Below are positions 1-64,000 of a DNA stretch of 64,000 nt, one piece after another. The DNA comes from Ascidia mentula. Lineage: Eukaryota; Chordata; Ascidiacea; Phlebobranchia; Ascidiidae. The notes beneath the pieces are model-generated. The model worked only from the letters and a program-made list of their open reading frames with translations. It was not told the DNA's origin and searched no databases. A program made the translations under genes and the position numbers. How positions within the stretch are numbered: the stretch's first letter is position 1; each line of letters begins with the position of its first letter. The stretch lies in the NCBI GenBank assembly GCA_947561715.1, contig OX387202.1:2542001-2606000 (forward strand), given 5' to 3'.

Positions 1-290
1 ATCTGTTAACTTGGTTTCCGCCACCATGTGCTTAAAAAAAAGACTTCGTTCCCTAGTGGAGCCATGAGTTGTTTCTTGTTCATTCGCGGTACAGCGAACG
101 CTCGCCAACATACAAAGTGCGCGATTACAGCGGCGAAGTTATTCGGGGGTCGTTCTACCAACAGGAGTTGCAACGCGTGACCAAACATATCTACGAGTTG
201 GAGAAAATCTTGCGAACGAACAACAGCCCGTCTGATTTTACAACGAATCAACACGCCTCTATTTCCCTGGAGCCAGGTTAGTGAGAGGTC
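1..290 (+). mobile_element. Fossil fragment of Polinton-type integrase (C-terminal end)
   Basis: The + strand encodes a stretch closely matching the end of the integrase fossil at 22980-23863 (shared peptide words DYSGEVIRG and QELQRV), the region linking the integrase core to a chromo-like domain in Polinton-type integrases. Only this short part is present and it is broken. The sequence after it (about 280-530) matches 24022-24280, so the fragment sits inside a duplicated block rather than being an independent insertion. Confidence 0.6.
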
Positions 291-3200
291 ACTTGCAAAA
301 TCCGTTCAGTCCTTGGCGGGTCAGGTCCTGCGGAAGGTGGCTGCGACTCAGAAACTTGACCATTCTAACAGGCCAGAAAGCATAAACGCAAGAACTCGGA
401 GCGTCGGCAATCTTGAATGTGAGAACATTTTCACTGAAGTGATGGCGTTAATCAGTGATTACTCGATGCGTTGAGCAAAAAGCGAATTGGATTAGTTTAC
501 ACTGAAACCGACACAAACCAGTATCAAGCATGTACCACTGCAAGGCTACTTCAACATTTAAATAAACAGTCTGCCTTAACGCACGAATCTAAATTTCGCC
601 TTTCAAGTATTTGCATTTTGGCATAAAAATATGTGGTAACTGAAACAAAAAACAAATAAACTATGTGTACGGCACCTGCAGTTGAAACAAACACGTGATT
701 TTAACAGTGAATGTTGTTTCTTGTTGGGCGGTTAAGAAAATAAAATGAAATAAAGTTTCCGTTTATAAACTGAATTTGTCCCTGAAAACACGTAAGTAAT
801 GAAGCGAAACAACTAACAAGTGACGCGCGAAAAGGAAAAAGGCGATGAAGATAGTCTCACTGCAGCAACATTGGCACTTCAGCAGTAACGAACAGGTAGG
901 AAGGTTTTTTAATTTATGTATTCGTGTCTGCACTGTTGACAAAATTATTAATTTTATGCCAGTTTAGCTCGATGTTAGTAATAGAACATTAATTATCTGG
1001 TAAGAACGTTGTGGGTTATTACACCATTGCATGTTTTTGTTTTTAATTTAATGTTTCTCACTTCCGGGTTGTTTTGCGCAAGTTTATATTTTTAATATGT
1101 TGGATAAAGTGTGCCAACATTTCCTTTAGACCACTGTTTCTTTTTTTGAATCACGAACCCCTAAAACATTCTTTGTAAAGCCATGGACCCCTTTGCAAGA
1201 AACACATTGCAAATGTCGAAAAATTAAATTTCGTGGACAGTGAAACCTTATGGACAGAGGAAAATAGGTGGATTTTCGGAATAATTGTATTTCGTTTCAT
1301 GGACCCGTTAATGCATCTTCTCGGACCCCTTGGGGGTTCATGGACCCCAGGTTAAGAACCCCTGCTTTAGACTAAGATCAAATCAAGTTACTTAAAAAGT
1401 TGCGTTTGACGTAACCCTATAGTTTAACCTAACTGTTATTTTCTTCTGTGTTCATTGAAGCATCAAACCCAGTCAAAACACTGCTGTGGCGTCGCAACAT
1501 TTCATTGTGTCAAGTTGTTTACAAAAAGATGTTAATGGTTGATTGGTTTCGTTGCATTGCTCAGGTGTAACGCATAGCAAATGGAAAGAAACCAGTATGT
1601 ATTAAAAGTACTGTTTGGGTTGGAAAGTTGGCGCTAAACATCTTCATAACAATGGGAACGTTGAAACTTGGGCGAATCGTTCAACAAGAATAAACGTCAG
1701 GCACATTATGTTCACCAGGGAGATGGAATCTTTTATTCCTATCGGCACACCTCATTTTATTTGTAACCATAACGATTTGTCCATTGTTCAGCAGTGGAGC
1801 GCTTGCCTTTCTCTCTGCATGATTCTAGCCACACCCACCTCTCTTTCAAAAACTTCAGCGCACTTGGGTAATATTAACGCGCTAAATCAATGGAAACGAA
1901 GTATTGGAACGGTTGATTTTAAGCGACTCGTGTAAGAAGTTTGCAAATAAGTTATCATTAATATAACAAACGAATGTTGTTTAATGTCTGGACCAACCTG
2001 GCTTTTTATCAGAAATATATATTTCGCCCCATGGACATCTTCAGTCCCTTGCAGTAAACACAATGTAAAAAACGTTTGAAAAACAACAACAGTAAAGAAA
2101 GGGCTTCGACCTCTTGCAATGCTGTTGTGCCAACACAAACCACTGTGTTGCAATCCGTTATTTTAGACATTTGTACTTATTATGTTCTGGTTGGTTTTCC
2201 ATTCAATCCAATAGTTCCTGCTTGATCTTGGGAACAAACAACGTGGTTAGCAGTCATCAGCAGATATTCTTCGTAGCGTAAACTGTGCTTCGGCTTGCTG
2301 GGAAAATATTGCTGAAAATTAAAACGTTGTCAGTTTCATAGCAATTGCGTGCGTGACAGGAGTTTCGTTGTCCATATCGCGACGATTCAAACTCCAAAAT
2401 GCTGCATTAGCTGTTATTTGTTGGGCAAATAATTGTCGGGGCAATGTTTTGATATTTTCTATAATATATGCAACGAATACAAAGTTTCTTGGGTGGGAAA
2501 TTCCCTATGTGAACTCATGCGTTATTTGCAACAATGCAATAGGTTATGCATGGATGCTGATTAGCGCAGCAGGTGGCATTTCTCTTTCTTCGGTGCTAAT
2601 TGTCAGTCGTAAAGTATGACTTCATTCACAAGGCAGGCAGGATAACTTTTATATTGTTACATTGCATTTAAAATTGTTGGCATTTGCAATACAAGTAAAG
2701 GTCAGGCACAGCACGGCCAAAGTTTTGTTAACTGGCGGCGAGCGCGAAACGTAGGAAAGTATGGGGAGTAAGGTTAATTTCCGCCAAATGTAAAAAAGGT
2801 TCGCGTGTTTTCTTGCGAAAAACTTTAATATTTTTGGATAGATAGTATTGACGCTTTCAGTATCTACTTTGAAGGATTTCAGCGGAAATCAATGTTTACT
2901 CATGGTTATGACATAGAATACATATTCATATTCGAATATGTTTTGTTGCCTATGATCTGTTTTTGTGTGAGTCGCTACCTCGTAAGATGGCCGAGAATTT
3001 GAAAACACTAAACTGTGTATGTCGTAGCTGGTTACGTAACATTATGACTATTTAGCACACAATTATGATGGAAATTACCTTGCATCAACCACTAACTAAT
3101 TATTGACGAACATTGACACAAAACTAAGATTGCAAAGGCAAAAATGCAATAAAGGGGCTTAGCAATTATATACACATACATTATGTATATTTTGTCCTGT

Positions 3201-3720
3201 TAAAATATTTTTATTTCAATGTACAGATTCTTCAATATAGATTTTGTAAAGGTAGATCTGGCAATTGACGTGATCTGTATATTTAAACCAAAATGAATCC
3301 AGAAAAATCCAAATCGAAAAGTTCACGAATGAAATCAAAAACAAGATTTTGGACAGATGAGCAACTTCCACCGAAGCAGAAAATACATCCTTCTCATAAA
3401 AGGTATGCAATTGCCACAACATGAATTTTGTGGCTGGAAGCTATGTAGACCAACAGTGTTATGCCATGATACTGCAACATGTGCTTAGGCAACCTTAGTG
3501 AAACTAAATTTTGAGTATATTGTCTGTTTTGAAGCTAATATGTCTCAGGTCAACATACCTGAACCTTCTCATAAAAATATGTTTATTCTTTAGGCCATGT
3601 GAATCCAAAGAGTATACATTACACAGTTAACATCGAATCACATTGAGTCGCAAGTGTAGAATCAGAATAAAATGACCAAACACCTGTCGGTTTTGAATGA
3701 CTTTTAAATTATTTGGTGAA
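280..3720 (+). repeat. Segmentally duplicated 5' flank of gene A
   Basis: This flank is shared with two other places. Positions about 280-530 and 1640-2640 match 24022-24280 and 24330-25400. Positions about 2150-2640 match 31440-31680 and 32500-32640. Positions about 2690-3720 match 32690-33500, where gene B begins. The copies are diverged, with indels. Apart from exon 1 of gene A (3293-3402) and a PLE remnant I see no coding content. The pattern shows the genes were duplicated together with several kilobases of upstream sequence. Confidence 0.8.
1985..2140 (-). mobile_element. Remnant of PLE 3' end
   Basis: The segment matches the non-coding end of the PLE at 44824-50177, in the same orientation as its left arm. 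It includes the block corresponding to the putative hammerhead motif (about 2020-2060) and the polyA-like spacer beyond it. No coding part is left. A sister copy at about 24656-24850 lies in the duplicated block, so the insertion predates that duplication. Confidence 0.65.
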
Positions 3721-6700
3721 AGTAAGCATGTCTTATGGGCCACCAAAATGCACTGGCTTAAATATCTCAGTCATATTTTTTCTTTTGAATATTAGCATTG
3801 GGTTGCAGTGAACATGTTATAAATATTTAGTGAGTTTGAGTTCCAAAACAAAATATCCAGAAATGCCCTGAAGCGTGTTTTGAATTTTCATCTGACATGT
3901 TAGGACTTACAGACAGGGTCAAATAGCCTACAGTAGAAGAAACTTCAAAACTACAATTACCTTTGGAGGAGAAATGTGTAGTGGTAATATTAATTGTTGT
4001 TGTACCTTATGTTTCCTTACCCTGCTGGTTTGGATGGGATTCACCATGTGATCATGTGACCCTGTGACCTTATGACATTGTGGGTTGATGCTATTGAGGT
4101 CAATGTGCTGGTGCTCAGTGCTTTGTGTTATGTGCATGGTTGTGGCAAGTTGTTTTACTTTATTGTTAATATAAATTGATATACTTGTTTAATGATTCTA
4201 TTTGAATAGGAAAAAGATTCTGTTTGAATAAGATATGTTAATAAATTTCTGGAATATTGGGTAATGACTCCCAAAGGCCAAAAACTGCATTTTACATACT
4301 GTCAAGGACTAAAGACTGTCCAACAGATGCAGATTCAAAAATTTCTAATATTTTATGATTTTTATTGATTTCCACTGTAAACTAACTTTGGTGTCGTTGT
4401 ATAAAGGAGAGATAGGCCTTGCATAAAATCACAGTACTATCGCCGCACAACACATGTATATACTAAAAAAGGCCCAAAGCGTATAACTATATTATGACCG
4501 AGAGTTAAAACCAAAGTCATTGTAACCACGCGTTCAACGCATGTCCGAGTTGTGATGTCCAATAAAACGACATGGGAAAAAAGAAGAACTCATTTCCGGT
4601 TTAGGTCAATTCCTGACCGGACAATTTAATAGGAAAAACCTGCCGAGCTGGTGGCAGGTGAAAAAATTGTAGCCGGTAGAAGCAGCCACATTATAGATGT
4701 GTTATAAACCATGTAATTTGAGCAATAAAGTCATATAGGTAACTTAGGCAACCAAACTAACTATGTAAATCAAGTTAAAATAATTACAGACATTTCTTTG
4801 GCAAATAATAAATAAAGGTTGATTTAAACACAAGTACTTCTTTCGCAAATGATAAATAAAGCTAAAATAAACATAACTATTTTTAGTTATTCTGAAAACA
4901 AAGTCTACCTATACATAAATAACCTATTAGGGCACTTAGTTAATTAAGCTATATAATTAACTGACGTAATCGACCAAATCGGTCAACTTCAAGTTGCATT
5001 CAAGTTGCGCAACAACCGCAGACTATATAAGCAGAGCGACTAGCGCCTGCCAAATCAGTGTGTTTTAACTGTTGCTGTGTAAGGGTCTAGGCTGTTGGTT
5101 CTGCTTTAGTACACTGTATAGGAGCCCCAATTGTACTGTACTGTACTTGGATTTATTCGTTGGATTATATCAATAAATGGATTTATGAACAACTTTGGAC
5201 TGGCTTGAAGCTTGGTGGATGTATGTGTTTAGTCGGGAGTTAGACTTTTTAGAAGACGCACAGACTTGTGTAAAGGAGTTCTTTAACTCCAACAGTAAAC
5301 CTTGAGATAGAGAAGGCAAGTTGCCTACGAGGCCGAGTTGCCAACGAGACTCAGTCGGATCCGTTAGGTGCGAGGCCGAGACGCAGTCGTACCCCACGGT
5401 CACCAAGCGGGGACTTACCCCGACAACGGGTAAACCGACAACTGGTGCCCAGAAGTTTGGCGAGTTCACTGCACAAGTCAGTTTCATCAAAACTTCTTCG
5501 GATATTATTCCGACTATCTCCGGATTTAGCAGTCAAATTTCCCGCCGAACGGGTTAATTCACACCCGTTCCAGTTCCAGCAGCCTACCTAGCACAGCAAC
5601 AGCAAGCAGTCAACTGCACCAGTCATTAACAAACAAGAAGACAACCTCCGGCAACTGTTTGAATTATTCGGATTTATACGTATTATACGGATTTATACGG
5701 AATTATACGGATTTATACTGATTACGGATTATACCCGCAACTGGTCTGCCCTCATCCTTTTTAAAGAAAAGAATACCCTTATCAGGCGCCAAACGGAATT
5801 ACCTTACTATTGGATTTACTACAGCTTGTTCCTAATTACATCCCATAAGGAGAAAGAACACTGGAACTACAGGAAAGTGCCATCAGGAAGAACAGCTTAT
5901 TCAACAAACATTTATAGCATCAAAACGCTAATATAAAATCATCACGTTGCCGCACGTGGTAAAGTCCGCAACTTTGGCAGAGAAAGGCAATAAAAAACGC
6001 AAAACTGTTCCACCTGGTAACTCAATTGCATCTAGAACTAGATATCAAACTCAAATAAGAGCAAGTATGGAAACCCCGGCCGACACCTTGTGGGCTGAAA
6101 ATCAAGGAAAAACACTGCCACCTGATAATCCCACAGTTTCAGGTCGCACTTCCCCCAGACCAAACACAAATGATGTAGAAAGTTTGGGCAGAAACCCATT
6201 TAGTATACCTCCCTCCCAAGATAAGCATGCTGACATAAGGCCATCCAACACCGACCAACATGTTTTTACAAACGCACCTTTTCCACGTCAAACGTTTAAC
6301 TTCACAGCTGGAATTAAAATTCCAAAACTATGGTCGCAACACAACTACCGCTCTTATTTTCTATACCTCGACCGATACTTTCAAACGTATAATATAATGG
6401 ACGACAGAGACAAATTTGCTCAACTTTTGTCAGGATTTTCACAAGAACAATGTGCCAGATATGAGCACGTTATTGCACAGGCAGCTATTTCACTTACCCC
6501 TTATACAACTCAAAATTCTTTAATTCGCTTGTCCACTGGAACAAGCAGCACAGCTTGGCTCTCAAAGCTAAAATCTTTGAGGTTAGATTCAGGTGAACTT
6601 CCTTCAACTTTCATGGGAAGATTATGCGCAGTGTGCGCAAAAGACCCAATCTATGACGAGACAACACGCCAAATTGTGGTGGACAATTTTCTTGATAAAA

Positions 6701-9700
6701 TGCCAAGGGACGTCAGCAATGTACTTCGCGCCCAACACCCAGACATATCTCTAGAAGAGCTGGGGTTGCTGGCTGACAGAATCATTACGCCAACTGATTA
6801 TAGTGTACCGGAAGATCAGACACAAAACAATGAAATGCAGAGAATTACCGCTCAGATACAAGAACTGTTTACTGAGTTAAAGTCTGATATAAGCAATCAA
6901 AGACAACAAAGTCGCAGAAATTTTGTTGAACAAAACAAAAGTAACAATATGACCAACCGACGAAAGTTTTCATACCACCCGACAAGACAAGAATATGCAC
7001 AACAGTGTAGAAATCAAAACGGTTATTACGAGCAACAACAAGGAAATCACAGACAGCCCTTCCGACAATGCCAAAGGCAAGGGCAAATAAATACTCAGTC
7101 TACCCAGCACCAACACCAGTCAACAGATGGCTTGTGTTTTTATCATGCACGCTTTGGTGACAAGGCGTTAAAATGCAACAAACCTTGCAGTTACAATCAA
7201 GTCAATAATATCAACATTGGTAGGCCTATGAACGAACCGAATCAGATTCCAAAAGCACCAAATCGACGGCAATATTCCGAGTCGGCCTCAAACTCTTTGC
7301 CGCATGTCTACGACAAAAATAATAAAATGTCATTTCTGTTGGACACTGGATCATCCAAAAATTTCCTCCCAGTTACACAGCACCACACCCAAGAAGTTGA
7401 ATCAGATTTTATTGGACCAGGCGGAGAGTCCATACCCTACTTCGGACAAACTGTACTCAACATTGACATTGGCTTCGGCAACATGCCTGTAACTTTCTCT
7501 GTTTGCAAAGTTAAAAAACCTGTGCTCGGATACTACTTCCTTCAAAAGCACGACTTGTTTATCAGACCTGATAAAAATCTGTTGCAGTCATCACAAAACA
7601 GGAAATCAGTTCAATTTAACATGAAAGAAAGCTCGAAGGAAATAAATACAGTCCTTGTAAAAGTTCCGCATCGAGACAGTCATGCAAATAACACTCTTAT
7701 CAAAACAACTACAAAGGACAAGCCTAGTATTGTTGTGGCAAACACACTTGGCTCAACAGACGTGCCCCAACATCAACAAAAAACTAAACTTCACTCTTCT
7801 TCAACTGCAGATAAATTGCCTCAGTACAAAACCAAAAAGGCCAGGTACCCAAGCGTCAGAAAACGCCAAAGTAGCAATGCAACAATTACAGGAGGAAACA
7901 ATCCTCGCTTCCCAAAGCAGTCTTTTGAACCGCAACAAAAACTGCATTTCAACTCTCCTTTTTCCGGTGATGGAAGTAGGAAATATTTTTCCAAATTCAA
8001 CTGCGAACAGTTCCGTATGCATCAATCAGAAGCGACCATCATGCGGAATGATCGCCATGAAATTTCAAGGTATGACTACTCCGGTCTTGGTGAAGTCATC
8101 CATAAAGTCACAAGACTTTTACAATTTACAAATATAGTGAGCCGTCTGTGTTTACTGAAGGCCGCATAAAATTTCCAACATCCGGCATCTGCACAAATGT
8201 TGATAAATCAACAAAGCACACTTTTTACATAGATTCGTTACATTTTTTATGTTTGACCCACCGAAACGTTGTATGTGTTTATATATGTATAAGAACCGAA
8301 TCAATGCTTTCACAACACAATTTCACTCCGCCAATGTAATCTCATGCAACGTGCATCGCCTTTCTTTCTGCAACTCTCAAATCAGGATATAAATTCCTGA
8401 GGCAGCTATCTCATGCGACGCGCATCCTTCAACACGTAAACATCAGCAGTGATCAACCCCACAAAACCTTATGATAACTGAATGGGGTCACTCGATCAGC
8501 GACTGCGACAGCCGACATATTAATGCAATTGTGCTGTTCAAATAAATATAAGTCATGAGATCCCTACGTTTGTAATCTATTCGCGACAAGACTCCGTTCC
8601 ACTGAACCTGATTTGGGCCCAGTCGGGTGACGTGGAATGGATCTTCTTGCAATAAATAACGTAGATCTTCACTTCATTTCGCGATTTGTATTTACCTCGA
8701 GGAATGCGAATAGCGTTTTTATCTTCAACATATAAGGCATTTTACAGCCATTTACAGCCTTGTTCATGAGGACACTTCTGTCCAATATCTCACTTTTTCT
8801 GATATCAAATGGCACCAACGTGGAAGTAGTTGGTACCCTATGTAATCACTCTTCCACAGTTCAAAATTTTGAAGCAATTTTTCAAGCCATTTCACGATAC
8901 AAACAACGAATGCGTGTGTACCTACTTACACCTTGCTTGCAATTTCAATGGTGTAAAGCCTAATAACGCTATAAACAGTTTCGCAAAGCGAAATAATAAA
9001 AGAGATATATAGTCCACATAGTGGCAACTATTAATAATCAGACGCTTACTTAACATCAATTATACGCTTGTTACTGTGTTAATAACACCAGCTATCGCCT
9101 ATGTATCAATGTAAAATTTGTGTATATGTATTCTCGTTGCTCTCCATAATGTACTAAAATAATCTGTGGATCTACAATTATATCTTTGTAAATGTCTCCT
9201 CGTCTAAACAATCGTGTCCCGTGATTGCTTTGTTATATGTATATATGTTACAATCGAACAACGGAAATTTGTGTAAATATATATATATAGCAAAGCTGCA
9301 GACAGGGTGTGTACACGCACTGTTTCGACCTGTAAGGTCTCATCAGTGCAGCTGTTGAGTGGCACTGTGCTAGCTTTCACACTAGCAGGCACACTAGTTT
9401 CCACTTTGTGGTACCTTTCGGTCAACGTCGATCTGCAGGGTACCCTATACTAGGTACCGAACAACAGAGACGACGAACCACTGTGGAGCGCACTATGGCC
9501 AAACGGAACTGCTTGGAAACCGATAGCGCAAAAGGCAAAAAACACCAATGTAATATATGTGCAAAAAAAGCCATAATATTGCAAAGCTGCAGACAGGGTG
9601 TGTACACGCACTGTTTCGACCTGTAAGGTCTCATCAGTGCAGCTGTTGAGTGGCACTGTGCTAGCTTTCACACTAGCAGGCACACTAGTTTCCACTTTGT

Positions 9701-12700
9701 GGTACCTTTCGGTCAACGTCGATCTGCAGGGTACCCTATACTAGGTACCGAACAACAGAGACGACGAACCACTGTGGAGCGCACTATGGCCAAACGGAAC
9801 TGCTTGGAAACCGATAGCGCAAAAGGCAAAAAACACCAATGTAATATATGTGCAAAAAAAGCCATAATATTGCAAAGCTGCAGACAGGGTGTGTACACGC
9901 ACTGTTTCGACCTGTAAGGTCTCATCAGTGCAGCTGTTGAGTGGCACTGTGCTAGCTTTCACACTAGCAGGCACACTAGTTTCCACTTTGTGGTACCTTT
10001 CGGTCAACGTCGATCTGCAGGGTACCCTATACTAGGTACCGAACAACAGAGACGACGAACCACTGTGGAGCGCACTATGGCCAAACGGAACTGCTTGGAA
10101 ACCGATAGCGCAAAAGGCAAAAAACACCAATGTAATATATGTGCAAAAAAAGCCATAATATTGCAAAGCTGCAGACAGGGTGTGTACACGCACTGTTTCG
10201 ACCTGTAAGGTCTCATCAGTGCAGCTGTTGAGTGGCACTGTGCTAGCTTTCACACTAGCAGGCACACTAGTTTCCACTTTGTGGTACCTTTCGGTCAACG
10301 TCGATCTGCAGGGTACCCTATACTAGGTACCGAACAACAGAGACGACGAACCACTGTGGAGCGCACTATGGCCAAACGGAACTGCTTGGAAACCGATAGC
10401 GCAAAAGGCAAAAAACACCAATGTAATATATGTGCAAAAAAAAAGCCATAATATTGCAAAGCTGCAGACAGGGTGTGTACACGCACTGTTTCGACCTGTA
10501 AGGTCTCATCAGTGCAGCTGTTGAGTGGCACTGTGCTAGCTTTCACACTAGCAGGCACACTAGTTTCCACTTTGTGGTACCTTTCGGTCAACGTCGATCT
10601 GCAGGGTACCCTATACTAGGTACCGAACAACAGAGACGACGAACCACTGTGGAGCGCACTATGGCCAAACGGAACTGCTTGGAAACCGATAGCGCAAAAG
10701 GCAAAAAACACCAATGTAATATATGTGCAAAAAAAGCCATAATATTGCAAAGCTGCAGACAGGGTGTGTACACGCACTGTTTCGACCTGTAAGGTCTCAT
10801 CAGTGCAGCTGTTGAGTGGCACTGTGCTAGCTTTCACACTAGCAGGCACACTAGTTTCCACTTTGTGGTACCTTTCGGTCAACGTCGATCTGCAGGGTAC
10901 CCTATACTAGGTACCGAACAACAGAGACGACGAACCACTGTGGAGCGCACTATGGCCAAACGGAACTGCTTGGAAACCGATAGCGCAAAAGGCAAAAAAC
11001 ACCAATGTAATATATGTGCAAAAAAAGCCATAATATTGCAAAGCTGCAGACAGGGTGTGTACACGCACTGTTTCGACCTGTAAGGTCTCATCAGTGCAGC
11101 TGTTGAGTGGCACTGTGCTAGCTTTCACACTAGCAGGCACACTAGTTTCCACTTTGTGGTACCTTTCGGTCAACGTCGATCTGCAGGGTACCCTATACTA
11201 GGTACCGAACAACAGAGACGACGAACCACTGTGGAGCGCACTATGGCCAAACGGAACTGCTTGGAAACCGATAGCGCAAAAGGCAAAAAACACCAATGTA
11301 ATATATGTGCAAAAAAAGCCATAATATTGCAAAGCTGCAGACAGGGTGTGTACACGCACTGTTTCGACCTGTAAGGTCTCATCAGTGCAGCTGTTGAGTG
11401 GCACTGTGCTAGCTTTCACACTAGCAGGCACACTAGTTTCCACTTTGTGGTACCTTTCGGTCAACGTCGATCTGCAGGGTACCCTATACTAGGTACCGAA
11501 CAACAGAGACGACGAACCACTGTGGAGTCTCATCAGTGCAGCTGTTGACGCAAGTGTAGAAGCTAGCACAGTGCCACTCAACAGCTGCACTGATGAGACC
11601 TTACAGGTCGAAACAGTGCGTGTACACACCCTGTCTGCAGCTTTGCAATATTATGGCTTTTTTTGCACATATATTACATTGGTGTTTTTTGCCTTTTGCG
11701 CTATCGGTTTCCAAGCAGTTCCGTTTGGCCATAGTGCGCTCCACAGTGGTTCGTCGTCTCTGTTGTTCGGTACCTAGTATAGGGTACCCTGCAGATCGAC
11801 GTTGACCGAAAGGTACCACAAAGTGGAAACTAGTGTGCCTGCTAGTGTGAAAGCTAGCACAGTGCCACTCAACAGCTGCACTGATGAGACCTTACAGGTC
11901 GAAACAGTGCGTGTACACACCCTGTCTGCAGCTTTGCAATATTATGGCTTTTTTTGCACATATATTACATTGGTGTTTTTTGCCTTTTGCGCTATCGGTT
12001 TCCAAGCAGTTCCGTTTGGCCATAGTGCGCTCCACAGTGGTTCGTCGTCTCTGTTGTTCGGTACCTAGTATAGGGTACCCTGCAGATCGACGTTGACCGA
12101 AAGGTACCACAAAGTGGAAACTAGTGTGCCTGCTAGTGTGAAAGCTAGCACAGTGCCACTCAACAGCTGCACTGATGAGACCTTACAGGTCGAAACAGTG
12201 CGTGTACACACCCTGTCTGCAGCTTTGCAATATTATGGCTTTTTTTGCACATATATTACATTGGTGTTTTTTGCCTTTTGCGCTATCGGTTTCCAAGCAG
12301 TTCCGTTTGGCCATAGTGCGCTCCACAGTGGTTCGTCGTCTCTGTTGTTCGGTACCTAGTATAGGGTACCCTGCAGATCGACGTTGACCGAAAGGTACCA
12401 CAAAGTGGAAACTAGTGTGCCTGCTAGTGTGAAAGCTAGCACAGTGCCACTCAACAGCTGCACTGATGAGACCTTACAGGTCGAAACAGTGCGTGTACAC
12501 ACCCTGTCTGCAGCTTTGCAATATTATGGCTTTTTTTGCACATATATTACATTGGTGTTTTTTGCCTTTTGCGCTATCGGTTTCCAAGCAGTTCCGTTTG
12601 GCCATAGTGCGCTCCACAGTGGTTCGTCGTCTCTGTTGTTCGGTACCTAGTATAGGGTACCCTGCAGATCGACGTTGACCGAAAGGTACCACAAAGTGGA

Positions 12701-15700
12701 AACTAGTGTGCCTGCTAGTGTGAAAGCTAGCACAGTGCCACTCAACAGCTGCACTGATGAGACCTTACAGGTCGAAACAGTGCGTGTACACACCCTGTCT
12801 GCAGCTTTGCAATATTATGGCTTTTTTTGCACATATATATATATATATTTTGATGTACTATAAAATATATTTGTGTGTGTACTTTGTACGTCGCTCTCTT
12901 CAACAGAACCAACAACTTGCGTTCATATATGGACCGCAAGTACCAGACATGCGGGGGGGTATTATGTCGCCGCACAACACATGTATATACTAAAAAAGGC
13001 CCAAAGCGTATAACTATATTATGACCGAGAGTTAAAACCAAAGTCATTGTAACCACGCGTTCAACGCATGTCCAAGTTGTGATGTCCAATAAAACGACAT
13101 GGGAAAAAAAGAAGAACTCATTTCCGGTTTAGGTCAATTCCTGATCGGACAATTTAATAGGAAAAACCTGCCGAGCTGGTGGCAGGTGAAAAAATTGTAG
13201 CCGGTAGAAGCAGCCACATTATAGATGTGTTATAAACCATGTAATTTGGGCAATAAAGTCATATAGGTAACTTAGGCAACCAAACTAACTATGTAAATCA
13301 AGTTAAAATAATTACAGACATTTCGTTGGCAAATAATAAATAAAGGTTGATTTAAACACAAGTACTTCTTTCGCAAATGATAAATAAAGCTAAAATAAAC
13401 ATAACTACTTTTAGTTATTCTGAAAACAAAGTCTACCTATACATAAATAACCTATTAGGGCACTTAGTTAATTAAGCTATATAAATAACTGACGTAATCG
13501 ACCAAATCGGTCAACTTCAAGTTGCATTCAAGTTGCGCAACAACCGCAGACTATATAAGCAGAGCGACTAGCGCCTGCCAAATCAGTGTGTTTTAACTGT
13601 TGCTGTATAAGGGTCTAGGCTGTTGGTTCTGCTTTAGTACACTGTATAGGAGCCCCAATTGTACTGTACTGTACTTGGATTTATTCGTTGGATTATATCA
13701 ATAAATGGATTTATGAACAACTTTGGACTGGCTTGAAGCTTGGTGGATGTATGTGTTTAGTCGGGAGTTAGACTATTTAGAAGACGCACAGACTTGTGTA
13801 AAGGAGTTCTTTAACTCCAACAGTAAACCTTGAGATAGAGAAGGCAAGTTGCCTACGAGGCCGAGTTGCCAACGAGACTCAGTCGGATCCGTTAGGTGCG
13901 AGGCCGAGACGCAGTCGTACCCCACGGTCACCAAGCGGGGACTTACCCCGACAACGGGTAAACCGACAGTACATAGAATACTTTTGACCACTCATTTTTC
14001 TGCCAATTCCAATTGCATTTTTTACCTAATTTGTATAAATTTTTAGGTATATACATAAGATTCATTTTTTTATCAAATAATTTTCTCAAGAAAATCTGCA
14101 GATAATCTCAAATAGGTATTTGAACTAGATTGTTGCCAATTCCTGTTAAAAGCTCCTTTTCATACCGAAATCCGGATTTAAATGGATTTTCCTGCACTAA
14201 ATTGTTCACAAAGCCACGCTCCAGTTATATGCTTTCACTTATTCAAAACCATTTTTGTGGTATTCCTAAAATTTCTGTGTGGAAATGATAAATTAAAAGT
14301 TATTTCCGGTGGTTTGACATCACAAACTTTTACACTAAATACGAATAAACATTTTCACACAAACATGCAGTAGCCTATATGTAGATTTCTTCTTAATAAG
14401 AGATAGTGTAGTAGCGTGTTCAACAAAAAAAGTTCAATTAATAATCGTCACATTAAACAATACCACCTAATTGTACAACATTTTTAGTTACAAACGAATT
14501 CTCTTTCTTAAGAAACAAATGTTTCAGTAAAATCCGAAAATAAGATGAAAATTGCCCATTTTACACATAAATTTGCGTAAAATTTTCAGCCCTAAATTTG
14601 CATTATTCCAGGTTTGATGATGATGCTGGTGATGATTGGGAAGTGTTATCACATACCGAAACGAGGACACAAGACTCTGGATATTCATCGATATCAGCAA
14701 GTTATATCATAAAAGCTCCTCGCAAAGGTCAACAGTTTTCTGTCTTTAATACAACATGAGTTTTGCCCCAACATAGGATAAAACATGATAAACAACTTTT
14801 AATTAAGCAACTTACTGCAGTTTTATACAATAATGTTAAACCATTGCTTGATGTTATGTATCAGAGTGAATCATAATTTATATATAAGTGTAAATTTACA
14901 GTTCCAACGAAGAGATTAGATCCAATGACCTTAAGTATGAGTTTGTGGGATAGAGGCAATCAGAGGAAACCTGAACAAAATGCAATAATCCAAGATTGCA
15001 TGAGGGCACATGAAGCAAATGATGAGGAGATAATTTCTTCAGTAGCTTCCTCACTTCCTGATTGCCTCGACTTACACTGGTGTAGAATCACTCAGGAAGA
15101 GATTGAAGCCCTCTCCTTTGTTATTAAAAGAAGAAACAAATCGGTATCATTTTCTAGTTTATGAACCTTCTTACACACACAATAAGCAAATATAGAAAAG
15201 ATTTGCAAAAACCTGTAAGATACAAATCAGAAGCCAGGTGAAACATAACAATTGGTTTTTGAGAAATTTCATATCACCACAATAAGAAAATATAAAAATT
15301 AACATTCATGTTTTGCAAAAATTGAGTTTAACTTCGTCACTCAGGATGTGTGGTCCTTATACTTTCTAGCTTGACATGCGAGTTCGTTGAAAACCATCTA
15401 CCCCTTCCCTGTTTGTATTCCAATTTCAAATTCATTGTTTCATTCAGATGAGGAAACTCAATCTCTCCAGGAACAAGACAGGAGATAGTGGAGCAGCTGC
15501 ACTGGCTCGTTGCATTCAGAACATTGAAGAACTTCATCTGGGTAATTGTAGCATAGGAGATGAGGGTGTGAATGTTCTCTCAGAGAAGATTAAAGACTTG
15601 CATAAACCTGTAAGATACAAATCAGAAGTCAAGTAAAGCTTGGCAATTTGTTATTGTGTAATTTCATATCACCACAATCAGAAAAAATAAAAATTAACAT

Positions 15701-18700
15701 TCAAATTTTGTAAAATTGAGTTTACTTCGGTACTCAGGATGTGAGGTCATCATACTTTCTTGCCTGACATGTGAGTTCGTTGAAAACCATGCAACCCTTC
15801 CTTGTTTGTATTCTAATCAATTTCAAAATTTCAAGTTTATTGTTTTGTTCAGATGCGGAAACTCATTCTCTCCTTCAACAAGATAGGATATAGTGGAGCA
15901 GCTGCATTGGCTCGTTGCATTCACAACATTGAAGAACTTGATCTGGATGATTGTGGCATAGGAGATGAGGGTGTAGAAATTCTCTCAGAGAAGATTAAAG
16001 ATTTGCAAAAACCTGTAAGATACAAACCAGAAATTATGTAAATCATTGGATGACCATGTAAAATTGAGTTTATTTCGGTACTCAGGATGGGTGGCCATTA
16101 ATCTTTCTTGCTTGACATGCGTGTTCGTTGAAAACCGTGCACCCCTTCCTTGTTTGTATTCTCACTAATGTTCTAATTTAAATTCATTCTTTTATTCAGA
16201 TGCGGAAACTCAATCTCACCTTAAACAAGATAGGAAATAGTGGAGCAGCTACATTAACTCGTTGCATTCGCAACATTGAAGTACTTGATCTGGATAGTTG
16301 TGGCATAGGAGATAAGGGTGTGGAAATTCTCTCAGAGAAGATTAAAGATTTGAAAACACCTGTAAGATCAGAATTCAAGTAACTATTGGTTGTGTAGTAA
16401 CTTTGTATCACCACAATAAGAAAATATAAAAAATAACATTGAAAATTTTGTAAAATTTTAACTATTTCAGTACTCAGGTTGTGTGGTCTTTATAATTTCT
16501 TGCTTGATATAAATGTGCGTTGAAAACCAAAAGGGATGTACCCCTTCCTTATATGTATTCCAACAAATATTCTAATTTTAAATTTGTTTTTTTTTATTCA
16601 GATGAGGTATCTCAGTCTCTCCTGGAACAAGATAGGAGATAGCGGAGCAGCTGCATTGGCTCATTGCATTTTCAACATTGAAGAACTTGATTTGAGGCTT
16701 TGTGACATAGGAGATGAGGGTGTGGAAATTCTGTCAGAGAACATTAAAGATTTACAAAAATCTGTAAGACATAGTTAGTTAACTTGTCACTTGTGCTAGG
16801 AACAAAGTTTGGTCCTTTTTCTTTGTTCCATTGTTCATATTCTGTTTTGTGACATGGGAGATCATGGTGTTGAAATTCTCTCAATAGATTATAAAACATT
16901 ACAGGCATCTGTAAAATTAACTTTTACTATTTCAGATTGTTTTATCACACATGTTTGTTGTGGTAGTTTATTTTCGTTACCCACAGTAAATATAAAATAA
17001 TCAGATATCGTCCATTTTCTGCTGTTGACATAGTGATTTAATATTAAAAGATATAGTTAGAAACAATAATTAATTGTTTATTTTGGAATAGTTTGTGATT
17101 TTATACCAATGTTGTGTAAAATTATTGTTTGCATTAGTATGTGTCAATGAAAACAGGCTTTTTGGAGCAATTCTTTTTTTAAAGTTATTGTGTAATATCT
17201 GTTGTTTAGATGAAATTTGTGGTTCTACACAGCAACAATTTGACAGATGAAAGTGCTGAGTCATTGGCTGGATGTAAGCACAAAGTTAAAAGGTTGTCGG
17301 TCAATAGTAGGAACTTTACACAGGCGGGGGAGGATCTCATCAATTCCAAAGTGAGAAAAATAACATTGCATGTTTTTTGATAAAAGCAAAGGACTAAACT
17401 GTTCATTAGGTTTACATGTTTGGAAGCCCAGGCATGAAGTCCAAGGCCTCACAGGGTGCTTGATTTTTCAAATCACGCTCCGACTTGTCAGGAAAGAGTG
17501 GCTGATCGAGCTAGGCTGCAATGCCTGGGCTTCCAAGCCTACAAAGCTAATGATCGTGATACGCTGTTATCGCCAACCAAGGCCGGCGTAGTTGGGCGAT
17601 CCTGCCAATCATATGATTGCATGAAATATTACTGCGTGTATTGAACTATTCATTGCAATACACATTTCTTTTGATCCAAAAATTGCTTTTGTCTATAGCA
17701 AGGTTTTATAAAATGTTTAATTTACAACTATAAAGAATCTTACTATAAATACTACTACTAACATTCTAATAACTTATGTGTGACAAATAATTATATTTTA
17801 TATATTTTACAGAAGCATGAAGAATATGAAGTAATCCAAACCATGTCATCAGTGGTTGGTGTGGAAGGTGGCAAACTTGAAGTGGTTGGTTGTGTTGTTG
17901 ATATTCCTCCTAATGCACTGAATGCAAATGCCAAAATTTGGTTGAGAAGTTACTATGGAAATATCAAGCCAAATGTAAGTGGTTTTATACAACGCTGTAA
18001 TATTTTATGCAATGTCATGATTGGCTGGATCGCCCCACTGCGCAGGTCCCTGTTTGGCAATCACAGCTATCGTATCGAGATAATTACGTTTGCAGGCTTG
18101 ACAGCCCAGGCATTGCAACCTAGCTGGATCAGCCACTTTTTCCTGACAAGTCGGAGCAAGATTTGAAAAATCAAGCTCCCGGTGAGGTTTGAACTCACGA
18201 CCCTGGGCTAACCAGGCCCAACGCTCTACCAACAGAGCTACAGGAGCTCAGTGGTTTCACGGGGTATATTGTGGCCAAGGTACACTGGTGCGCAAGCGCA
18301 CAACTTGCCAGGCAACCTTCACATATACGTATGGGATCTCTACCACCGTATCAGATAACGCAGTAATATTTCATGCAATGGCATGATTGGCAGGATCGCC
18401 TCACTGCGCAGGACCTTGTTTGGCGATCACAGATATCGTATCGCGATCATTAGGTTTGCAGGCTTGACAGCCCAGGCGTTGCAACCTAGCTGGATCAACC
18501 ACTTTTTCGTGACAAGTCGGAGCAAGATTTGAAAAATCAAGCTCCCGGTGAGGTTCGAACTCACGACTCTGGGCTAACCAGGCCCAACGCTCTACCAACT
18601 GAGCTACAGGAGCTCAGTGGTTTCACGGGGTATATTGTGGCCAAGGTACACTGGTTTTATACAAGAGTGATTTGAATACAGGATATTATATGTTTTCTAA

Positions 18701-21331
18701 GACTCAATATAAACTTACCTGACGGGGCCTTCACCATTATCAGGCCGGCGGTGGGCCCAGAGCGGCGTTTAGCCATTACACTTAGGTTTGGCTGACCCGA
18801 GTGATTACCCCAAATGTGGGTGACTAGGCCACACAATATCTGCTAGTTGAGACTGCAATCGTACTAAGTTTCAAAATCAACATTAAATCCCACAAGTCAC
18901 GTATCTGAGCTTATCGAAATGCACATAATGATTGATTGGCTTTTGTCCCCAAACCTATTCCTGTGATTTAATTCATTAAATTTCCAATTTACTGACTTGT
19001 AAGTCATTTACCCATGAACGTTCACTAGTACAATTGAAAAAATAATGATTATAGCTATATTTGTAACTGCAAACAATACACAACAGGGATTTGTGGAGCC
19101 TGCAGGAGGATCCTATGTCCCATAAGATAGCAGAAGTATTCCTAGGGGCTATCAAAGTTGTTTTTGTTATAACATAGTAAAGGGTAGGGCTAATGTTGAG
19201 TTACATATTGGATGAGGATTTTGTGATTCATTTTTATTCATTTTTCCAGCTATATACAGACAAAAAAAATATTGTTGCATTAAAAATCACAATTTTTACA
19301 ACCATATAAAATATTTTATGTTTGTTACAAAATGTAAAATGTTTCATTGTACAACAATTAGATTTAAATTTTTAATAATTAGTTTTTATTTTACAGAAGG
19401 AAATTACTCCACTGTTGTATTGTGGGCCAAGTGGGTCGAAGTTCACCAAAGATGTCACCGTCACTTTACCAACATGTTTTGTGTGTGAAGACCCACAACT
19501 TGTTGTGGTAAGTTTAAACATTCATCTTGTGGCCTTCACTTAAAAGTGCTTTCACATCAACTTGCAAAAGTGAATAAAACTGCCAATGAAGTTCTAATAG
19601 TTTTTTATAATTATTCTTAACTTTGAGATTGTTGAACCATACCCTGCAATAAAACTAAGTTTATATCATTTTGATTTTGTTCAGCCAATAGCCAATAAGT
19701 ACCAAATCAATTATTAATATGTACATTGGAGTGCTGAAAGTAATTTGTGATTGTTGTGTATTGACGAAATGAAACTTTTATTTTAAATGATGATGTATTC
19801 ACAAAATATGAAGGTTGCAACAAGCCAAGATGGTAAAACGTGGGAAGATTATCAAACTTTATCCTACAATGGGGAGGGGAAGATTACATTTACAGTAACT
19901 CACTTTACGTGGTAAGTGTAACATTTCTCTGTCTGTTTTGTTTGACAGCATTCTTGTTTCAAAAACACTTTTTATGTTACATTGATAATCGTACTCACAG
20001 GTATCATGTGATCTACACACAACTTGGTTGGTTGAAGGAGAAAATGGTCCTGGGTGGATTTCCATTAAAGGAAAGTTCTGACTCTGCTGAAAGACTTTGG
20101 AGACTTGTTATTTGTGACAACTTGCAGTTCAACTTAAAGACTGAAGATAACCTTGACAAGTTGCTTAGTTTCGCTTTGAGGTAATGAATCACTACTTCAA
20201 AAGGTACGATTGTGTTGATAAACAATTACTTAAAATAATGCGTTGTAGAGATGGTTTGAGTATTTAGTAAGTCTACCGATATTCAAATCCCTGCCAGAAC
20301 ATCAAGCGTCAAAGTTCAATTTATAAACAAAACAAAACGTAAATTATAACAAACAAAACAAACTTATTTCATCACCAAATATCTGATATAATGAACATAA
20401 GTTTTCATTTACAAGCATTCACCTTAGTAGTTTGGTTACTATCAAGTAAAACCAAAATGTTGCAAAAGGGGTTCACCCTTTGTTAACAGTGAAATGCCGC
20501 CCATCACGTAACGCTCCAACAAGTCAATTAACAACAATACTGATTGTTCTAATAAACTTCTTTCCAATTACTTTTCCTTTCCTGAAAGTTCCATTAATGC
20601 CTAATGTTCTTTACTGTTCGTTTACCAGATCAGGACAAAACGAAGCAACTCTCTCACTTGAAGGTAAAAGTGGCCGGGTTACATTTGATGAAAGTGAAAC
20701 TGGTCGAGATAATTTCAATAAAAATCAAATTAAGTTAAAGAATACATTTTCAAACAATTGGATGAAAGTTGAGGTTTTGTTTAAGTTTGCCATTCACAAT
20801 GGATATGAAATGGTTGATGTTAAATTGGATTTTGATGGGGAGTTACACACTACAAAGTTTGGTGTTAAAGTTGAGACAGAAGACGCACAGGAAAAACAAG
20901 TAAGTAAAAACATAACCTCTTACACTCAAGATTGCAAGATTTAACTTTTTATATTTTGATTTTTTATTAAATTTGTACATGTTAATTTACAGAAGACAAG
21001 ACAGCAATCTGATTTAGAAAATGCCAAGTCACAAATCCCCTTGCAGCAAGCAAGTATGAATAAGCACTAATTAGTTTTGAAGTTGTAAGCCAGTTACGTT
21101 TAATTTTAATTTCCAGGAACTGCAATTACTGATTGCACATTGATTGAACCACACATCATCATAGCAGGAGGGTCAGTTAACAAAACAAACACTCAACAAC
21201 CAGTGTCAACTTCATCACCAGGTTTGTATGGTGTTTGTTTCCTTTCATACTGATTGTACACAGGCATAAACTGAAGATAATATTTTGAATATATTTTAGA
21301 TGCTGAGCCTTCATGCAGCAAAGATTACTAG
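3293..21331 (+). CDS. Gene A: LRR-ZU5-UPA-like protein (16 exons)
   Basis: Exons: 3293-3402, 14612-14727, 14902-15143, 15448-15609, 15853-16014, 16200-16361, 16602-16763, 17210-17350, 17813-17974, 19397-19507, 19814-19911, 20001-20180, 20629-20899, 20993-21053, 21117-21221, 21300-21331. All junctions are GT/AG, phases agree and the 2277-bp frame is open (758 residues). Residues 1-156 are polar and acidic, with no domain I recognise. Residues 157-372 are eight RI-type LRRs. Residues 420-543 read as ZU5 (VEGGKLEV, DIPPNAL, CGPSG). Residues 543-693 lie where UPA follows ZU5. The tail holds a conserved IAGGSVN block. ZU5 and UPA are adaptor folds in UNC5, PIDD, ankyrins and NLRP1-type proteins, and LRRs bind ligands, so an intracellular sensor or adaptor role is an inference. 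No NACHT, death domain, signal peptide or membrane segment is visible. Intron 1 contains a 9.5-kb gypsy element. The acceptor of exon 11 is AAG, conserved in all copies. Confidence 0.8.
4438..5440 (+). repeat. 5' LTR
   Basis: It is nearly identical to 12965-13968 and ends at ...CCGACA, directly before the primer-binding-like site. A TATA-like TATATAA lies at 5024-5030. Diverged relatives of this LTR occur at about 42690-43400 and 62780-63390. Confidence 0.9.
5441..5946 (+). other. Leader of the gypsy element
   Basis: This is non-coding sequence between the 5' LTR and gag. It starts with the primer-binding-like TGGTGCCCAGAAG and contains a short irregular tandem repeat of a ggatttatac-type word at about 5657-5735. 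Confidence 0.6.
5947..8169 (+). CDS. gag-protease reading frame of the gypsy element
   Basis: One open frame encodes up to 740 residues; the first ATG is at 6067. A gypsy-type capsid-like region lies at about residues 125-290 (FTAGIKIPKLW onward). A Q/N-rich basic stretch follows, then a zinc-knuckle-like CFYH...CNKPC segment near residue 397, and a pepsin-type protease motif LLDTGSSKNFLP near residue 462. This order is that of animal Ty3/gypsy elements with gag and protease in one frame. It is a fossil-class element, and no polymerase follows. Confidence 0.8.
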   Translation: MPHVVKSATLAEKGNKKRKTVPPGNSIASRTRYQTQIRASMETPADTLWAENQGKTLPPDNPTVSGRTSPRPNTNDVESLGRNPFSIPPSQDKHADIRPSNTDQHVFTNAPFPRQTFNFTAGIKIPKLWSQHNYRSYFLYLDRYFQTYNIMDDRDKFAQLLSGFSQEQCARYEHVIAQAAISLTPYTTQNSLIRLSTGTSSTAWLSKLKSLRLDSGELPSTFMGRLCAVCAKDPIYDETTRQIVVDNFLDKMPRDVSNVLRAQHPDISLEELGLLADRIITPTDYSVPEDQTQNNEMQRITAQIQELFTELKSDISNQRQQSRRNFVEQNKSNNMTNRRKFSYHPTRQEYAQQCRNQNGYYEQQQGNHRQPFRQCQRQGQINTQSTQHQHQSTDGLCFYHARFGDKALKCNKPCSYNQVNNINIGRPMNEPNQIPKAPNRRQYSESASNSLPHVYDKNNKMSFLLDTGSSKNFLPVTQHHTQEVESDFIGPGGESIPYFGQTVLNIDIGFGNMPVTFSVCKVKKPVLGYYFLQKHDLFIRPDKNLLQSSQNRKSVQFNMKESSKEINTVLVKVPHRDSHANNTLIKTTTKDKPSIVVANTLGSTDVPQHQQKTKLHSSSTADKLPQYKTKKARYPSVRKRQSSNATITGGNNPRFPKQSFEPQQKLHFNSPFSGDGSRKYFSKFNCEQFRMHQSEATIMRNDRHEISRYDYSGLGEVIHKVTRLLQFTNIVSRLCLLKAA
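8170..9290. other. Unassigned interior of the gypsy element
   Basis: About 1.1 kb without a supportable gene. Short open frames here do not resemble polymerase domains. The part 8340-8690 contains AATAAA-like words and CpG-rich patches and could be part of another nested element, but I found no repeat of it in the window. Confidence 0.4.
9294..11392 (-). ncRNA. Eight type I hammerhead ribozymes (minus strand)
   Basis: Motifs lie at 9294-9353, 9585-9644, 9876-9935, 10167-10226, 10460-10519, 10751-10810, 11042-11101 and 11333-11392, 60 nt each. Read on the minus strand: stem I AGCUGCA/UGCAGCU (7 bp), core CUGAUGA, stem II GACC-UUACA-GGUC, GAAA, stem III ACAG/CUGU, and cleavage after the C of CUGUC. 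All invariant hammerhead core bases are present. Confidence 0.9.
11583..12806 (+). ncRNA. Five type I hammerhead ribozymes (plus strand)
   Basis: Motifs lie at 11583-11642, 11874-11933, 12165-12224, 12456-12515 and 12747-12806, identical to those of the left half but on the + strand. In the first, the core CUGAUGA is at 11590-11596, GAAA at 11610-11613, and the predicted cleavage follows 11635. Confidence 0.9.
12836..12964 (+). other. Gypsy interior between array and 3' LTR
   Basis: AT-rich sequence beginning with a TA run and ending in a G-rich tract at about 12949-12959 that occupies the polypurine-tract position just before the 3' LTR. No gene. Confidence 0.5.
12965..13968 (+). repeat. 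3' LTR
   Basis: It starts TGTCGCCG and ends CCGACA, pairs with 4438-5440 at about 99% identity, and is followed directly by intron 1 sequence of gene A that continues the target interrupted at 4437. Confidence 0.9.
15448..16763 (+). repeat. Four tandem LRR exon cassettes of gene A
   Basis: Exons at 15448-15609, 15853-16014, 16200-16361 and 16602-16763 are each 162 bp, phase 0 at both ends, and encode 54 residues: one LRR ending near CIxNI and a second ending KDLxKP. The introns between them are also similar (a shared block with a ttccttgtttgtattc-like word just before each acceptor). The unit of duplication was therefore exon plus intron. A half-cassette relic follows at about 16845-16910. 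Confidence 0.85.
16835..16915 (+). pseudogene. Decayed half LRR exon in gene A
   Basis: The sequence around 16845-16910 reads as the second LRR of a cassette (CDMGDHGVEILS) but lacks the first half and its acceptor. Gene B has an even more reduced counterpart at about 38340-38470. It is left out of the coding model because the flanking exons join in phase without it. Confidence 0.55.
17408..17643 (+). mobile_element. tRNA-derived SINE, partial, in intron 8 of gene A
   Basis: The body matches the SINE at 17993-18651 (shared GCTTGATTTTTCAAATC and CTCCGACTTGTCAGGAAA), in the opposite orientation, with a degraded tRNA head. AACTGTTCATT at 17397-17407 and AACTATTCATT at 17644-17654 form an 11-bp target duplication with one mismatch. 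Gene B lacks it at the same place. Confidence 0.8.
18175..18247 (-). pseudogene. tRNA-like SINE head (unit 2)
   Basis: The 73-nt sequence folds into a near-normal cloverleaf with acceptor GCTCCTG/CGGGAGC, but the spacing between D stem and anticodon stem is one base too long. The anticodon loop CTGGTTA would read GGT (Thr). Its B-box is TTCAAACC. It is followed by a SINE body, not a terminator. Confidence 0.7.
18541..18613 (-). pseudogene. tRNA-like SINE head (unit 1)
   Basis: Same structure as the head at 18175-18247, with the better-preserved B-box GTTCGAACC and A-box TAGCTCAGTTGG. These could still act as an internal Pol III promoter for the SINE. It is treated as part of the SINE rather than a tRNA gene because of the abnormal anticodon-arm spacing and the fused body. 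Confidence 0.7.
18710..18870 (+). pseudogene. U1 snRNA-like copy in intron 9 of gene A
   Basis: The sequence follows U1 snRNA from its 5' end: ACTTACCTG (the 5' splice-site recognition bases), ACCATTATCA in the U1-70K stem-loop region, the GCCATTACACTTAGG/GCTGACC loop, and GATTACCCCAAATGTGGG. The Sm-site region (AATATCTGC) departs from the expected AATTTGTGG type, and the terminal stem-loop is not evident. It is most likely a diverged or inactive U1 copy. Gene B keeps a short U1 piece in the same intron at about 39555-39596. Confidence 0.75.
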
Positions 21332-22330
21332 TTTCATCTTCTAATCCTTGATGTAGATTTAAATCCTTTTTATGCAATTTGACACCATATTTGCATCTTT
21401 GCAGCCTAAATATCTGACATTATTTCTGCAAAACAGTTTGTTTTTTGACATTTTGATATGTAACAAGTTTCAGCAACAAATGCATTTTTATTGTTTTATT
21501 GGCTGAGTATCAACTTTGTTAACATTTAATGCACTTTTACATGTTCCATAATTCTCAGAATTTTTTTAAAACTTACTGTGATTTGTTAAGTTTGCTCTTC
21601 CGTGGCCTTATTTGCTGCTACTCAGCTATGCAATGTAAACGAGTAATACATTTAATGTGTTTTTCATTCATTTTTGAAACGTTATTATTGTTTTAGTACA
21701 AGCGAAATTATTGAATGATTTAAGAAATGTTTGAATTCTGTATGATTAGTGGGGTTGGCAATAAACGAGTACAAAGGCACCACAACAGACCATCATCAAA
21801 CATTGACGTTTTGTACTCGGATAAAAGCGAAATGTCAGTAAAAATTTTCAATAGCGTCTCTATTCTGTATGTAAGTCGAATTGAGGCTTCATGGTAATTG
21901 TTATCGTAACTACAAGAGTAAATCCAACTCTCCATATTGACATATAATGTATCCACGTGAGGCTGACGCATGTTCCTGGTCGAGAGTGATCCTACTGAAA
22001 ACTTTTTTTTGCTTTTTTTCAGCAACCTGAACCACACAAGTTAAACAAAATTTAACTTGCGTGGTTCAGGTTGCAAGATTGAAACGGAGAAAAAATAAAG
22101 CACTGCAATTTGTGCCAAAAACTTGGTTGCTCAGGTCGGTGAGTCAAAGATCTTTGCGATATGCGAACTTGCTTGCGACACGTCCATTGTATGTAGAGCA
22201 ATACGACAATGAACATCCAAACCTTAAAACAAACGCTGCAATTCATGTATGTGTCGTTGTGATGTGTAAATGTGTGTTTGCCGTTGCCACTAAAATTATA
22301 AAAATCGTGTAAACCCAATGTGAAATGTTA
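21332..22330. other. 3' flank of gene A
   Basis: Positions about 21400-21800 match the 3' flanks of B (41800-42190) and C. A perfect-looking hairpin lies at 22022-22074 (24-bp arms, one mismatch). Short open frames here have no family I recognise. Confidence 0.5.
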
Positions 22331-22979
22331 AAACTACAAAACCTTTTTCAACAAATTTCTAATCGTGCTTTCTTGTGCGTTTTTTCCAGACAAAGATTTC
22401 GCAGAAACGTTTTTGTTGTGTGCAACTTTTTGTGACCGTACTTGTATTTCGTTGTGTTTTGTTTAGACTTCGACTTTGCCAAACATATTGTGTCCGTTTA
22501 ATACTCGTCGGGGAGGAATATGTAACGATCTTATAATTACCACGCTAAAATATAAAGTAGATCCTGTTTTCCATGTGAACTGTTAAATGCTAGTTCAGCG
22601 TAAATTGCTTGCTATGTTTGGTCTGCCTGCGTTGCAGTTTTGCGTTTGGTCATTCGTTCTAATTCTGTTTATTGAATCAGGTAGAGTTTATTCCCACGGT
22701 CGTGTGGCGTTCCGTATCAATGTGGGTTTATCTGTTGATTTATTTCTCGAATGCGATCGTTTCCAGATGACGTCGCGATGACATCACGCGAATGGTGGAG
22801 TGACCGAGAAACGATCTTGTTGTTAATAATTTCCATCTCAGATATAAAAACTTGTTTTGAGGTGAAATCGTCGAAATATCGAACTGTTGATTCACGGTGT
22901 GTTGCGCAAAAATCTCCTCGAGACGTGAAACCGATTGGCGAAGCTAAATTCATCGCAGCACTGAATGACGCGAACGCGC
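22331..22979. other. Unassigned sequence before the integrase fossil
   Basis: No supportable gene. It is somewhat richer in CpG than the host introns, like the integrase fossil that follows, and may belong to the same element, but no Polinton polymerase, ATPase, protease or capsid gene is visible. Confidence 0.35.
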
Positions 22980-23863
22980 CCACGACGCTTTGACCAAAAA
23001 AACTTCACAAATTCCGCGTCGGGGCGCTGTTCGCGAGTCGTTGTCGCAAGAGATTTAAGCCGAGCTTACTACGACCTCGCGCACCCCGGCAGTCTTGGTG
23101 GTGTGAACCGGTTACGGACTGCTACAGGCGCAAGCCATGCAACGGCTGAACGTTGGCTGGGCGGTCAAGACAGATACTCGTTGCATAGCCCGCGTCGTTA
23201 AAATTTTAGGCGTTCGCGTGTCGTTTAGTCAATCGAAATTTTGTGGCAAATACATCTCATCGAAGTACAGAAACTTGCTCGGTGCGCTATTTAGTAACGA
23301 TTATCGATGTATTCTCTAAATACGCTTGGGTTGTTTGCATTAAGCGAAAAACCGGTTCCAATCTAGTGTGGGCCGTCGATCGTGTAATTCGTGCGATCGG
23401 GCGACGACCGGATCAACTGCAGACAGATGCGGGTCGCGAGTTTGTGAACAGTGTCTTTCAAAAGTGGTTTTCCAAGCAAAAACTTACTCGACGTACAATC
23501 AGGAAACGAAAGTGTCCGTCGTGCAGCGCTTTATCCGCACATTGAAAGAACGTTTGTGGCGCCATTTCACGCACACGGGCAGTGATAATTTCACTGGCGC
23601 ACTGCCGCGCAGAGTGAAGAGTTTTTTTGCGGTACAGCGAACGCCCGCCTATGTATACATAGTGTGCGATTACAGCGGCGAGGTTATTCGGGGGACGTTC
23701 TATGAACAGGAGTTACAACGCGTGAACAAACATACCTTCGAGGTGGAGAAAGTCCTGCGAACCAGGAAAAGGCGCGGTGTCAAGCAGTATCTGGTGAAGT
23801 GGCGACATTACGGAGAGGAATCAATTCCTGGATCGATGGAGGAACTTTTTCGGCAAAGATAGT
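22980..23863 (+). mobile_element. Fossil Polinton-type integrase
   Basis: Pieces on the + strand match, in order, a pre-core segment (AYYDLAHPGSLGGVNRL), the rve core (VTIIDVFSKYAWV, LQTDAGREFVN), a linker (DYSGEVIRGTFYEQELQRV) and a chromo-like end (VEKVLRTRKRRGVKQYLVKW). This order is that of Polinton/Maverick integrases and related transposon proteins. It is broken in several places (about four) and no other Polinton gene is nearby, so it is an old isolated remnant. Confidence 0.75.
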
Positions 23864-25400
23864 CTAAAGTAATCATTGTCAGATCACCGTGATTTATTCG
23901 GTGATTGTGACCCAAGCCTGTGGACTACGCTGTTAGCAAGCTCTGACGGTTACGTGTTGCCATCCCCTATAGTAAATAATCACCCGTCTTATTTTGCAAC
24001 GAAACTTTGCTCCGCCTGTCAGGTTAGTGAAAGGTCACTTGCAAAATCCATTCAGCCCTTGGCAGGTCAGGCCCTGCGGAAGGTGGCTATTAAGAGGTCC
24101 CTGTGATTTAGAACTTGACCATTCTAACAGACTAGAAAGCATAAACGCAAGAACTCGGAGCGTCGGCAATCTTGAATGTGACAACATTTTTACTTATAAG
24201 TGATGGCGCTGATCAGTGATTACTCGATGCGTTGAGCAGAAAGCGAATTGGATTAGTTTGCACTGAAACCGACGCAAATCTAAATTTCGCCCTTCAAGTA
24301 TTTGCATTTGGTATAAAAATGCGTGATTGTAATATGTGACGACTCGAGCGAATCGTTCAACAAGATTAAACTTCAGGCACATTATGTTCACCAGGGAAAT
24401 GGAATCTTTTATTCCTATCGGCACACCTGATTTTATTTGTAACCATAACGATTGTCCATTGAGCAGCAGTGGAGCGCTAGCGTTTCTTTCTATGATTCTA
24501 GCCACACCCACCTCTCTTTCAAAAATTTCAGCCCACTTGGGTAATATTAACGCGCGAAATTAATGGAAACGAAGTATTTGAACGGTTGATTTTAAGCGAC
24601 TCGTGTAAGAAGTTTGCAAATAAGTTATCATTAATATAACAAACGAATGTTGTTTAATGTCTGGACCAGCCTGGCTTTTTATCAGGAATATATATTTCAC
24701 CCCATGGGCATCTTCAGTTCCTTACAGTAAAAACAATAAAATGATTATAAAAATGTCTGAAAAACAACAACAGTATTGAATGGGCTAGTGACAAAAGCAA
24801 CAACAACTTTGACCTCTTGCAATGCTACTGTGCCAAGGCAAATATTTTCGACATTCGTACTTATCATGCTCTGGTGGGTTTTCCATTCAATCTAATAGTT
24901 CCTGCTTGATCTAGGGAAGAAACGAGGTTGTTAGCAGTCATCAGCAGATATTCTTCGCAGCGCAAACTGTGCTTGGGCTTGCTGAGATAATACTGCTAGA
25001 AAATTCAAATTGTTGACAGTATCATAGCAATTGCGTGCGTGCATGACAGGAGTTTTATTGTGTTTACCGTGACAATTTGGACCCCAAAAATGTTGTATTA
25101 ACAATTATTTTTTTTCGTTTCCTATTTAAATATAATTGTCGACCCAACGCTTTTTTCATTGTTATATCAATGATTCTTTGATATATTCTTATGAGCAACG
25201 AATATAAACTGTAAAGGCCTTCGTATTTCTAGAAGAAAGTATCCTGGGTGGGAAATTCCCTGCGTGAACTCGTGCGGCTATGTATAAATGCTGATTAGCG
25301 CAGTAGGTGGCATTTCTCTTTTTTCGGTTCTAATTGCTTGTCGTAAAGTATGACTTCATTCACAAGGAATAACTTTTATATTGTTACTTGCATTAAAATG
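23864..25400 (+). repeat. Third copy of the gene-family 5' flank, without a gene
   Basis: It matches the flank of gene A: 24022-24280 with 280-530, and 24330-25400 with 1640-2640, including a PLE-end remnant at about 24656-24850. The match ends before the position where exon 1 would stand, and no exon of the family follows within 7 kb. It is a partial duplicate. Confidence 0.7.
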
Positions 25401-25452
25401 GTTGCCATTTGTAATACAAGTGAAGCGGTCCTTCTAAAATGTGCTCGTGCAT

Positions 25453-25602
25453 CTATGTGGAGCTATGTGCAACTATGTGCAACTATGTGGAGCTGTGTGC
25501 AACCATGTGGAGCTATGTGCAACTATGTGCAACTATGTGGAGCTGTGTGCAACCATGTGGAGCTATGTGCAACTATGTGGAGCTATGTGTCGCTATGTGG
25601 AA
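25453..25602 (+). repeat. 10-bp minisatellite with 50-bp higher-order unit
   Basis: Fifteen 10-bp units alternate between ctatgtggag-type and ctatgtgcaa-type words. Five units form a 50-bp block that occurs twice. The three open frames across it are by-products of a 10-bp period that cycles all frames. Confidence 0.85.
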
Positions 25603-28600
25603 GGCTCGCAAGGCTTGGACGCTACTTTTGAATTCCCTGTACACAAAAAGACGGTTTTAAAAGTGTTTGGCGACCCCAGTTTCATGCAATGTAGACCAGG
25701 TGTATCTGTTGTTACTTCAACGTATCTTTGCCTAGTTTCGTTGATAAACAGTGGTCTTGATTTTGGCATTGTCTTGTATTGTTCTCCTTAGTATTGTTAT
25801 TGTGTTATCGCTTCAACAGTGTGTATTCTGTGGTTACATCACGAACAAAAATTTGCAGGGTACTTGGCGGCTTCCCTGACAATTTGTCTCGATGATGCTA
25901 CCACAATCAATAAAGGTCGGCTGACCTGTTATGGCTAGTTGCCACTGACTTGTCTGTTCACCTGTGCTCTCGGATGAGATACAGTAAATTCAAGGGTCTG
26001 CAGTGTACCACTTGTTTTCCAGGTCGGCTGCTTTAGCTGAATCTAAGACTGCTTCCCTGTTCTAGCTGTTATTACTGAACTCCGTAATTTTTAAAAGAAT
26101 TATTTATTACTTGAAAGACATCTTTGCAATGCCAGGCGGCGTAAAGTTTAAATTTGTTCCAAGCACGTTAGTGACTGAGCGAGTAACTCCTACCGAGTGC
26201 CAGTTGTTAGTTAAGTGACCAAGACTGGTTGGGTGGCAAAGTAAAATAAAAGAGAATGATAACGAACTAATGACAACGAATTAAGCAAAGAGTTGAGACC
26301 GAGAAAAGTGTGAACGGGTATTTAACAAGTCACAATAAAAAAAGGTCTGTCGTCGAGCCGGATGCCAGAAGACTGTGCGATTTCTGCCAGGAAAGCCTAA
26401 CACCGTCTGCAGCCTTCGGTCCGTCTGTGTTCCAAGTGTGTGAAGAATTAAGAAGGGAAACATGCGTGATGCTACACATGCCCCTTCCTTGTAAAGATTG
26501 ATAGTTTCTATCCGAAATCCAATATCGTCTTGTCGTTAGGTTGTTGTGCTGTGAGTTGCGTTGAATCGTTTGAATGTTTTGCTGGTCATCGTCTGTGTTT
26601 CCGTCGTGGTTGCAAGCTGTCACGTTTTTTTTTTCTGTGTACAAAAGAACACCGGCAGTAAAATGCCCAAACAATTTAAAATATCTACGAAGCGTTTATG
26701 GAAATTGCGTGTTGCAAGACAAATTAAAAAGGTTATTAAAAACTAAAGTGAACCCCAAATTCTATGGCATTGAAGCGTGCGCAACAAATGCTTACATTCT
26801 AGCACATTTGAAGCCTAATGCCTCTACTTGTAGAAAAGTACGCTCGTAAAAATTTAAACGGTTTGCCGCATCGCGATCCTTTGTTCTTAAAGTGCATATG
26901 ACACGTAAAAATGAAGCATTCTAATAATCAAACTAAGAAATGTTCATAACTTTAGAACATTTTTAGCGAAAAAAGTAGCTTGATACGGCGACTGGTTTCT
27001 GAGATACAGCTGATCAAATTCGCACTTTTGTCGCTGCGAACGAAATCGTGCAAAAGCGAGATATTGTTGCGTGACGTCATAGAAGGCGCTGCGGTCGTGC
27101 GTGAGTGCTGACAGCAAGCCTTATGCGTAGGAATGGAAAACATTGTAAAACTGGTTAAACATAATATTGCATTAACCAGGGGACAAAATATGAACAAGTG
27201 CAATAAACGGATTTTTAGTGCAATAAACGTTACTGGAACAGGGTGTTCTTGTTGTTACAGCATTTATGATAGCTAACGTGATACATAAACCTTTGAAAAC
27301 ACGACAGGGACAAACCGTTAGTTTACCATTGTCATATTGTCCACTTACAGCAAAAGATAGTAGGTTAATTGAACTTTGGCCGACCAAATTAGCTGTTATT
27401 CCGTCGTAATACCACTTTTTGCCCGACAGTATAGCGTTGCCTACGAGTTCGCGTCACAAATGATTTACTTACTAGTGCGAAACAAGAAATGTTGGAATCA
27501 TCAAATTAAAGTCAACACAAAGGGGAGGTTAAAGTTATGACTTAACACCCAAAATGGCGTCATGTAATGTCACTCAGCAAAGAAACGCACAATTTCCGTC
27601 TTATCGGAGTACAGAGTAATGTCGTTTCTGCTATACCCTGTGGTATTCCGTTAATTAGGGACAAATAAGCCTTTGGTTTGCGACGTAACAGTGACACATT
27701 TTTGTGTGATGCATAACCCTGTTCTGACATTTAAGGTAACGTAATCTGTGGACTCTCCTATTTTTTTAAACTATCCGATATCTGCAAAAACGGCTTTTTC
27801 CCCTATCTAAACAGTGCATTTTTTCGACGCGAGTCCCTTGTGTGATGTGCTATTCTCCTCAGCGCTTAAGGTTTACGATTTTTGGTCGCCGTTACTTTGG
27901 GTGCAGTTTTGTACATTTTTTTGGTTGACGTAGAACCGTAAAACTTTAGATATATGTTTGTTGTAGATGTACCTTTAGTTTTACGCAAAATTGCCATGGC
28001 CGTGGCATATGCACTTTAAAGCGAACCTAAGCAAGCGACTTTAAAATGGAATTTTATTGCTTACTTTTGTCAATTCAGGGAAAAGTGCACAAATGACTCT
28101 CTTGTCAATACGACTAATCATGTAGTTTTTTTTGTCCTCACTGAAACTTTTTGAATTGCAGGTTTGTTTGCTCGCTTGTTGAGTAAACATTCCTAATCCT
28201 ATCCCCATCTTCTGTTCAACTAGTTTCAGTTTTACAGTTGTCTAGTTCTTGAACGTTTTTGTCAGGAGAGATTACGAACTGGGTGTAACGTAACGTTGAA
28301 ACAATACTGCTGAGGATAGAGAAAAGGCATTACTGAGAGCACAAGCGCAGATAGAAAATGAAGTTCGTTGTTCAAGGTCCAACTTCAAGTAAAGTTAGGC
28401 TGAAAACGCATTGCCTTAGATAGGAGAACAGCATTACTAAGTATTTCCCTGATGCGATAGTTGCCGTTAACTTCAACACGTTGTTATTTGGCCGAAGCAA
28501 AAATTTTCGATTTTGGTGCTTGATGTCTGTATTTTCCAGCATTTGCTGCCTGAATGTAAAATTTGTACCCCAATAAATTATTGCTGGACTACACGCGATT

Positions 28601-29600
28601 TTTTTGATTAAATCTAAACCAATGTATTTTGTTTGGATTTTTACCAGCAGAGTTCTGTTGTCGGACCTATTATTGGTGTCTGAACAATGAGTCCCTTATG
28701 AAATACACGTTGAATGTACAATAATTATTTGAGGATCTGGCTAACACTTTGTAGAAATTTGTAGTGAATGTCAAATACCATCGGATCGATTATCCCTTGA
28801 ACCTTTGCAATGATGGGACAAATTAATGACTTTTATGCGCATCAACCTCATTCGTCAGCTTCGTTTAAATCCGTAAAAAACAAACAACAACATTTGTGGT
28901 TATATCGTTAGTTCCTCATAAACTGGTTAACAGAAGTGTTATCGTCAATCCTATAGTTATATAGTCATAGACCTATCGAAGCAGGTATATAACTTTTTAC
29001 ACCGTTAAAATCAATGTAGAAGGGTTGACTATCTCTGTGAAGTTTTTGTATCAAATCCAACTAATTAAGCAAGCGAGATGAAGTAAGTTGTGTTTGCCAA
29101 GACTCGCTTCACGCACGAGGAACAAAACAAGCGATTTAACGACAGAGAGCTTTTTTGCGACCTTAAAACCAACATCGAACACGTGACGCTCCACACTCCC
29201 TGTCTGCCATAGAGTGGCAGCAAGTTGTCCAAACACCCTTTGGTCGTCAATTACTTCTTTTGAGCGTCATGTCCACCCACCATAAAGTCACTGAGCGTGG
29301 GTGTACTCTATTGATTTGACGTTCTGCTTGCCTAATACTTTGTTTGCTTTTCAGTCATTTGCAAGATGCCAATTTAATGGGGTGGGCTCTGTCACGTATA
29401 ATATCTATGTTACAGATACGTTGGTGTTGAGATTATTGTGCAGTTTTTGTGTTTTTAGAAACAGTATTCACGTATGCTCGTTGCTTTCGATATCAAATAT
29501 TTCATATAAACAAAGTTTCAGTTCAAAGTTGGTGACATACTTAGATGGTGAAACGATACCGAAGACATTCTTCCGTCTTGTATTGGGTCCTGTTATTAGT
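25603..29600. other. Intergenic sequence, no gene supported
   Basis: About 4 kb of AT-rich sequence. Short frames such as the one at 26664-26743 (a lysine-rich peptide) lack any recognisable family, splice context or paralogue in the window. No repeat shared with the rest of the window was noticed. Confidence 0.4.
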
Positions 29601-29619
29601 AACCAAAATAATCACTACG

Positions 29620-31400
29620 CAACTACACGATCATAAATCAAGATTCGTAGCAATAAATTCCCATTTACCGACCTTTAAAACGGGAACAGGTAGATTGTGT
29701 TTGCCAGACTCTAACATTTCGCCTTATAAAAGTTGTTACGTTCCAGGGCAGAGCCTTCTAGTCAATATTCTACTATTCCTAACCTGCAGGCAACTTCTTT
29801 TGAAACGCTGTATATGTTTTAGTGCATGAACAACTGGTTTGCCAGAGTTTAATTTGATCGATTTACAAACATTGGAGGTACAGGAAAGGTCAGATAGAAA
29901 AAGCATCTCTGGTAAAATGATTAAAGATGTCACTAAGACCAGTTTTAAGAATTGTCCAATAAACTGCAAAGTACACAACGAAAAGTGACGTGCGTTATTG
30001 TGCGAAGTTCGATTTAAACCATTATAAGCGATAAACTACATTGAAAAGGGCAACAATAACTCTCCTCTTTTGTTACAATCTTCAAAGAAGTTGTTGAGAT
30101 AAAACATTGTTGTTTGATCCCACTTGTCCAGATGTACAAGCAATTATGGTTGTGGGTATTCGACCAAGTCACCGCTGTTACTGCATCTAATTGGTTGATT
30201 GTGTGAAATAGCGTACATCGCATGTGATTACCATTTTGTGCCGTCGTCTAGGTGTCGCGCGTATTTATTTCATTTCTTCTCCAACGAGCGTTGGTACAGA
30301 GTTAAGCTATCGTAGGTCTTCAGATGTCGCCTCCTGCGATTAGGTACGTTATGATGTGCAGATAACATTGCTTTCAGTGCACCCCGGTAATGACGTAGGT
30401 GTGATCGATGTCGTTGCGTTGGTGTCTGCATGGTAGCGTGATGTCGTTGCCATTGTGCGTTGGACGATGCAAAGAATCGTAGAAAACGTCTCTTGGCGAT
30501 GACGCTCGTACGCGTTTCATGAATTTCCATTTCCGTGAAAATTTCCGTGAAACCGAATGGCGAAGCATCCTAAGATTGGCCATGCTCATATCATGGCAGG
30601 TATCGTTAAGAAACAATGTACTAGAGTTGCTTCTCTTTTATGAAGATTTTGTATCGAACCCAACGCACCATGCCACCACACGATCATAAATCAAGATTCG
30701 TAGCAATAACTTTCCCATTTACCAACACCTAAAACAGGACGAGGTAGATTGTGTTTGCCAGACTCCAACATTTCGCCTTGTTAAAGTCGTTACGTTCCAG
30801 GACAAAAGCCTCCTAGCTAATATTTTATTATGCCCAACTTTCAGGCACTTTATTTAAACACGCTGTGTATGATGCAGTGCATAATCAACTGAACTTATCA
30901 CACTGGAAAATGTAGGAGCTACAGGAAAGGGTCAGAAAGAAAAAGCATATCTGGTTCATGAATATAGGTGTCACTAAGAGTTTTCAGACTTGTGCAATAA
31001 ACAGCAAAGTACAAAACGAAACGTGACGTGTGTTATTGTGCGAAATTCGGCAAAAACCATTAGAAGCAGGAAAATACATTGAAAAAAGCTATATAATAAT
31101 TCTCCTCGTTTGCAAAAGCTTTCTGCAATAATTGTTTGTAGCCGCGATTCATCCGTAGATCTTCTGTAATAATCTTAACAGAAGTTGATGAGGTAAAACT
31201 TTGTCTGTTGGATTCCACTTGTAGCATGTATTCGCCATTTCTAAAGCCATCATGTATGTGTGTATAGTGTGGACGATGTATGGAATCGTAGAAAACGTCT
31301 CGTGACGACGACGCTGGTTGTGTACGCGTTTCATAAATTCTTTTGCCGTGCATCGACTGAGAAACATCTTTTTGTTCGAACGTTGCGCCGAAACAAATAA
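29620..31400. repeat. Diverged tandem duplication (about 1 kb unit)
   Basis: Positions 29625-30520 and 30675-31350 are related along their length: ACGATCATAAATCAAGATTC at 29627 and 30679, then the AGATTGTGTTTGCCAGACTC word, then GAATCGTAGAAAACGTCTC at about 30474 and 31284. On the minus strand, parts of both copies read as similar peptides (RDVFYDSLHRP and RDVFYDSIHRP), but neither copy has a clear full gene. Confidence 0.7.
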
Positions 31401-31439
31401 ATGTAGATGACATTTTGGCTTTACACGAAGTGCTTATTA

Positions 31440-33060
31440 ACGGTTGTTTTAGACATTTGTACTTATCATGCTCTGGTGGGTTTTCCAATCAATCCAATAG
31501 TGCCTGCTTGATCTAGGGAAGAAACCACATCGTTAGCAGTCATCAGCAGATATTCTTCTTAGCGCAAACTGGGATTCGACTTGCTGAAACCATATTATAG
31601 GCTGTTGTTTCCCAAACGTTGGCAGTTTCCTAGTAATTGCGTGCGTGGCAGTAGTTTCCTTGTCTAAGTCTAAAACGTCAAGGGTCGTCAGTGCTTGACC
31701 TACGTATGTTTTTATTGACTTTTTGTCGCTTACCGATCTCGTTACGACGAAGAAAATGGTGGTTTTCGTAGTGTAGTTTTTGAACAGTTATGTTTTGGCA
31801 AAAACATTAGTTATTTTTACATTATATTTTTTGCTTCGCTGCAGTGTTTTTTTTTAAGTGTGATGCAATCTTGTTCGGGTATTTCAAAACTTCTCTTTGC
31901 TTTTACAAATATTTTTCAAAATTAGTATGTTAAAAAAAACAGGGGAGTAAATTTAGTCGATCTGGTTATTTTTCGGAGGAGACAAGGAAAAAGGCAAGGG
32001 AAAGATAACTTTTCGATAAACTTAAGGGTGGTATCGGCCACAAGGTTTCTTGTACAAACAAAAACACATTAAAGTTGCTTATCTGGGTATGTGTTTGTCT
32101 AAATTTGAAAATAAAATTGTTTGGCGACATTTCAGACCGCAAAATGCTGCATTAATTTTTTTTTTGTATTTCCCAATTAATTACAATTGTCGAATCCATG
32201 TTTTATTCCTTGTCGTAACAATAATTCTTTAAATTACTCTTATAAACAACGAATACAAACTCTGAAGACGCTTTCTGTGTATTTCTATGGAAGAAAGATT
32301 ATTTGGTGGGAAATGCCCTTTTTGAACTCCTGCGCCAGATTGGAAAAAATGTCGTGTAAAAATTGCCGATAATCCGCGCAATATTAATTAGCTGAAGTAT
32401 AAATATACAAAAAAACGTTGCGATCGTCCGCGCAATTAACGATCGTCGAAAAAAATCCTTCGCGCAAAAAACAAACTTTCCAATATGGCTCGTGCGTAAC
32501 GACATAAAATTGTGTGCTACAATGCAATGGTCTATGTATGGATGCTGATTAGCACATTAGGTGGCACTTCTCTTTCTTCGGTGCTAATTGCCAGTCGTAA
32601 AGTATGACTTCATTCACAACAGACAGAAAGGATAACTTTTAAATTTTTACATTGCATTTGACATGGAAGGCATTTTCAATGCAAGAAAATGCCAGGCATA
32701 GCACTTGCAAAGCAAAAGATAGAAAGGAAATGACATCACCGGAGCGGTTCAACAGAATTTGAAAACGCTAAATTATGTATGTCGTGGCGTTAGCTGGTTA
32801 GGTAACATTATTGTTATTTAACACACATTTATAATGTGAATTACCTCGCATCAACCCCCAACTAATTATTGACGAACATTGACACAAAACTACGATTGTG
32901 AAGTTAAAAATGCACGAAAGGGGCTTTACCAATATATATACACATATTTTGTCTTTCTTTTGCACTGATAAAATTTTTTCTTTTTAATGTATATACAGTT
33001 TTCCAATGCAGATTTTGTAAAGGTTAATCTGGCAATTGATTTGATTTGTATATTTAAACC
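31440..33060 (+). repeat. Duplicated 5' flank of gene B
   Basis: It matches the gene A flank: 31440-31660 with 2156-2300, about 32140-32300 with 2390-2500, and 32500-33060 with 2510-3290. Sequence at 31680-32140 is specific to this copy. It leads directly into exon 1 at 33064. No promoter motif can be called with confidence. Confidence 0.75.
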
Positions 33061-33063
33061 AAC

Positions 33064-36000
33064 ATGGATCCAGAAAAATTCAAATCTGAAAGTTCACAAA
33101 TGAAATCAAAGACAGGATCTTCGATAAATGAGCAACTTCCACTAAAGCAGAAAAAACATCCTTCTCATAAAAGGTATGTAATTGCCACAACATGACTTTT
33201 GTGCATGGAAGCTAACCAGACCAACAGTGTAATGCCATGAGACTGCAACGTATGCTGCAATAGGCAAGCTTAGTGAAACTTAATTTTGAGTATATATAAT
33301 GTCTGTTTCAAGGCAACCATCCCTCGGGTCAACATACCTGGCTTCCTGTTACTTTCTTTAGTAATATAATATTCTCAGTAGTTCCTCCAATCAAAATATG
33401 TTTATTCTTTTAGGCCATGTGAATCCAAACAGCATATGTTACAGAGTTAGCATCGAATCGCATTGAGTCTAAGTATAGAATCAGAATAGAATGAACAAAT
33501 ACCAGACTGCAACACAGGTAGCCCAGAGCATAGAAAATAATTTACGCAATATCTTGAACTAACACTGAACAGCAATGTGGAGCCAATAATATGAATTGTG
33601 TATAAGCTGCAGACAAAGTCGTCTTATAGTCACACCAGCTGCACTGATGAGACCTTTTAGGTCGAAACAGTGGCCATCTGTCTGCAGCTTATACACAATG
33701 CATAACACTGAACAGTTCACTTGGGAAACAGGATTTGCTTACACACACATGCATTAAACATATTGGACAACTCATCGAGTTGACGTTGTGGTGATGACGT
33801 ACAATATTTCAGCTTGGTATTTATAAGATCATAGCAAGACTATGCAGATGTGCTACAGATTACAGCGTAACTGAAACCTATAAAGAACTTTTTGTCATGC
33901 GAATATTTCAACAATGAAAAATTGGAAGAAGCTGCCCATCCAAATGTTGATGTACCAGCTATTGTGCATTTAGATAGAGTGATTTATTATGTCATAATGA
34001 AAATTTAACAATCTATGCTGGCATCAAGCAGTTGTATTCAGGCTGAAATGTTTCTTTGAAATTGTTCCAAAGATCTATTCAAAGTAGCATAAAATCCGCC
34101 AAATTTGTGTTGCTTCAAACTTTTTATGATAAGTCAGAGCAAAATACAAATGAACAAACACTCGGAGAAGTTTGGCCCATGGTCCCATACCATATCAATA
34201 CTTCACTGACTGAACTGTCTTCACCTGCATTTAGTCTGTTTTGAATGACTTTTGGATAATTTGGTGAAAGTAAACATGCCTTATTGGTCACCCAAATACA
34301 CTGGCTTCAATTTCATAGGTCATATTTTTTGAATATTAGCATTGGTTTGTAGTGAACATGTTATTAATTTCTTCATAAAAACCATCATGGTGACCTTGAG
34401 TTCCAAAACAAAATACCCAGATGTTCCTTGAAGCATGTTTTAAATTTTATCTGACACGTTAGGACTCACAGACAGGATCAAATACAGTAGAAGAAACTTT
34501 ACCAAAACTCCTTGGAGGGAAATGTCTGGGACTTAGAAATTTCATGTTCTCTATAAAAGATTTTTATTGATTTCTACTGTAAACTAACTTTGATGTCATT
34601 GAATAGATGAGAGATGGGCCTTGCATAAAACCACAGTAGGTAGAATACTTTTGACCACTCATTTTTCTACAAATTCCAATTGCATTTTTTACCTAATTTG
34701 TGTAAATTTTCAGGTATATACAAAAGACTCACCATTTGTATCATATAATTTTCACTTATTCACTACCACTTCTGTGATATTCCTGAATTTTCTGTGTGAA
34801 AATATTTTTTTTTTCTTTTAATACCATATATAGATAGTTTAATATATAAAAATTACCAACTAAAAAGGTTTGATGAAGGTATATGTGGTGATGAGCAGAT
34901 GGAATCACAGACAGAAACGGAGACAAAAGCAACTTTTCAAGCCAGTTGTATATGGTGGGCAGTGTACAGAATAGAATGCCAAGCACAGAACTTGCAAATG
35001 CAGGCCATGGTCAGATTGGGAATATCAGGTGTACATAACAAGTTTACATTGGAGGCTAAGACAAGCTTGTGTTTGTATGTTCGTTGATAGTTGAGCCAGC
35101 GTCATCAGAAAGTAGTATTGGAAATTTACACAACACCACAGTATGTGCTTATAGAACTTATTTTTTAGTACTGATAAAAAAAGGTTATCTAAGGGGTAAA
35201 AGTTATTTCTAGTGGTTTAACATCACAAACTTTTGCACTAAATCTGACAAATATTATTGCATAAATATGCAGTAGCCTGTATGTAGATTTCTCCTTGGTA
35301 AGAGATAGTGTAGTAGCTAAGTCATGTTCAACAAAAAAGGTGTAATTAAATCTTTATATTAAACAATATCACCAAAAAGGACACAAGACTCTGGATATTC
35401 CTCTGGACATTCCTCTCGACATTCATCAATAATATCAGGTGATGACCATAGGCGTTGATTTAGGGGTGACTGGGGTGACATGTCATCCCTCACAAACAAA
35501 CAGGGGTGACAACGTATGTATTGTCACCCCTGGATTTCGTTTAAATTAAAAATTATTGTCAGAAAAACCACATACATTATATTATGCATAAAGCTAGTTT
35601 CAAACGACCTGTATTATCACCGTCACAATCATGACAAACACAAGTGTTTCGTGGATTATTACGCAGCGCAGCAGTTGTTGTAGCATAATGGTAAAAATCA
35701 GCATTGTTGCGTAATAGATTTGTTTGTCACTTCATAATTACTAAATCTGCAATAGACCGAGTAAAATAAAAATGTGCTGCTTTCAGTAAGGGGGGCAATA
35801 ATTAAAGTGATTAAAATTTAGTGCTACAACAACATGATTCTGTGTTAAAACAAAGTGACACGAAAGGGAATTTGCGTCGTATACGTATGTTCAGGGCGAT
35901 ACGATTGATGAATGTTTTTTGCGTGTTTCTATAAATTGGAAAAGTCACCCTTAATATTTTACAAAACGTTAAAAAATCGACGCCTATCGTGATGACATAA

Positions 36001-39000
36001 ACGCTCGCGAAGGTCAACAGTTTTCTGTTTTAAGTGAAATTAAATACAACATATATTTTATCCCACCATTCGATAAAACACAATAAATAATTTTTAATAA
36101 CAAACTTATAGTAGTGTTATACGGTAATGTTATGTCATTGCTTGATATTATGTATCAAAATGAATTATATCAGTGTAAATTTGCAGGTTCAACTATAAGA
36201 TTAGATCCAATGTTCTCTGCCCCCTATTGGAGGAGACCTGACCAAAGTGCAATACTCCATGAATGCATGAGGGCCTATGAAACAAATGATGAGGAGATAA
36301 TTTCTTCAGTAGCTTCCTCACTTCCTGATTGCCTCGATCTAAGTTGGTGTAGAATCACTCAGGAAGAGATTGAAGCCCTCTCCTTTGTTATTGAAAGAAG
36401 AAACAAATCGGTATTATTTTATAGTTTATGAAACTTCTTAACAACATGATAAGCAAATATACAATATATATACAATATATATATATATACAATATATACA
36501 ATATATACATAATGTTTCAACTTTTTGCAAAGCGCTCACAGTTTAGTGTCAAGGATGTGCTGTCATTATATTTAATTTTTTGAAAACCATGTACTCCTTC
36601 CGTGTTTGTATTCTCACAAATATCCTATTTCAAGTTGATTGTTAAAGTAAGTAAAAAAAATTTAAAAAAATTAAGTTTACTTTATTACTCAGTATGTGTG
36701 GTCATTACACTTTCTTGCTTGACTGCGTGTTCGTTGAAAACTATGAACCCCTTCCTTGTTTGTATTTTTACTAATATTCTAATTTGAAGTTCATTGTTTT
36801 ATTCAGATGAGGAAACTCGATCTGTACGGGAACAAGATAGGAGATAGTGGAGCAGCTGCATTGGCTCGTTGCATTCAAAACATTGAAGAACTTGTTCTGT
36901 GTTATTGTAACATAGGAGACCAGGGTGTGGAAATTCTCTCAGAGAAGATTAAAGATTTGCAAAAACCTGTAAGATACAAATTAGAATTCAAGTAAAGCTT
37001 GACAATTGGTTGTTGTGTAATTTCACATCACCACAAAATGAAACAATAAGTAAATATATTTGAAAAAAAGAGTTTATTTCTGTACTCAGGTTGTCTTACC
37101 ATTATACTTTCTTGTTTGACATGCATGTTCATTGAAAGCCATGAACCCCTTCCTTGTTTGTATTCTTATTAATTTTTTTATTTAAATTTCATTGTTTAAT
37201 TCAGATCAGGAAACTCGATCTCTCCTCAAACAAGATAGGAGATAGTGGAGCAGCTGCATTGGCTCGTTGCATTCACAAAATTGAAGAACTTCATCTTTGT
37301 AATTGTAACATAGGAGACCAGGGTGTGGAAATTCTCTCAGAGAAGATTAAAGATTTGCAAAAACCTGTAAGATACAAATCAGAATTCAAGTAAAGCTTGA
37401 CAATTGGTTGTTGTGTAATTTCATATCACCACAAAATGAAACAATAAGTGAATATATTTGAAAAAAAAGAGTTTATTTCTGTACTCAGGTTGTCTTACCC
37501 ATATACTTTCTTGTTTGACATGCTTGTTCATTGAAAACCATGAACCCCTTCCTTGTTTGTATTCTTACTAATATTCTAATTTCAAGTTAATTGTTTCATT
37601 CAGATGAGGAAACTTAATCTCTCCTGCAACAAGATAGGAGATAGTGGAGCAGCTGCATTGGCTCGTTGCATTCACAACATTGAAGAACTTCATCTGGATT
37701 ATTGTGGCATAGGAGATGAGGGTGTGGAAATTCTTTCTGGGAAGATTAAAGATTTACAAAAACCTGTAAGATACAAATCGGAAGCCAAGTGAAACATGAC
37801 TATCGGTTGTTGAGAAATTTTATATCATCACACTAAAAAAATGTGAAAATTAGTTATTAAATTTTGTTAAATTGGGTCTATTTTGCTACTCAGGATGTGT
37901 GGTCATTATGCTTTCTTGCTTGACTGCATGTTTGTTGAAAACCATCTACCCCTTCCTTGTTTGTATTTCTACTAATATTCTAATTGGATGTTCATTGTTT
38001 CATTCAGATGAGGAAACTCGATCTCTCCATGAACAAGATAGGAGATAGTGGAGCAGCTGCATTGGCTCGTTGCATTGACAACATTGAAGAAATTGATCTG
38101 GATGATTGTGACATAGGAGATGAGGGTGTGAAAATTCTTTCGGAGAAGATTAAAGATTTACAAAAACCTGTAAGATACAAATCGGAAGCCAAGTGAAACA
38201 TGACTATTGGTTGTTGAGAAATTTTATATAAACACAATAAAAAAATGTGAAAATTAGTCATCAAATTTTGTAAAATTGGGTCTATTTTGGTACTCGGGAT
38301 GTGTGGTCATTATACTTTTTTGCTTGATTGCATGTTATTCAAACCTGTAAGACACAGTTAGTCCTTCACTTGTGCTTGGTTTGGTCTTTTTTCCATTGTT
38401 CATATTCTGTTTTGTGACATGAAATTCTCTCAACAGAATAAAAAATATTAGAAACACCTGCAAAATTAACTTTTCACTATTTCAGACTGTTTTATCACTT
38501 ACACTAAAAAAAAGTAGCTTTTACTACAGGATCTGCCTGGCTTTTTATCTGGAAGGTTGTTTGCCTTGACACCGTAGCATTGCAAAAGGTCTAAGTTTTT
38601 TTATGAATAGTCCATTTTTTGCTGTTGTTGTTTTTCAGCACTTTTAATATCATTTTATTGTGTTTACTGTATGAAACTTTCTGATAAAAAGCCAGGTTTA
38701 TCCTGTAGTAAAAAGATACTGCTCTTTTTAGTGTGATTACAAAAGTTTACAGCGATTGCTTGGCCTGCATCTCCAGTTTTGGTTGGAACCCAATTTTTCA
38801 TTTTTAAATTCAGTTTTATCACTTATGTTTGTTTGTGGTAATTTGTTTACATTAACCACTGTAACTATGCAACTATCTGATATTGTCCATTTTCTGTTGT
38901 TCACATTGTGAATGACCAAAAGATATGGTTAACAACTAAAATTAGTTGTTTATCATGAAATAGTTGTAATTTTGTTCAACATTCTCTGATATTCTTTGGC

Positions 39001-41745
39001 AATATTTGTTATGTAACATCTGTTGTTTAGATGAAATATGTGAGTCTACAAGACGACAGTTTGACGGATGAAAGTGCTGAGTCATTGGCTGGATGTATGC
39101 ACAATATTGAGATGTTGTTTGGCAAAACATGTAACAACTTTACACAGGCAGGGAAGGATCTCATCAATTCTAAAGTGATTGAAATAAAATGCATGTTTTT
39201 GTTGAAAACAAAATACTAAACTTTTCATTACAATTAACATTTCTTTTCATCCTAAAATTGCTTTGGTCTGTTACAAGGTTTTATATGATGTTTAATTTAC
39301 AACTATAAAGAAACTTATTATATATACTACTAATAACATTGTAATGACTGATGCATGACTAATAATTATATTTTCTATATTTACAGAAGCATAAAGAGTA
39401 TGAAGTAATCCAGTCAACATCATCAGTTGTTGGTGTGGAAGGTGGCAAACTTGAAGTGATGGGTTGTGTTGTTGATATTCCTCCTAATGCACTGGATACA
39501 AATGCAAAAATTTGGTTGAGAAGTTACTATGGAAATACTAAGTCAAATGTAAGTGGCTTAGCCATTGCACTTAGACTTAGCTGACCCCTGCGATTAACTT
39601 ATCAATTTCTAAAAAAAGTATATGTTCTGGTCCAAACACTTAATCTGTTTAAACAAATGACAAAAAATATTGATGCATCAACAATACACAATTTTTACAA
39701 CCATGTACATACATTGACAAAATTTTATGTTTGTTGTCTTTACAAATGCAAGATGTAATTTCTTGGCTGTTAGGAAGTAAAATGTTTCATTATTCAACAA
39801 TTATATTTAAATTTTTATTATTGGGTTTTCATTCCACAGAAGGAAATTACTCCATTGTTGTATTGTGGACCAAGCGGGTTAAAGTTCACCAAAGATGTCA
39901 CCATCACTTTACCAACATGTTTTGTGTGTGAAGATCTTCATCAACTTGTTGTGGTAAGTTTAAACATTCATCTTGTTGCCGTTGCATGTTTCATATTTTA
40001 AAATAAAAAAATAAATCATCTTGAATTAATTCAGTCAACATAGAAGTACAAGTTTTAAAATGTATCATGGAGTAATGAAGGTAATTTATAATTCTTATGT
40101 AGAAACACTAGATACACTTTTATTTTAAATGATGTTGTAATGAAACTGTTTAATAAAATGTTAAGGTTGAGACAAGTCAAGATGGTAAAACATGGGAATA
40201 TTATCAAACTTTATCCTACAATGGAGAGGGAAAGATTACATTTAAAGTAACTCATTTTACCTGGTAAGTGTATTTTTTTAAAGAAATGTAAAAAAAATTG
40301 CCTGAGTCTTGTTTTTGTACTTGAAGGTTTCGCGTTATTCGGAAGAAACTCTTTGGTTGGTCAAAGGAGAAAATGGTCCTGGGTGGATTTCCATCAAAGG
40401 AAAGCTCTGACTCTGCTGAAAGACTTTGGAGACTTGTTATTTGTGACAACTTGCAGTTCAACTTAAAGACTGATGATAACCTCAATAAGTTGCTTGGTTT
40501 CACTTTAGGGTAATGAATCACATCGCAATTGTGATAAACAATTGCTTAAAATAATGTTTGGTAGAGATGTTATAGGTTTTCAGTTAGTCTATCGGTAGTC
40601 AAATCCCTACCATCAAAGATCACAACAATACAAAAAAATCTCTTTTTTGATCACTCGACCAACATTAAAAGCAAACTTTTGAATTTTTGAAAATATGTAC
40701 ATAAATCTTTACAAAAAAAAACAATTTGACCATACAACGGCAAGCTAATCAATGCGAAAATATCAGTAACATTCTAAAACAATGATATTTTGTCGTGAGA
40801 TTCTTGATAATGCTAAAATAAATTTTTAAAAATATTTTCTCATTCACAAGCATTAAACTTCATAGTTTGGTTATTATTAATCAAATCCAAGGTGTATCAA
40901 AATAAATTTTCAATAGGGTAAACAGTGAAATGCCATCCATGATGTAACACTCTAACAAGTCACTTAATAACAATACCAATTGTGCCTAATCCGTTTCAAT
41001 AAATTCCTTTGCCAATACATTTTTTTGTATGTCTAAACAAAGTACATAATATTCTTCATTACTTGTTTACCAGATCAGATCAAAATGAATCTACACTCGC
41101 ACTCAAAAGTGAATCTGGTAGAGTGACATTCAACAAAAATCCAATCAAATTGAAGAATACATTTTCAAACAATTGGACACAACATGAGGTTTTGTTTAAG
41201 TTTTCTCCATACAGTGGTTATGAAATGGTTAATGTTGAATTGGACTTTCATGGGAAGCCATTCACAACAGATTTTGGTATAAAAGTCAATACAGAAGACA
41301 CACAAGAAAAACAAGTAAGTTAAAACATAGCCCCTTGCACCCATAATTATAAGATTTGTAAAACTTTCTGCATTTTACTTTTTACGTTAAATATGTATGT
41401 GTTGGTTTACAGAAGACAAGACAGAAATCTGATTTGAAATTTGCTAAGTCACAAGATCCATTGCAACAAGCAAGTATGACTAAGCACTGATTAGTTTTGA
41501 AGTTGTAAACCTCTTATATTTACCTATAATTTCCAGGTACTGCAATTACTGGCTGTACTTTAATTGAACCACATATTAACATAGCAGGAGGCTCAGTTAA
41601 CACAACAAACACTCAACAGCCGATGTCAACTTCATCACCAGGTTTGTGTGGTGTCTGCTAATTACACACAGCCATAAACTGAGGAAACTGCTAAAATTTG
41701 AATATATTTTTAGATGCTGGTCCTTCATGCAGTAAACATTATTAG
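33064..41745 (+). CDS. Gene B: LRR-ZU5-UPA-like protein (16 exons, exon 2 uncertain)
   Basis: Exons: 33064-33173, 35380-35438 (uncertain), 36187-36410, 36807-36968, 37205-37366, 37604-37765, 38008-38169, 39031-39174, 39387-39548, 39840-39953, 40166-40263, 40327-40509, 41074-41314, 41413-41473, 41537-41641, 41714-41745. The joined frame is 2181 bp (726 residues), open and phase-consistent. LRRs span residues 132-347, ZU5 about 396-520, the UPA-like region to 661 and the conserved tail to 726. Exon 2 is the weak point. Relative to gene A its acceptor and first half are missing, and a MITE sits where its end should be. The AG at 35378-35379 and the GT at 35439 would still give an in-frame exon, but the acceptor has no pyrimidine tract. 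If exon 2 is skipped, exons 1 and 3 join out of frame. Confidence 0.7.
33573..33702 (+). mobile_element. 130-bp retrozyme copy in intron 1 of gene B
   Basis: The insertion is flanked by TAACACTGAACAG on both sides (33560-33572 and 33703-33715), a perfect 13-bp target duplication. Copy C shows the empty site (about 51730-51745). It carries one complete hammerhead ribozyme plus an inverted copy of the ribozyme end (TATAAGCTGCAGACA at 33601 and its complement at 33680), so it resembles a miniature inverted dimer. Confidence 0.85.
33637..33689 (+). ncRNA. Type I hammerhead ribozyme
   Basis: Stem I AGCUGCA (33637-33643) pairs with UGCAGCU (33683-33689). Core CUGAUGA is at 33644-33650, stem II GACC/GGUC has loop UUUUA, GAAA is at 33664-33667, stem III is ACAG/CUGU, and predicted cleavage follows C33682. 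All core bases are intact, and stem II and III loops differ from the array units. Confidence 0.88.
34865..35190 (+). other. Extra exon-2-like segment in gene B intron
   Basis: Sequence at 34869-34930 (peptide FDEG...GDEQMESQTETE) resembles the start of exon 2 of gene A (FDDDAGDDWEVLSHTETR). It is also present in copy C at about 53946-54010 but absent from A. It may be a duplicated, decayed exon 2. I do not include it in the gene model because no normal splice acceptor precedes it. Confidence 0.4.
35447..35988. mobile_element. hAT-like MITE in exon 2 region of gene B
   Basis: The 542-bp insertion is flanked by GTGATGAC on both sides (35439-35446 and 35989-35996), an 8-bp target duplication typical of hAT elements. 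Its ends are inverted repeats (ATAGGCGTTGATTT and, on the other strand, ATAGGCGTCGATTT). No transposase is encoded, so it is non-autonomous. The sequence on either side is continuous in copy C (about 59440-59450). Confidence 0.85.
36807..38169 (+). repeat. Four tandem LRR exon cassettes of gene B
   Basis: Exons at 36807-36968, 37205-37366, 37604-37765 and 38008-38169 are 162 bp, phase 0-0, and closely alike. The first two share nearly identical flanking introns (for example about 36994-37090 with 37392-37490), which indicates very recent duplication of an exon-plus-intron unit of about 400 bp. Differences cluster at the variable LRR positions after each LxL strand. Confidence 0.85.
38502..38812 (+). 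mobile_element. PLE-end relic with 13-bp target duplication in gene B
   Basis: GTTTTATCACTTA flanks the insertion on both sides (38489-38501 and 38813-38825). The insert starts with an inverted copy of the PLE 3' end (CACTAAAAAAAAGTAGC), continues into PLE 3' non-coding sequence and ends like the right flank of the PLE at 50099-50177 (GGCCTGCATCTCCAGTTTT against GGCCTGCATCTGCAGTTTT). It lies in the intron before exon 8 of gene B. Confidence 0.8.
39555..39596 (+). pseudogene. U1 snRNA fragment in intron 9 of gene B
   Basis: The words TTAGCCATTGCACTTAG and GCTGACCCCTGCGATTA follow the middle of U1 snRNA and match the longer U1-like copy in the same intron of gene A (18710-18870). Both ends of U1 are missing here. 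Its position directly after the shared ZU5 exon shows the U1 copy was already in the common ancestor of the two introns. Confidence 0.7.
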
Positions 41746-42465
41746 TTTCATCTTCCAATCCTTGTTGTAAATTTTGCAATTCGAGATTCAACACGTTTTT
41801 ATGCAATGTGACATTATCTATGCAGGAATGCGTCCAAAATATTGAGCACTTTTCCTGCAATAGTCAGACAATTTCTCTGTACGAGTCTTAAGCAACAAAT
41901 GCACTTTAATTGTTTTCTTGGTTTATTATATTTGCACTTGTTTATTTTCTGATGCAGTTTTGTGTGTCCCAAAATTAACTAGACATTTTCCAAACTTGGA
42001 TTTATTTGATTTGCACTTCCGTAAATACTTCTCTTTACTGGGGTACAGTGTTACTCAGCTATTCAATTTATTTGAGTATTTCGGTAAATGATTTTTCATT
42101 CATTTGTGGAAAATTTTTATCGGTTAGTGCAAACGAAGTCATTGAATGATTTGAGGAATGTGTGAATTTTGTATTATTAGTACCTATGGGCTATTTTTGA
42201 CGCGAAATGTCAGCAAAACGTACGCAAGTCGATTCTAGGTCTCATAAGAATTATTATCGTGATTTCAAACTTTTTTCATCCAAGAATAAATCTTTTTTCA
42301 TCCTACCCTCGCATAATATTGCTAACTTACAATGTTCCGATCATGGTAGATTAGACTAAACACTTGACTCAAAATTTAACCTCTGTGCATCAAAAACATG
42401 GTGACATAGCGCATAAAAAGCAATAAATTTAAATCCTAAGAGCAAAACGTCTTTGATGAAGTGAC

Positions 42466-42520
42466 TTTGACGAAAGTACTGAGTCATTGACTGCCTGTGT
42501 GGACAATAAAGTAAACGTAC
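42466..42520 (+). pseudogene. Exon 8 remnant in the 3' flank of gene B
   Basis: The stretch around GACTTTGACGAAAGTACTGAGTCATTGAC resembles exon 8 (GTTTGACGGATGAAAGTGCTGAGTCATTGGC at 39058), the TDESAESLA segment. It has no splice context and occurs again at about 42556+20000 in the flank of copy C. It suggests an older truncated family copy downstream of each gene. Confidence 0.45.
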
Positions 42521-42689
42521 ATATTGCAAACTTTAGTTTGAGTCAGATTGTTGCATGAAACAATAGAAATGTCTTTCTCAATTTGCATTCATTTCGAAAA
42601 TTGTAAAGTATAAAAAACGAACCTTCAGTTATCAGTTGTCGCTGTGAATTCTATGAAGTCGAACGATCAGAAAATTTTTTTTCAATTCC

Positions 42690-43400
42690 CGACCGGACAA
42701 TTCAGTAGGGAAAACTTGATGTGCTGGTGGCAGTTGAAAAAATGCCAAGTCATTTAGGGAATTAAGCCGTATGGGTAACCTAGGCAACCAAACCAGAAAC
42801 GTAAATAAGGTTAAAAGAAACCTGGGTGTTTATTTGGCAAAAAATAAATATGGTGAAAGTAATCACAACTACTTCCAGTTAATTGGAAAACAAAGACAAA
42901 TTAAGCATAAACAACTCATTTAGACCATATAGGTAGTTAAGCTAAATAATTAAATGACGTAATCAACCTAACCGGTAAACAAATCCAAGTTGCGTAAACA
43001 ATTCCAAAAAGACAAAAAAAGGGCATCAAACCTTGGGGTCAACCGCAGGCTAACAAACAGCAACACTAGTGCCTAAAGAAGCATTGTTTTTTTACTGTTG
43101 CTGTGTTAGGGTCTAGGCTGTTGGTTCTGGTTTAGTTCTGTTTTATGTCGTGACGCAACTGCTTCGCTGCGCTGCATTCCTTCACTGGATTATCGACAAT
43201 AAACGTATTGATGAACAACTTCGGACTTGATAGTTGGGAGTTGAACTACTCAGAAGACGCACAGACTTGTGTAAAAGAGTTCTTTAACTCCAGCAGTAAC
43301 CTTAACATAGGGAAGGCAAGTCGTTTACGAGATCGAGATGCCATCGAGACTCAGTCGGATCCTTCGGGTGCGTAACCCGAGACACAGTCGCACACCTCGT
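42690..43400 (+). mobile_element. Diverged gypsy LTR remnant
   Basis: Several blocks match the LTR of 4438-5440 in order: CCGACCGGACAATT, GGTAACCTAGGCAACCAAAC, GGGTCTAGGCTGTTGGTTCTG, AGACGCACAGACTTGTGTAAA and GACTCAGTCGGATCC. It is older than the element in gene A and has no paired LTR nearby. Short adjoining sequence to about 43900 may be element interior. Confidence 0.7.
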
Positions 43401-43923
43401 ACGGACGCTTTGTGTGGTCGGAGCCGGACAAAACCCAGCTCTATTGTTGTTTTCCTATTTACGCCTAATTGCTTATCAATAGAGAGAATTTGTCAAGAGT
43501 GACTACAGAAATTGGCATTTGTGTGTCGATGACCGGCGGATCTGTCTGCACAAGTCAATATGTTACTTGTGCACCAAGTCATAATAATTTGTGTGGTTCG
43601 AATACAAATACACATGGGCTGGGATTCGATGGCACAGACGCCCGAAGGTTATTGTGACGTGACATCGGCTGCGGTAAACTTCGCAGTAAAGTCACTGTCA
43701 TGAGCGGGCAAATCTCCAGGATCTATTATAGCGGTTTCGTACACCAACTCTACAGAAGAGACTTGCAGTTCTTTCCTGAGCGCCTACGAACACCTCAGAA
43801 ATAAAAGAGAGTTGAAGTTGCTGGCGAGACCAAAGGACCAAGGGTCGCCATACTTATTTAATGCAAAATTGAGGAGTTTGTGGTCGGTGTACGCGGTAAA
43901 CTTGCACCCTAGAGCTTTGGGAC

Positions 43924-44058
43924 TGATTAGGCCAGGGTTATAAATTCAAACCACACCGGGAGCTTGATTTTTGAAATCTTGCTCCGACTTGTCAGGAAAA
44001 AGCGGCTGATCCAACAAGGCTGCAATGCCTGGGCCGCCAAGCTTGCAAACATAATAGT
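43924..44058 (+). mobile_element. tRNA-derived SINE fragment
   Basis: It contains the end of the tRNA-like head (AAATTCAAACCACACCGGGAGC) and the SINE body words CTTGATTTTTGAAATCTTGC and GACTTGTCAGGAAAAAG, on the + strand. The 5' part of the head and the 3' part of the body are missing. Confidence 0.7.
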
Positions 44059-44059
44059 A

Positions 44060-44811
44060 GAAATCGGTTTCGAAAAAAACAAGTTTAAACAAAATAAAAA
44101 AAAATTCGAATTATGACAAGCCGAATTCCGCACAACTCTACAACAAGCCATTTCGATACGATATGTTTACGGCGTACGACGGAGTAGAACTCAATTCTAC
44201 TCGATCTTAGCGTCGTTAGATCGACTTCTTTCGTCGTAAGCGGCGACGCCGCCGCCGAATGGTTCTCCGACGGCGCTCCAACGCAGTGGGCATACAATTG
44301 CTCCGACGGTCGTAACCGCCGTATCGTAAGGGCCTTACGACGCGCTTACACGACGGCAGTTATTGAGTGAAGTTAGTGGCAGCGATGAAGTTGGAAGTAT
44401 CAATAAAACCGAAGTTTTCAGCATCTGTAATGCATGTCTTTATTATTGGCAATCAGATGTTGTCAAAATCTGCCAGCAAGTTAAGCTGAAAGATGTTTTT
44501 TTATTTTTGTTTGTGTTGTAATCTGTTTACCAAGTGTGTTGACAAGCAGTCAAGTTTTGTATATTTTTGTACGCAAATTCATATGAGTTGTGTAAACTCT
44601 GCTTTAGTTCCTCCATAGTTCGGTCATGCATAAAACGTAGTAAAAACACTATTGTTACGTCGCAATCGGTCGTAATTGCAAATTGAGGTTTATTAATTTC
44701 GTAGCATTTTTTAAGTTTTATTTCGAATCATCATGTGTTTAATGTAAAGTGGGTGTTTTCAGTTTAATGTAACAACATTTAAAGTGAATAATAACATTCT
44801 CATAACAACCA
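44060..44811. other. Intergenic sequence with a CpG-rich patch
   Basis: Positions about 44150-44345 are unusually rich in CG dinucleotides (repeated CGTCG, CGCCG and CGACGG words) against an AT-rich background. No open frame, inverted termini or target duplication was found. The remainder is plain AT-rich sequence. Confidence 0.4.
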
Positions 44812-44872
44812 CAACCAGTAACGCTAAAAAAAGCAGTAGCTTTTTATACAGGATCAGCCTGGCTTATAAATC

Positions 44873-44911
44873 AGGAATATATATTTCGCCCCATGGGCAT
44901 CTTCAGTTCCT
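44873..44911 (-). ncRNA. Putative minimal hammerhead in PLE end (left)
   Basis: Mirror image of the motif at 50011-50049, identical in sequence on the minus strand. Confidence is limited by the two-base-pair helix III and the unpaired base next to stem II. Confidence 0.55.
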
Positions 44912-45240
44912 TCAGTAAACACATTAAATGATATCAAAACGTCTGAAAAACAGCAACATTAGAGAAAGGGCTAGTGATAAAAAACAACAACAACTTCGAT
45001 CTTTTGCAATGCAACTGTGCGAAGGCAAAACACTGAGTTACCCGCCTTGCATGAGAAGGTAAGAGATTTGCGTACACTGTGGAGAAACCGCATCAGACGC
45101 GGGTGGAGATAAGGAACGCGGCGATAAGTCGAACGGCGTAAAACCACCTTAAAGACACACACGAAAAACACGAAAAAACATGTAGCCATTAAAACGATTA
45201 AAAGCAATAAAAAAGAGAGAAAGATTTTTAAGAAAACACA

Positions 45241-47430
45241 TCAACGCACCCTAGGCAATATCATTTTTTGTATGTTAATGGTGGCACCTGTAAGGTGAAG
45301 CCACTTTGCCTCGCACATGTCTAAATCCCGAAAATGTGGTTGTTCCACAAAAATTACATAAAAACAATCCGCCATGTTCGGTTGATTTGCAAAAGTGGAC
45401 TTGTGCTGGGTTGCGTAGTGCTTTAGCAGAGCTACGTTGTCATCCCCTTTGGCAATGGAAAAGCTCCTCCAATTTGCTCTGTGGCCACGCCACCTAACGG
45501 CGAAACTATTTTTAGTTTGGCCCACGTATTTGCTTTCACACAGCGTGCACACTGCTACGTATATGCCGTAATTCTGGCAAGTCAACTTTTGTTGGAGGTT
45601 TGTTGTGCTGGTCTGGAGGGAGATATAGGACATAGCTGGAACCATGTCTTTCCCTTTTCCGTGGCAACCACATAAACTGCAATGTCCACAAGGGCCAGAA
45701 CTACCTCGAACAGTAGTGTGATCTTCAGAAAGTGCAATACGTTTGTAGTTGGTTAGTATACAAGATAGTGTCGGTGGTCTTTTGTAGGCGACCATTGCAC
45801 TATGCTTGAGTGATCTTTCTTTTTCTGTGAGCTTAATGAGTTTAGGAAACCCCGTGGCCCACACGCAGGGATCGTCCTTTTTGTGTGCAGTGCGGATAGT
45901 TGAGTTGCTGTCATCTTCTATCCACTGCAATGCCTTCGTTATACCCAGTCTGACAACGTTTTGGGGGAAGTGTGATTGAACACATTTACGTTGCAATTTT
46001 TGTAGGCTGTCGTGGAAATCCTGTTCTCGTTCATTTGTCCTGCGAAGTCTGATAGCCTCACCCTTTACGATCGCACTGTAGACCCACAAGGGGTGGTGAG
46101 AGGCACCGTGGAGGAACTTCCGGTGTGCTGCTGTTGCTTTCGTGAAGTCTTTTATAACAAACCCGAATGGATGGTCTGTGCTTGTAACATGCTTCACATC
46201 TAAGAACTCCAATTCTTCTCCGGCATCCGCAGTACAAATGGTGCGAAAAGTTAATTTTAAATTATGTTTGGCCAGTGCTCTCCCAACAGATGATTGAATG
46301 CTGCGGTTGACAGCTTTTCCACCTGCTATCCAAATTATATCGTCTATATACCTTTTAAACAATTCTGACTGTTTCAACGACTTTGCCAGGGGTTTTATTG
46401 CATAGTGTAGGGCAATGTTGGCTACGGATACTGAGTGGTTATCTCCAGTAATTATTCCTTTAACTTGCGTATAAAACGTACCTCCATACACCGTGATGAT
46501 GTTTTCCATGGTATAGCTAATGAGGTCTACCAACTGCCTTCTGCCTTCGTCATTGAAACGTGATTGTTCATACAGTGCTTCCTTGAGGGCGTCTTTGATC
46601 AGAGTCCGAGGTAGATTCGGATAAAGTGCAACAACGTCTGCAGCTGTTATGTACAGCCTTGACTTTAGTTGTTGTGCTCTGTGGGTGTTTTCACTTTTCC
46701 AATCAAGAACCTCTTGTACGTAATGGGCACTGTCTCTGCAGTGTTCATTGACTAGGGACTTACAATAGTTGACTGCGATGGGTTGCAGTATATATTCCAG
46801 CATTGCTGTGACGCGAGACGTACAGGTATTCCCCGCTGCTTGTACGAGTCGGACCGGAATGTCAAAAATCGTGGCAGACTTAAGCTGTGCCTTCGTCAGC
46901 TTGTGTGTTTTAAACAAAGGGTAAGCGTACGCCGCATCTGTGTTCGCAAAAAACTTTGCACTTGGGCCGGATACATGGTGGTAGTTGTTTCCACACACTT
47001 TAATCCCTGCAACATGTAACAGAAGTTCTTCTGATAGAACCGCATTAGCGTGGAGTTGCTTGAGGTACTGATCACATTTGGTGTGGATCGTCGTGCAGTG
47101 CTTGCGGAAAGCCATTTTGTCCATATTTAATTTCTTAAATGTTGCAAACTGAGCTTCCATAACAGTGTTGTAATCCTTATAGTCAATCACAATAATTTTT
47201 CCGTCTTTGTCAGACTTGCAAATAACTATGCTCTTATTTCTAACTAACCTTTGCAGTTGTTGTAAACTGCGGCGTAGGGGAACAGAGAGGTTGTTTTTGT
47301 ATTTGTATGAATCCCTAACGTGTTGGTCCAAATTACGAAGCTTCGAGCTTATGAGCTCTGTGTAGACGATTGTTTCTTCGTCCAACTGGTCTTTGGTGGG
47401 TCGTGAGTATTTCGGTATTTTCAGTTTGTT
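45241..47430 (-). CDS. PLE reverse transcriptase with GIY-YIG endonuclease (left arm)
   Basis: One uninterrupted frame of about 730 codons (the open frame continues into the spacer to 47529). Reverse transcriptase motifs of the Penelope type occur in order: AYPLFKTHKL, ADVVALYPNLP, GIITGDNHSVSVANIALHY and the catalytic YIDDIIWI. A cysteine-rich CGHCSLCGC motif follows, then a GIY-YIG domain near the C-terminus (YGIYVAVC, KYVGQTKNSFAVRWRGHR). The frame has no ATG in its first roughly 90 codons, and its 5' end lies at the arm junction, so it is probably truncated at the 5' end. It differs from the right arm at very few positions. Confidence 0.88.
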   Translation of the reverse strand, partial: NKLKIPKYSRPTKDQLDEETIVYTELISSKLRNLDQHVRDSYKYKNNLSVPLRRSLQQLQRLVRNKSIVICKSDKDGKIIVIDYKDYNTVMEAQFATFKKLNMDKMAFRKHCTTIHTKCDQYLKQLHANAVLSEELLLHVAGIKVCGNNYHHVSGPSAKFFANTDAAYAYPLFKTHKLTKAQLKSATIFDIPVRLVQAAGNTCTSRVTAMLEYILQPIAVNYCKSLVNEHCRDSAHYVQEVLDWKSENTHRAQQLKSRLYITAADVVALYPNLPRTLIKDALKEALYEQSRFNDEGRRQLVDLISYTMENIITVYGGTFYTQVKGIITGDNHSVSVANIALHYAIKPLAKSLKQSELFKRYIDDIIWIAGGKAVNRSIQSSVGRALAKHNLKLTFRTICTADAGEELEFLDVKHVTSTDHPFGFVIKDFTKATAAHRKFLHGASHHPLWVYSAIVKGEAIRLRRTNEREQDFHDSLQKLQRKCVQSHFPQNVVRLGITKALQWIEDDSNSTIRTAHKKDDPCVWATGFPKLIKLTEKERSLKHSAMVAYKRPPTLSCILTNYKRIALSEDHTTVRGSSGPCGHCSLCGCHGKGKDMVPAMSYISLQTSTTNLQQKLTCQNYGIYVAVCTLCESKYVGQTKNSFAVRWRGHRANWRSFSIAKGDDNVALLKHYATQHKSTFANQPNMADCFYVIFVEQPHFRDLDMCEAKWLHLTGATINIQKMILPRVR

Positions 47431-47491
47431 CCAAGAATGGTCTAATGTGTTCCAAGATAAGTCCGCAAACAAAAACCACCTAAAATTACCA

Positions 47492-49681
47492 AACAAACTG
47501 AAAATACCGAAATACTCACGACCCACCAAAGACCAGTTGGACGAAGAAACAATCGTCTACACAGAGCTCATAAGCTCGAAGCTTCGTAATTTGGACCAAC
47601 ACGTTAGGGATTCATACAAATACAAAAACAACCTCTCTGTTCCCCTACGCCGCAGTTTACAACAACTGCAAAGGTTAGTTAGAAATAAGAGCATAGTTAT
47701 TTGCAAGTCTGACAAAGACGGAAAAATTATTGTGATTGACTATAAGGATTACAACACTGTTATGGAAGCTCAGTTTGCAACATTTAAGAAATTAAATATG
47801 GACAAAATGGCTTTCCGCAAGCACTGCACGACGATCCACACCAAATGTGATCAGTACCTCAAGCAACTCCACGCTAATGCGGTTCTATCAGAAGAACTTC
47901 TGTTACATGTTGCAGGGATTAAAGTGTGTGGAAACAACTACCACCATGTATCCGGCCCAAGTGCAAAGTTTTTTGCGAACACAGATGCGGCGTACGCTTA
48001 CCCTTTGTTTAAAACACACAAGCTGACGAAGGCACAGCTTAAGTCTGCCACGATTTTTGACATTCCGGTCCGACTCGTACAAGCAGCGGGGAATACCTGT
48101 ACGTCTCGCGTCACAGCAATGCTGGAATATATACTGCAACCCATCGCAGTCAACTATTGTAAGTCCCTAGTCAATGAACACTGCAGAGACAGTGCCCATT
48201 ACGTACAAGAGGTTCTTGATTGGAAAAGTGAAAACACCCACAGAGCACAACAACTAAAGTCAAGGCTGTACATAACAGCTGCAGACGTTGTTGCACTTTA
48301 TCCGAATCTACCTCGGACTCTGATCAAAGACGCCCTCAAGGAAGCACTGTATGAACAATCACGTTTCAATGACGAAGGCAGAAGGCAGTTGGTAGACCTC
48401 ATTAGCTATACCATGGAAAACATCATCACGGTGTATGGAGGTACGTTTTATACGCAAGTTAAAGGAATAATTACTGGAGATAACCACTCAGTATCCGTAG
48501 CCAACATTGCCCTACACTATGCAATAAAACCCCTGGCAAAGTCGTTGAAACAGTCAGAATTGTTTAAAAGGTATATAGACGATATAATTTGGATAGCAGG
48601 TGGAAAAGCTGTCAACCGCAGCATTCAATCATCTGTTGGGAGAGCACTGGCCAAACATAATTTAAAATTAACTTTTCGCACCATTTGTACTGCGGATGCC
48701 GGAGAAGAATTGGAGTTCTTAGATGTGAAGCATGTTACAAGCACAGACCATCCATTCGGGTTTGTTATAAAAGACTTCACGAAAGCAACAGCAGCACACC
48801 GGAAGTTCCTCCACGGTGCCTCTCACCACCCCTTGTGGGTCTACAGTGCGATCGTAAAGGGTGAGGCTATCAGACTTCGCAGGACAAATGAACGAGAACA
48901 GGATTTCCACGACAGCCTACAAAAATTGCAACGTAAATGTGTTCAATCACACTTCCCCCAAAACGTTGTCAGACTGGGTATAACGAAGGCATTGCAGTGG
49001 ATAGAAGATGACAGCAACTCAACTATCCGCACTGCACACAAAAAGGACGATCCCTGCGTGTGGGCCACGGGGTTTCCTAAACTCATTAAGCTCACAGAAA
49101 AAGAAAGATCACTCAAGCATAGTGCAATGGTCGCCTACAAAAGACCACCGACACTATCTTGTATACTAACCAACTACAAACGTATTGCACTTTCTGAAGA
49201 TCACACTACTGTTCGAGGTAGTTCTGGCCCTTGTGGACATTGCAGTTTATGTGGTTGCCACGGAAAAGGGAAAGACATGGTTCCAGCTATGTCCTATATC
49301 TCCCTCCAGACCAGCACAACAAACCTCCAACAAAAGTTGACTTGCCAGAATTACGGCATATACGTAGCAGTGTGCACGCTGTGTGAAAGCAAATACGTGG
49401 GCCAAACTAAAAATAGTTTCGCCGTTAGGTGGCGTGGCCACAGAGCAAATTGGAGGAGCTTTTCCATTGCCAAAGGGGATGACAACGTAGCTCTGCTAAA
49501 GCACTACGCAACCCAGCACAAGTCCACTTTTGCAAATCAACCGAACATGGCGGATTGTTTTTATGTAATTTTTGTGGAACAACCACATTTTCGGGATTTA
49601 GACATGTGCGAGGCAAAGTGGCTTCACCTTACAGGTGCCACCATTAACATACAAAAAATGATATGGCCTAGGGTGCGTTGA
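47492..49681 (+). CDS. PLE reverse transcriptase with GIY-YIG endonuclease (right arm)
   Basis: Mirror copy of the left-arm frame, open from 47393 through the spacer to 49681. It has the same RT motifs (YIDDIIWI near 48580), cysteine-rich motif and GIY-YIG domain. The first in-frame ATG is at 47762, inside the conserved region, which again suggests a missing 5' end. Among the few differences from the left arm is one residue near the C-terminus (KMIWPRVR against KMILPRVR). The encoded enzyme would nick DNA and prime reverse transcription at the target. Confidence 0.88.
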   Translation, partial: NKLKIPKYSRPTKDQLDEETIVYTELISSKLRNLDQHVRDSYKYKNNLSVPLRRSLQQLQRLVRNKSIVICKSDKDGKIIVIDYKDYNTVMEAQFATFKKLNMDKMAFRKHCTTIHTKCDQYLKQLHANAVLSEELLLHVAGIKVCGNNYHHVSGPSAKFFANTDAAYAYPLFKTHKLTKAQLKSATIFDIPVRLVQAAGNTCTSRVTAMLEYILQPIAVNYCKSLVNEHCRDSAHYVQEVLDWKSENTHRAQQLKSRLYITAADVVALYPNLPRTLIKDALKEALYEQSRFNDEGRRQLVDLISYTMENIITVYGGTFYTQVKGIITGDNHSVSVANIALHYAIKPLAKSLKQSELFKRYIDDIIWIAGGKAVNRSIQSSVGRALAKHNLKLTFRTICTADAGEELEFLDVKHVTSTDHPFGFVIKDFTKATAAHRKFLHGASHHPLWVYSAIVKGEAIRLRRTNEREQDFHDSLQKLQRKCVQSHFPQNVVRLGITKALQWIEDDSNSTIRTAHKKDDPCVWATGFPKLIKLTEKERSLKHSAMVAYKRPPTLSCILTNYKRIALSEDHTTVRGSSGPCGHCSLCGCHGKGKDMVPAMSYISLQTSTTNLQQKLTCQNYGIYVAVCTLCESKYVGQTKNSFAVRWRGHRANWRSFSIAKGDDNVALLKHYATQHKSTFANQPNMADCFYVIFVEQPHFRDLDMCEAKWLHLTGATINIQKMIWPRVR

Positions 49682-50010
49682 TGTGTTTTCTTAAAAATCT
49701 TTCTCTCTTTTTTATTGCTTTTAATCGTTTTAATGGCTACATGTTTTTTCGTGTTTTTCGTGTGTGTCTTTAAGGTGGTTTTACGCCGTTCGACTTATCG
49801 CCGCGTTCCTTATCTCCACCCGCGTCTGATGCGGTTTCTCCACAGTGTACGCAAATCTCTTACCTTCTCATGCAAGGCGGGTAACTCAGTGTTTTGCCTT
49901 CGCACAGTAGCATTGCAAGAGGTCGAAGTTGTTGTTGTTTTTTATCACTAGCCCTTTCTCTAATGTTGCTGTTTTTCAGACGTTTTTATATCATTTAATG
50001 TGTTTACTGA

Positions 50011-50049
50011 AGGAACTGAAGATGCCCATGGGGCGAAATATATATTCCT
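50011..50049 (+). ncRNA. Putative minimal hammerhead in PLE end (right)
   Basis: AGGAA, then core CUGAAGA (N7 = A is allowed), stem II GCCC/GGGC with loop AUG after one unpaired U, GAAA, a very short AU stem III, a UA cleavage site and UUCCU pairing back to AGGAA. Minimal type I hammerheads with tiny helix III are known from PLEs. The same words persist in the PLE remnants at about 2020-2060 and 24690-24720. Confidence 0.55.
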
Positions 50050-50189
50050 GATTTATAAGCCAGGCTGATCCTGTATAAAAAGCTACTGCTTTTTTTAGTA
50101 TTATAAAATAAGTTGCAGTGATCGCTAGGCCTGCATCTGCAGTTTTGGGTAGATCCCAATATTTCAATTTTTGAAGTCAACCAGTATCG

Positions 50190-51640
50190 CAAAATGTTTA
50201 TGCGGACAAACGCATAGTAATAGAGCAGAGGGTAATTTAATTTTTATTATTGCACCAAACCAATTTAAAGTCTAAACCCCTGTTGTTTTAACAGTTCTTT
50301 AGTCCGTTACAAACATTGCTTATACGAATATTTTGTAAGATTGTTGCTTCAAGGTCATGCTTGGTACAGACATAGAAATCGTCATGTAGTAACGTGATTG
50401 TAAAAATTTTGTTCAGACAAACATTGGAACTAACTTTAACCCAATGAGCGCGACGGCAACGATCGAGCGTATGAGCAGGAGAGGAGCGCTCTTACTTTTC
50501 TCTTTTTTATCCTGATCACTCATAAACTCACTCTATTCTGATATTTTCCTTCTAATTTACAACAAACACAACGACCGAATAGAATTATTTGTTTTGGAAT
50601 GGCGTTTATGTTTAAATTCTTCGACAAAGCAAACGATCGGATTGAAACACTTTCTTGCTTGATTTGCTTTGATTACTTCCCCTAAGTTCACAACTAAAGG
50701 CCAAGCCGTAAGACGCAGCTTGCTCCTAATCGAATTAACAAAGTCAACAGTATGGAACCAGCGCCTTTTGATATTAATTTATTGTGGCAAGACCTGGTGG
50801 TGATGATTGTTCGTAAGCAATCAATTTGGTTTCAATGAACAAAGTTAGTTCATGGAGCAAGTAATTACGGCACACAAAATTTTGCCAGTCTAAGTTGATT
50901 CTTAGATTTCCGAAACGAATTTCCAAAACCCTAGCAGTGCGTTACTAACTGTAACATAATTAGTGTAATTATAAAACGCGAGAGAAACAAATGTTTTGGG
51001 ATTGCATTTTTCTATAGTAGTATTTTTAACATGTTGTTCCGATTTAACCTTGGTTTTTGAATTTATTTGCTTACATTTACATATTTGTATCGTTTCATTC
51101 AACGATATTTCTTTATTGCGATACATTTACATGAAAGGTATTATTAACTCCGTTTGGATGCAAATATTGCAGAATGTTAAAAAGGTTTTAATCAAGCGTT
51201 AGTGGGCGTCGGAGATGCATTTTCACTCCTCAGTTTTTCTCATTTAACTTTTTCAGGTTCTGAAACATTTGGGTTGAAACACTTTCTTGCTTGCTTTGCT
51301 TCGATGACTTCCCCTGATTTCATAACTAAATGCCTAGCGTTGAGGCGCAACTTGCCCCTAATCGAATTAACAAAATCAACAGAATGGAACCAACCACTTT
51401 TGATATTGTTCGTATGCAATCAAATTGGTCTCAATGAACAAAGGTAGTTCATGGAACAAGTAATTACAGTACGCCAAATTTTGCCAATCAAAGTCAGTTC
51501 TTAGATTTTCAAAACGAATTTCGAAAACCCTAGCAGTGCGTTACTAACTGTAACGTAAACAGTGTTCGACACAAACGCGAGAAAAATAAACGCAATTTTG
51601 CGATTTTTTTAGAAGATTTTTTCACGAGTTAGTGTTGAGT
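50190..51640. repeat. Intergenic sequence with a local 350-bp duplication
   Basis: Positions about 50640-50975 and 51268-51560 are diverged direct copies (CTAATCGAATTAACAAA, TTCAATGAACAAAG and AACCCTAGCAGTGCGTTACTAACTGTAAC occur in both, in order). No coding content or terminal repeats were found. The sequence between and around them is unassigned. Confidence 0.65.
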
Positions 51641-51902
51641 CTAGTATAGAATCAGAATAAAATGACCCAACACCAGACTTCAACACAGGTAGCCCAGAGC
51701 ATAGAAAATAATTTACGCAATATCATGAACTAACACTTAACAGTTCACGTGGGAAACAGGATTTGCTTGCACATTAAACATATTGCTCAACTCAACAAGT
51801 TGTGGTGATGACGTAGAATATTTCAGCTTGGTAATTATCAGATCATTGAAAGACCATGCAGGTGCGCTATAAACTACAGTGTAACTGAAACCTGTGAACT
51901 GA

Positions 51903-53190
51903 CCAGTTTGGGTCGAAAAATCCCAAATATTAGGGTTTGTTCATTGGTAAACCCAAAATATTTTTTGGGTTATTTGAAACCAAAAAACTTTGGGTTAAAT
52001 ATCTTCTTACCCTGTAGATTTACCCAATAATATTTGGGTAGTGGCACACTTGACCCAATTTTTTCTGGTCACTATTTTGGGTTTAATTTCACTATAACCA
52101 GAAACTGTGTCATTTTTTGCTCGTTAATCATATACATTGCACTTTTTGTTTTTTTGAAAAATTACAACTATTGTTTCTTGTCATTCTGCAGAATGAACTT
52201 TTAAAATAACTATAGTCAACACAAACAACTACAGGCTTATTTTGTCAAATTGAAGTTTTTACTCCATACATTGAGTTTTCAGAAATATTAAGCAGATATG
52301 TTTGAAGAAATTGCTGTGTTTTGGTAATATGTGGGCAATATTGATAATTGAGAACATAATACACAGCAAATAAAGCTAGGATGCCTTTAGAAATGCTGTC
52401 CACACTGAGCACTGGGTTCTTCTGCGCAAAATGTGTAATTTTTGGCGGCGAGAAAGTCTCCATATACAATCAACACAGTTTGATGCCGATCTCCAAAGTC
52501 GGCCCTGGTATCTTAAAATGTTATGTTGGCCCAAATAGTAAAACAATTTAGTTACATATTCAGGGTTAGTTACATACTACATTATTGGCTTGTGCTAAAA
52601 AATAAGGATGCTGCTTTCCAATACCTTAATTGGATTTTTCACAACGCCCAATGTTAAAGTATATTATTTTTGGGAGCAAATAGTGTAGCCTTGCTAGTCT
52701 TGTGGATACAAAATGAGTTAATTTAGTCAAAAAATTGCCCTCACACTAATGACCTGGCCAATGACCCATACACCACCAAAAATTTTCATGAAAATATGGA
52801 AGTTTATACTTACAGGACACAAATCTAGCAAATACCGCTCCTGCCAACTTGCTGTTTTGTATTGGACTTCAATAAAGTACACAAAAGTAATTTTCCAACA
52901 ATAAAGTGAACATCTACAAAAAACAAAATTTTTTTTCACATTTTTATGTGAGTTTTTTTAGACTTACCAGTAAAGCAATCATTTACATCAAACGGCAAAA
53001 AGTGCAATATTTTTTTCGTTGAGAATGTTTTGTTTGGTTTTCACGAAGAATATTTAATAATTTTTTGAAATAAGCATTGCTGTTTAAAGCAGCTTCATCA
53101 CTAAAATTTTGTATTCTTTTTAATGAAGCAACTACAAGAAATAGAAATTAAATTCAGTCGATAAATTTACAGTACTGCAGCCAAGTGTGA
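51903..53190. mobile_element. Unclassified insertion in copy C
   Basis: Gene B is continuous where copy C has this 1.3-kb block. It opens with a hairpin-rich stretch (51905-52085) built from repeated TTTGGGT and its complement ACCCAAA. TGTGAACT and TGTGAAGT at the two edges could be an imperfect 8-bp target duplication. No transposase frame is visible, so a decayed DNA transposon is a guess. Confidence 0.45.
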
Positions 53191-53423
53191 AGTACTTATT
53201 GTTATGTGAATGTTTTAACAATGCAAAATTGGAAGAAGCTGCTCATCGAAATGTTGATGTACCAGCTATTGTTCATTTAGCAACTTCGTCATAACAAAAA
53301 ATTAACAATCTGTGCCAGCAATGAGCAATTGTATTTAGGCTGAAATGTTCCTCTGAAATTGTTTCAGTAAATTGAAATGTCTGGGACTTAAAAATTTCAA
53401 TTCTTATAAAAGATTTTCATTTA

Positions 53424-53636
53424 TATGTGCGAAAATATTATTGTAAAGCTGCAGGCAGGGTGTGTGCATGCACTGTTTCGACCTATAAGATCTTATCAGT
53501 GCAGCTGTTAAGTGGCACTGTGCTAGCTTTCACACTAGCAGGCACACTAGTCTCCACTTTGTGGTACCTTACGGTCAACGTCGATGTGCAGGGTACCCTA
53601 TACTGAGTACCGAACAACAGAGACGATAAACCAATG
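53424..53636 (-). mobile_element. Decayed retrozyme copy in copy C
   Basis: About 200 bp matches the 291-bp array unit on the minus strand (GCACTGTGCTAGCTTTCACA, CACTAGCAGGCACACTAG). The hammerhead at 53447-53506 has drifted in the core (CUGAUAA) and at the cleavage triplet, so it should be inactive. Similar AGATTTT-type words on both sides suggest a short target duplication; gene B lacks the insert at 34551-34575. Confidence 0.75.
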
Positions 53637-55449
53637 AGATTTTTGTTTGATTTTCTACTTAAAACTTACTTTGGTGTCATTGAATAGGAGAGATAGGTCT
53701 TGCATAAAACCACAATATATAGAATACTTTTGACCACTCATTTTTCTGCAAATTCCAATTGCATTTTTTACCTAATTTATATAAATTTTCAGGTATATAG
53801 AAAAGATTCATTTTTTTAAACAAATAACTTTCACTTATTCATAACCACTTCTGTGGTATTCCTAAATTTTCTGTGTTGAAATATTAAATTTTTCTCGTAA
53901 TACCTTATACAGATAGTTCAACATATAAAATTGCCAACTAAAAACGTTTGATGAAAATACATGGTGATGAGCAGATGGAATCACAGACAAAAACAGAGAA
54001 AAAAGTTAGAACTTTGATGAAATGATAATTCTTCTGGTACCTGTGATGAAACCATTATTTTTATAAATTATTTCTGATCCCGGTCCTTATTCTGGCCAGA
54101 GGCAACTTTTCAAGCCAGTTGTATATGGCGGGCAGTGTACAGAATAGAATGCCAAGCACAGCACTTGCCAATGCAGGCCATGGTCAGATAGGGAATGTCA
54201 GGTGTAGACAAGCTTGTGTTTGTATTACTGATATAATTTTAAAAGTTATCGAGTAAGAATTGAATGTTATTTCTGGTGGTTACATCACAAACTTTTGCAC
54301 TAAATATGACAAACATGTTTACATAAATATGCAGTATCCTATATGTAGATTTTTCCAATTACTAGTTTTACATCTAAATTTGAGTAGAATTTTTTGCACT
54401 AAGTTTGCATTATTGAGTAATTTCATGCCTAATCATCCAACCATACCTTCTTGGATTTTGCCTAAAATTGGTAAACTTGCTAAAGCCCAAACACTAAATC
54501 CTTTTTTGTAAATTTTATTGAATTTCAGCATGTACTTTTCGAGATACCATACTTTTAATTTATAGCCCTATTGCCACTAGATGGCGACAGATATTTTGTT
54601 TTTTGCTACTGTCTCAGCCATTCCTGCATGTATTTTTACAATGCTGGACTCATTATAAAGGTTGCAACAAGGCCTTATTGATTATAGCTGTAAATCACAT
54701 AAAACATTCGGAAATTTTTAATTACAACCCCCCAAATAAACATTTACTTTACCGTTTGAGGGTTCATAACATAAATGTAACATGTCAAAATGAAATGTTT
54801 GGACAAAATGTTATCTATGTCATAAAGCATGACACCAAAAATTTGTATGGGCAAATGATACAGAAAATTTAGGAGCAACTTTTTGGTGGTAGCAATATTT
54901 GTACGTTTGTTATACTTCACTATATCACTTTCATGTACTATGTCAAGCAATAGCTAATCCCCATTTATTTGTTCCACGGTATGTAGAACTACAGTTCGCA
55001 CATGATTTACAATAGCATATATAGCACTAAAAATAAGCAAAACACAACTGGAAATATTAAAACTTGACTGTTAAGATTTCAGTTCAATGATTTCTGTTCC
55101 TCGGGATTGTTCTTTCTGAGTGAGTGAGCTTTCTGAGTGTGTATACTCTTCCCGTTGCAGTTTTTGGATTGACACTCCAATCCAAGTAATTCCACTTCTT
55201 CTGCAGGTACCAGTATAATTTAATGCAGTAGAGTTACCTTCACAACACTCATTTACTATAATTCCTAAGTCATTTTTCTGAACAAGCTGTTTTTTGAATA
55301 CTCATAGACATACATTTTAACCTAATAGAAAAACTACCCTTACATCAAATGGCCCAAGGTCTTATTCTTTTCCTTCATATTAATTGTTGAATGTAAGTAA
55401 AACAGTTACTTTATGCTGTGCTGCAAAGTTCTGACTTAGCAATTAACTC

Positions 55450-57632
55450 ATTCATTCATTCATTCATTGGTTTATTTTTGCCCAAAGTATTTCAGTATAA
55501 AAGGATGGGGAATGCGAGAGTATGGGCAGGGGGACGCTGGATGAACCTTCAGGTTTTCGGTGCCAAGCGTCACCCTTGGTCTAATTACTCAACAACACAA
55601 GATGAATAATGAAAACGAAAACATAAACATAAAGACGAACACAAAAATTGTGCAAAAGTGAACAATGAAAATAAGGAAATTTTACAATAAGGAAATGTAA
55701 AGACGTTGTAGAAAACATAAATAGTAAATAACGAGAAAAAAACAATCAAACAAACTACTTCAGTTACGCATGAGTACGGACGGATGCGTGCATGCTCTAG
55801 CGGCAGAAAGAAAAGCACGTGGGTCGCACATGTGCACGTGTTTGTCAACATTAAACATACTTTCAGTTGTATAGTTGCAAAAGATGTTGTTTGTAGTGTT
55901 TTTTTAAAGCAAATTTTCCAGAGTTTTTCATTTTTTGCGGCAATTCATTCCAAATTTTGGGACCTTGGTACAGCAGCGTATTCTGGGCAAATAGAGACTT
56001 CATTATTGGAATAACATAATTTGAGCCATCTGCATGTCTAGTGAAATGGCAGTGTTTGTGCCATGGCTGAGTAAAAAAATTATTGAAAAACAAAGGTAAT
56101 TGATTAAAGTGATGCTTGTGCATAATTTGAGCTGTTTTTAGTTTAACAATTTCAGGGAGTTTTAGAATTTCAAGGGTTTTGTATATGGGTGTAACATGAC
56201 ATGTTGCCTTGTTAACTTCGAGTAGACACAGCTATAATAGGCAACCATAAGCGTTTGTAGTTTTACCCATTTCCTTAATTTATACATTACACCACAGAAT
56301 TGTGCCAGGGAAGTCTCCAAATGTTGAATGTGACTGGTCCAGTGAAGGTTGTCTTGGAGAATAACACCTAGGTATTTGAATTCTGATTTACGTAATATTG
56401 GAATTTGATCTAACTGAACAGAGAAATGGGTGTTTGTGGTGTTTTTACCGATCAGGATGTATGAGGTCTTGCTAGTGTTTAGTGTTAGTTTGTTACCGCT
56501 AAGCCAATTGGATACATGTTTTAAAGCATTATTTGTTTTTGTTTTTAAAGATACTGTGCTGTCAGCTGCCATGATGAGGCATGTGTCATCAGCAAATAAG
56601 GTGGTGGAAAATGTGCTAGCTAGAGGCAGATCATTAATGTACATCAGGAAGAGGAGTGGTCCTAGTGCAGAGTCTTGTGGAATTCCACATGTCATGGGTG
56701 CAAGTGATGAATTGATGCCATTAACAACTGTATATTGGTGTCTGTTTGACAAGTAGGATTGAAATAATTGTGAAGTGATTCCCCTTATGCCAAATAATTT
56801 ATCCATTTTGGAGAGTAGTATTTTGTGATCAACTGTGTCAAATGCCTTTGATTTCTAACGATATGCAGCATGATACAAGATTGTTTTCATTGTTTAACAT
56901 TAGTTCATTGTAAATTTTGTGCAGTGCCAAATCAGTTGAATGTCCTTTTCGGAATGCAAATTGGTGTTCATACAATAGTTTTTTTTTTTCTAGGTAGTCA
57001 TAAATCCTTCGATGCAAAAGTCTTTCAAATACTTTACTGAAAGTTGGAAGAAGAGATATGGGCCTGTAATTTGTACATTGGTCAGTTGAGCCAGACTTGT
57101 GTATTGGAATAATTCTGGAAATTTTTAATAAATCAGGATAAATTCCCTGCAGTAGACATTTGTTGAAGATGGCACAAATGTGAGGCGATATGATTTCATT
57201 TGCCATTTTAATGAATTTGGGTGGTATGTGGATGTGATGAGATTCTTTTTCTGTTTTTAGTGAGTGTATACACTGTGATATTTCATGATCAGTAAATGGG
57301 GTTAGGTAGAAGGAATTTTTTGGTCCAATCGTTTTCTGTGAGTGGCATGTTGTTGCAGATGGAATGTTTGATGCCAGTTTTGATCCAATAGTTGAAAAAA
57401 ATTTATTGAAGTGCTCAGCAATCAGCCTGGTGTCTGTAATTGAATTTCCCTCAATATTCAGTTTACCTGTGGTGTTACACTTTTTACGTTTTATGTTTAC
57501 AAGGTCACGAATTACTTGCCAAGTGGATTTGGAATTGTTGGCACTGACTGTGAGTTTGTGGTGAAAATAATTATGCTTTGCTGTGGCAATTGTGTGATTT
57601 AGTGTGTTTCGACATAATTTGTATTCATTTTC
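55450..57632 (-). mobile_element. 5'-truncated CR1/L2-like LINE
   Basis: CAATTAACTC occurs on both sides (55440-55449 and 57633-57642), a 10-bp target duplication. Read on the minus strand, the element ends in a short TGAA-type tandem tail (at 55450-55468), as in CR1/L2 LINEs. It begins inside the reverse transcriptase, so it is strongly 5'-truncated. Confidence 0.85.
55863..57632 (-). pseudogene. LINE reverse transcriptase remnant
   Basis: Frames at 56838-57632 and 56162-56806 encode successive parts of a non-LTR reverse transcriptase: IIPIHKSGSTDQCTNYRPIS, FAFRKGHSTD, then GIPQDSALGPLLFLMYINDL, the catalytic FADDT, and KYLGV. They are separated by a frameshift near 56850, in the KAFDTVDH segment, and a third frame at 55863-56123 carries the C-terminal piece (LLYQGPKIWNELP). 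The endonuclease domain is absent. The element is inactive. Confidence 0.85.
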
Positions 57633-59329
57633 CAATTAACTCCCAGATATTACGCTGTGAAACTCGTTATGTGCCTCCATTTTCCTTTCAAATCATTGGA
57701 CACTTCAGCCTCATGCTATTCCCTTCCAGAACTGGCCAGAATCCAATTTTTATCATTACAATCCCAAATGGTATTACTGATCATATTCTTAGAAAGCTTC
57801 ATAAGCAATGCTATATCATGATAACACACCCATTGTTGCGACCTATATGCCAAATGTTGTTAACCTGACTTTGGATATTAACAAGATTAATTAACCCTTA
57901 ATAACGGAATCCTATTTGACTATTTCATTTGACATAAGGCCACACGTGAGTTCTAACTTCTGTGTTTTCTGATCTGATTTCAATTGCAAACCTGATACAA
58001 AATTACTTTACCATTTATTAGATTAAGGATACATGACTATATTGAATATGTCGAATCAAATTACAAGTTACGAGATCACGATATCAACTGATTACAAGCA
58101 ACGCATAGCTAAAGTATACAGATGCTGAGAGTAAGGGTACCCGGGTTAGTCAAGAAAGCATGCTCATATATACACAAAAATACAAGTCAGTTCTAAGTTA
58201 CGACAACGAAAAAAGTCGGTCGAAATTACCATGACAAAAGCTATTCTTATCTTGATGGACAGCAGCCCATTCTCTACACAAAACAATTACTGGAAAACTA
58301 AACAAAAAACGATTGATACATCACAACAATTATTGAGAAACAAACATGTGAGCATATGCTTGCGAGTATAATGCGTGCGAGCATATGCATGCGAGTACAA
58401 TGACTATTCAGTAAAGTGACCACACGTCAATCAAACAAAACAACGAACACCGCGTGAGAATAACGTGGGATGTTTGCAAAAGCACAATTCTACCGTAAAC
58501 AAAGAAATGAGGTCACCAACGAATGCGCACCCTATATACCGCCGTACTGTCCGAATTTGAGAGGTCCCGAACTTTAATGACGTAATTTGGCTATTTGTGA
58601 TCAATGTTCATGATATGCGTAAATGTCCAATGTCAAATGTCCATGTTACGTGAACACGTGAACGTAACACCCATAAACACATATGCCTAACAAAAGTGAT
58701 TTTACATATGAAGTGGTTTATTTTGCATAACTTTTGTTACCAGGTAATATAGTTATTTTATATTCTCCACCATGCTGCTCATATAAATATGTTAGGTTGA
58801 TTCTCCTGCTTGAATAACATATTTGCACAGCACTTTTTCATGCATGTGAGTAATAAGAAACTTAAGTACAGACAATGTATAAAATATTACTATTTATGTG
58901 TTTGCTTCTAAGTTGTTAAGCCTACTAAAATTTTTGGTGTCAGTGTCATCATTATTATGAAATAGTCAACATTTTATCAAAAAACTTTTTTATAAGGTGA
59001 TACATTTACATTATGAACACTCAAAGGTTAATGACTAAATTTTGTTTGTCAGCTAATTCTGTAAGTGACCATGATCTGTCAAGCCTGTGCCTTTAGAATG
59101 ACCCACCCCCCCCCCCCCCAAAAAAAAAGTATTTTCATCTAGTGACAATTGCATGTCAATTTCAAAGAGCAATATCTCAAAAAGTACTTGGTCAAATTTT
59201 GTAAAATCTTGAAATTTTAGTTATTTTGTTATCCTAAAGCTTCTGTGTAAATTTCATTGAATGTGAAAAGGATCATGTCCGAAATATGATTTAAATTTGG
59301 TGATTTAATATGAAGTCACTCTATTGCAG

Positions 59330-61834
59330 GGTTACAGTAATGACAGATGACGATGCTGGTGATGATTGGGAAGTGTTATCGCATACAGAAACAAGGTCAC
59401 TAGACTCTGGATATTCATCTGAATATTCATCGATATCAGAAAGTGATGGCATAAAAGCTTATCTCAAAGGTCAACATTTTTCTGTTTTAAGTGAAATTAA
59501 CTACAACATGAATTTTGTCCTACTATTTGATAAAATATGATATATTTTTTATTAGGCAACGTTAAGTAGTGTTTCTGGTGATGTTACATCATTGCTTAAA
59601 ACTATGTATCAAAATGAATTATAATTTATATATCAGTGTAAATTTATAGTTCCAACAAAAAGATTTGATCGAATAACCTCTGTCATGGACCTGAATGCGT
59701 AGACAAGAGGCAGGTCCAACATAAAAACCAAACAGACCTGTAACGTTTATGCTATGATGTAATGAGAGTGACTTGCAGTTTTGTGCCTCCAGGTGAATAC
59801 CACAGTTCTTTAGTACCACATATGTGTGTACTAAACACTGAATCTGTTAAAACAAATGACAAAATAAGATATCGATGCATCAAAAATACACAAATTTTAC
59901 AGCAAAGTACAAACATATGGAATATTTTATGTTTGTGGTCTTTACAAATACAAGATGTAATTTGTTGGTTGTTGACAATTGCAAGTAAAATGTTTCATTA
60001 TACAACAATTATATTTAAATATGTTTTCTTGTGATTTCATTCCACAGAAAGAAATTACTCCATTGTTGTTTTGTGGACCAAGTGGGTTAAAGTTTGCGAA
60101 AGATGTCACCATCACTTTGCCAACATGTTTTGTGTGTGAAGATCCTCATCAACTTGTTATGGTAAGTTTAAACACTGGTTTTGTGACCAGATTTAACAGT
60201 TTGTGATTGCTAAATGTTTTAATGTAGGCGTGGCATAATAGTATTTGTTGTGTTGTTGGTTGTTTCGACATATTTATTAAATAATGTTGTAACAACATTT
60301 ACATTATCCGATTCCAAATGTTAAGGTTAAAACAAGTGAAGATGGTAAAACATGGAAATATTATCAAACTTTATTCCACAATGGAGAGGGAAAGATTACA
60401 TTTAAAGTAACTCACTTTACCTGGTAAGTGTAACTTTCTACTGTCAATTTTGTTTCACTTCATTATTGTCTCAAAATCACTTGAATTTTCATGATTAGAC
60501 GTATTAATGCAGGTATCATGTGATCTACGAAAAACTTGGTTGGTTGAAGGAGAAAATGGTCCTGGGTGGATTTCCATTAAAGGAAAGTTTTGACTCTGCT
60601 GAAAGACTTTGGAGATTTGTTGTTTGTGACAACTTGAAATTTAACTTAAAGACTGATGATAACCTCAATAAGATGCTTGGTTTCACTTTAGGGTAATGAA
60701 TCACAACGCAATTGTGATACACAACTGCTTGAAATAATGTTTGACAAAGATGTCATTTTTTTTAAATCTATCAGTAGTCGAATCCCTGTCATCAAAACAA
60801 TTTTTAAAAAATCTCTTTTTTAAACACTAGAACAACGTTCAAAAAACTTTTATTTTTTTGAAATTTGTAGATAATACTTTACTAAACAAACAAGTTGACT
60901 AGACAATGGTGAGCTAATCAATTTAAAAATATCACTAACATTTTAAAACAATCTTTTTTTGTCACGAGATACTTAATAAAACAAAAAAAATAAAATATCT
61001 CATCCACAACAAGGGTAAACAGTGAAGTGCAGCCATGACGTAACAAGTCAATTAATAACAATACTGATTTTGCTTCACCTATTTCAGTAAAATTCCTTTG
61101 CCAATACATTTTTTTGTAAGTCTCAACAAAGTACATAATACTCTTCATTATTTGTTTACCAGATCAGATCAAAATGAATCTACACTCACACTCAAAAGTG
61201 AATCTGGTAGAGTAACATTCAATAAAAATTTAATCAAATTGAAGAATACATTTTCAAACAATTGGTCACAACATGAGGTTTTGTTTAAATTTGCTCCGTA
61301 CAGTGGTTATGAAATGGTTGAAGTTGAATTGGACTTTAATGGCAAGTTATTCACAACAGATTTTGGTATAAAAGTTGAAACTGAAGACATACAAGAAAAA
61401 CAAGTAAGTTAAAACATAGCCCCTTGCACCCATAATTATAAGATTTGTAAAACTTTCTGCATTTTACTTTTTACGTTAAATATGTATATGTTGGTTTACA
61501 GAAGACAAGACAGAAATCTGATTTGAAATTTGCTAAGTCACAAGATCCATTGCAACAAGCAAGTATGACTAAGCACTGATTAGTTTTGAAGTTGTAAACC
61601 TCTTATATTTACCTATAATTTCCAGGTACTGCAATTACTGGCTGTACTTTAATTGAACCACATATTAACATAGCAGGAGGCTCAGTTAACACAACAAACA
61701 CTCAACAGCCGATGTCAACTTCATCACCAGATTTGTGTGGTGTCTGCTAATTACACACAGCCATAAACTGAGGAAACTGCTAAAATTTGAATATATTTTT
61801 AGATGCTGGTCCTTCATGCAGTAAAGATTATTAG
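59330..61834 (+). pseudogene. Gene copy C: truncated LRR-ZU5 family member
   Basis: Exon 2 (59330-59469, DDDAGDDWEVLSHTETRS) is intact. Exon 3 survives only as about 59650-59700 before a stop. All LRR exons, exon 8 and the first ZU5 exon are deleted. Then exons 60048-60161, 60326-60423, 60513-60692, 61163-61403, 61502-61562 and 61626-61730 are open and in phase, ending with exon 61803-61834. The donor after 61730 reads AT where A and B have GT. No exon 1 is found upstream. The 3' half is so well kept that conversion with gene B is likely. Confidence 0.8.
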
Positions 61835-63925
61835 TTTCATCTTCCAATCCTTGTTGTAAATTTTGCAATTCGAGATTCAACACGTTTTTATGCAATGTGA
61901 CATTATCTATGCAGGAATGCGTCCAAAATATTAAGCACTATTTCTGCAATAGTCAGACAGTTTTTCTGTATGAGTCTTAAGCAACAAATGCACTTTAATT
62001 GTTTTCTTGGTTTATTATATTTGCACTTGTTTATTTTCTGATGCAGTTTTGTGTGTCCCAAAATTAACTAGACATTTTCCAAACTTGGATTTATTTGATT
62101 TGCACTTCCGTAAATACTTCTCTTTACTGGGGTACAGTGTTACTCAGCTATTCAATTTATTTGAGTATTTCGGTAAATGATTTTTCATTCATTTGTGGAA
62201 CATTTTTATCGGTTAGTGCAAACGAAGTCATTGAATGATTTGAGGAATGTGTGAATTTTGTATTATTAGTACCTATGGGCTATTGTTGACGCGAAATGTC
62301 AGCAAAACGTACGCAAGTCGATTCTAGGTCTCATAAGAATTATTATCGTGATTTCAAACTTTTTTCATCCAAGAATAAATCGTTTTTCATCCTACCCTCG
62401 CATAATATTGCTAACTTACAATGTTCCGATCATGGTAGATTAGACTAAACACTTGACTCAAAATTTAACCTCTGTGCATCAAAAACATGGTGACATAGCG
62501 CATAAAAAGCAATAAATTTAAATCCTAAGAGCAAAACGTCTTTGATGAAGTGACTTTGACGAAAGTACTGAGTCATTGACTGCCTGTGTGGACAATAAAG
62601 TAAATGTACATATTGCAAACTTTAGTTTGAGTCAGATTGTTGCATGAAACAATAGAAATGTCTTTCTCAATTTGCATTCATTTCGAAAATTGTAAAGTAT
62701 AAAAAACGAACCTTCAGTTATCAGTTGTCGCTGTGAATTCTATGAAGTCGAACGATCAGAAAATTTTTTTTCAATTCCCGACCGGACAATTCAGTAGGGA
62801 AAACTTGATGTGCTGGTGGCAGTTGAAAAAATGCCAAGTCATTTAGGCAATTAAGCCGTATGGGTAACCTAGGCAACCAAACCAGAAACGTAAATAAAGT
62901 TAAAAGAAACCTGGGTGTTTATTTGGCAAAAAATAAATATGGTGAAAGTAATCACAACTACTTCCAGTTAATCGGAAAACAAAGACAAATTAAGCATAAA
63001 CAACTCATTTAGACCATATAGGTAGTTAAGCTAAATAATTAAATGACGTAATCAACCTAACCGGTAAGCAAATCTAAGTTGCGTAAACAATTCCAAAAAG
63101 ACAAAAAAAGGGCATCAAACCTTGGGGGCAACCGCAGGCTAACAAACAGCAACACTAGTGCCTGAAGAAGCATTGTTTTTTTACTGTTGCTATGTTAGGG
63201 TCTAGTCTGTTGGTTCTGGTTTAGTTCTGTTTTAAGCCGTGACGCAACTGCTTCGCTGTGCTGTATTCCTTCACTGGATTATCGACAATAAACGTATTGA
63301 TGAACAACTTTGGACTTGGTGGATGTGTGTGTTTAGTTGGGAGTTGAACTACTTAGAAGACGCACAGACTTGTGTTGTTGGCGCTTTGTGTGGTCGGAGC
63401 CCGACAAAACCCAGCTCTATTGGTGTTTTCCTATTTACGCCTAATTGCTTATCAATAGAGAGAATTTGTCAAAAGTGACTACAGAAATTGGTATTTGTGT
63501 GTCGATGACCGGCGGATCTGTCTGCACAAATCAATATGTTACATGTGCAAAAAAGCCATAATAATTTATGTGGTTCGTCTCTGTTGTTTGGTACTCAGTT
63601 TTGAGTTGTATTTTACGGGCCATTATATGGCATGGTCTGTGGAGGTCGATGAACGTCGCGGCGAACAAATACACATGGGCTTGGATTCGATGACACAGAC
63701 GCCCGAAGGTTATTGTGACGTGACATCGGCTGCGGTAAACTTGGCAGTAAAGTCACTGTCATGAGCGGGCAAATCTCCAGGAACTATTATAGTGGTGTCA
63801 TACACCAACTCTACAGAAGAGACTTGCAGGTCTTTCCTGAGCGCCTACGAACACCTCAGAAATAAAAGAGAGTTGAAGTTGCTGGCGAGACCAAAGGACC
63901 AAGGGTCGCCATACTTATTTAATGC
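61404..63925 (+). repeat. 3' end and flank of copy C, near-identical to 41315-43924
   Basis: See the partner segment in gene B. The LTR-like piece is at about 62780-63390 here. A block at about 63540-63665 is present only in this copy; part of it (TGTGCAAAAAAGCCATAATAATT and the ggttcgtctctgttg word) resembles a piece of the 291-bp retrozyme unit. Confidence 0.85.
62780..63390 (+). mobile_element. Diverged gypsy LTR remnant (second copy)
   Basis: It matches the remnant at 42690-43400 almost completely, because it was duplicated with the gene's 3' flank, and it is related to the LTRs at 4438-5440 and 12965-13968. Confidence 0.7.
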
Positions 63926-64000
63926 GAAAGGTGATTTAAACAGTGAATGTTTTCTCTTGTTGAGCGGTTAAGAAAATAAAATGAAATAAAGTTTCTGTTG
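63926..64000 (+). repeat. Start of another gene-family 5' flank
   Basis: The last 75 bases match 693-768 (AACAGTGAATG, GCGGTTAAGAAAATAAAATG), which lies upstream of gene A. The 3' flank of copy C thus runs straight into the 5' flank of a further copy, which implies head-to-tail tandem duplication. Confidence 0.7.

What the first reader, a model, noticed from the sequence alone, without database searches (positions are those of the whole stretch)
9291..12835. Retrozyme array: 13 intact hammerhead ribozymes in 291-bp units, with inverted halves
Each 291-bp unit contains a complete type I hammerhead: 7-bp stem I, CUGAUGA core, 4-bp stem II, GAAA, stem III and a GUC cleavage site. Self-cleavage of a tandem transcript would release 291-nt monomers fit for circularisation, as described for metazoan retrozymes. 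Unusual are the opposed halves (about 7.7 and 4.4 units) and the location inside a young LTR element, which would transcribe the array on both strands.
Basis: partly seen in the sequence, partly recalled or inferred. Interest (0 to 1): 0.92.

Follow-up and report, generated by a model that had tools for sequence, protein, structure and literature searches.

The report
Inverted hammerhead retrozyme array, Penelope-type insertion
A stretch of animal DNA holds 13 copies of a small, probably self-cutting RNA element in two opposed runs, and the footprints of its relatives in the same genome suggest that the copying enzyme of a Penelope-type jumping gene put it there by copying one RNA from both cut ends of the target.

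Summary
In detail: 13 identical, structurally complete type I hammerheads in 291-bp units, 8 on the minus strand (7.7 units), 5 on the plus (4.4 units), at about 9290-12838; no Rfam hammerhead model reaches its gathering score. It is a non-LTR retrozyme of an animal genome with 2398 near-exact hammerhead cores. The LTR element is only the landing site: 10 of 10 other copies checked lack the array. Opposed halves are common (19 of 39 and 8 of 20 insertions in two samples), 3' ends outward. Outer ends fall mainly on two sites, A (1-15 nt) and B (30-46 nt) past the cleavage site; the 20 opposed insertions with both ends assignable (of 27) each have one A and one B, with target duplications most often of 12 bp. 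In the same genome 13 of 13 opposed Penelope-like (PLE) insertions examined show the same rule. Inner breakpoints are uncorrelated, against self-priming; halves tend to share template variants. Best reading: a PLE protein cuts both strands and copies one retrozyme RNA from both. PLEs were already proposed in print as mobiliser; seven searches showed me no such footprints. No RNA data; partner PLE unidentified.

The parts
9277..9289 (.). left copy of the (AT)n target-site duplication, inside the LTR element
   Evidence: 13-bp match ATATATATATATA on both sides; uninterrupted site in 10 of 10 other LTR-element copies checked. In (AT)n the exact register cannot be fixed.
9290..11527 (-). left half, 7.7 units of 291 bp, 8 hammerheads on the minus strand; outer end at site A (unit position about 11 after the cleavage site)
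11528..11552 (.). inner junction: about 22 nt of the unit (positions 255-234, minus orientation) between the two halves
11553..12838 (+). right half, 4.4 units, 5 hammerheads on the plus strand; outer end at site B (unit position about 35-39)
11583..11642 (+). representative hammerhead: AGCUGCA CUGAUGA GACC UUACA GGUC GAAA CAG [14 nt] CUG UC^UGCAGCU; predicted cleavage after the C at 11635
   Evidence: the minimum-energy fold of the isolated 60 nt is hammerhead-like, the centroid is not; z -1.58, 15 of 200 shuffles as good
12833..12848 (.). (AT) run holding the right copy of the target-site duplication
4440..13968 (+). host LTR element (LTRs 4440-5440 and 12967-13968; ORF 5932-8169 with a DUF7041 match below the Pfam cut-off and no reverse transcriptase match); landing site only
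44824..50179 (.). PLE1: Penelope-like element in the same opposed form (minus half, then plus half, 3' ends outward; left end at its site A, right end at its site B), ORFs 45241-47556(-) and 47366-49681(+), hammerhead-like motif at 50016-50038 and its mirror
   Evidence: coordinates of the ends read off
53422..53633 (-). second, single-orientation, 5'-truncated copy of the same retrozyme, 3' end at site B (about 90% identical)

Best explanation
The array is one insertion of a non-LTR retrozyme. A transcript of the 291-nt unit (multimeric or circular, processed by the hammerhead) was bound by the endonuclease/reverse transcriptase of a Penelope-like element (PLE). The enzyme, probably as a dimer, cut both strands of an AT-rich target about 12 bp apart, and each free 3' end primed a cDNA on the same RNA, one starting at site A (about 11 nt past the cleavage site), the other at site B (about 27 nt further on). 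The cDNAs ran several times round or along the units, were joined where they met, and so gave opposed halves with 3' ends outward, flanked by a target duplication. Shown from sequence: hammerheads, opposed form, two end sites, A/B rule in the copies sampled, target duplications, the same rule in PLEs of this genome, empty sites. Inferred: PLE protein as the agent, one RNA per insertion, both-strand priming, circular template.
For:: set 1, 39 loci (41 less two segmental duplicates): 19 opposed (16 A/B, 2 A/other, 1 B/other, 0 A/A, 0 B/B), 20 single (12 B, 6 A, 2 other). Set 2, 20 loci: 8 opposed (4 A/B, 3 unassigned at both ends, 1 B/other; these last four are 78-88% identical to the reference). 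So 20 of 27 opposed loci are assignable at both ends and 20 of 20 of these are A/B; if the two ends were independent the chance is at most 9.5e-7; no plus-before-minus pattern; 13 of 13 opposed PLE insertions examined have one end at A and one at B (PLE1 3, PLE2 2, 892-aa 3, 801-aa 2, 811-aa 3); among the 121 listed GIY-YIG matches, 17 of 17 opposed neighbours within 8 kb are minus-then-plus. TSD 12 bp in 14 of 27 sites with a TSD of 10 or more; A at -3 in 43 of 54 half-sites, mirrored; inner breakpoints of 23 opposed loci uncorrelated (Spearman 0.13, p 0.55); halves agree at 165 of 174 marker comparisons (permutation mean 149.6, maximum 161 of 5000); private variants in both halves (L036, L048, L051). 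PMC11167929 (parts 1-3 of 4): a purified PLE protein cuts and extends both strands and starts at two adjacent internal sites.
Against: No PLE stretch fetched shares clear sequence with the retrozyme's end region, and the A-B spacing differs by family (about 27 nt in the retrozyme; about 30 to 80 in the PLEs). Reverse transcriptase was matched only in PLE1 (below the Pfam cut-off), with PLE2 43% identical to it; for the 892-, 801- and 811-aa families only GIY-YIG in long frames was seen, and an RVT_1 search listed 150 other, stronger places and none of them, so other reverse transcriptases abound in this genome. In vitro (PMC11167929) no difference of start site between strands was seen. Of 19 marker comparisons with a minor allele in at least one half, 9 disagree. 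Three of 19 set 1 opposed loci have one end at neither site. Class limits were set after seeing the ends. Later expansion of the 7.7/4.4-unit runs cannot be excluded.
Confidence: 0.8

Rival explanations
1. Self-priming (snapback): the first cDNA folds back and copies itself, giving the inverted half. This is the published suggestion for head-to-head PLE copies (PMC3846280, passages).
For: Would explain inverted halves that share variants.
Against: Would give matching outer ends (A/A or B/B) and inner breakpoints a short loop apart; seen are 20 of 20 assignable loci A/B and inner offsets compatible with uniform over the unit (KS p 0.62, 23 loci).
Confidence: 0.06
2. Foldback-type DNA transposon with long inverted repeats built of subrepeats, moved by a transposase.
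For: Opposed tandem repeats with target duplications look like foldback elements (recalled).
Against: 20 of 39 set 1 loci are in one orientation and end at variable places on the far side; the two outer ends of opposed copies are different sequences; PLEs of the genome share the rule.
Confidence: 0.03
3. LINE-driven insertion with twin priming.
For: Target-primed copying and inversions are usual for LINEs (recalled), and the genome has many non-PLE reverse transcriptase matches (150 listed of 1254 candidates).
Against: LINE twin priming puts an internal breakpoint, not a fixed 3' site, on the inverted side (recalled); here both outer ends are mostly fixed 3' sites, the form of 13 of 13 opposed PLE insertions examined. 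LINEs of this genome were not examined.
Confidence: 0.08
4. The array is part of the LTR element (as in plant LTR retrozymes) and moves with it.
For: It lies between young LTRs.
Against: 10 of 10 other copies checked lack it (10 of the 33 matches, one of which is the window). The units are 99-100% alike while the LTRs differ by 0.9%, so the array looks younger than the LTR insertion.
Confidence: 0.01

Closest known systems
Metazoan non-LTR retrozymes (Cervera and de la Pena 2020, PMC7229834; parts 1-4 of 6 of the text read)
   Same: Type I hammerheads in tandem units of about 170-400 bp, thousands of copies, target duplications, when present, longer than 4 bp, no LTR of its own; PLEs in the same genome.
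   Different: Opposed halves, two fixed end sites and the A/B rule are not described in what I read (the word inverted does not occur in the main text). GC of 10001-12000 is 0.477: within the <50% of that text, above the <45% of its figure legend. RNA not tested here.
Penelope-like elements with hammerheads and a tail (PMC11167929 parts 1-3 of 4 read; PMC3846280 passages)
   Same: Head-to-head copies, an optional tail on one of the inverted pLTRs, short target duplications, AT-rich targets, two adjacent reverse-transcription start sites.
   Different: No coding frame is known for the 291-nt unit; A-B spacing about 27 nt; no clear shared end sequence.
Plant LTR retrozymes (PMC4918200 seen only in search listings; described in PMC7229834)
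   Same: Non-autonomous, hammerhead-bearing repeats.
   Different: There type III hammerheads within LTRs and 4-bp target duplications; here type I, and the LTRs belong to another element.

Membership tests
Type I hammerhead ribozyme | Conserved core, three stems, stem I open, NUH cleavage site | tested here: met
   13 of 13 in the window. In 62 stretches scanned (at least 10 of 14 pairs required): 99 occurrences, 60 identical to the commonest, 83 with 14 of 14 pairs; of 31 other sequences 12 differ in loops only and 19 also in a stem or the core
Type I hammerhead ribozyme | Match to an Rfam hammerhead model at gathering score | tested here: not met
   best 24.9 of 48.5 and 28.8 of 56.3 bits
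Type I hammerhead ribozyme | Self-cleavage | not testable with these tools
   indirect: 6 of 68 cDNA 5' ends within 1 nt of the cleavage site, 0.93 expected, p 3.6e-4
Metazoan non-LTR retrozyme | Tandem units of about 170-400 bp with type I hammerheads, many copies, animal host | tested here: met
   291 bp; 2398 cores with up to 2 mismatches, 0 in the reversed-pattern control; 36 Wnt-domain matches in the genome (that Wnt marks animals is recalled)
Metazoan non-LTR retrozyme | No LTR of its own; target duplication longer than 4 bp | tested here: met
   (a TSD of 8 bp or more was not found at every locus)
Metazoan non-LTR retrozyme | Expressed linear and circular RNA of unit length | not testable with these tools
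   no RNA data
PLE-mobilised non-autonomous element | Opposed copies with 3' ends outward and two end sites, one used on each side | tested here: met
   20 of 20 assignable of 27 opposed loci; 13 of 13 PLE insertions examined
PLE-mobilised non-autonomous element | End region shared with a particular PLE | tested here: inconclusive
   no clear similarity to 18 PLE 3' stretches; the 811-aa family is closest in A-B spacing and target flanks by eye, 3 insertions only
Plant LTR retrozyme | Type III hammerheads within the LTRs | tested here: not met

The most novel reading that the evidence does not exclude
Animal retrozymes are copied into the genome by PLE protein through a fixed two-strand reaction: one RNA, two target nicks 12 bp apart, and two start sites shared out one to each strand. 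The opposed arrays are the direct product of rolling copying of one small circular RNA from both sides, and the same one-A-one-B rule is the normal chemistry of PLE insertion.
Probability: 0.6. Interest if true: 0.85.

Novelty: new variant of a known kind. Interest (0 to 1): 0.72.

Why it matters
Which enzyme moves animal retrozymes is open: PMC7229834 names PLEs as a strong candidate from shared features and co-existence. The end-site and strand rule is a footprint that can be read from genome sequence alone; it ties a retrozyme to PLEs in one genome and makes a two-strand, two-site model of PLE insertion directly testable in vitro. I did not find such footprints for retrozymes in print (searches; open-licence PubMed Central only, listings and the passages named below).

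Tried and rejected
LTR element as part of the retrozyme: rejected by empty sites. Snapback: disfavoured by unequal ends and uncorrelated inner breakpoints. One-lap insert lengths as proof of a circular template: dropped, because set 1 was chosen by best BLAST score (40 of 1841 candidates scored) and set 2 has varied lengths. A motif shared by retrozyme and PLE end regions: suggestive by eye, not supported by alignment; the one hit with E below 0.01 (L125, 7.3e-6, 75% over 44 nt) covers the retrozyme's hammerhead region, about 300 nt from that PLE's own motif, and was not followed. Hammerhead core in other collections: viral contigs 1 stretch, genome contigs 0. Host species not identified. Target comparison between PLE families: too few sites. 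Confidence in the best explanation was lowered from 0.82 to 0.80, and that of the LINE rival raised from 0.06 to 0.08, because.
Full report
What is there. The hammerhead is complete on paper (7-bp stem I, CUGAUGA, 4-bp stem II, GAAA, short stem III, GUC), but no Rfam hammerhead family reaches its gathering score; below threshold Hammerhead_3 gets 24.9 of 48.5 bits and RAGATH-1 28.3-28.8 of 56.3. The isolated 60 nt have a hammerhead-like minimum-energy fold but another centroid (z -1.58, 15 of 200 shuffles as good); with flanks a competing hairpin is predicted. The whole unit is strongly self-paired (z -3.21). In 62 stretches scanned there are 99 hammerheads of 32 distinct sequences; 60 are identical, 83 keep 14 of 14 pairs; of the 31 other sequences 12 change loops only and 19 also a stem or the core, so conservation of the stems is not shown by this count.

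Host and copy number. The window lies in a genome of 195.8 Mb in 79 contigs with 36 Wnt-domain matches, so an animal (recalled: Wnt is an animal family); the species is unknown to me. The 27-nt core occurs 2398 times with up to two mismatches, the reversed control 0 times.

The LTR element is a landing site. LTRs 4440-5440 and 12967-13968 are 99.1% alike. Ten other copies were checked, of 33 matches (one is the window itself). In all 10 the two flanks run on without the array (by BLAST; for L074 and L078 the junction was not printed). The array units are 99-100% alike, so the array looks younger than the LTR insertion.

Sampling of insertions. Set 1: all 40 clusters scored (the window being one), plus a second copy in the window (53422-53633): 41 loci; L068 and L069 were dropped as copies of L064 with the same flanks, leaving 39. 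It is biased to young and near-complete copies. Set 2: 20 perfect-core hits taken along contig C1, skipping loci already held and neighbours in one cluster; some look like duplicates of one another by their flanks (L084/L085, L086/L087, probably L088/L090/L091).

Ends. Counted from the cleavage site, the 3' ends of copies at least 93% identical fall mostly in two groups, A (1-15) and B (30-46), with five elsewhere (85, 101, 123, 278, 289). Class limits (17 or less; 30-47) were set. Set 1: 19 opposed (16 A/B, 2 A/other, 1 B/other), 20 single (12 B, 6 A, 2 other). Set 2: 8 opposed (4 A/B, 3 unassigned, 1 B/other), 12 single (4 B, 3 A, 5 unassigned); the unassigned ones are divergent (78-88%). 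No A/A or B/B was seen. Opposed copies are minus-then-plus in every strand pattern, i.e. 3' ends outward.

Target. Of the 27 loci with a TSD of 10 bp or more (window left out for its (AT)n), 14 have 12 bp; range 10-15. Loci where none of 8 bp or more was found are marked None. The flanks show a mirrored preference just outside the duplicated stretch: A at -3 in 43 of 54 half-sites (p 2.4e-11), A at -2 in 40 of 54 (p 5.5e-9).

Template. Inner breakpoints of 23 opposed loci with at least 93% identity are uncorrelated (Spearman 0.13, p 0.55), their offsets compatible with uniform (KS p 0.62); overlaps are -8 to +4 nt except -25 in the window. Six of 68 cDNA 5' ends lie within 1 nt of the cleavage site (0.93 expected, p 3.6e-4), a sign that some templates had been cut there. 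Halves agree at 165 of 174 comparisons over 16 polymorphic sites (permutation mean 149.6, maximum 161 of 5000); of 19 comparisons with a minor allele 10 agree (sites 16, 65, 75, 193, 234) and 9 do not (sites 40, 42, 133, 140, 145, 203, 214, 259, 276). Outside the window, opposite halves differ at 51 of 4244 compared positions (1.2%, summed from the table), different loci at 2.5%. L036, L048 and L051 have variants in both halves that no other locus shows, L031 one in all three units.

PLEs. The window holds an element (44824-50179) in the same opposed form; its frame matches RVT_1 and, C-terminally, GIY-YIG, both just below the Pfam cut-offs. I call it PLE1; PLE2 is 43% identical in protein; the 892-, 801- and 811-aa families are named by frame length and recognised by GIY-YIG only. 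A search for RVT_1 scored 150 of 1254 candidates and did not list these places. I examined 13 opposed insertions: 5 from the list and 8 of the 17 pairs; other opposed pairs in those lists were not examined. 13 of 13 have one end at A and one at B: PLE1 3, PLE2 2, 892-aa 3, 801-aa 2, 811-aa 3. Target duplications of 8-14 bp were printed for 12 of the 13; for the C67 array the script printed only an internal palindrome. Of the 121 GIY-YIG matches listed (150 of 382 candidates scored), neighbours within 8 kb give 17 minus-plus, 0 plus-minus, 6 plus-plus, 1 minus-minus. A permissive hammerhead pattern, without a chance control, matches in 15 of 16 fetched PLE 3' stretches (several of one family) and in PLE1 and PLE2.

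Literature. PMC7229834 (parts 1-4 of 6): metazoan retrozymes, PLEs as a strong candidate for mobilisation. PMC11167929 (parts 1-3 of 4): a PLE protein cuts and extends both strands and starts at two adjacent internal sites, which explains the tail. PMC3846280 (passages): head-to-head PLE copies, tail on one of the inverted pLTRs, self-priming suggested. PMC7761336 and PMC11722881: passages only. PMC4918200: listings only.

How sure. That the family ends mainly at two sites, one per side in opposed copies, is shown for the copies sampled; that PLE protein does it is inference from the shared rule; that one circular RNA is the template is weaker, since multimeric linear RNA would also cross the cleavage site. 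The partner PLE is not identified.

Noticed in passing
window 33637-33689 (element about 33578-33705): A second hammerhead-bearing repeat with the same stems but other loops, flanked by short inverted arms; many copies in the genome (77 matches listed, 40 of 1491 candidates scored).
   Followed up: partly
window 5932-8169: The LTR element has a 745-aa frame with a weak DUF7041 match and no reverse transcriptase match, so it looks non-autonomous; elsewhere copies of its internal part lie 5.0-5.1 kb apart in rows, e.g. four on C69.
   Followed up: partly
window 18173-18248 and 18539-18614: Two tRNA-Thr genes in a direct repeat with 366-bp spacing.
   Followed up: no
window 40953-43272 and 61041-63375: A 2.3-kb repeat, 97% alike, about 20 kb apart; several other pairs have spacings of 19-22 kb, as if the window held a diverged large duplication.
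   Followed up: no
L132:9950-9974 (IMG/VR contig): A viral contig carries the same core and stem II within a complete-looking hammerhead with other stems I and III.
   Followed up: no
L110 and C67:6134028-6146916: A PLE family in opposed tandem rows (2 minus, 3 plus, period 2870 bp), the same form as the retrozyme array.
   Followed up: partly
small contigs C15, C21, C49, C51 of the host genome: RVT_1 matches reported inside stop-free frames of 3977 to 19197 aa; perhaps runs of N rather than real frames.
   Followed up: no
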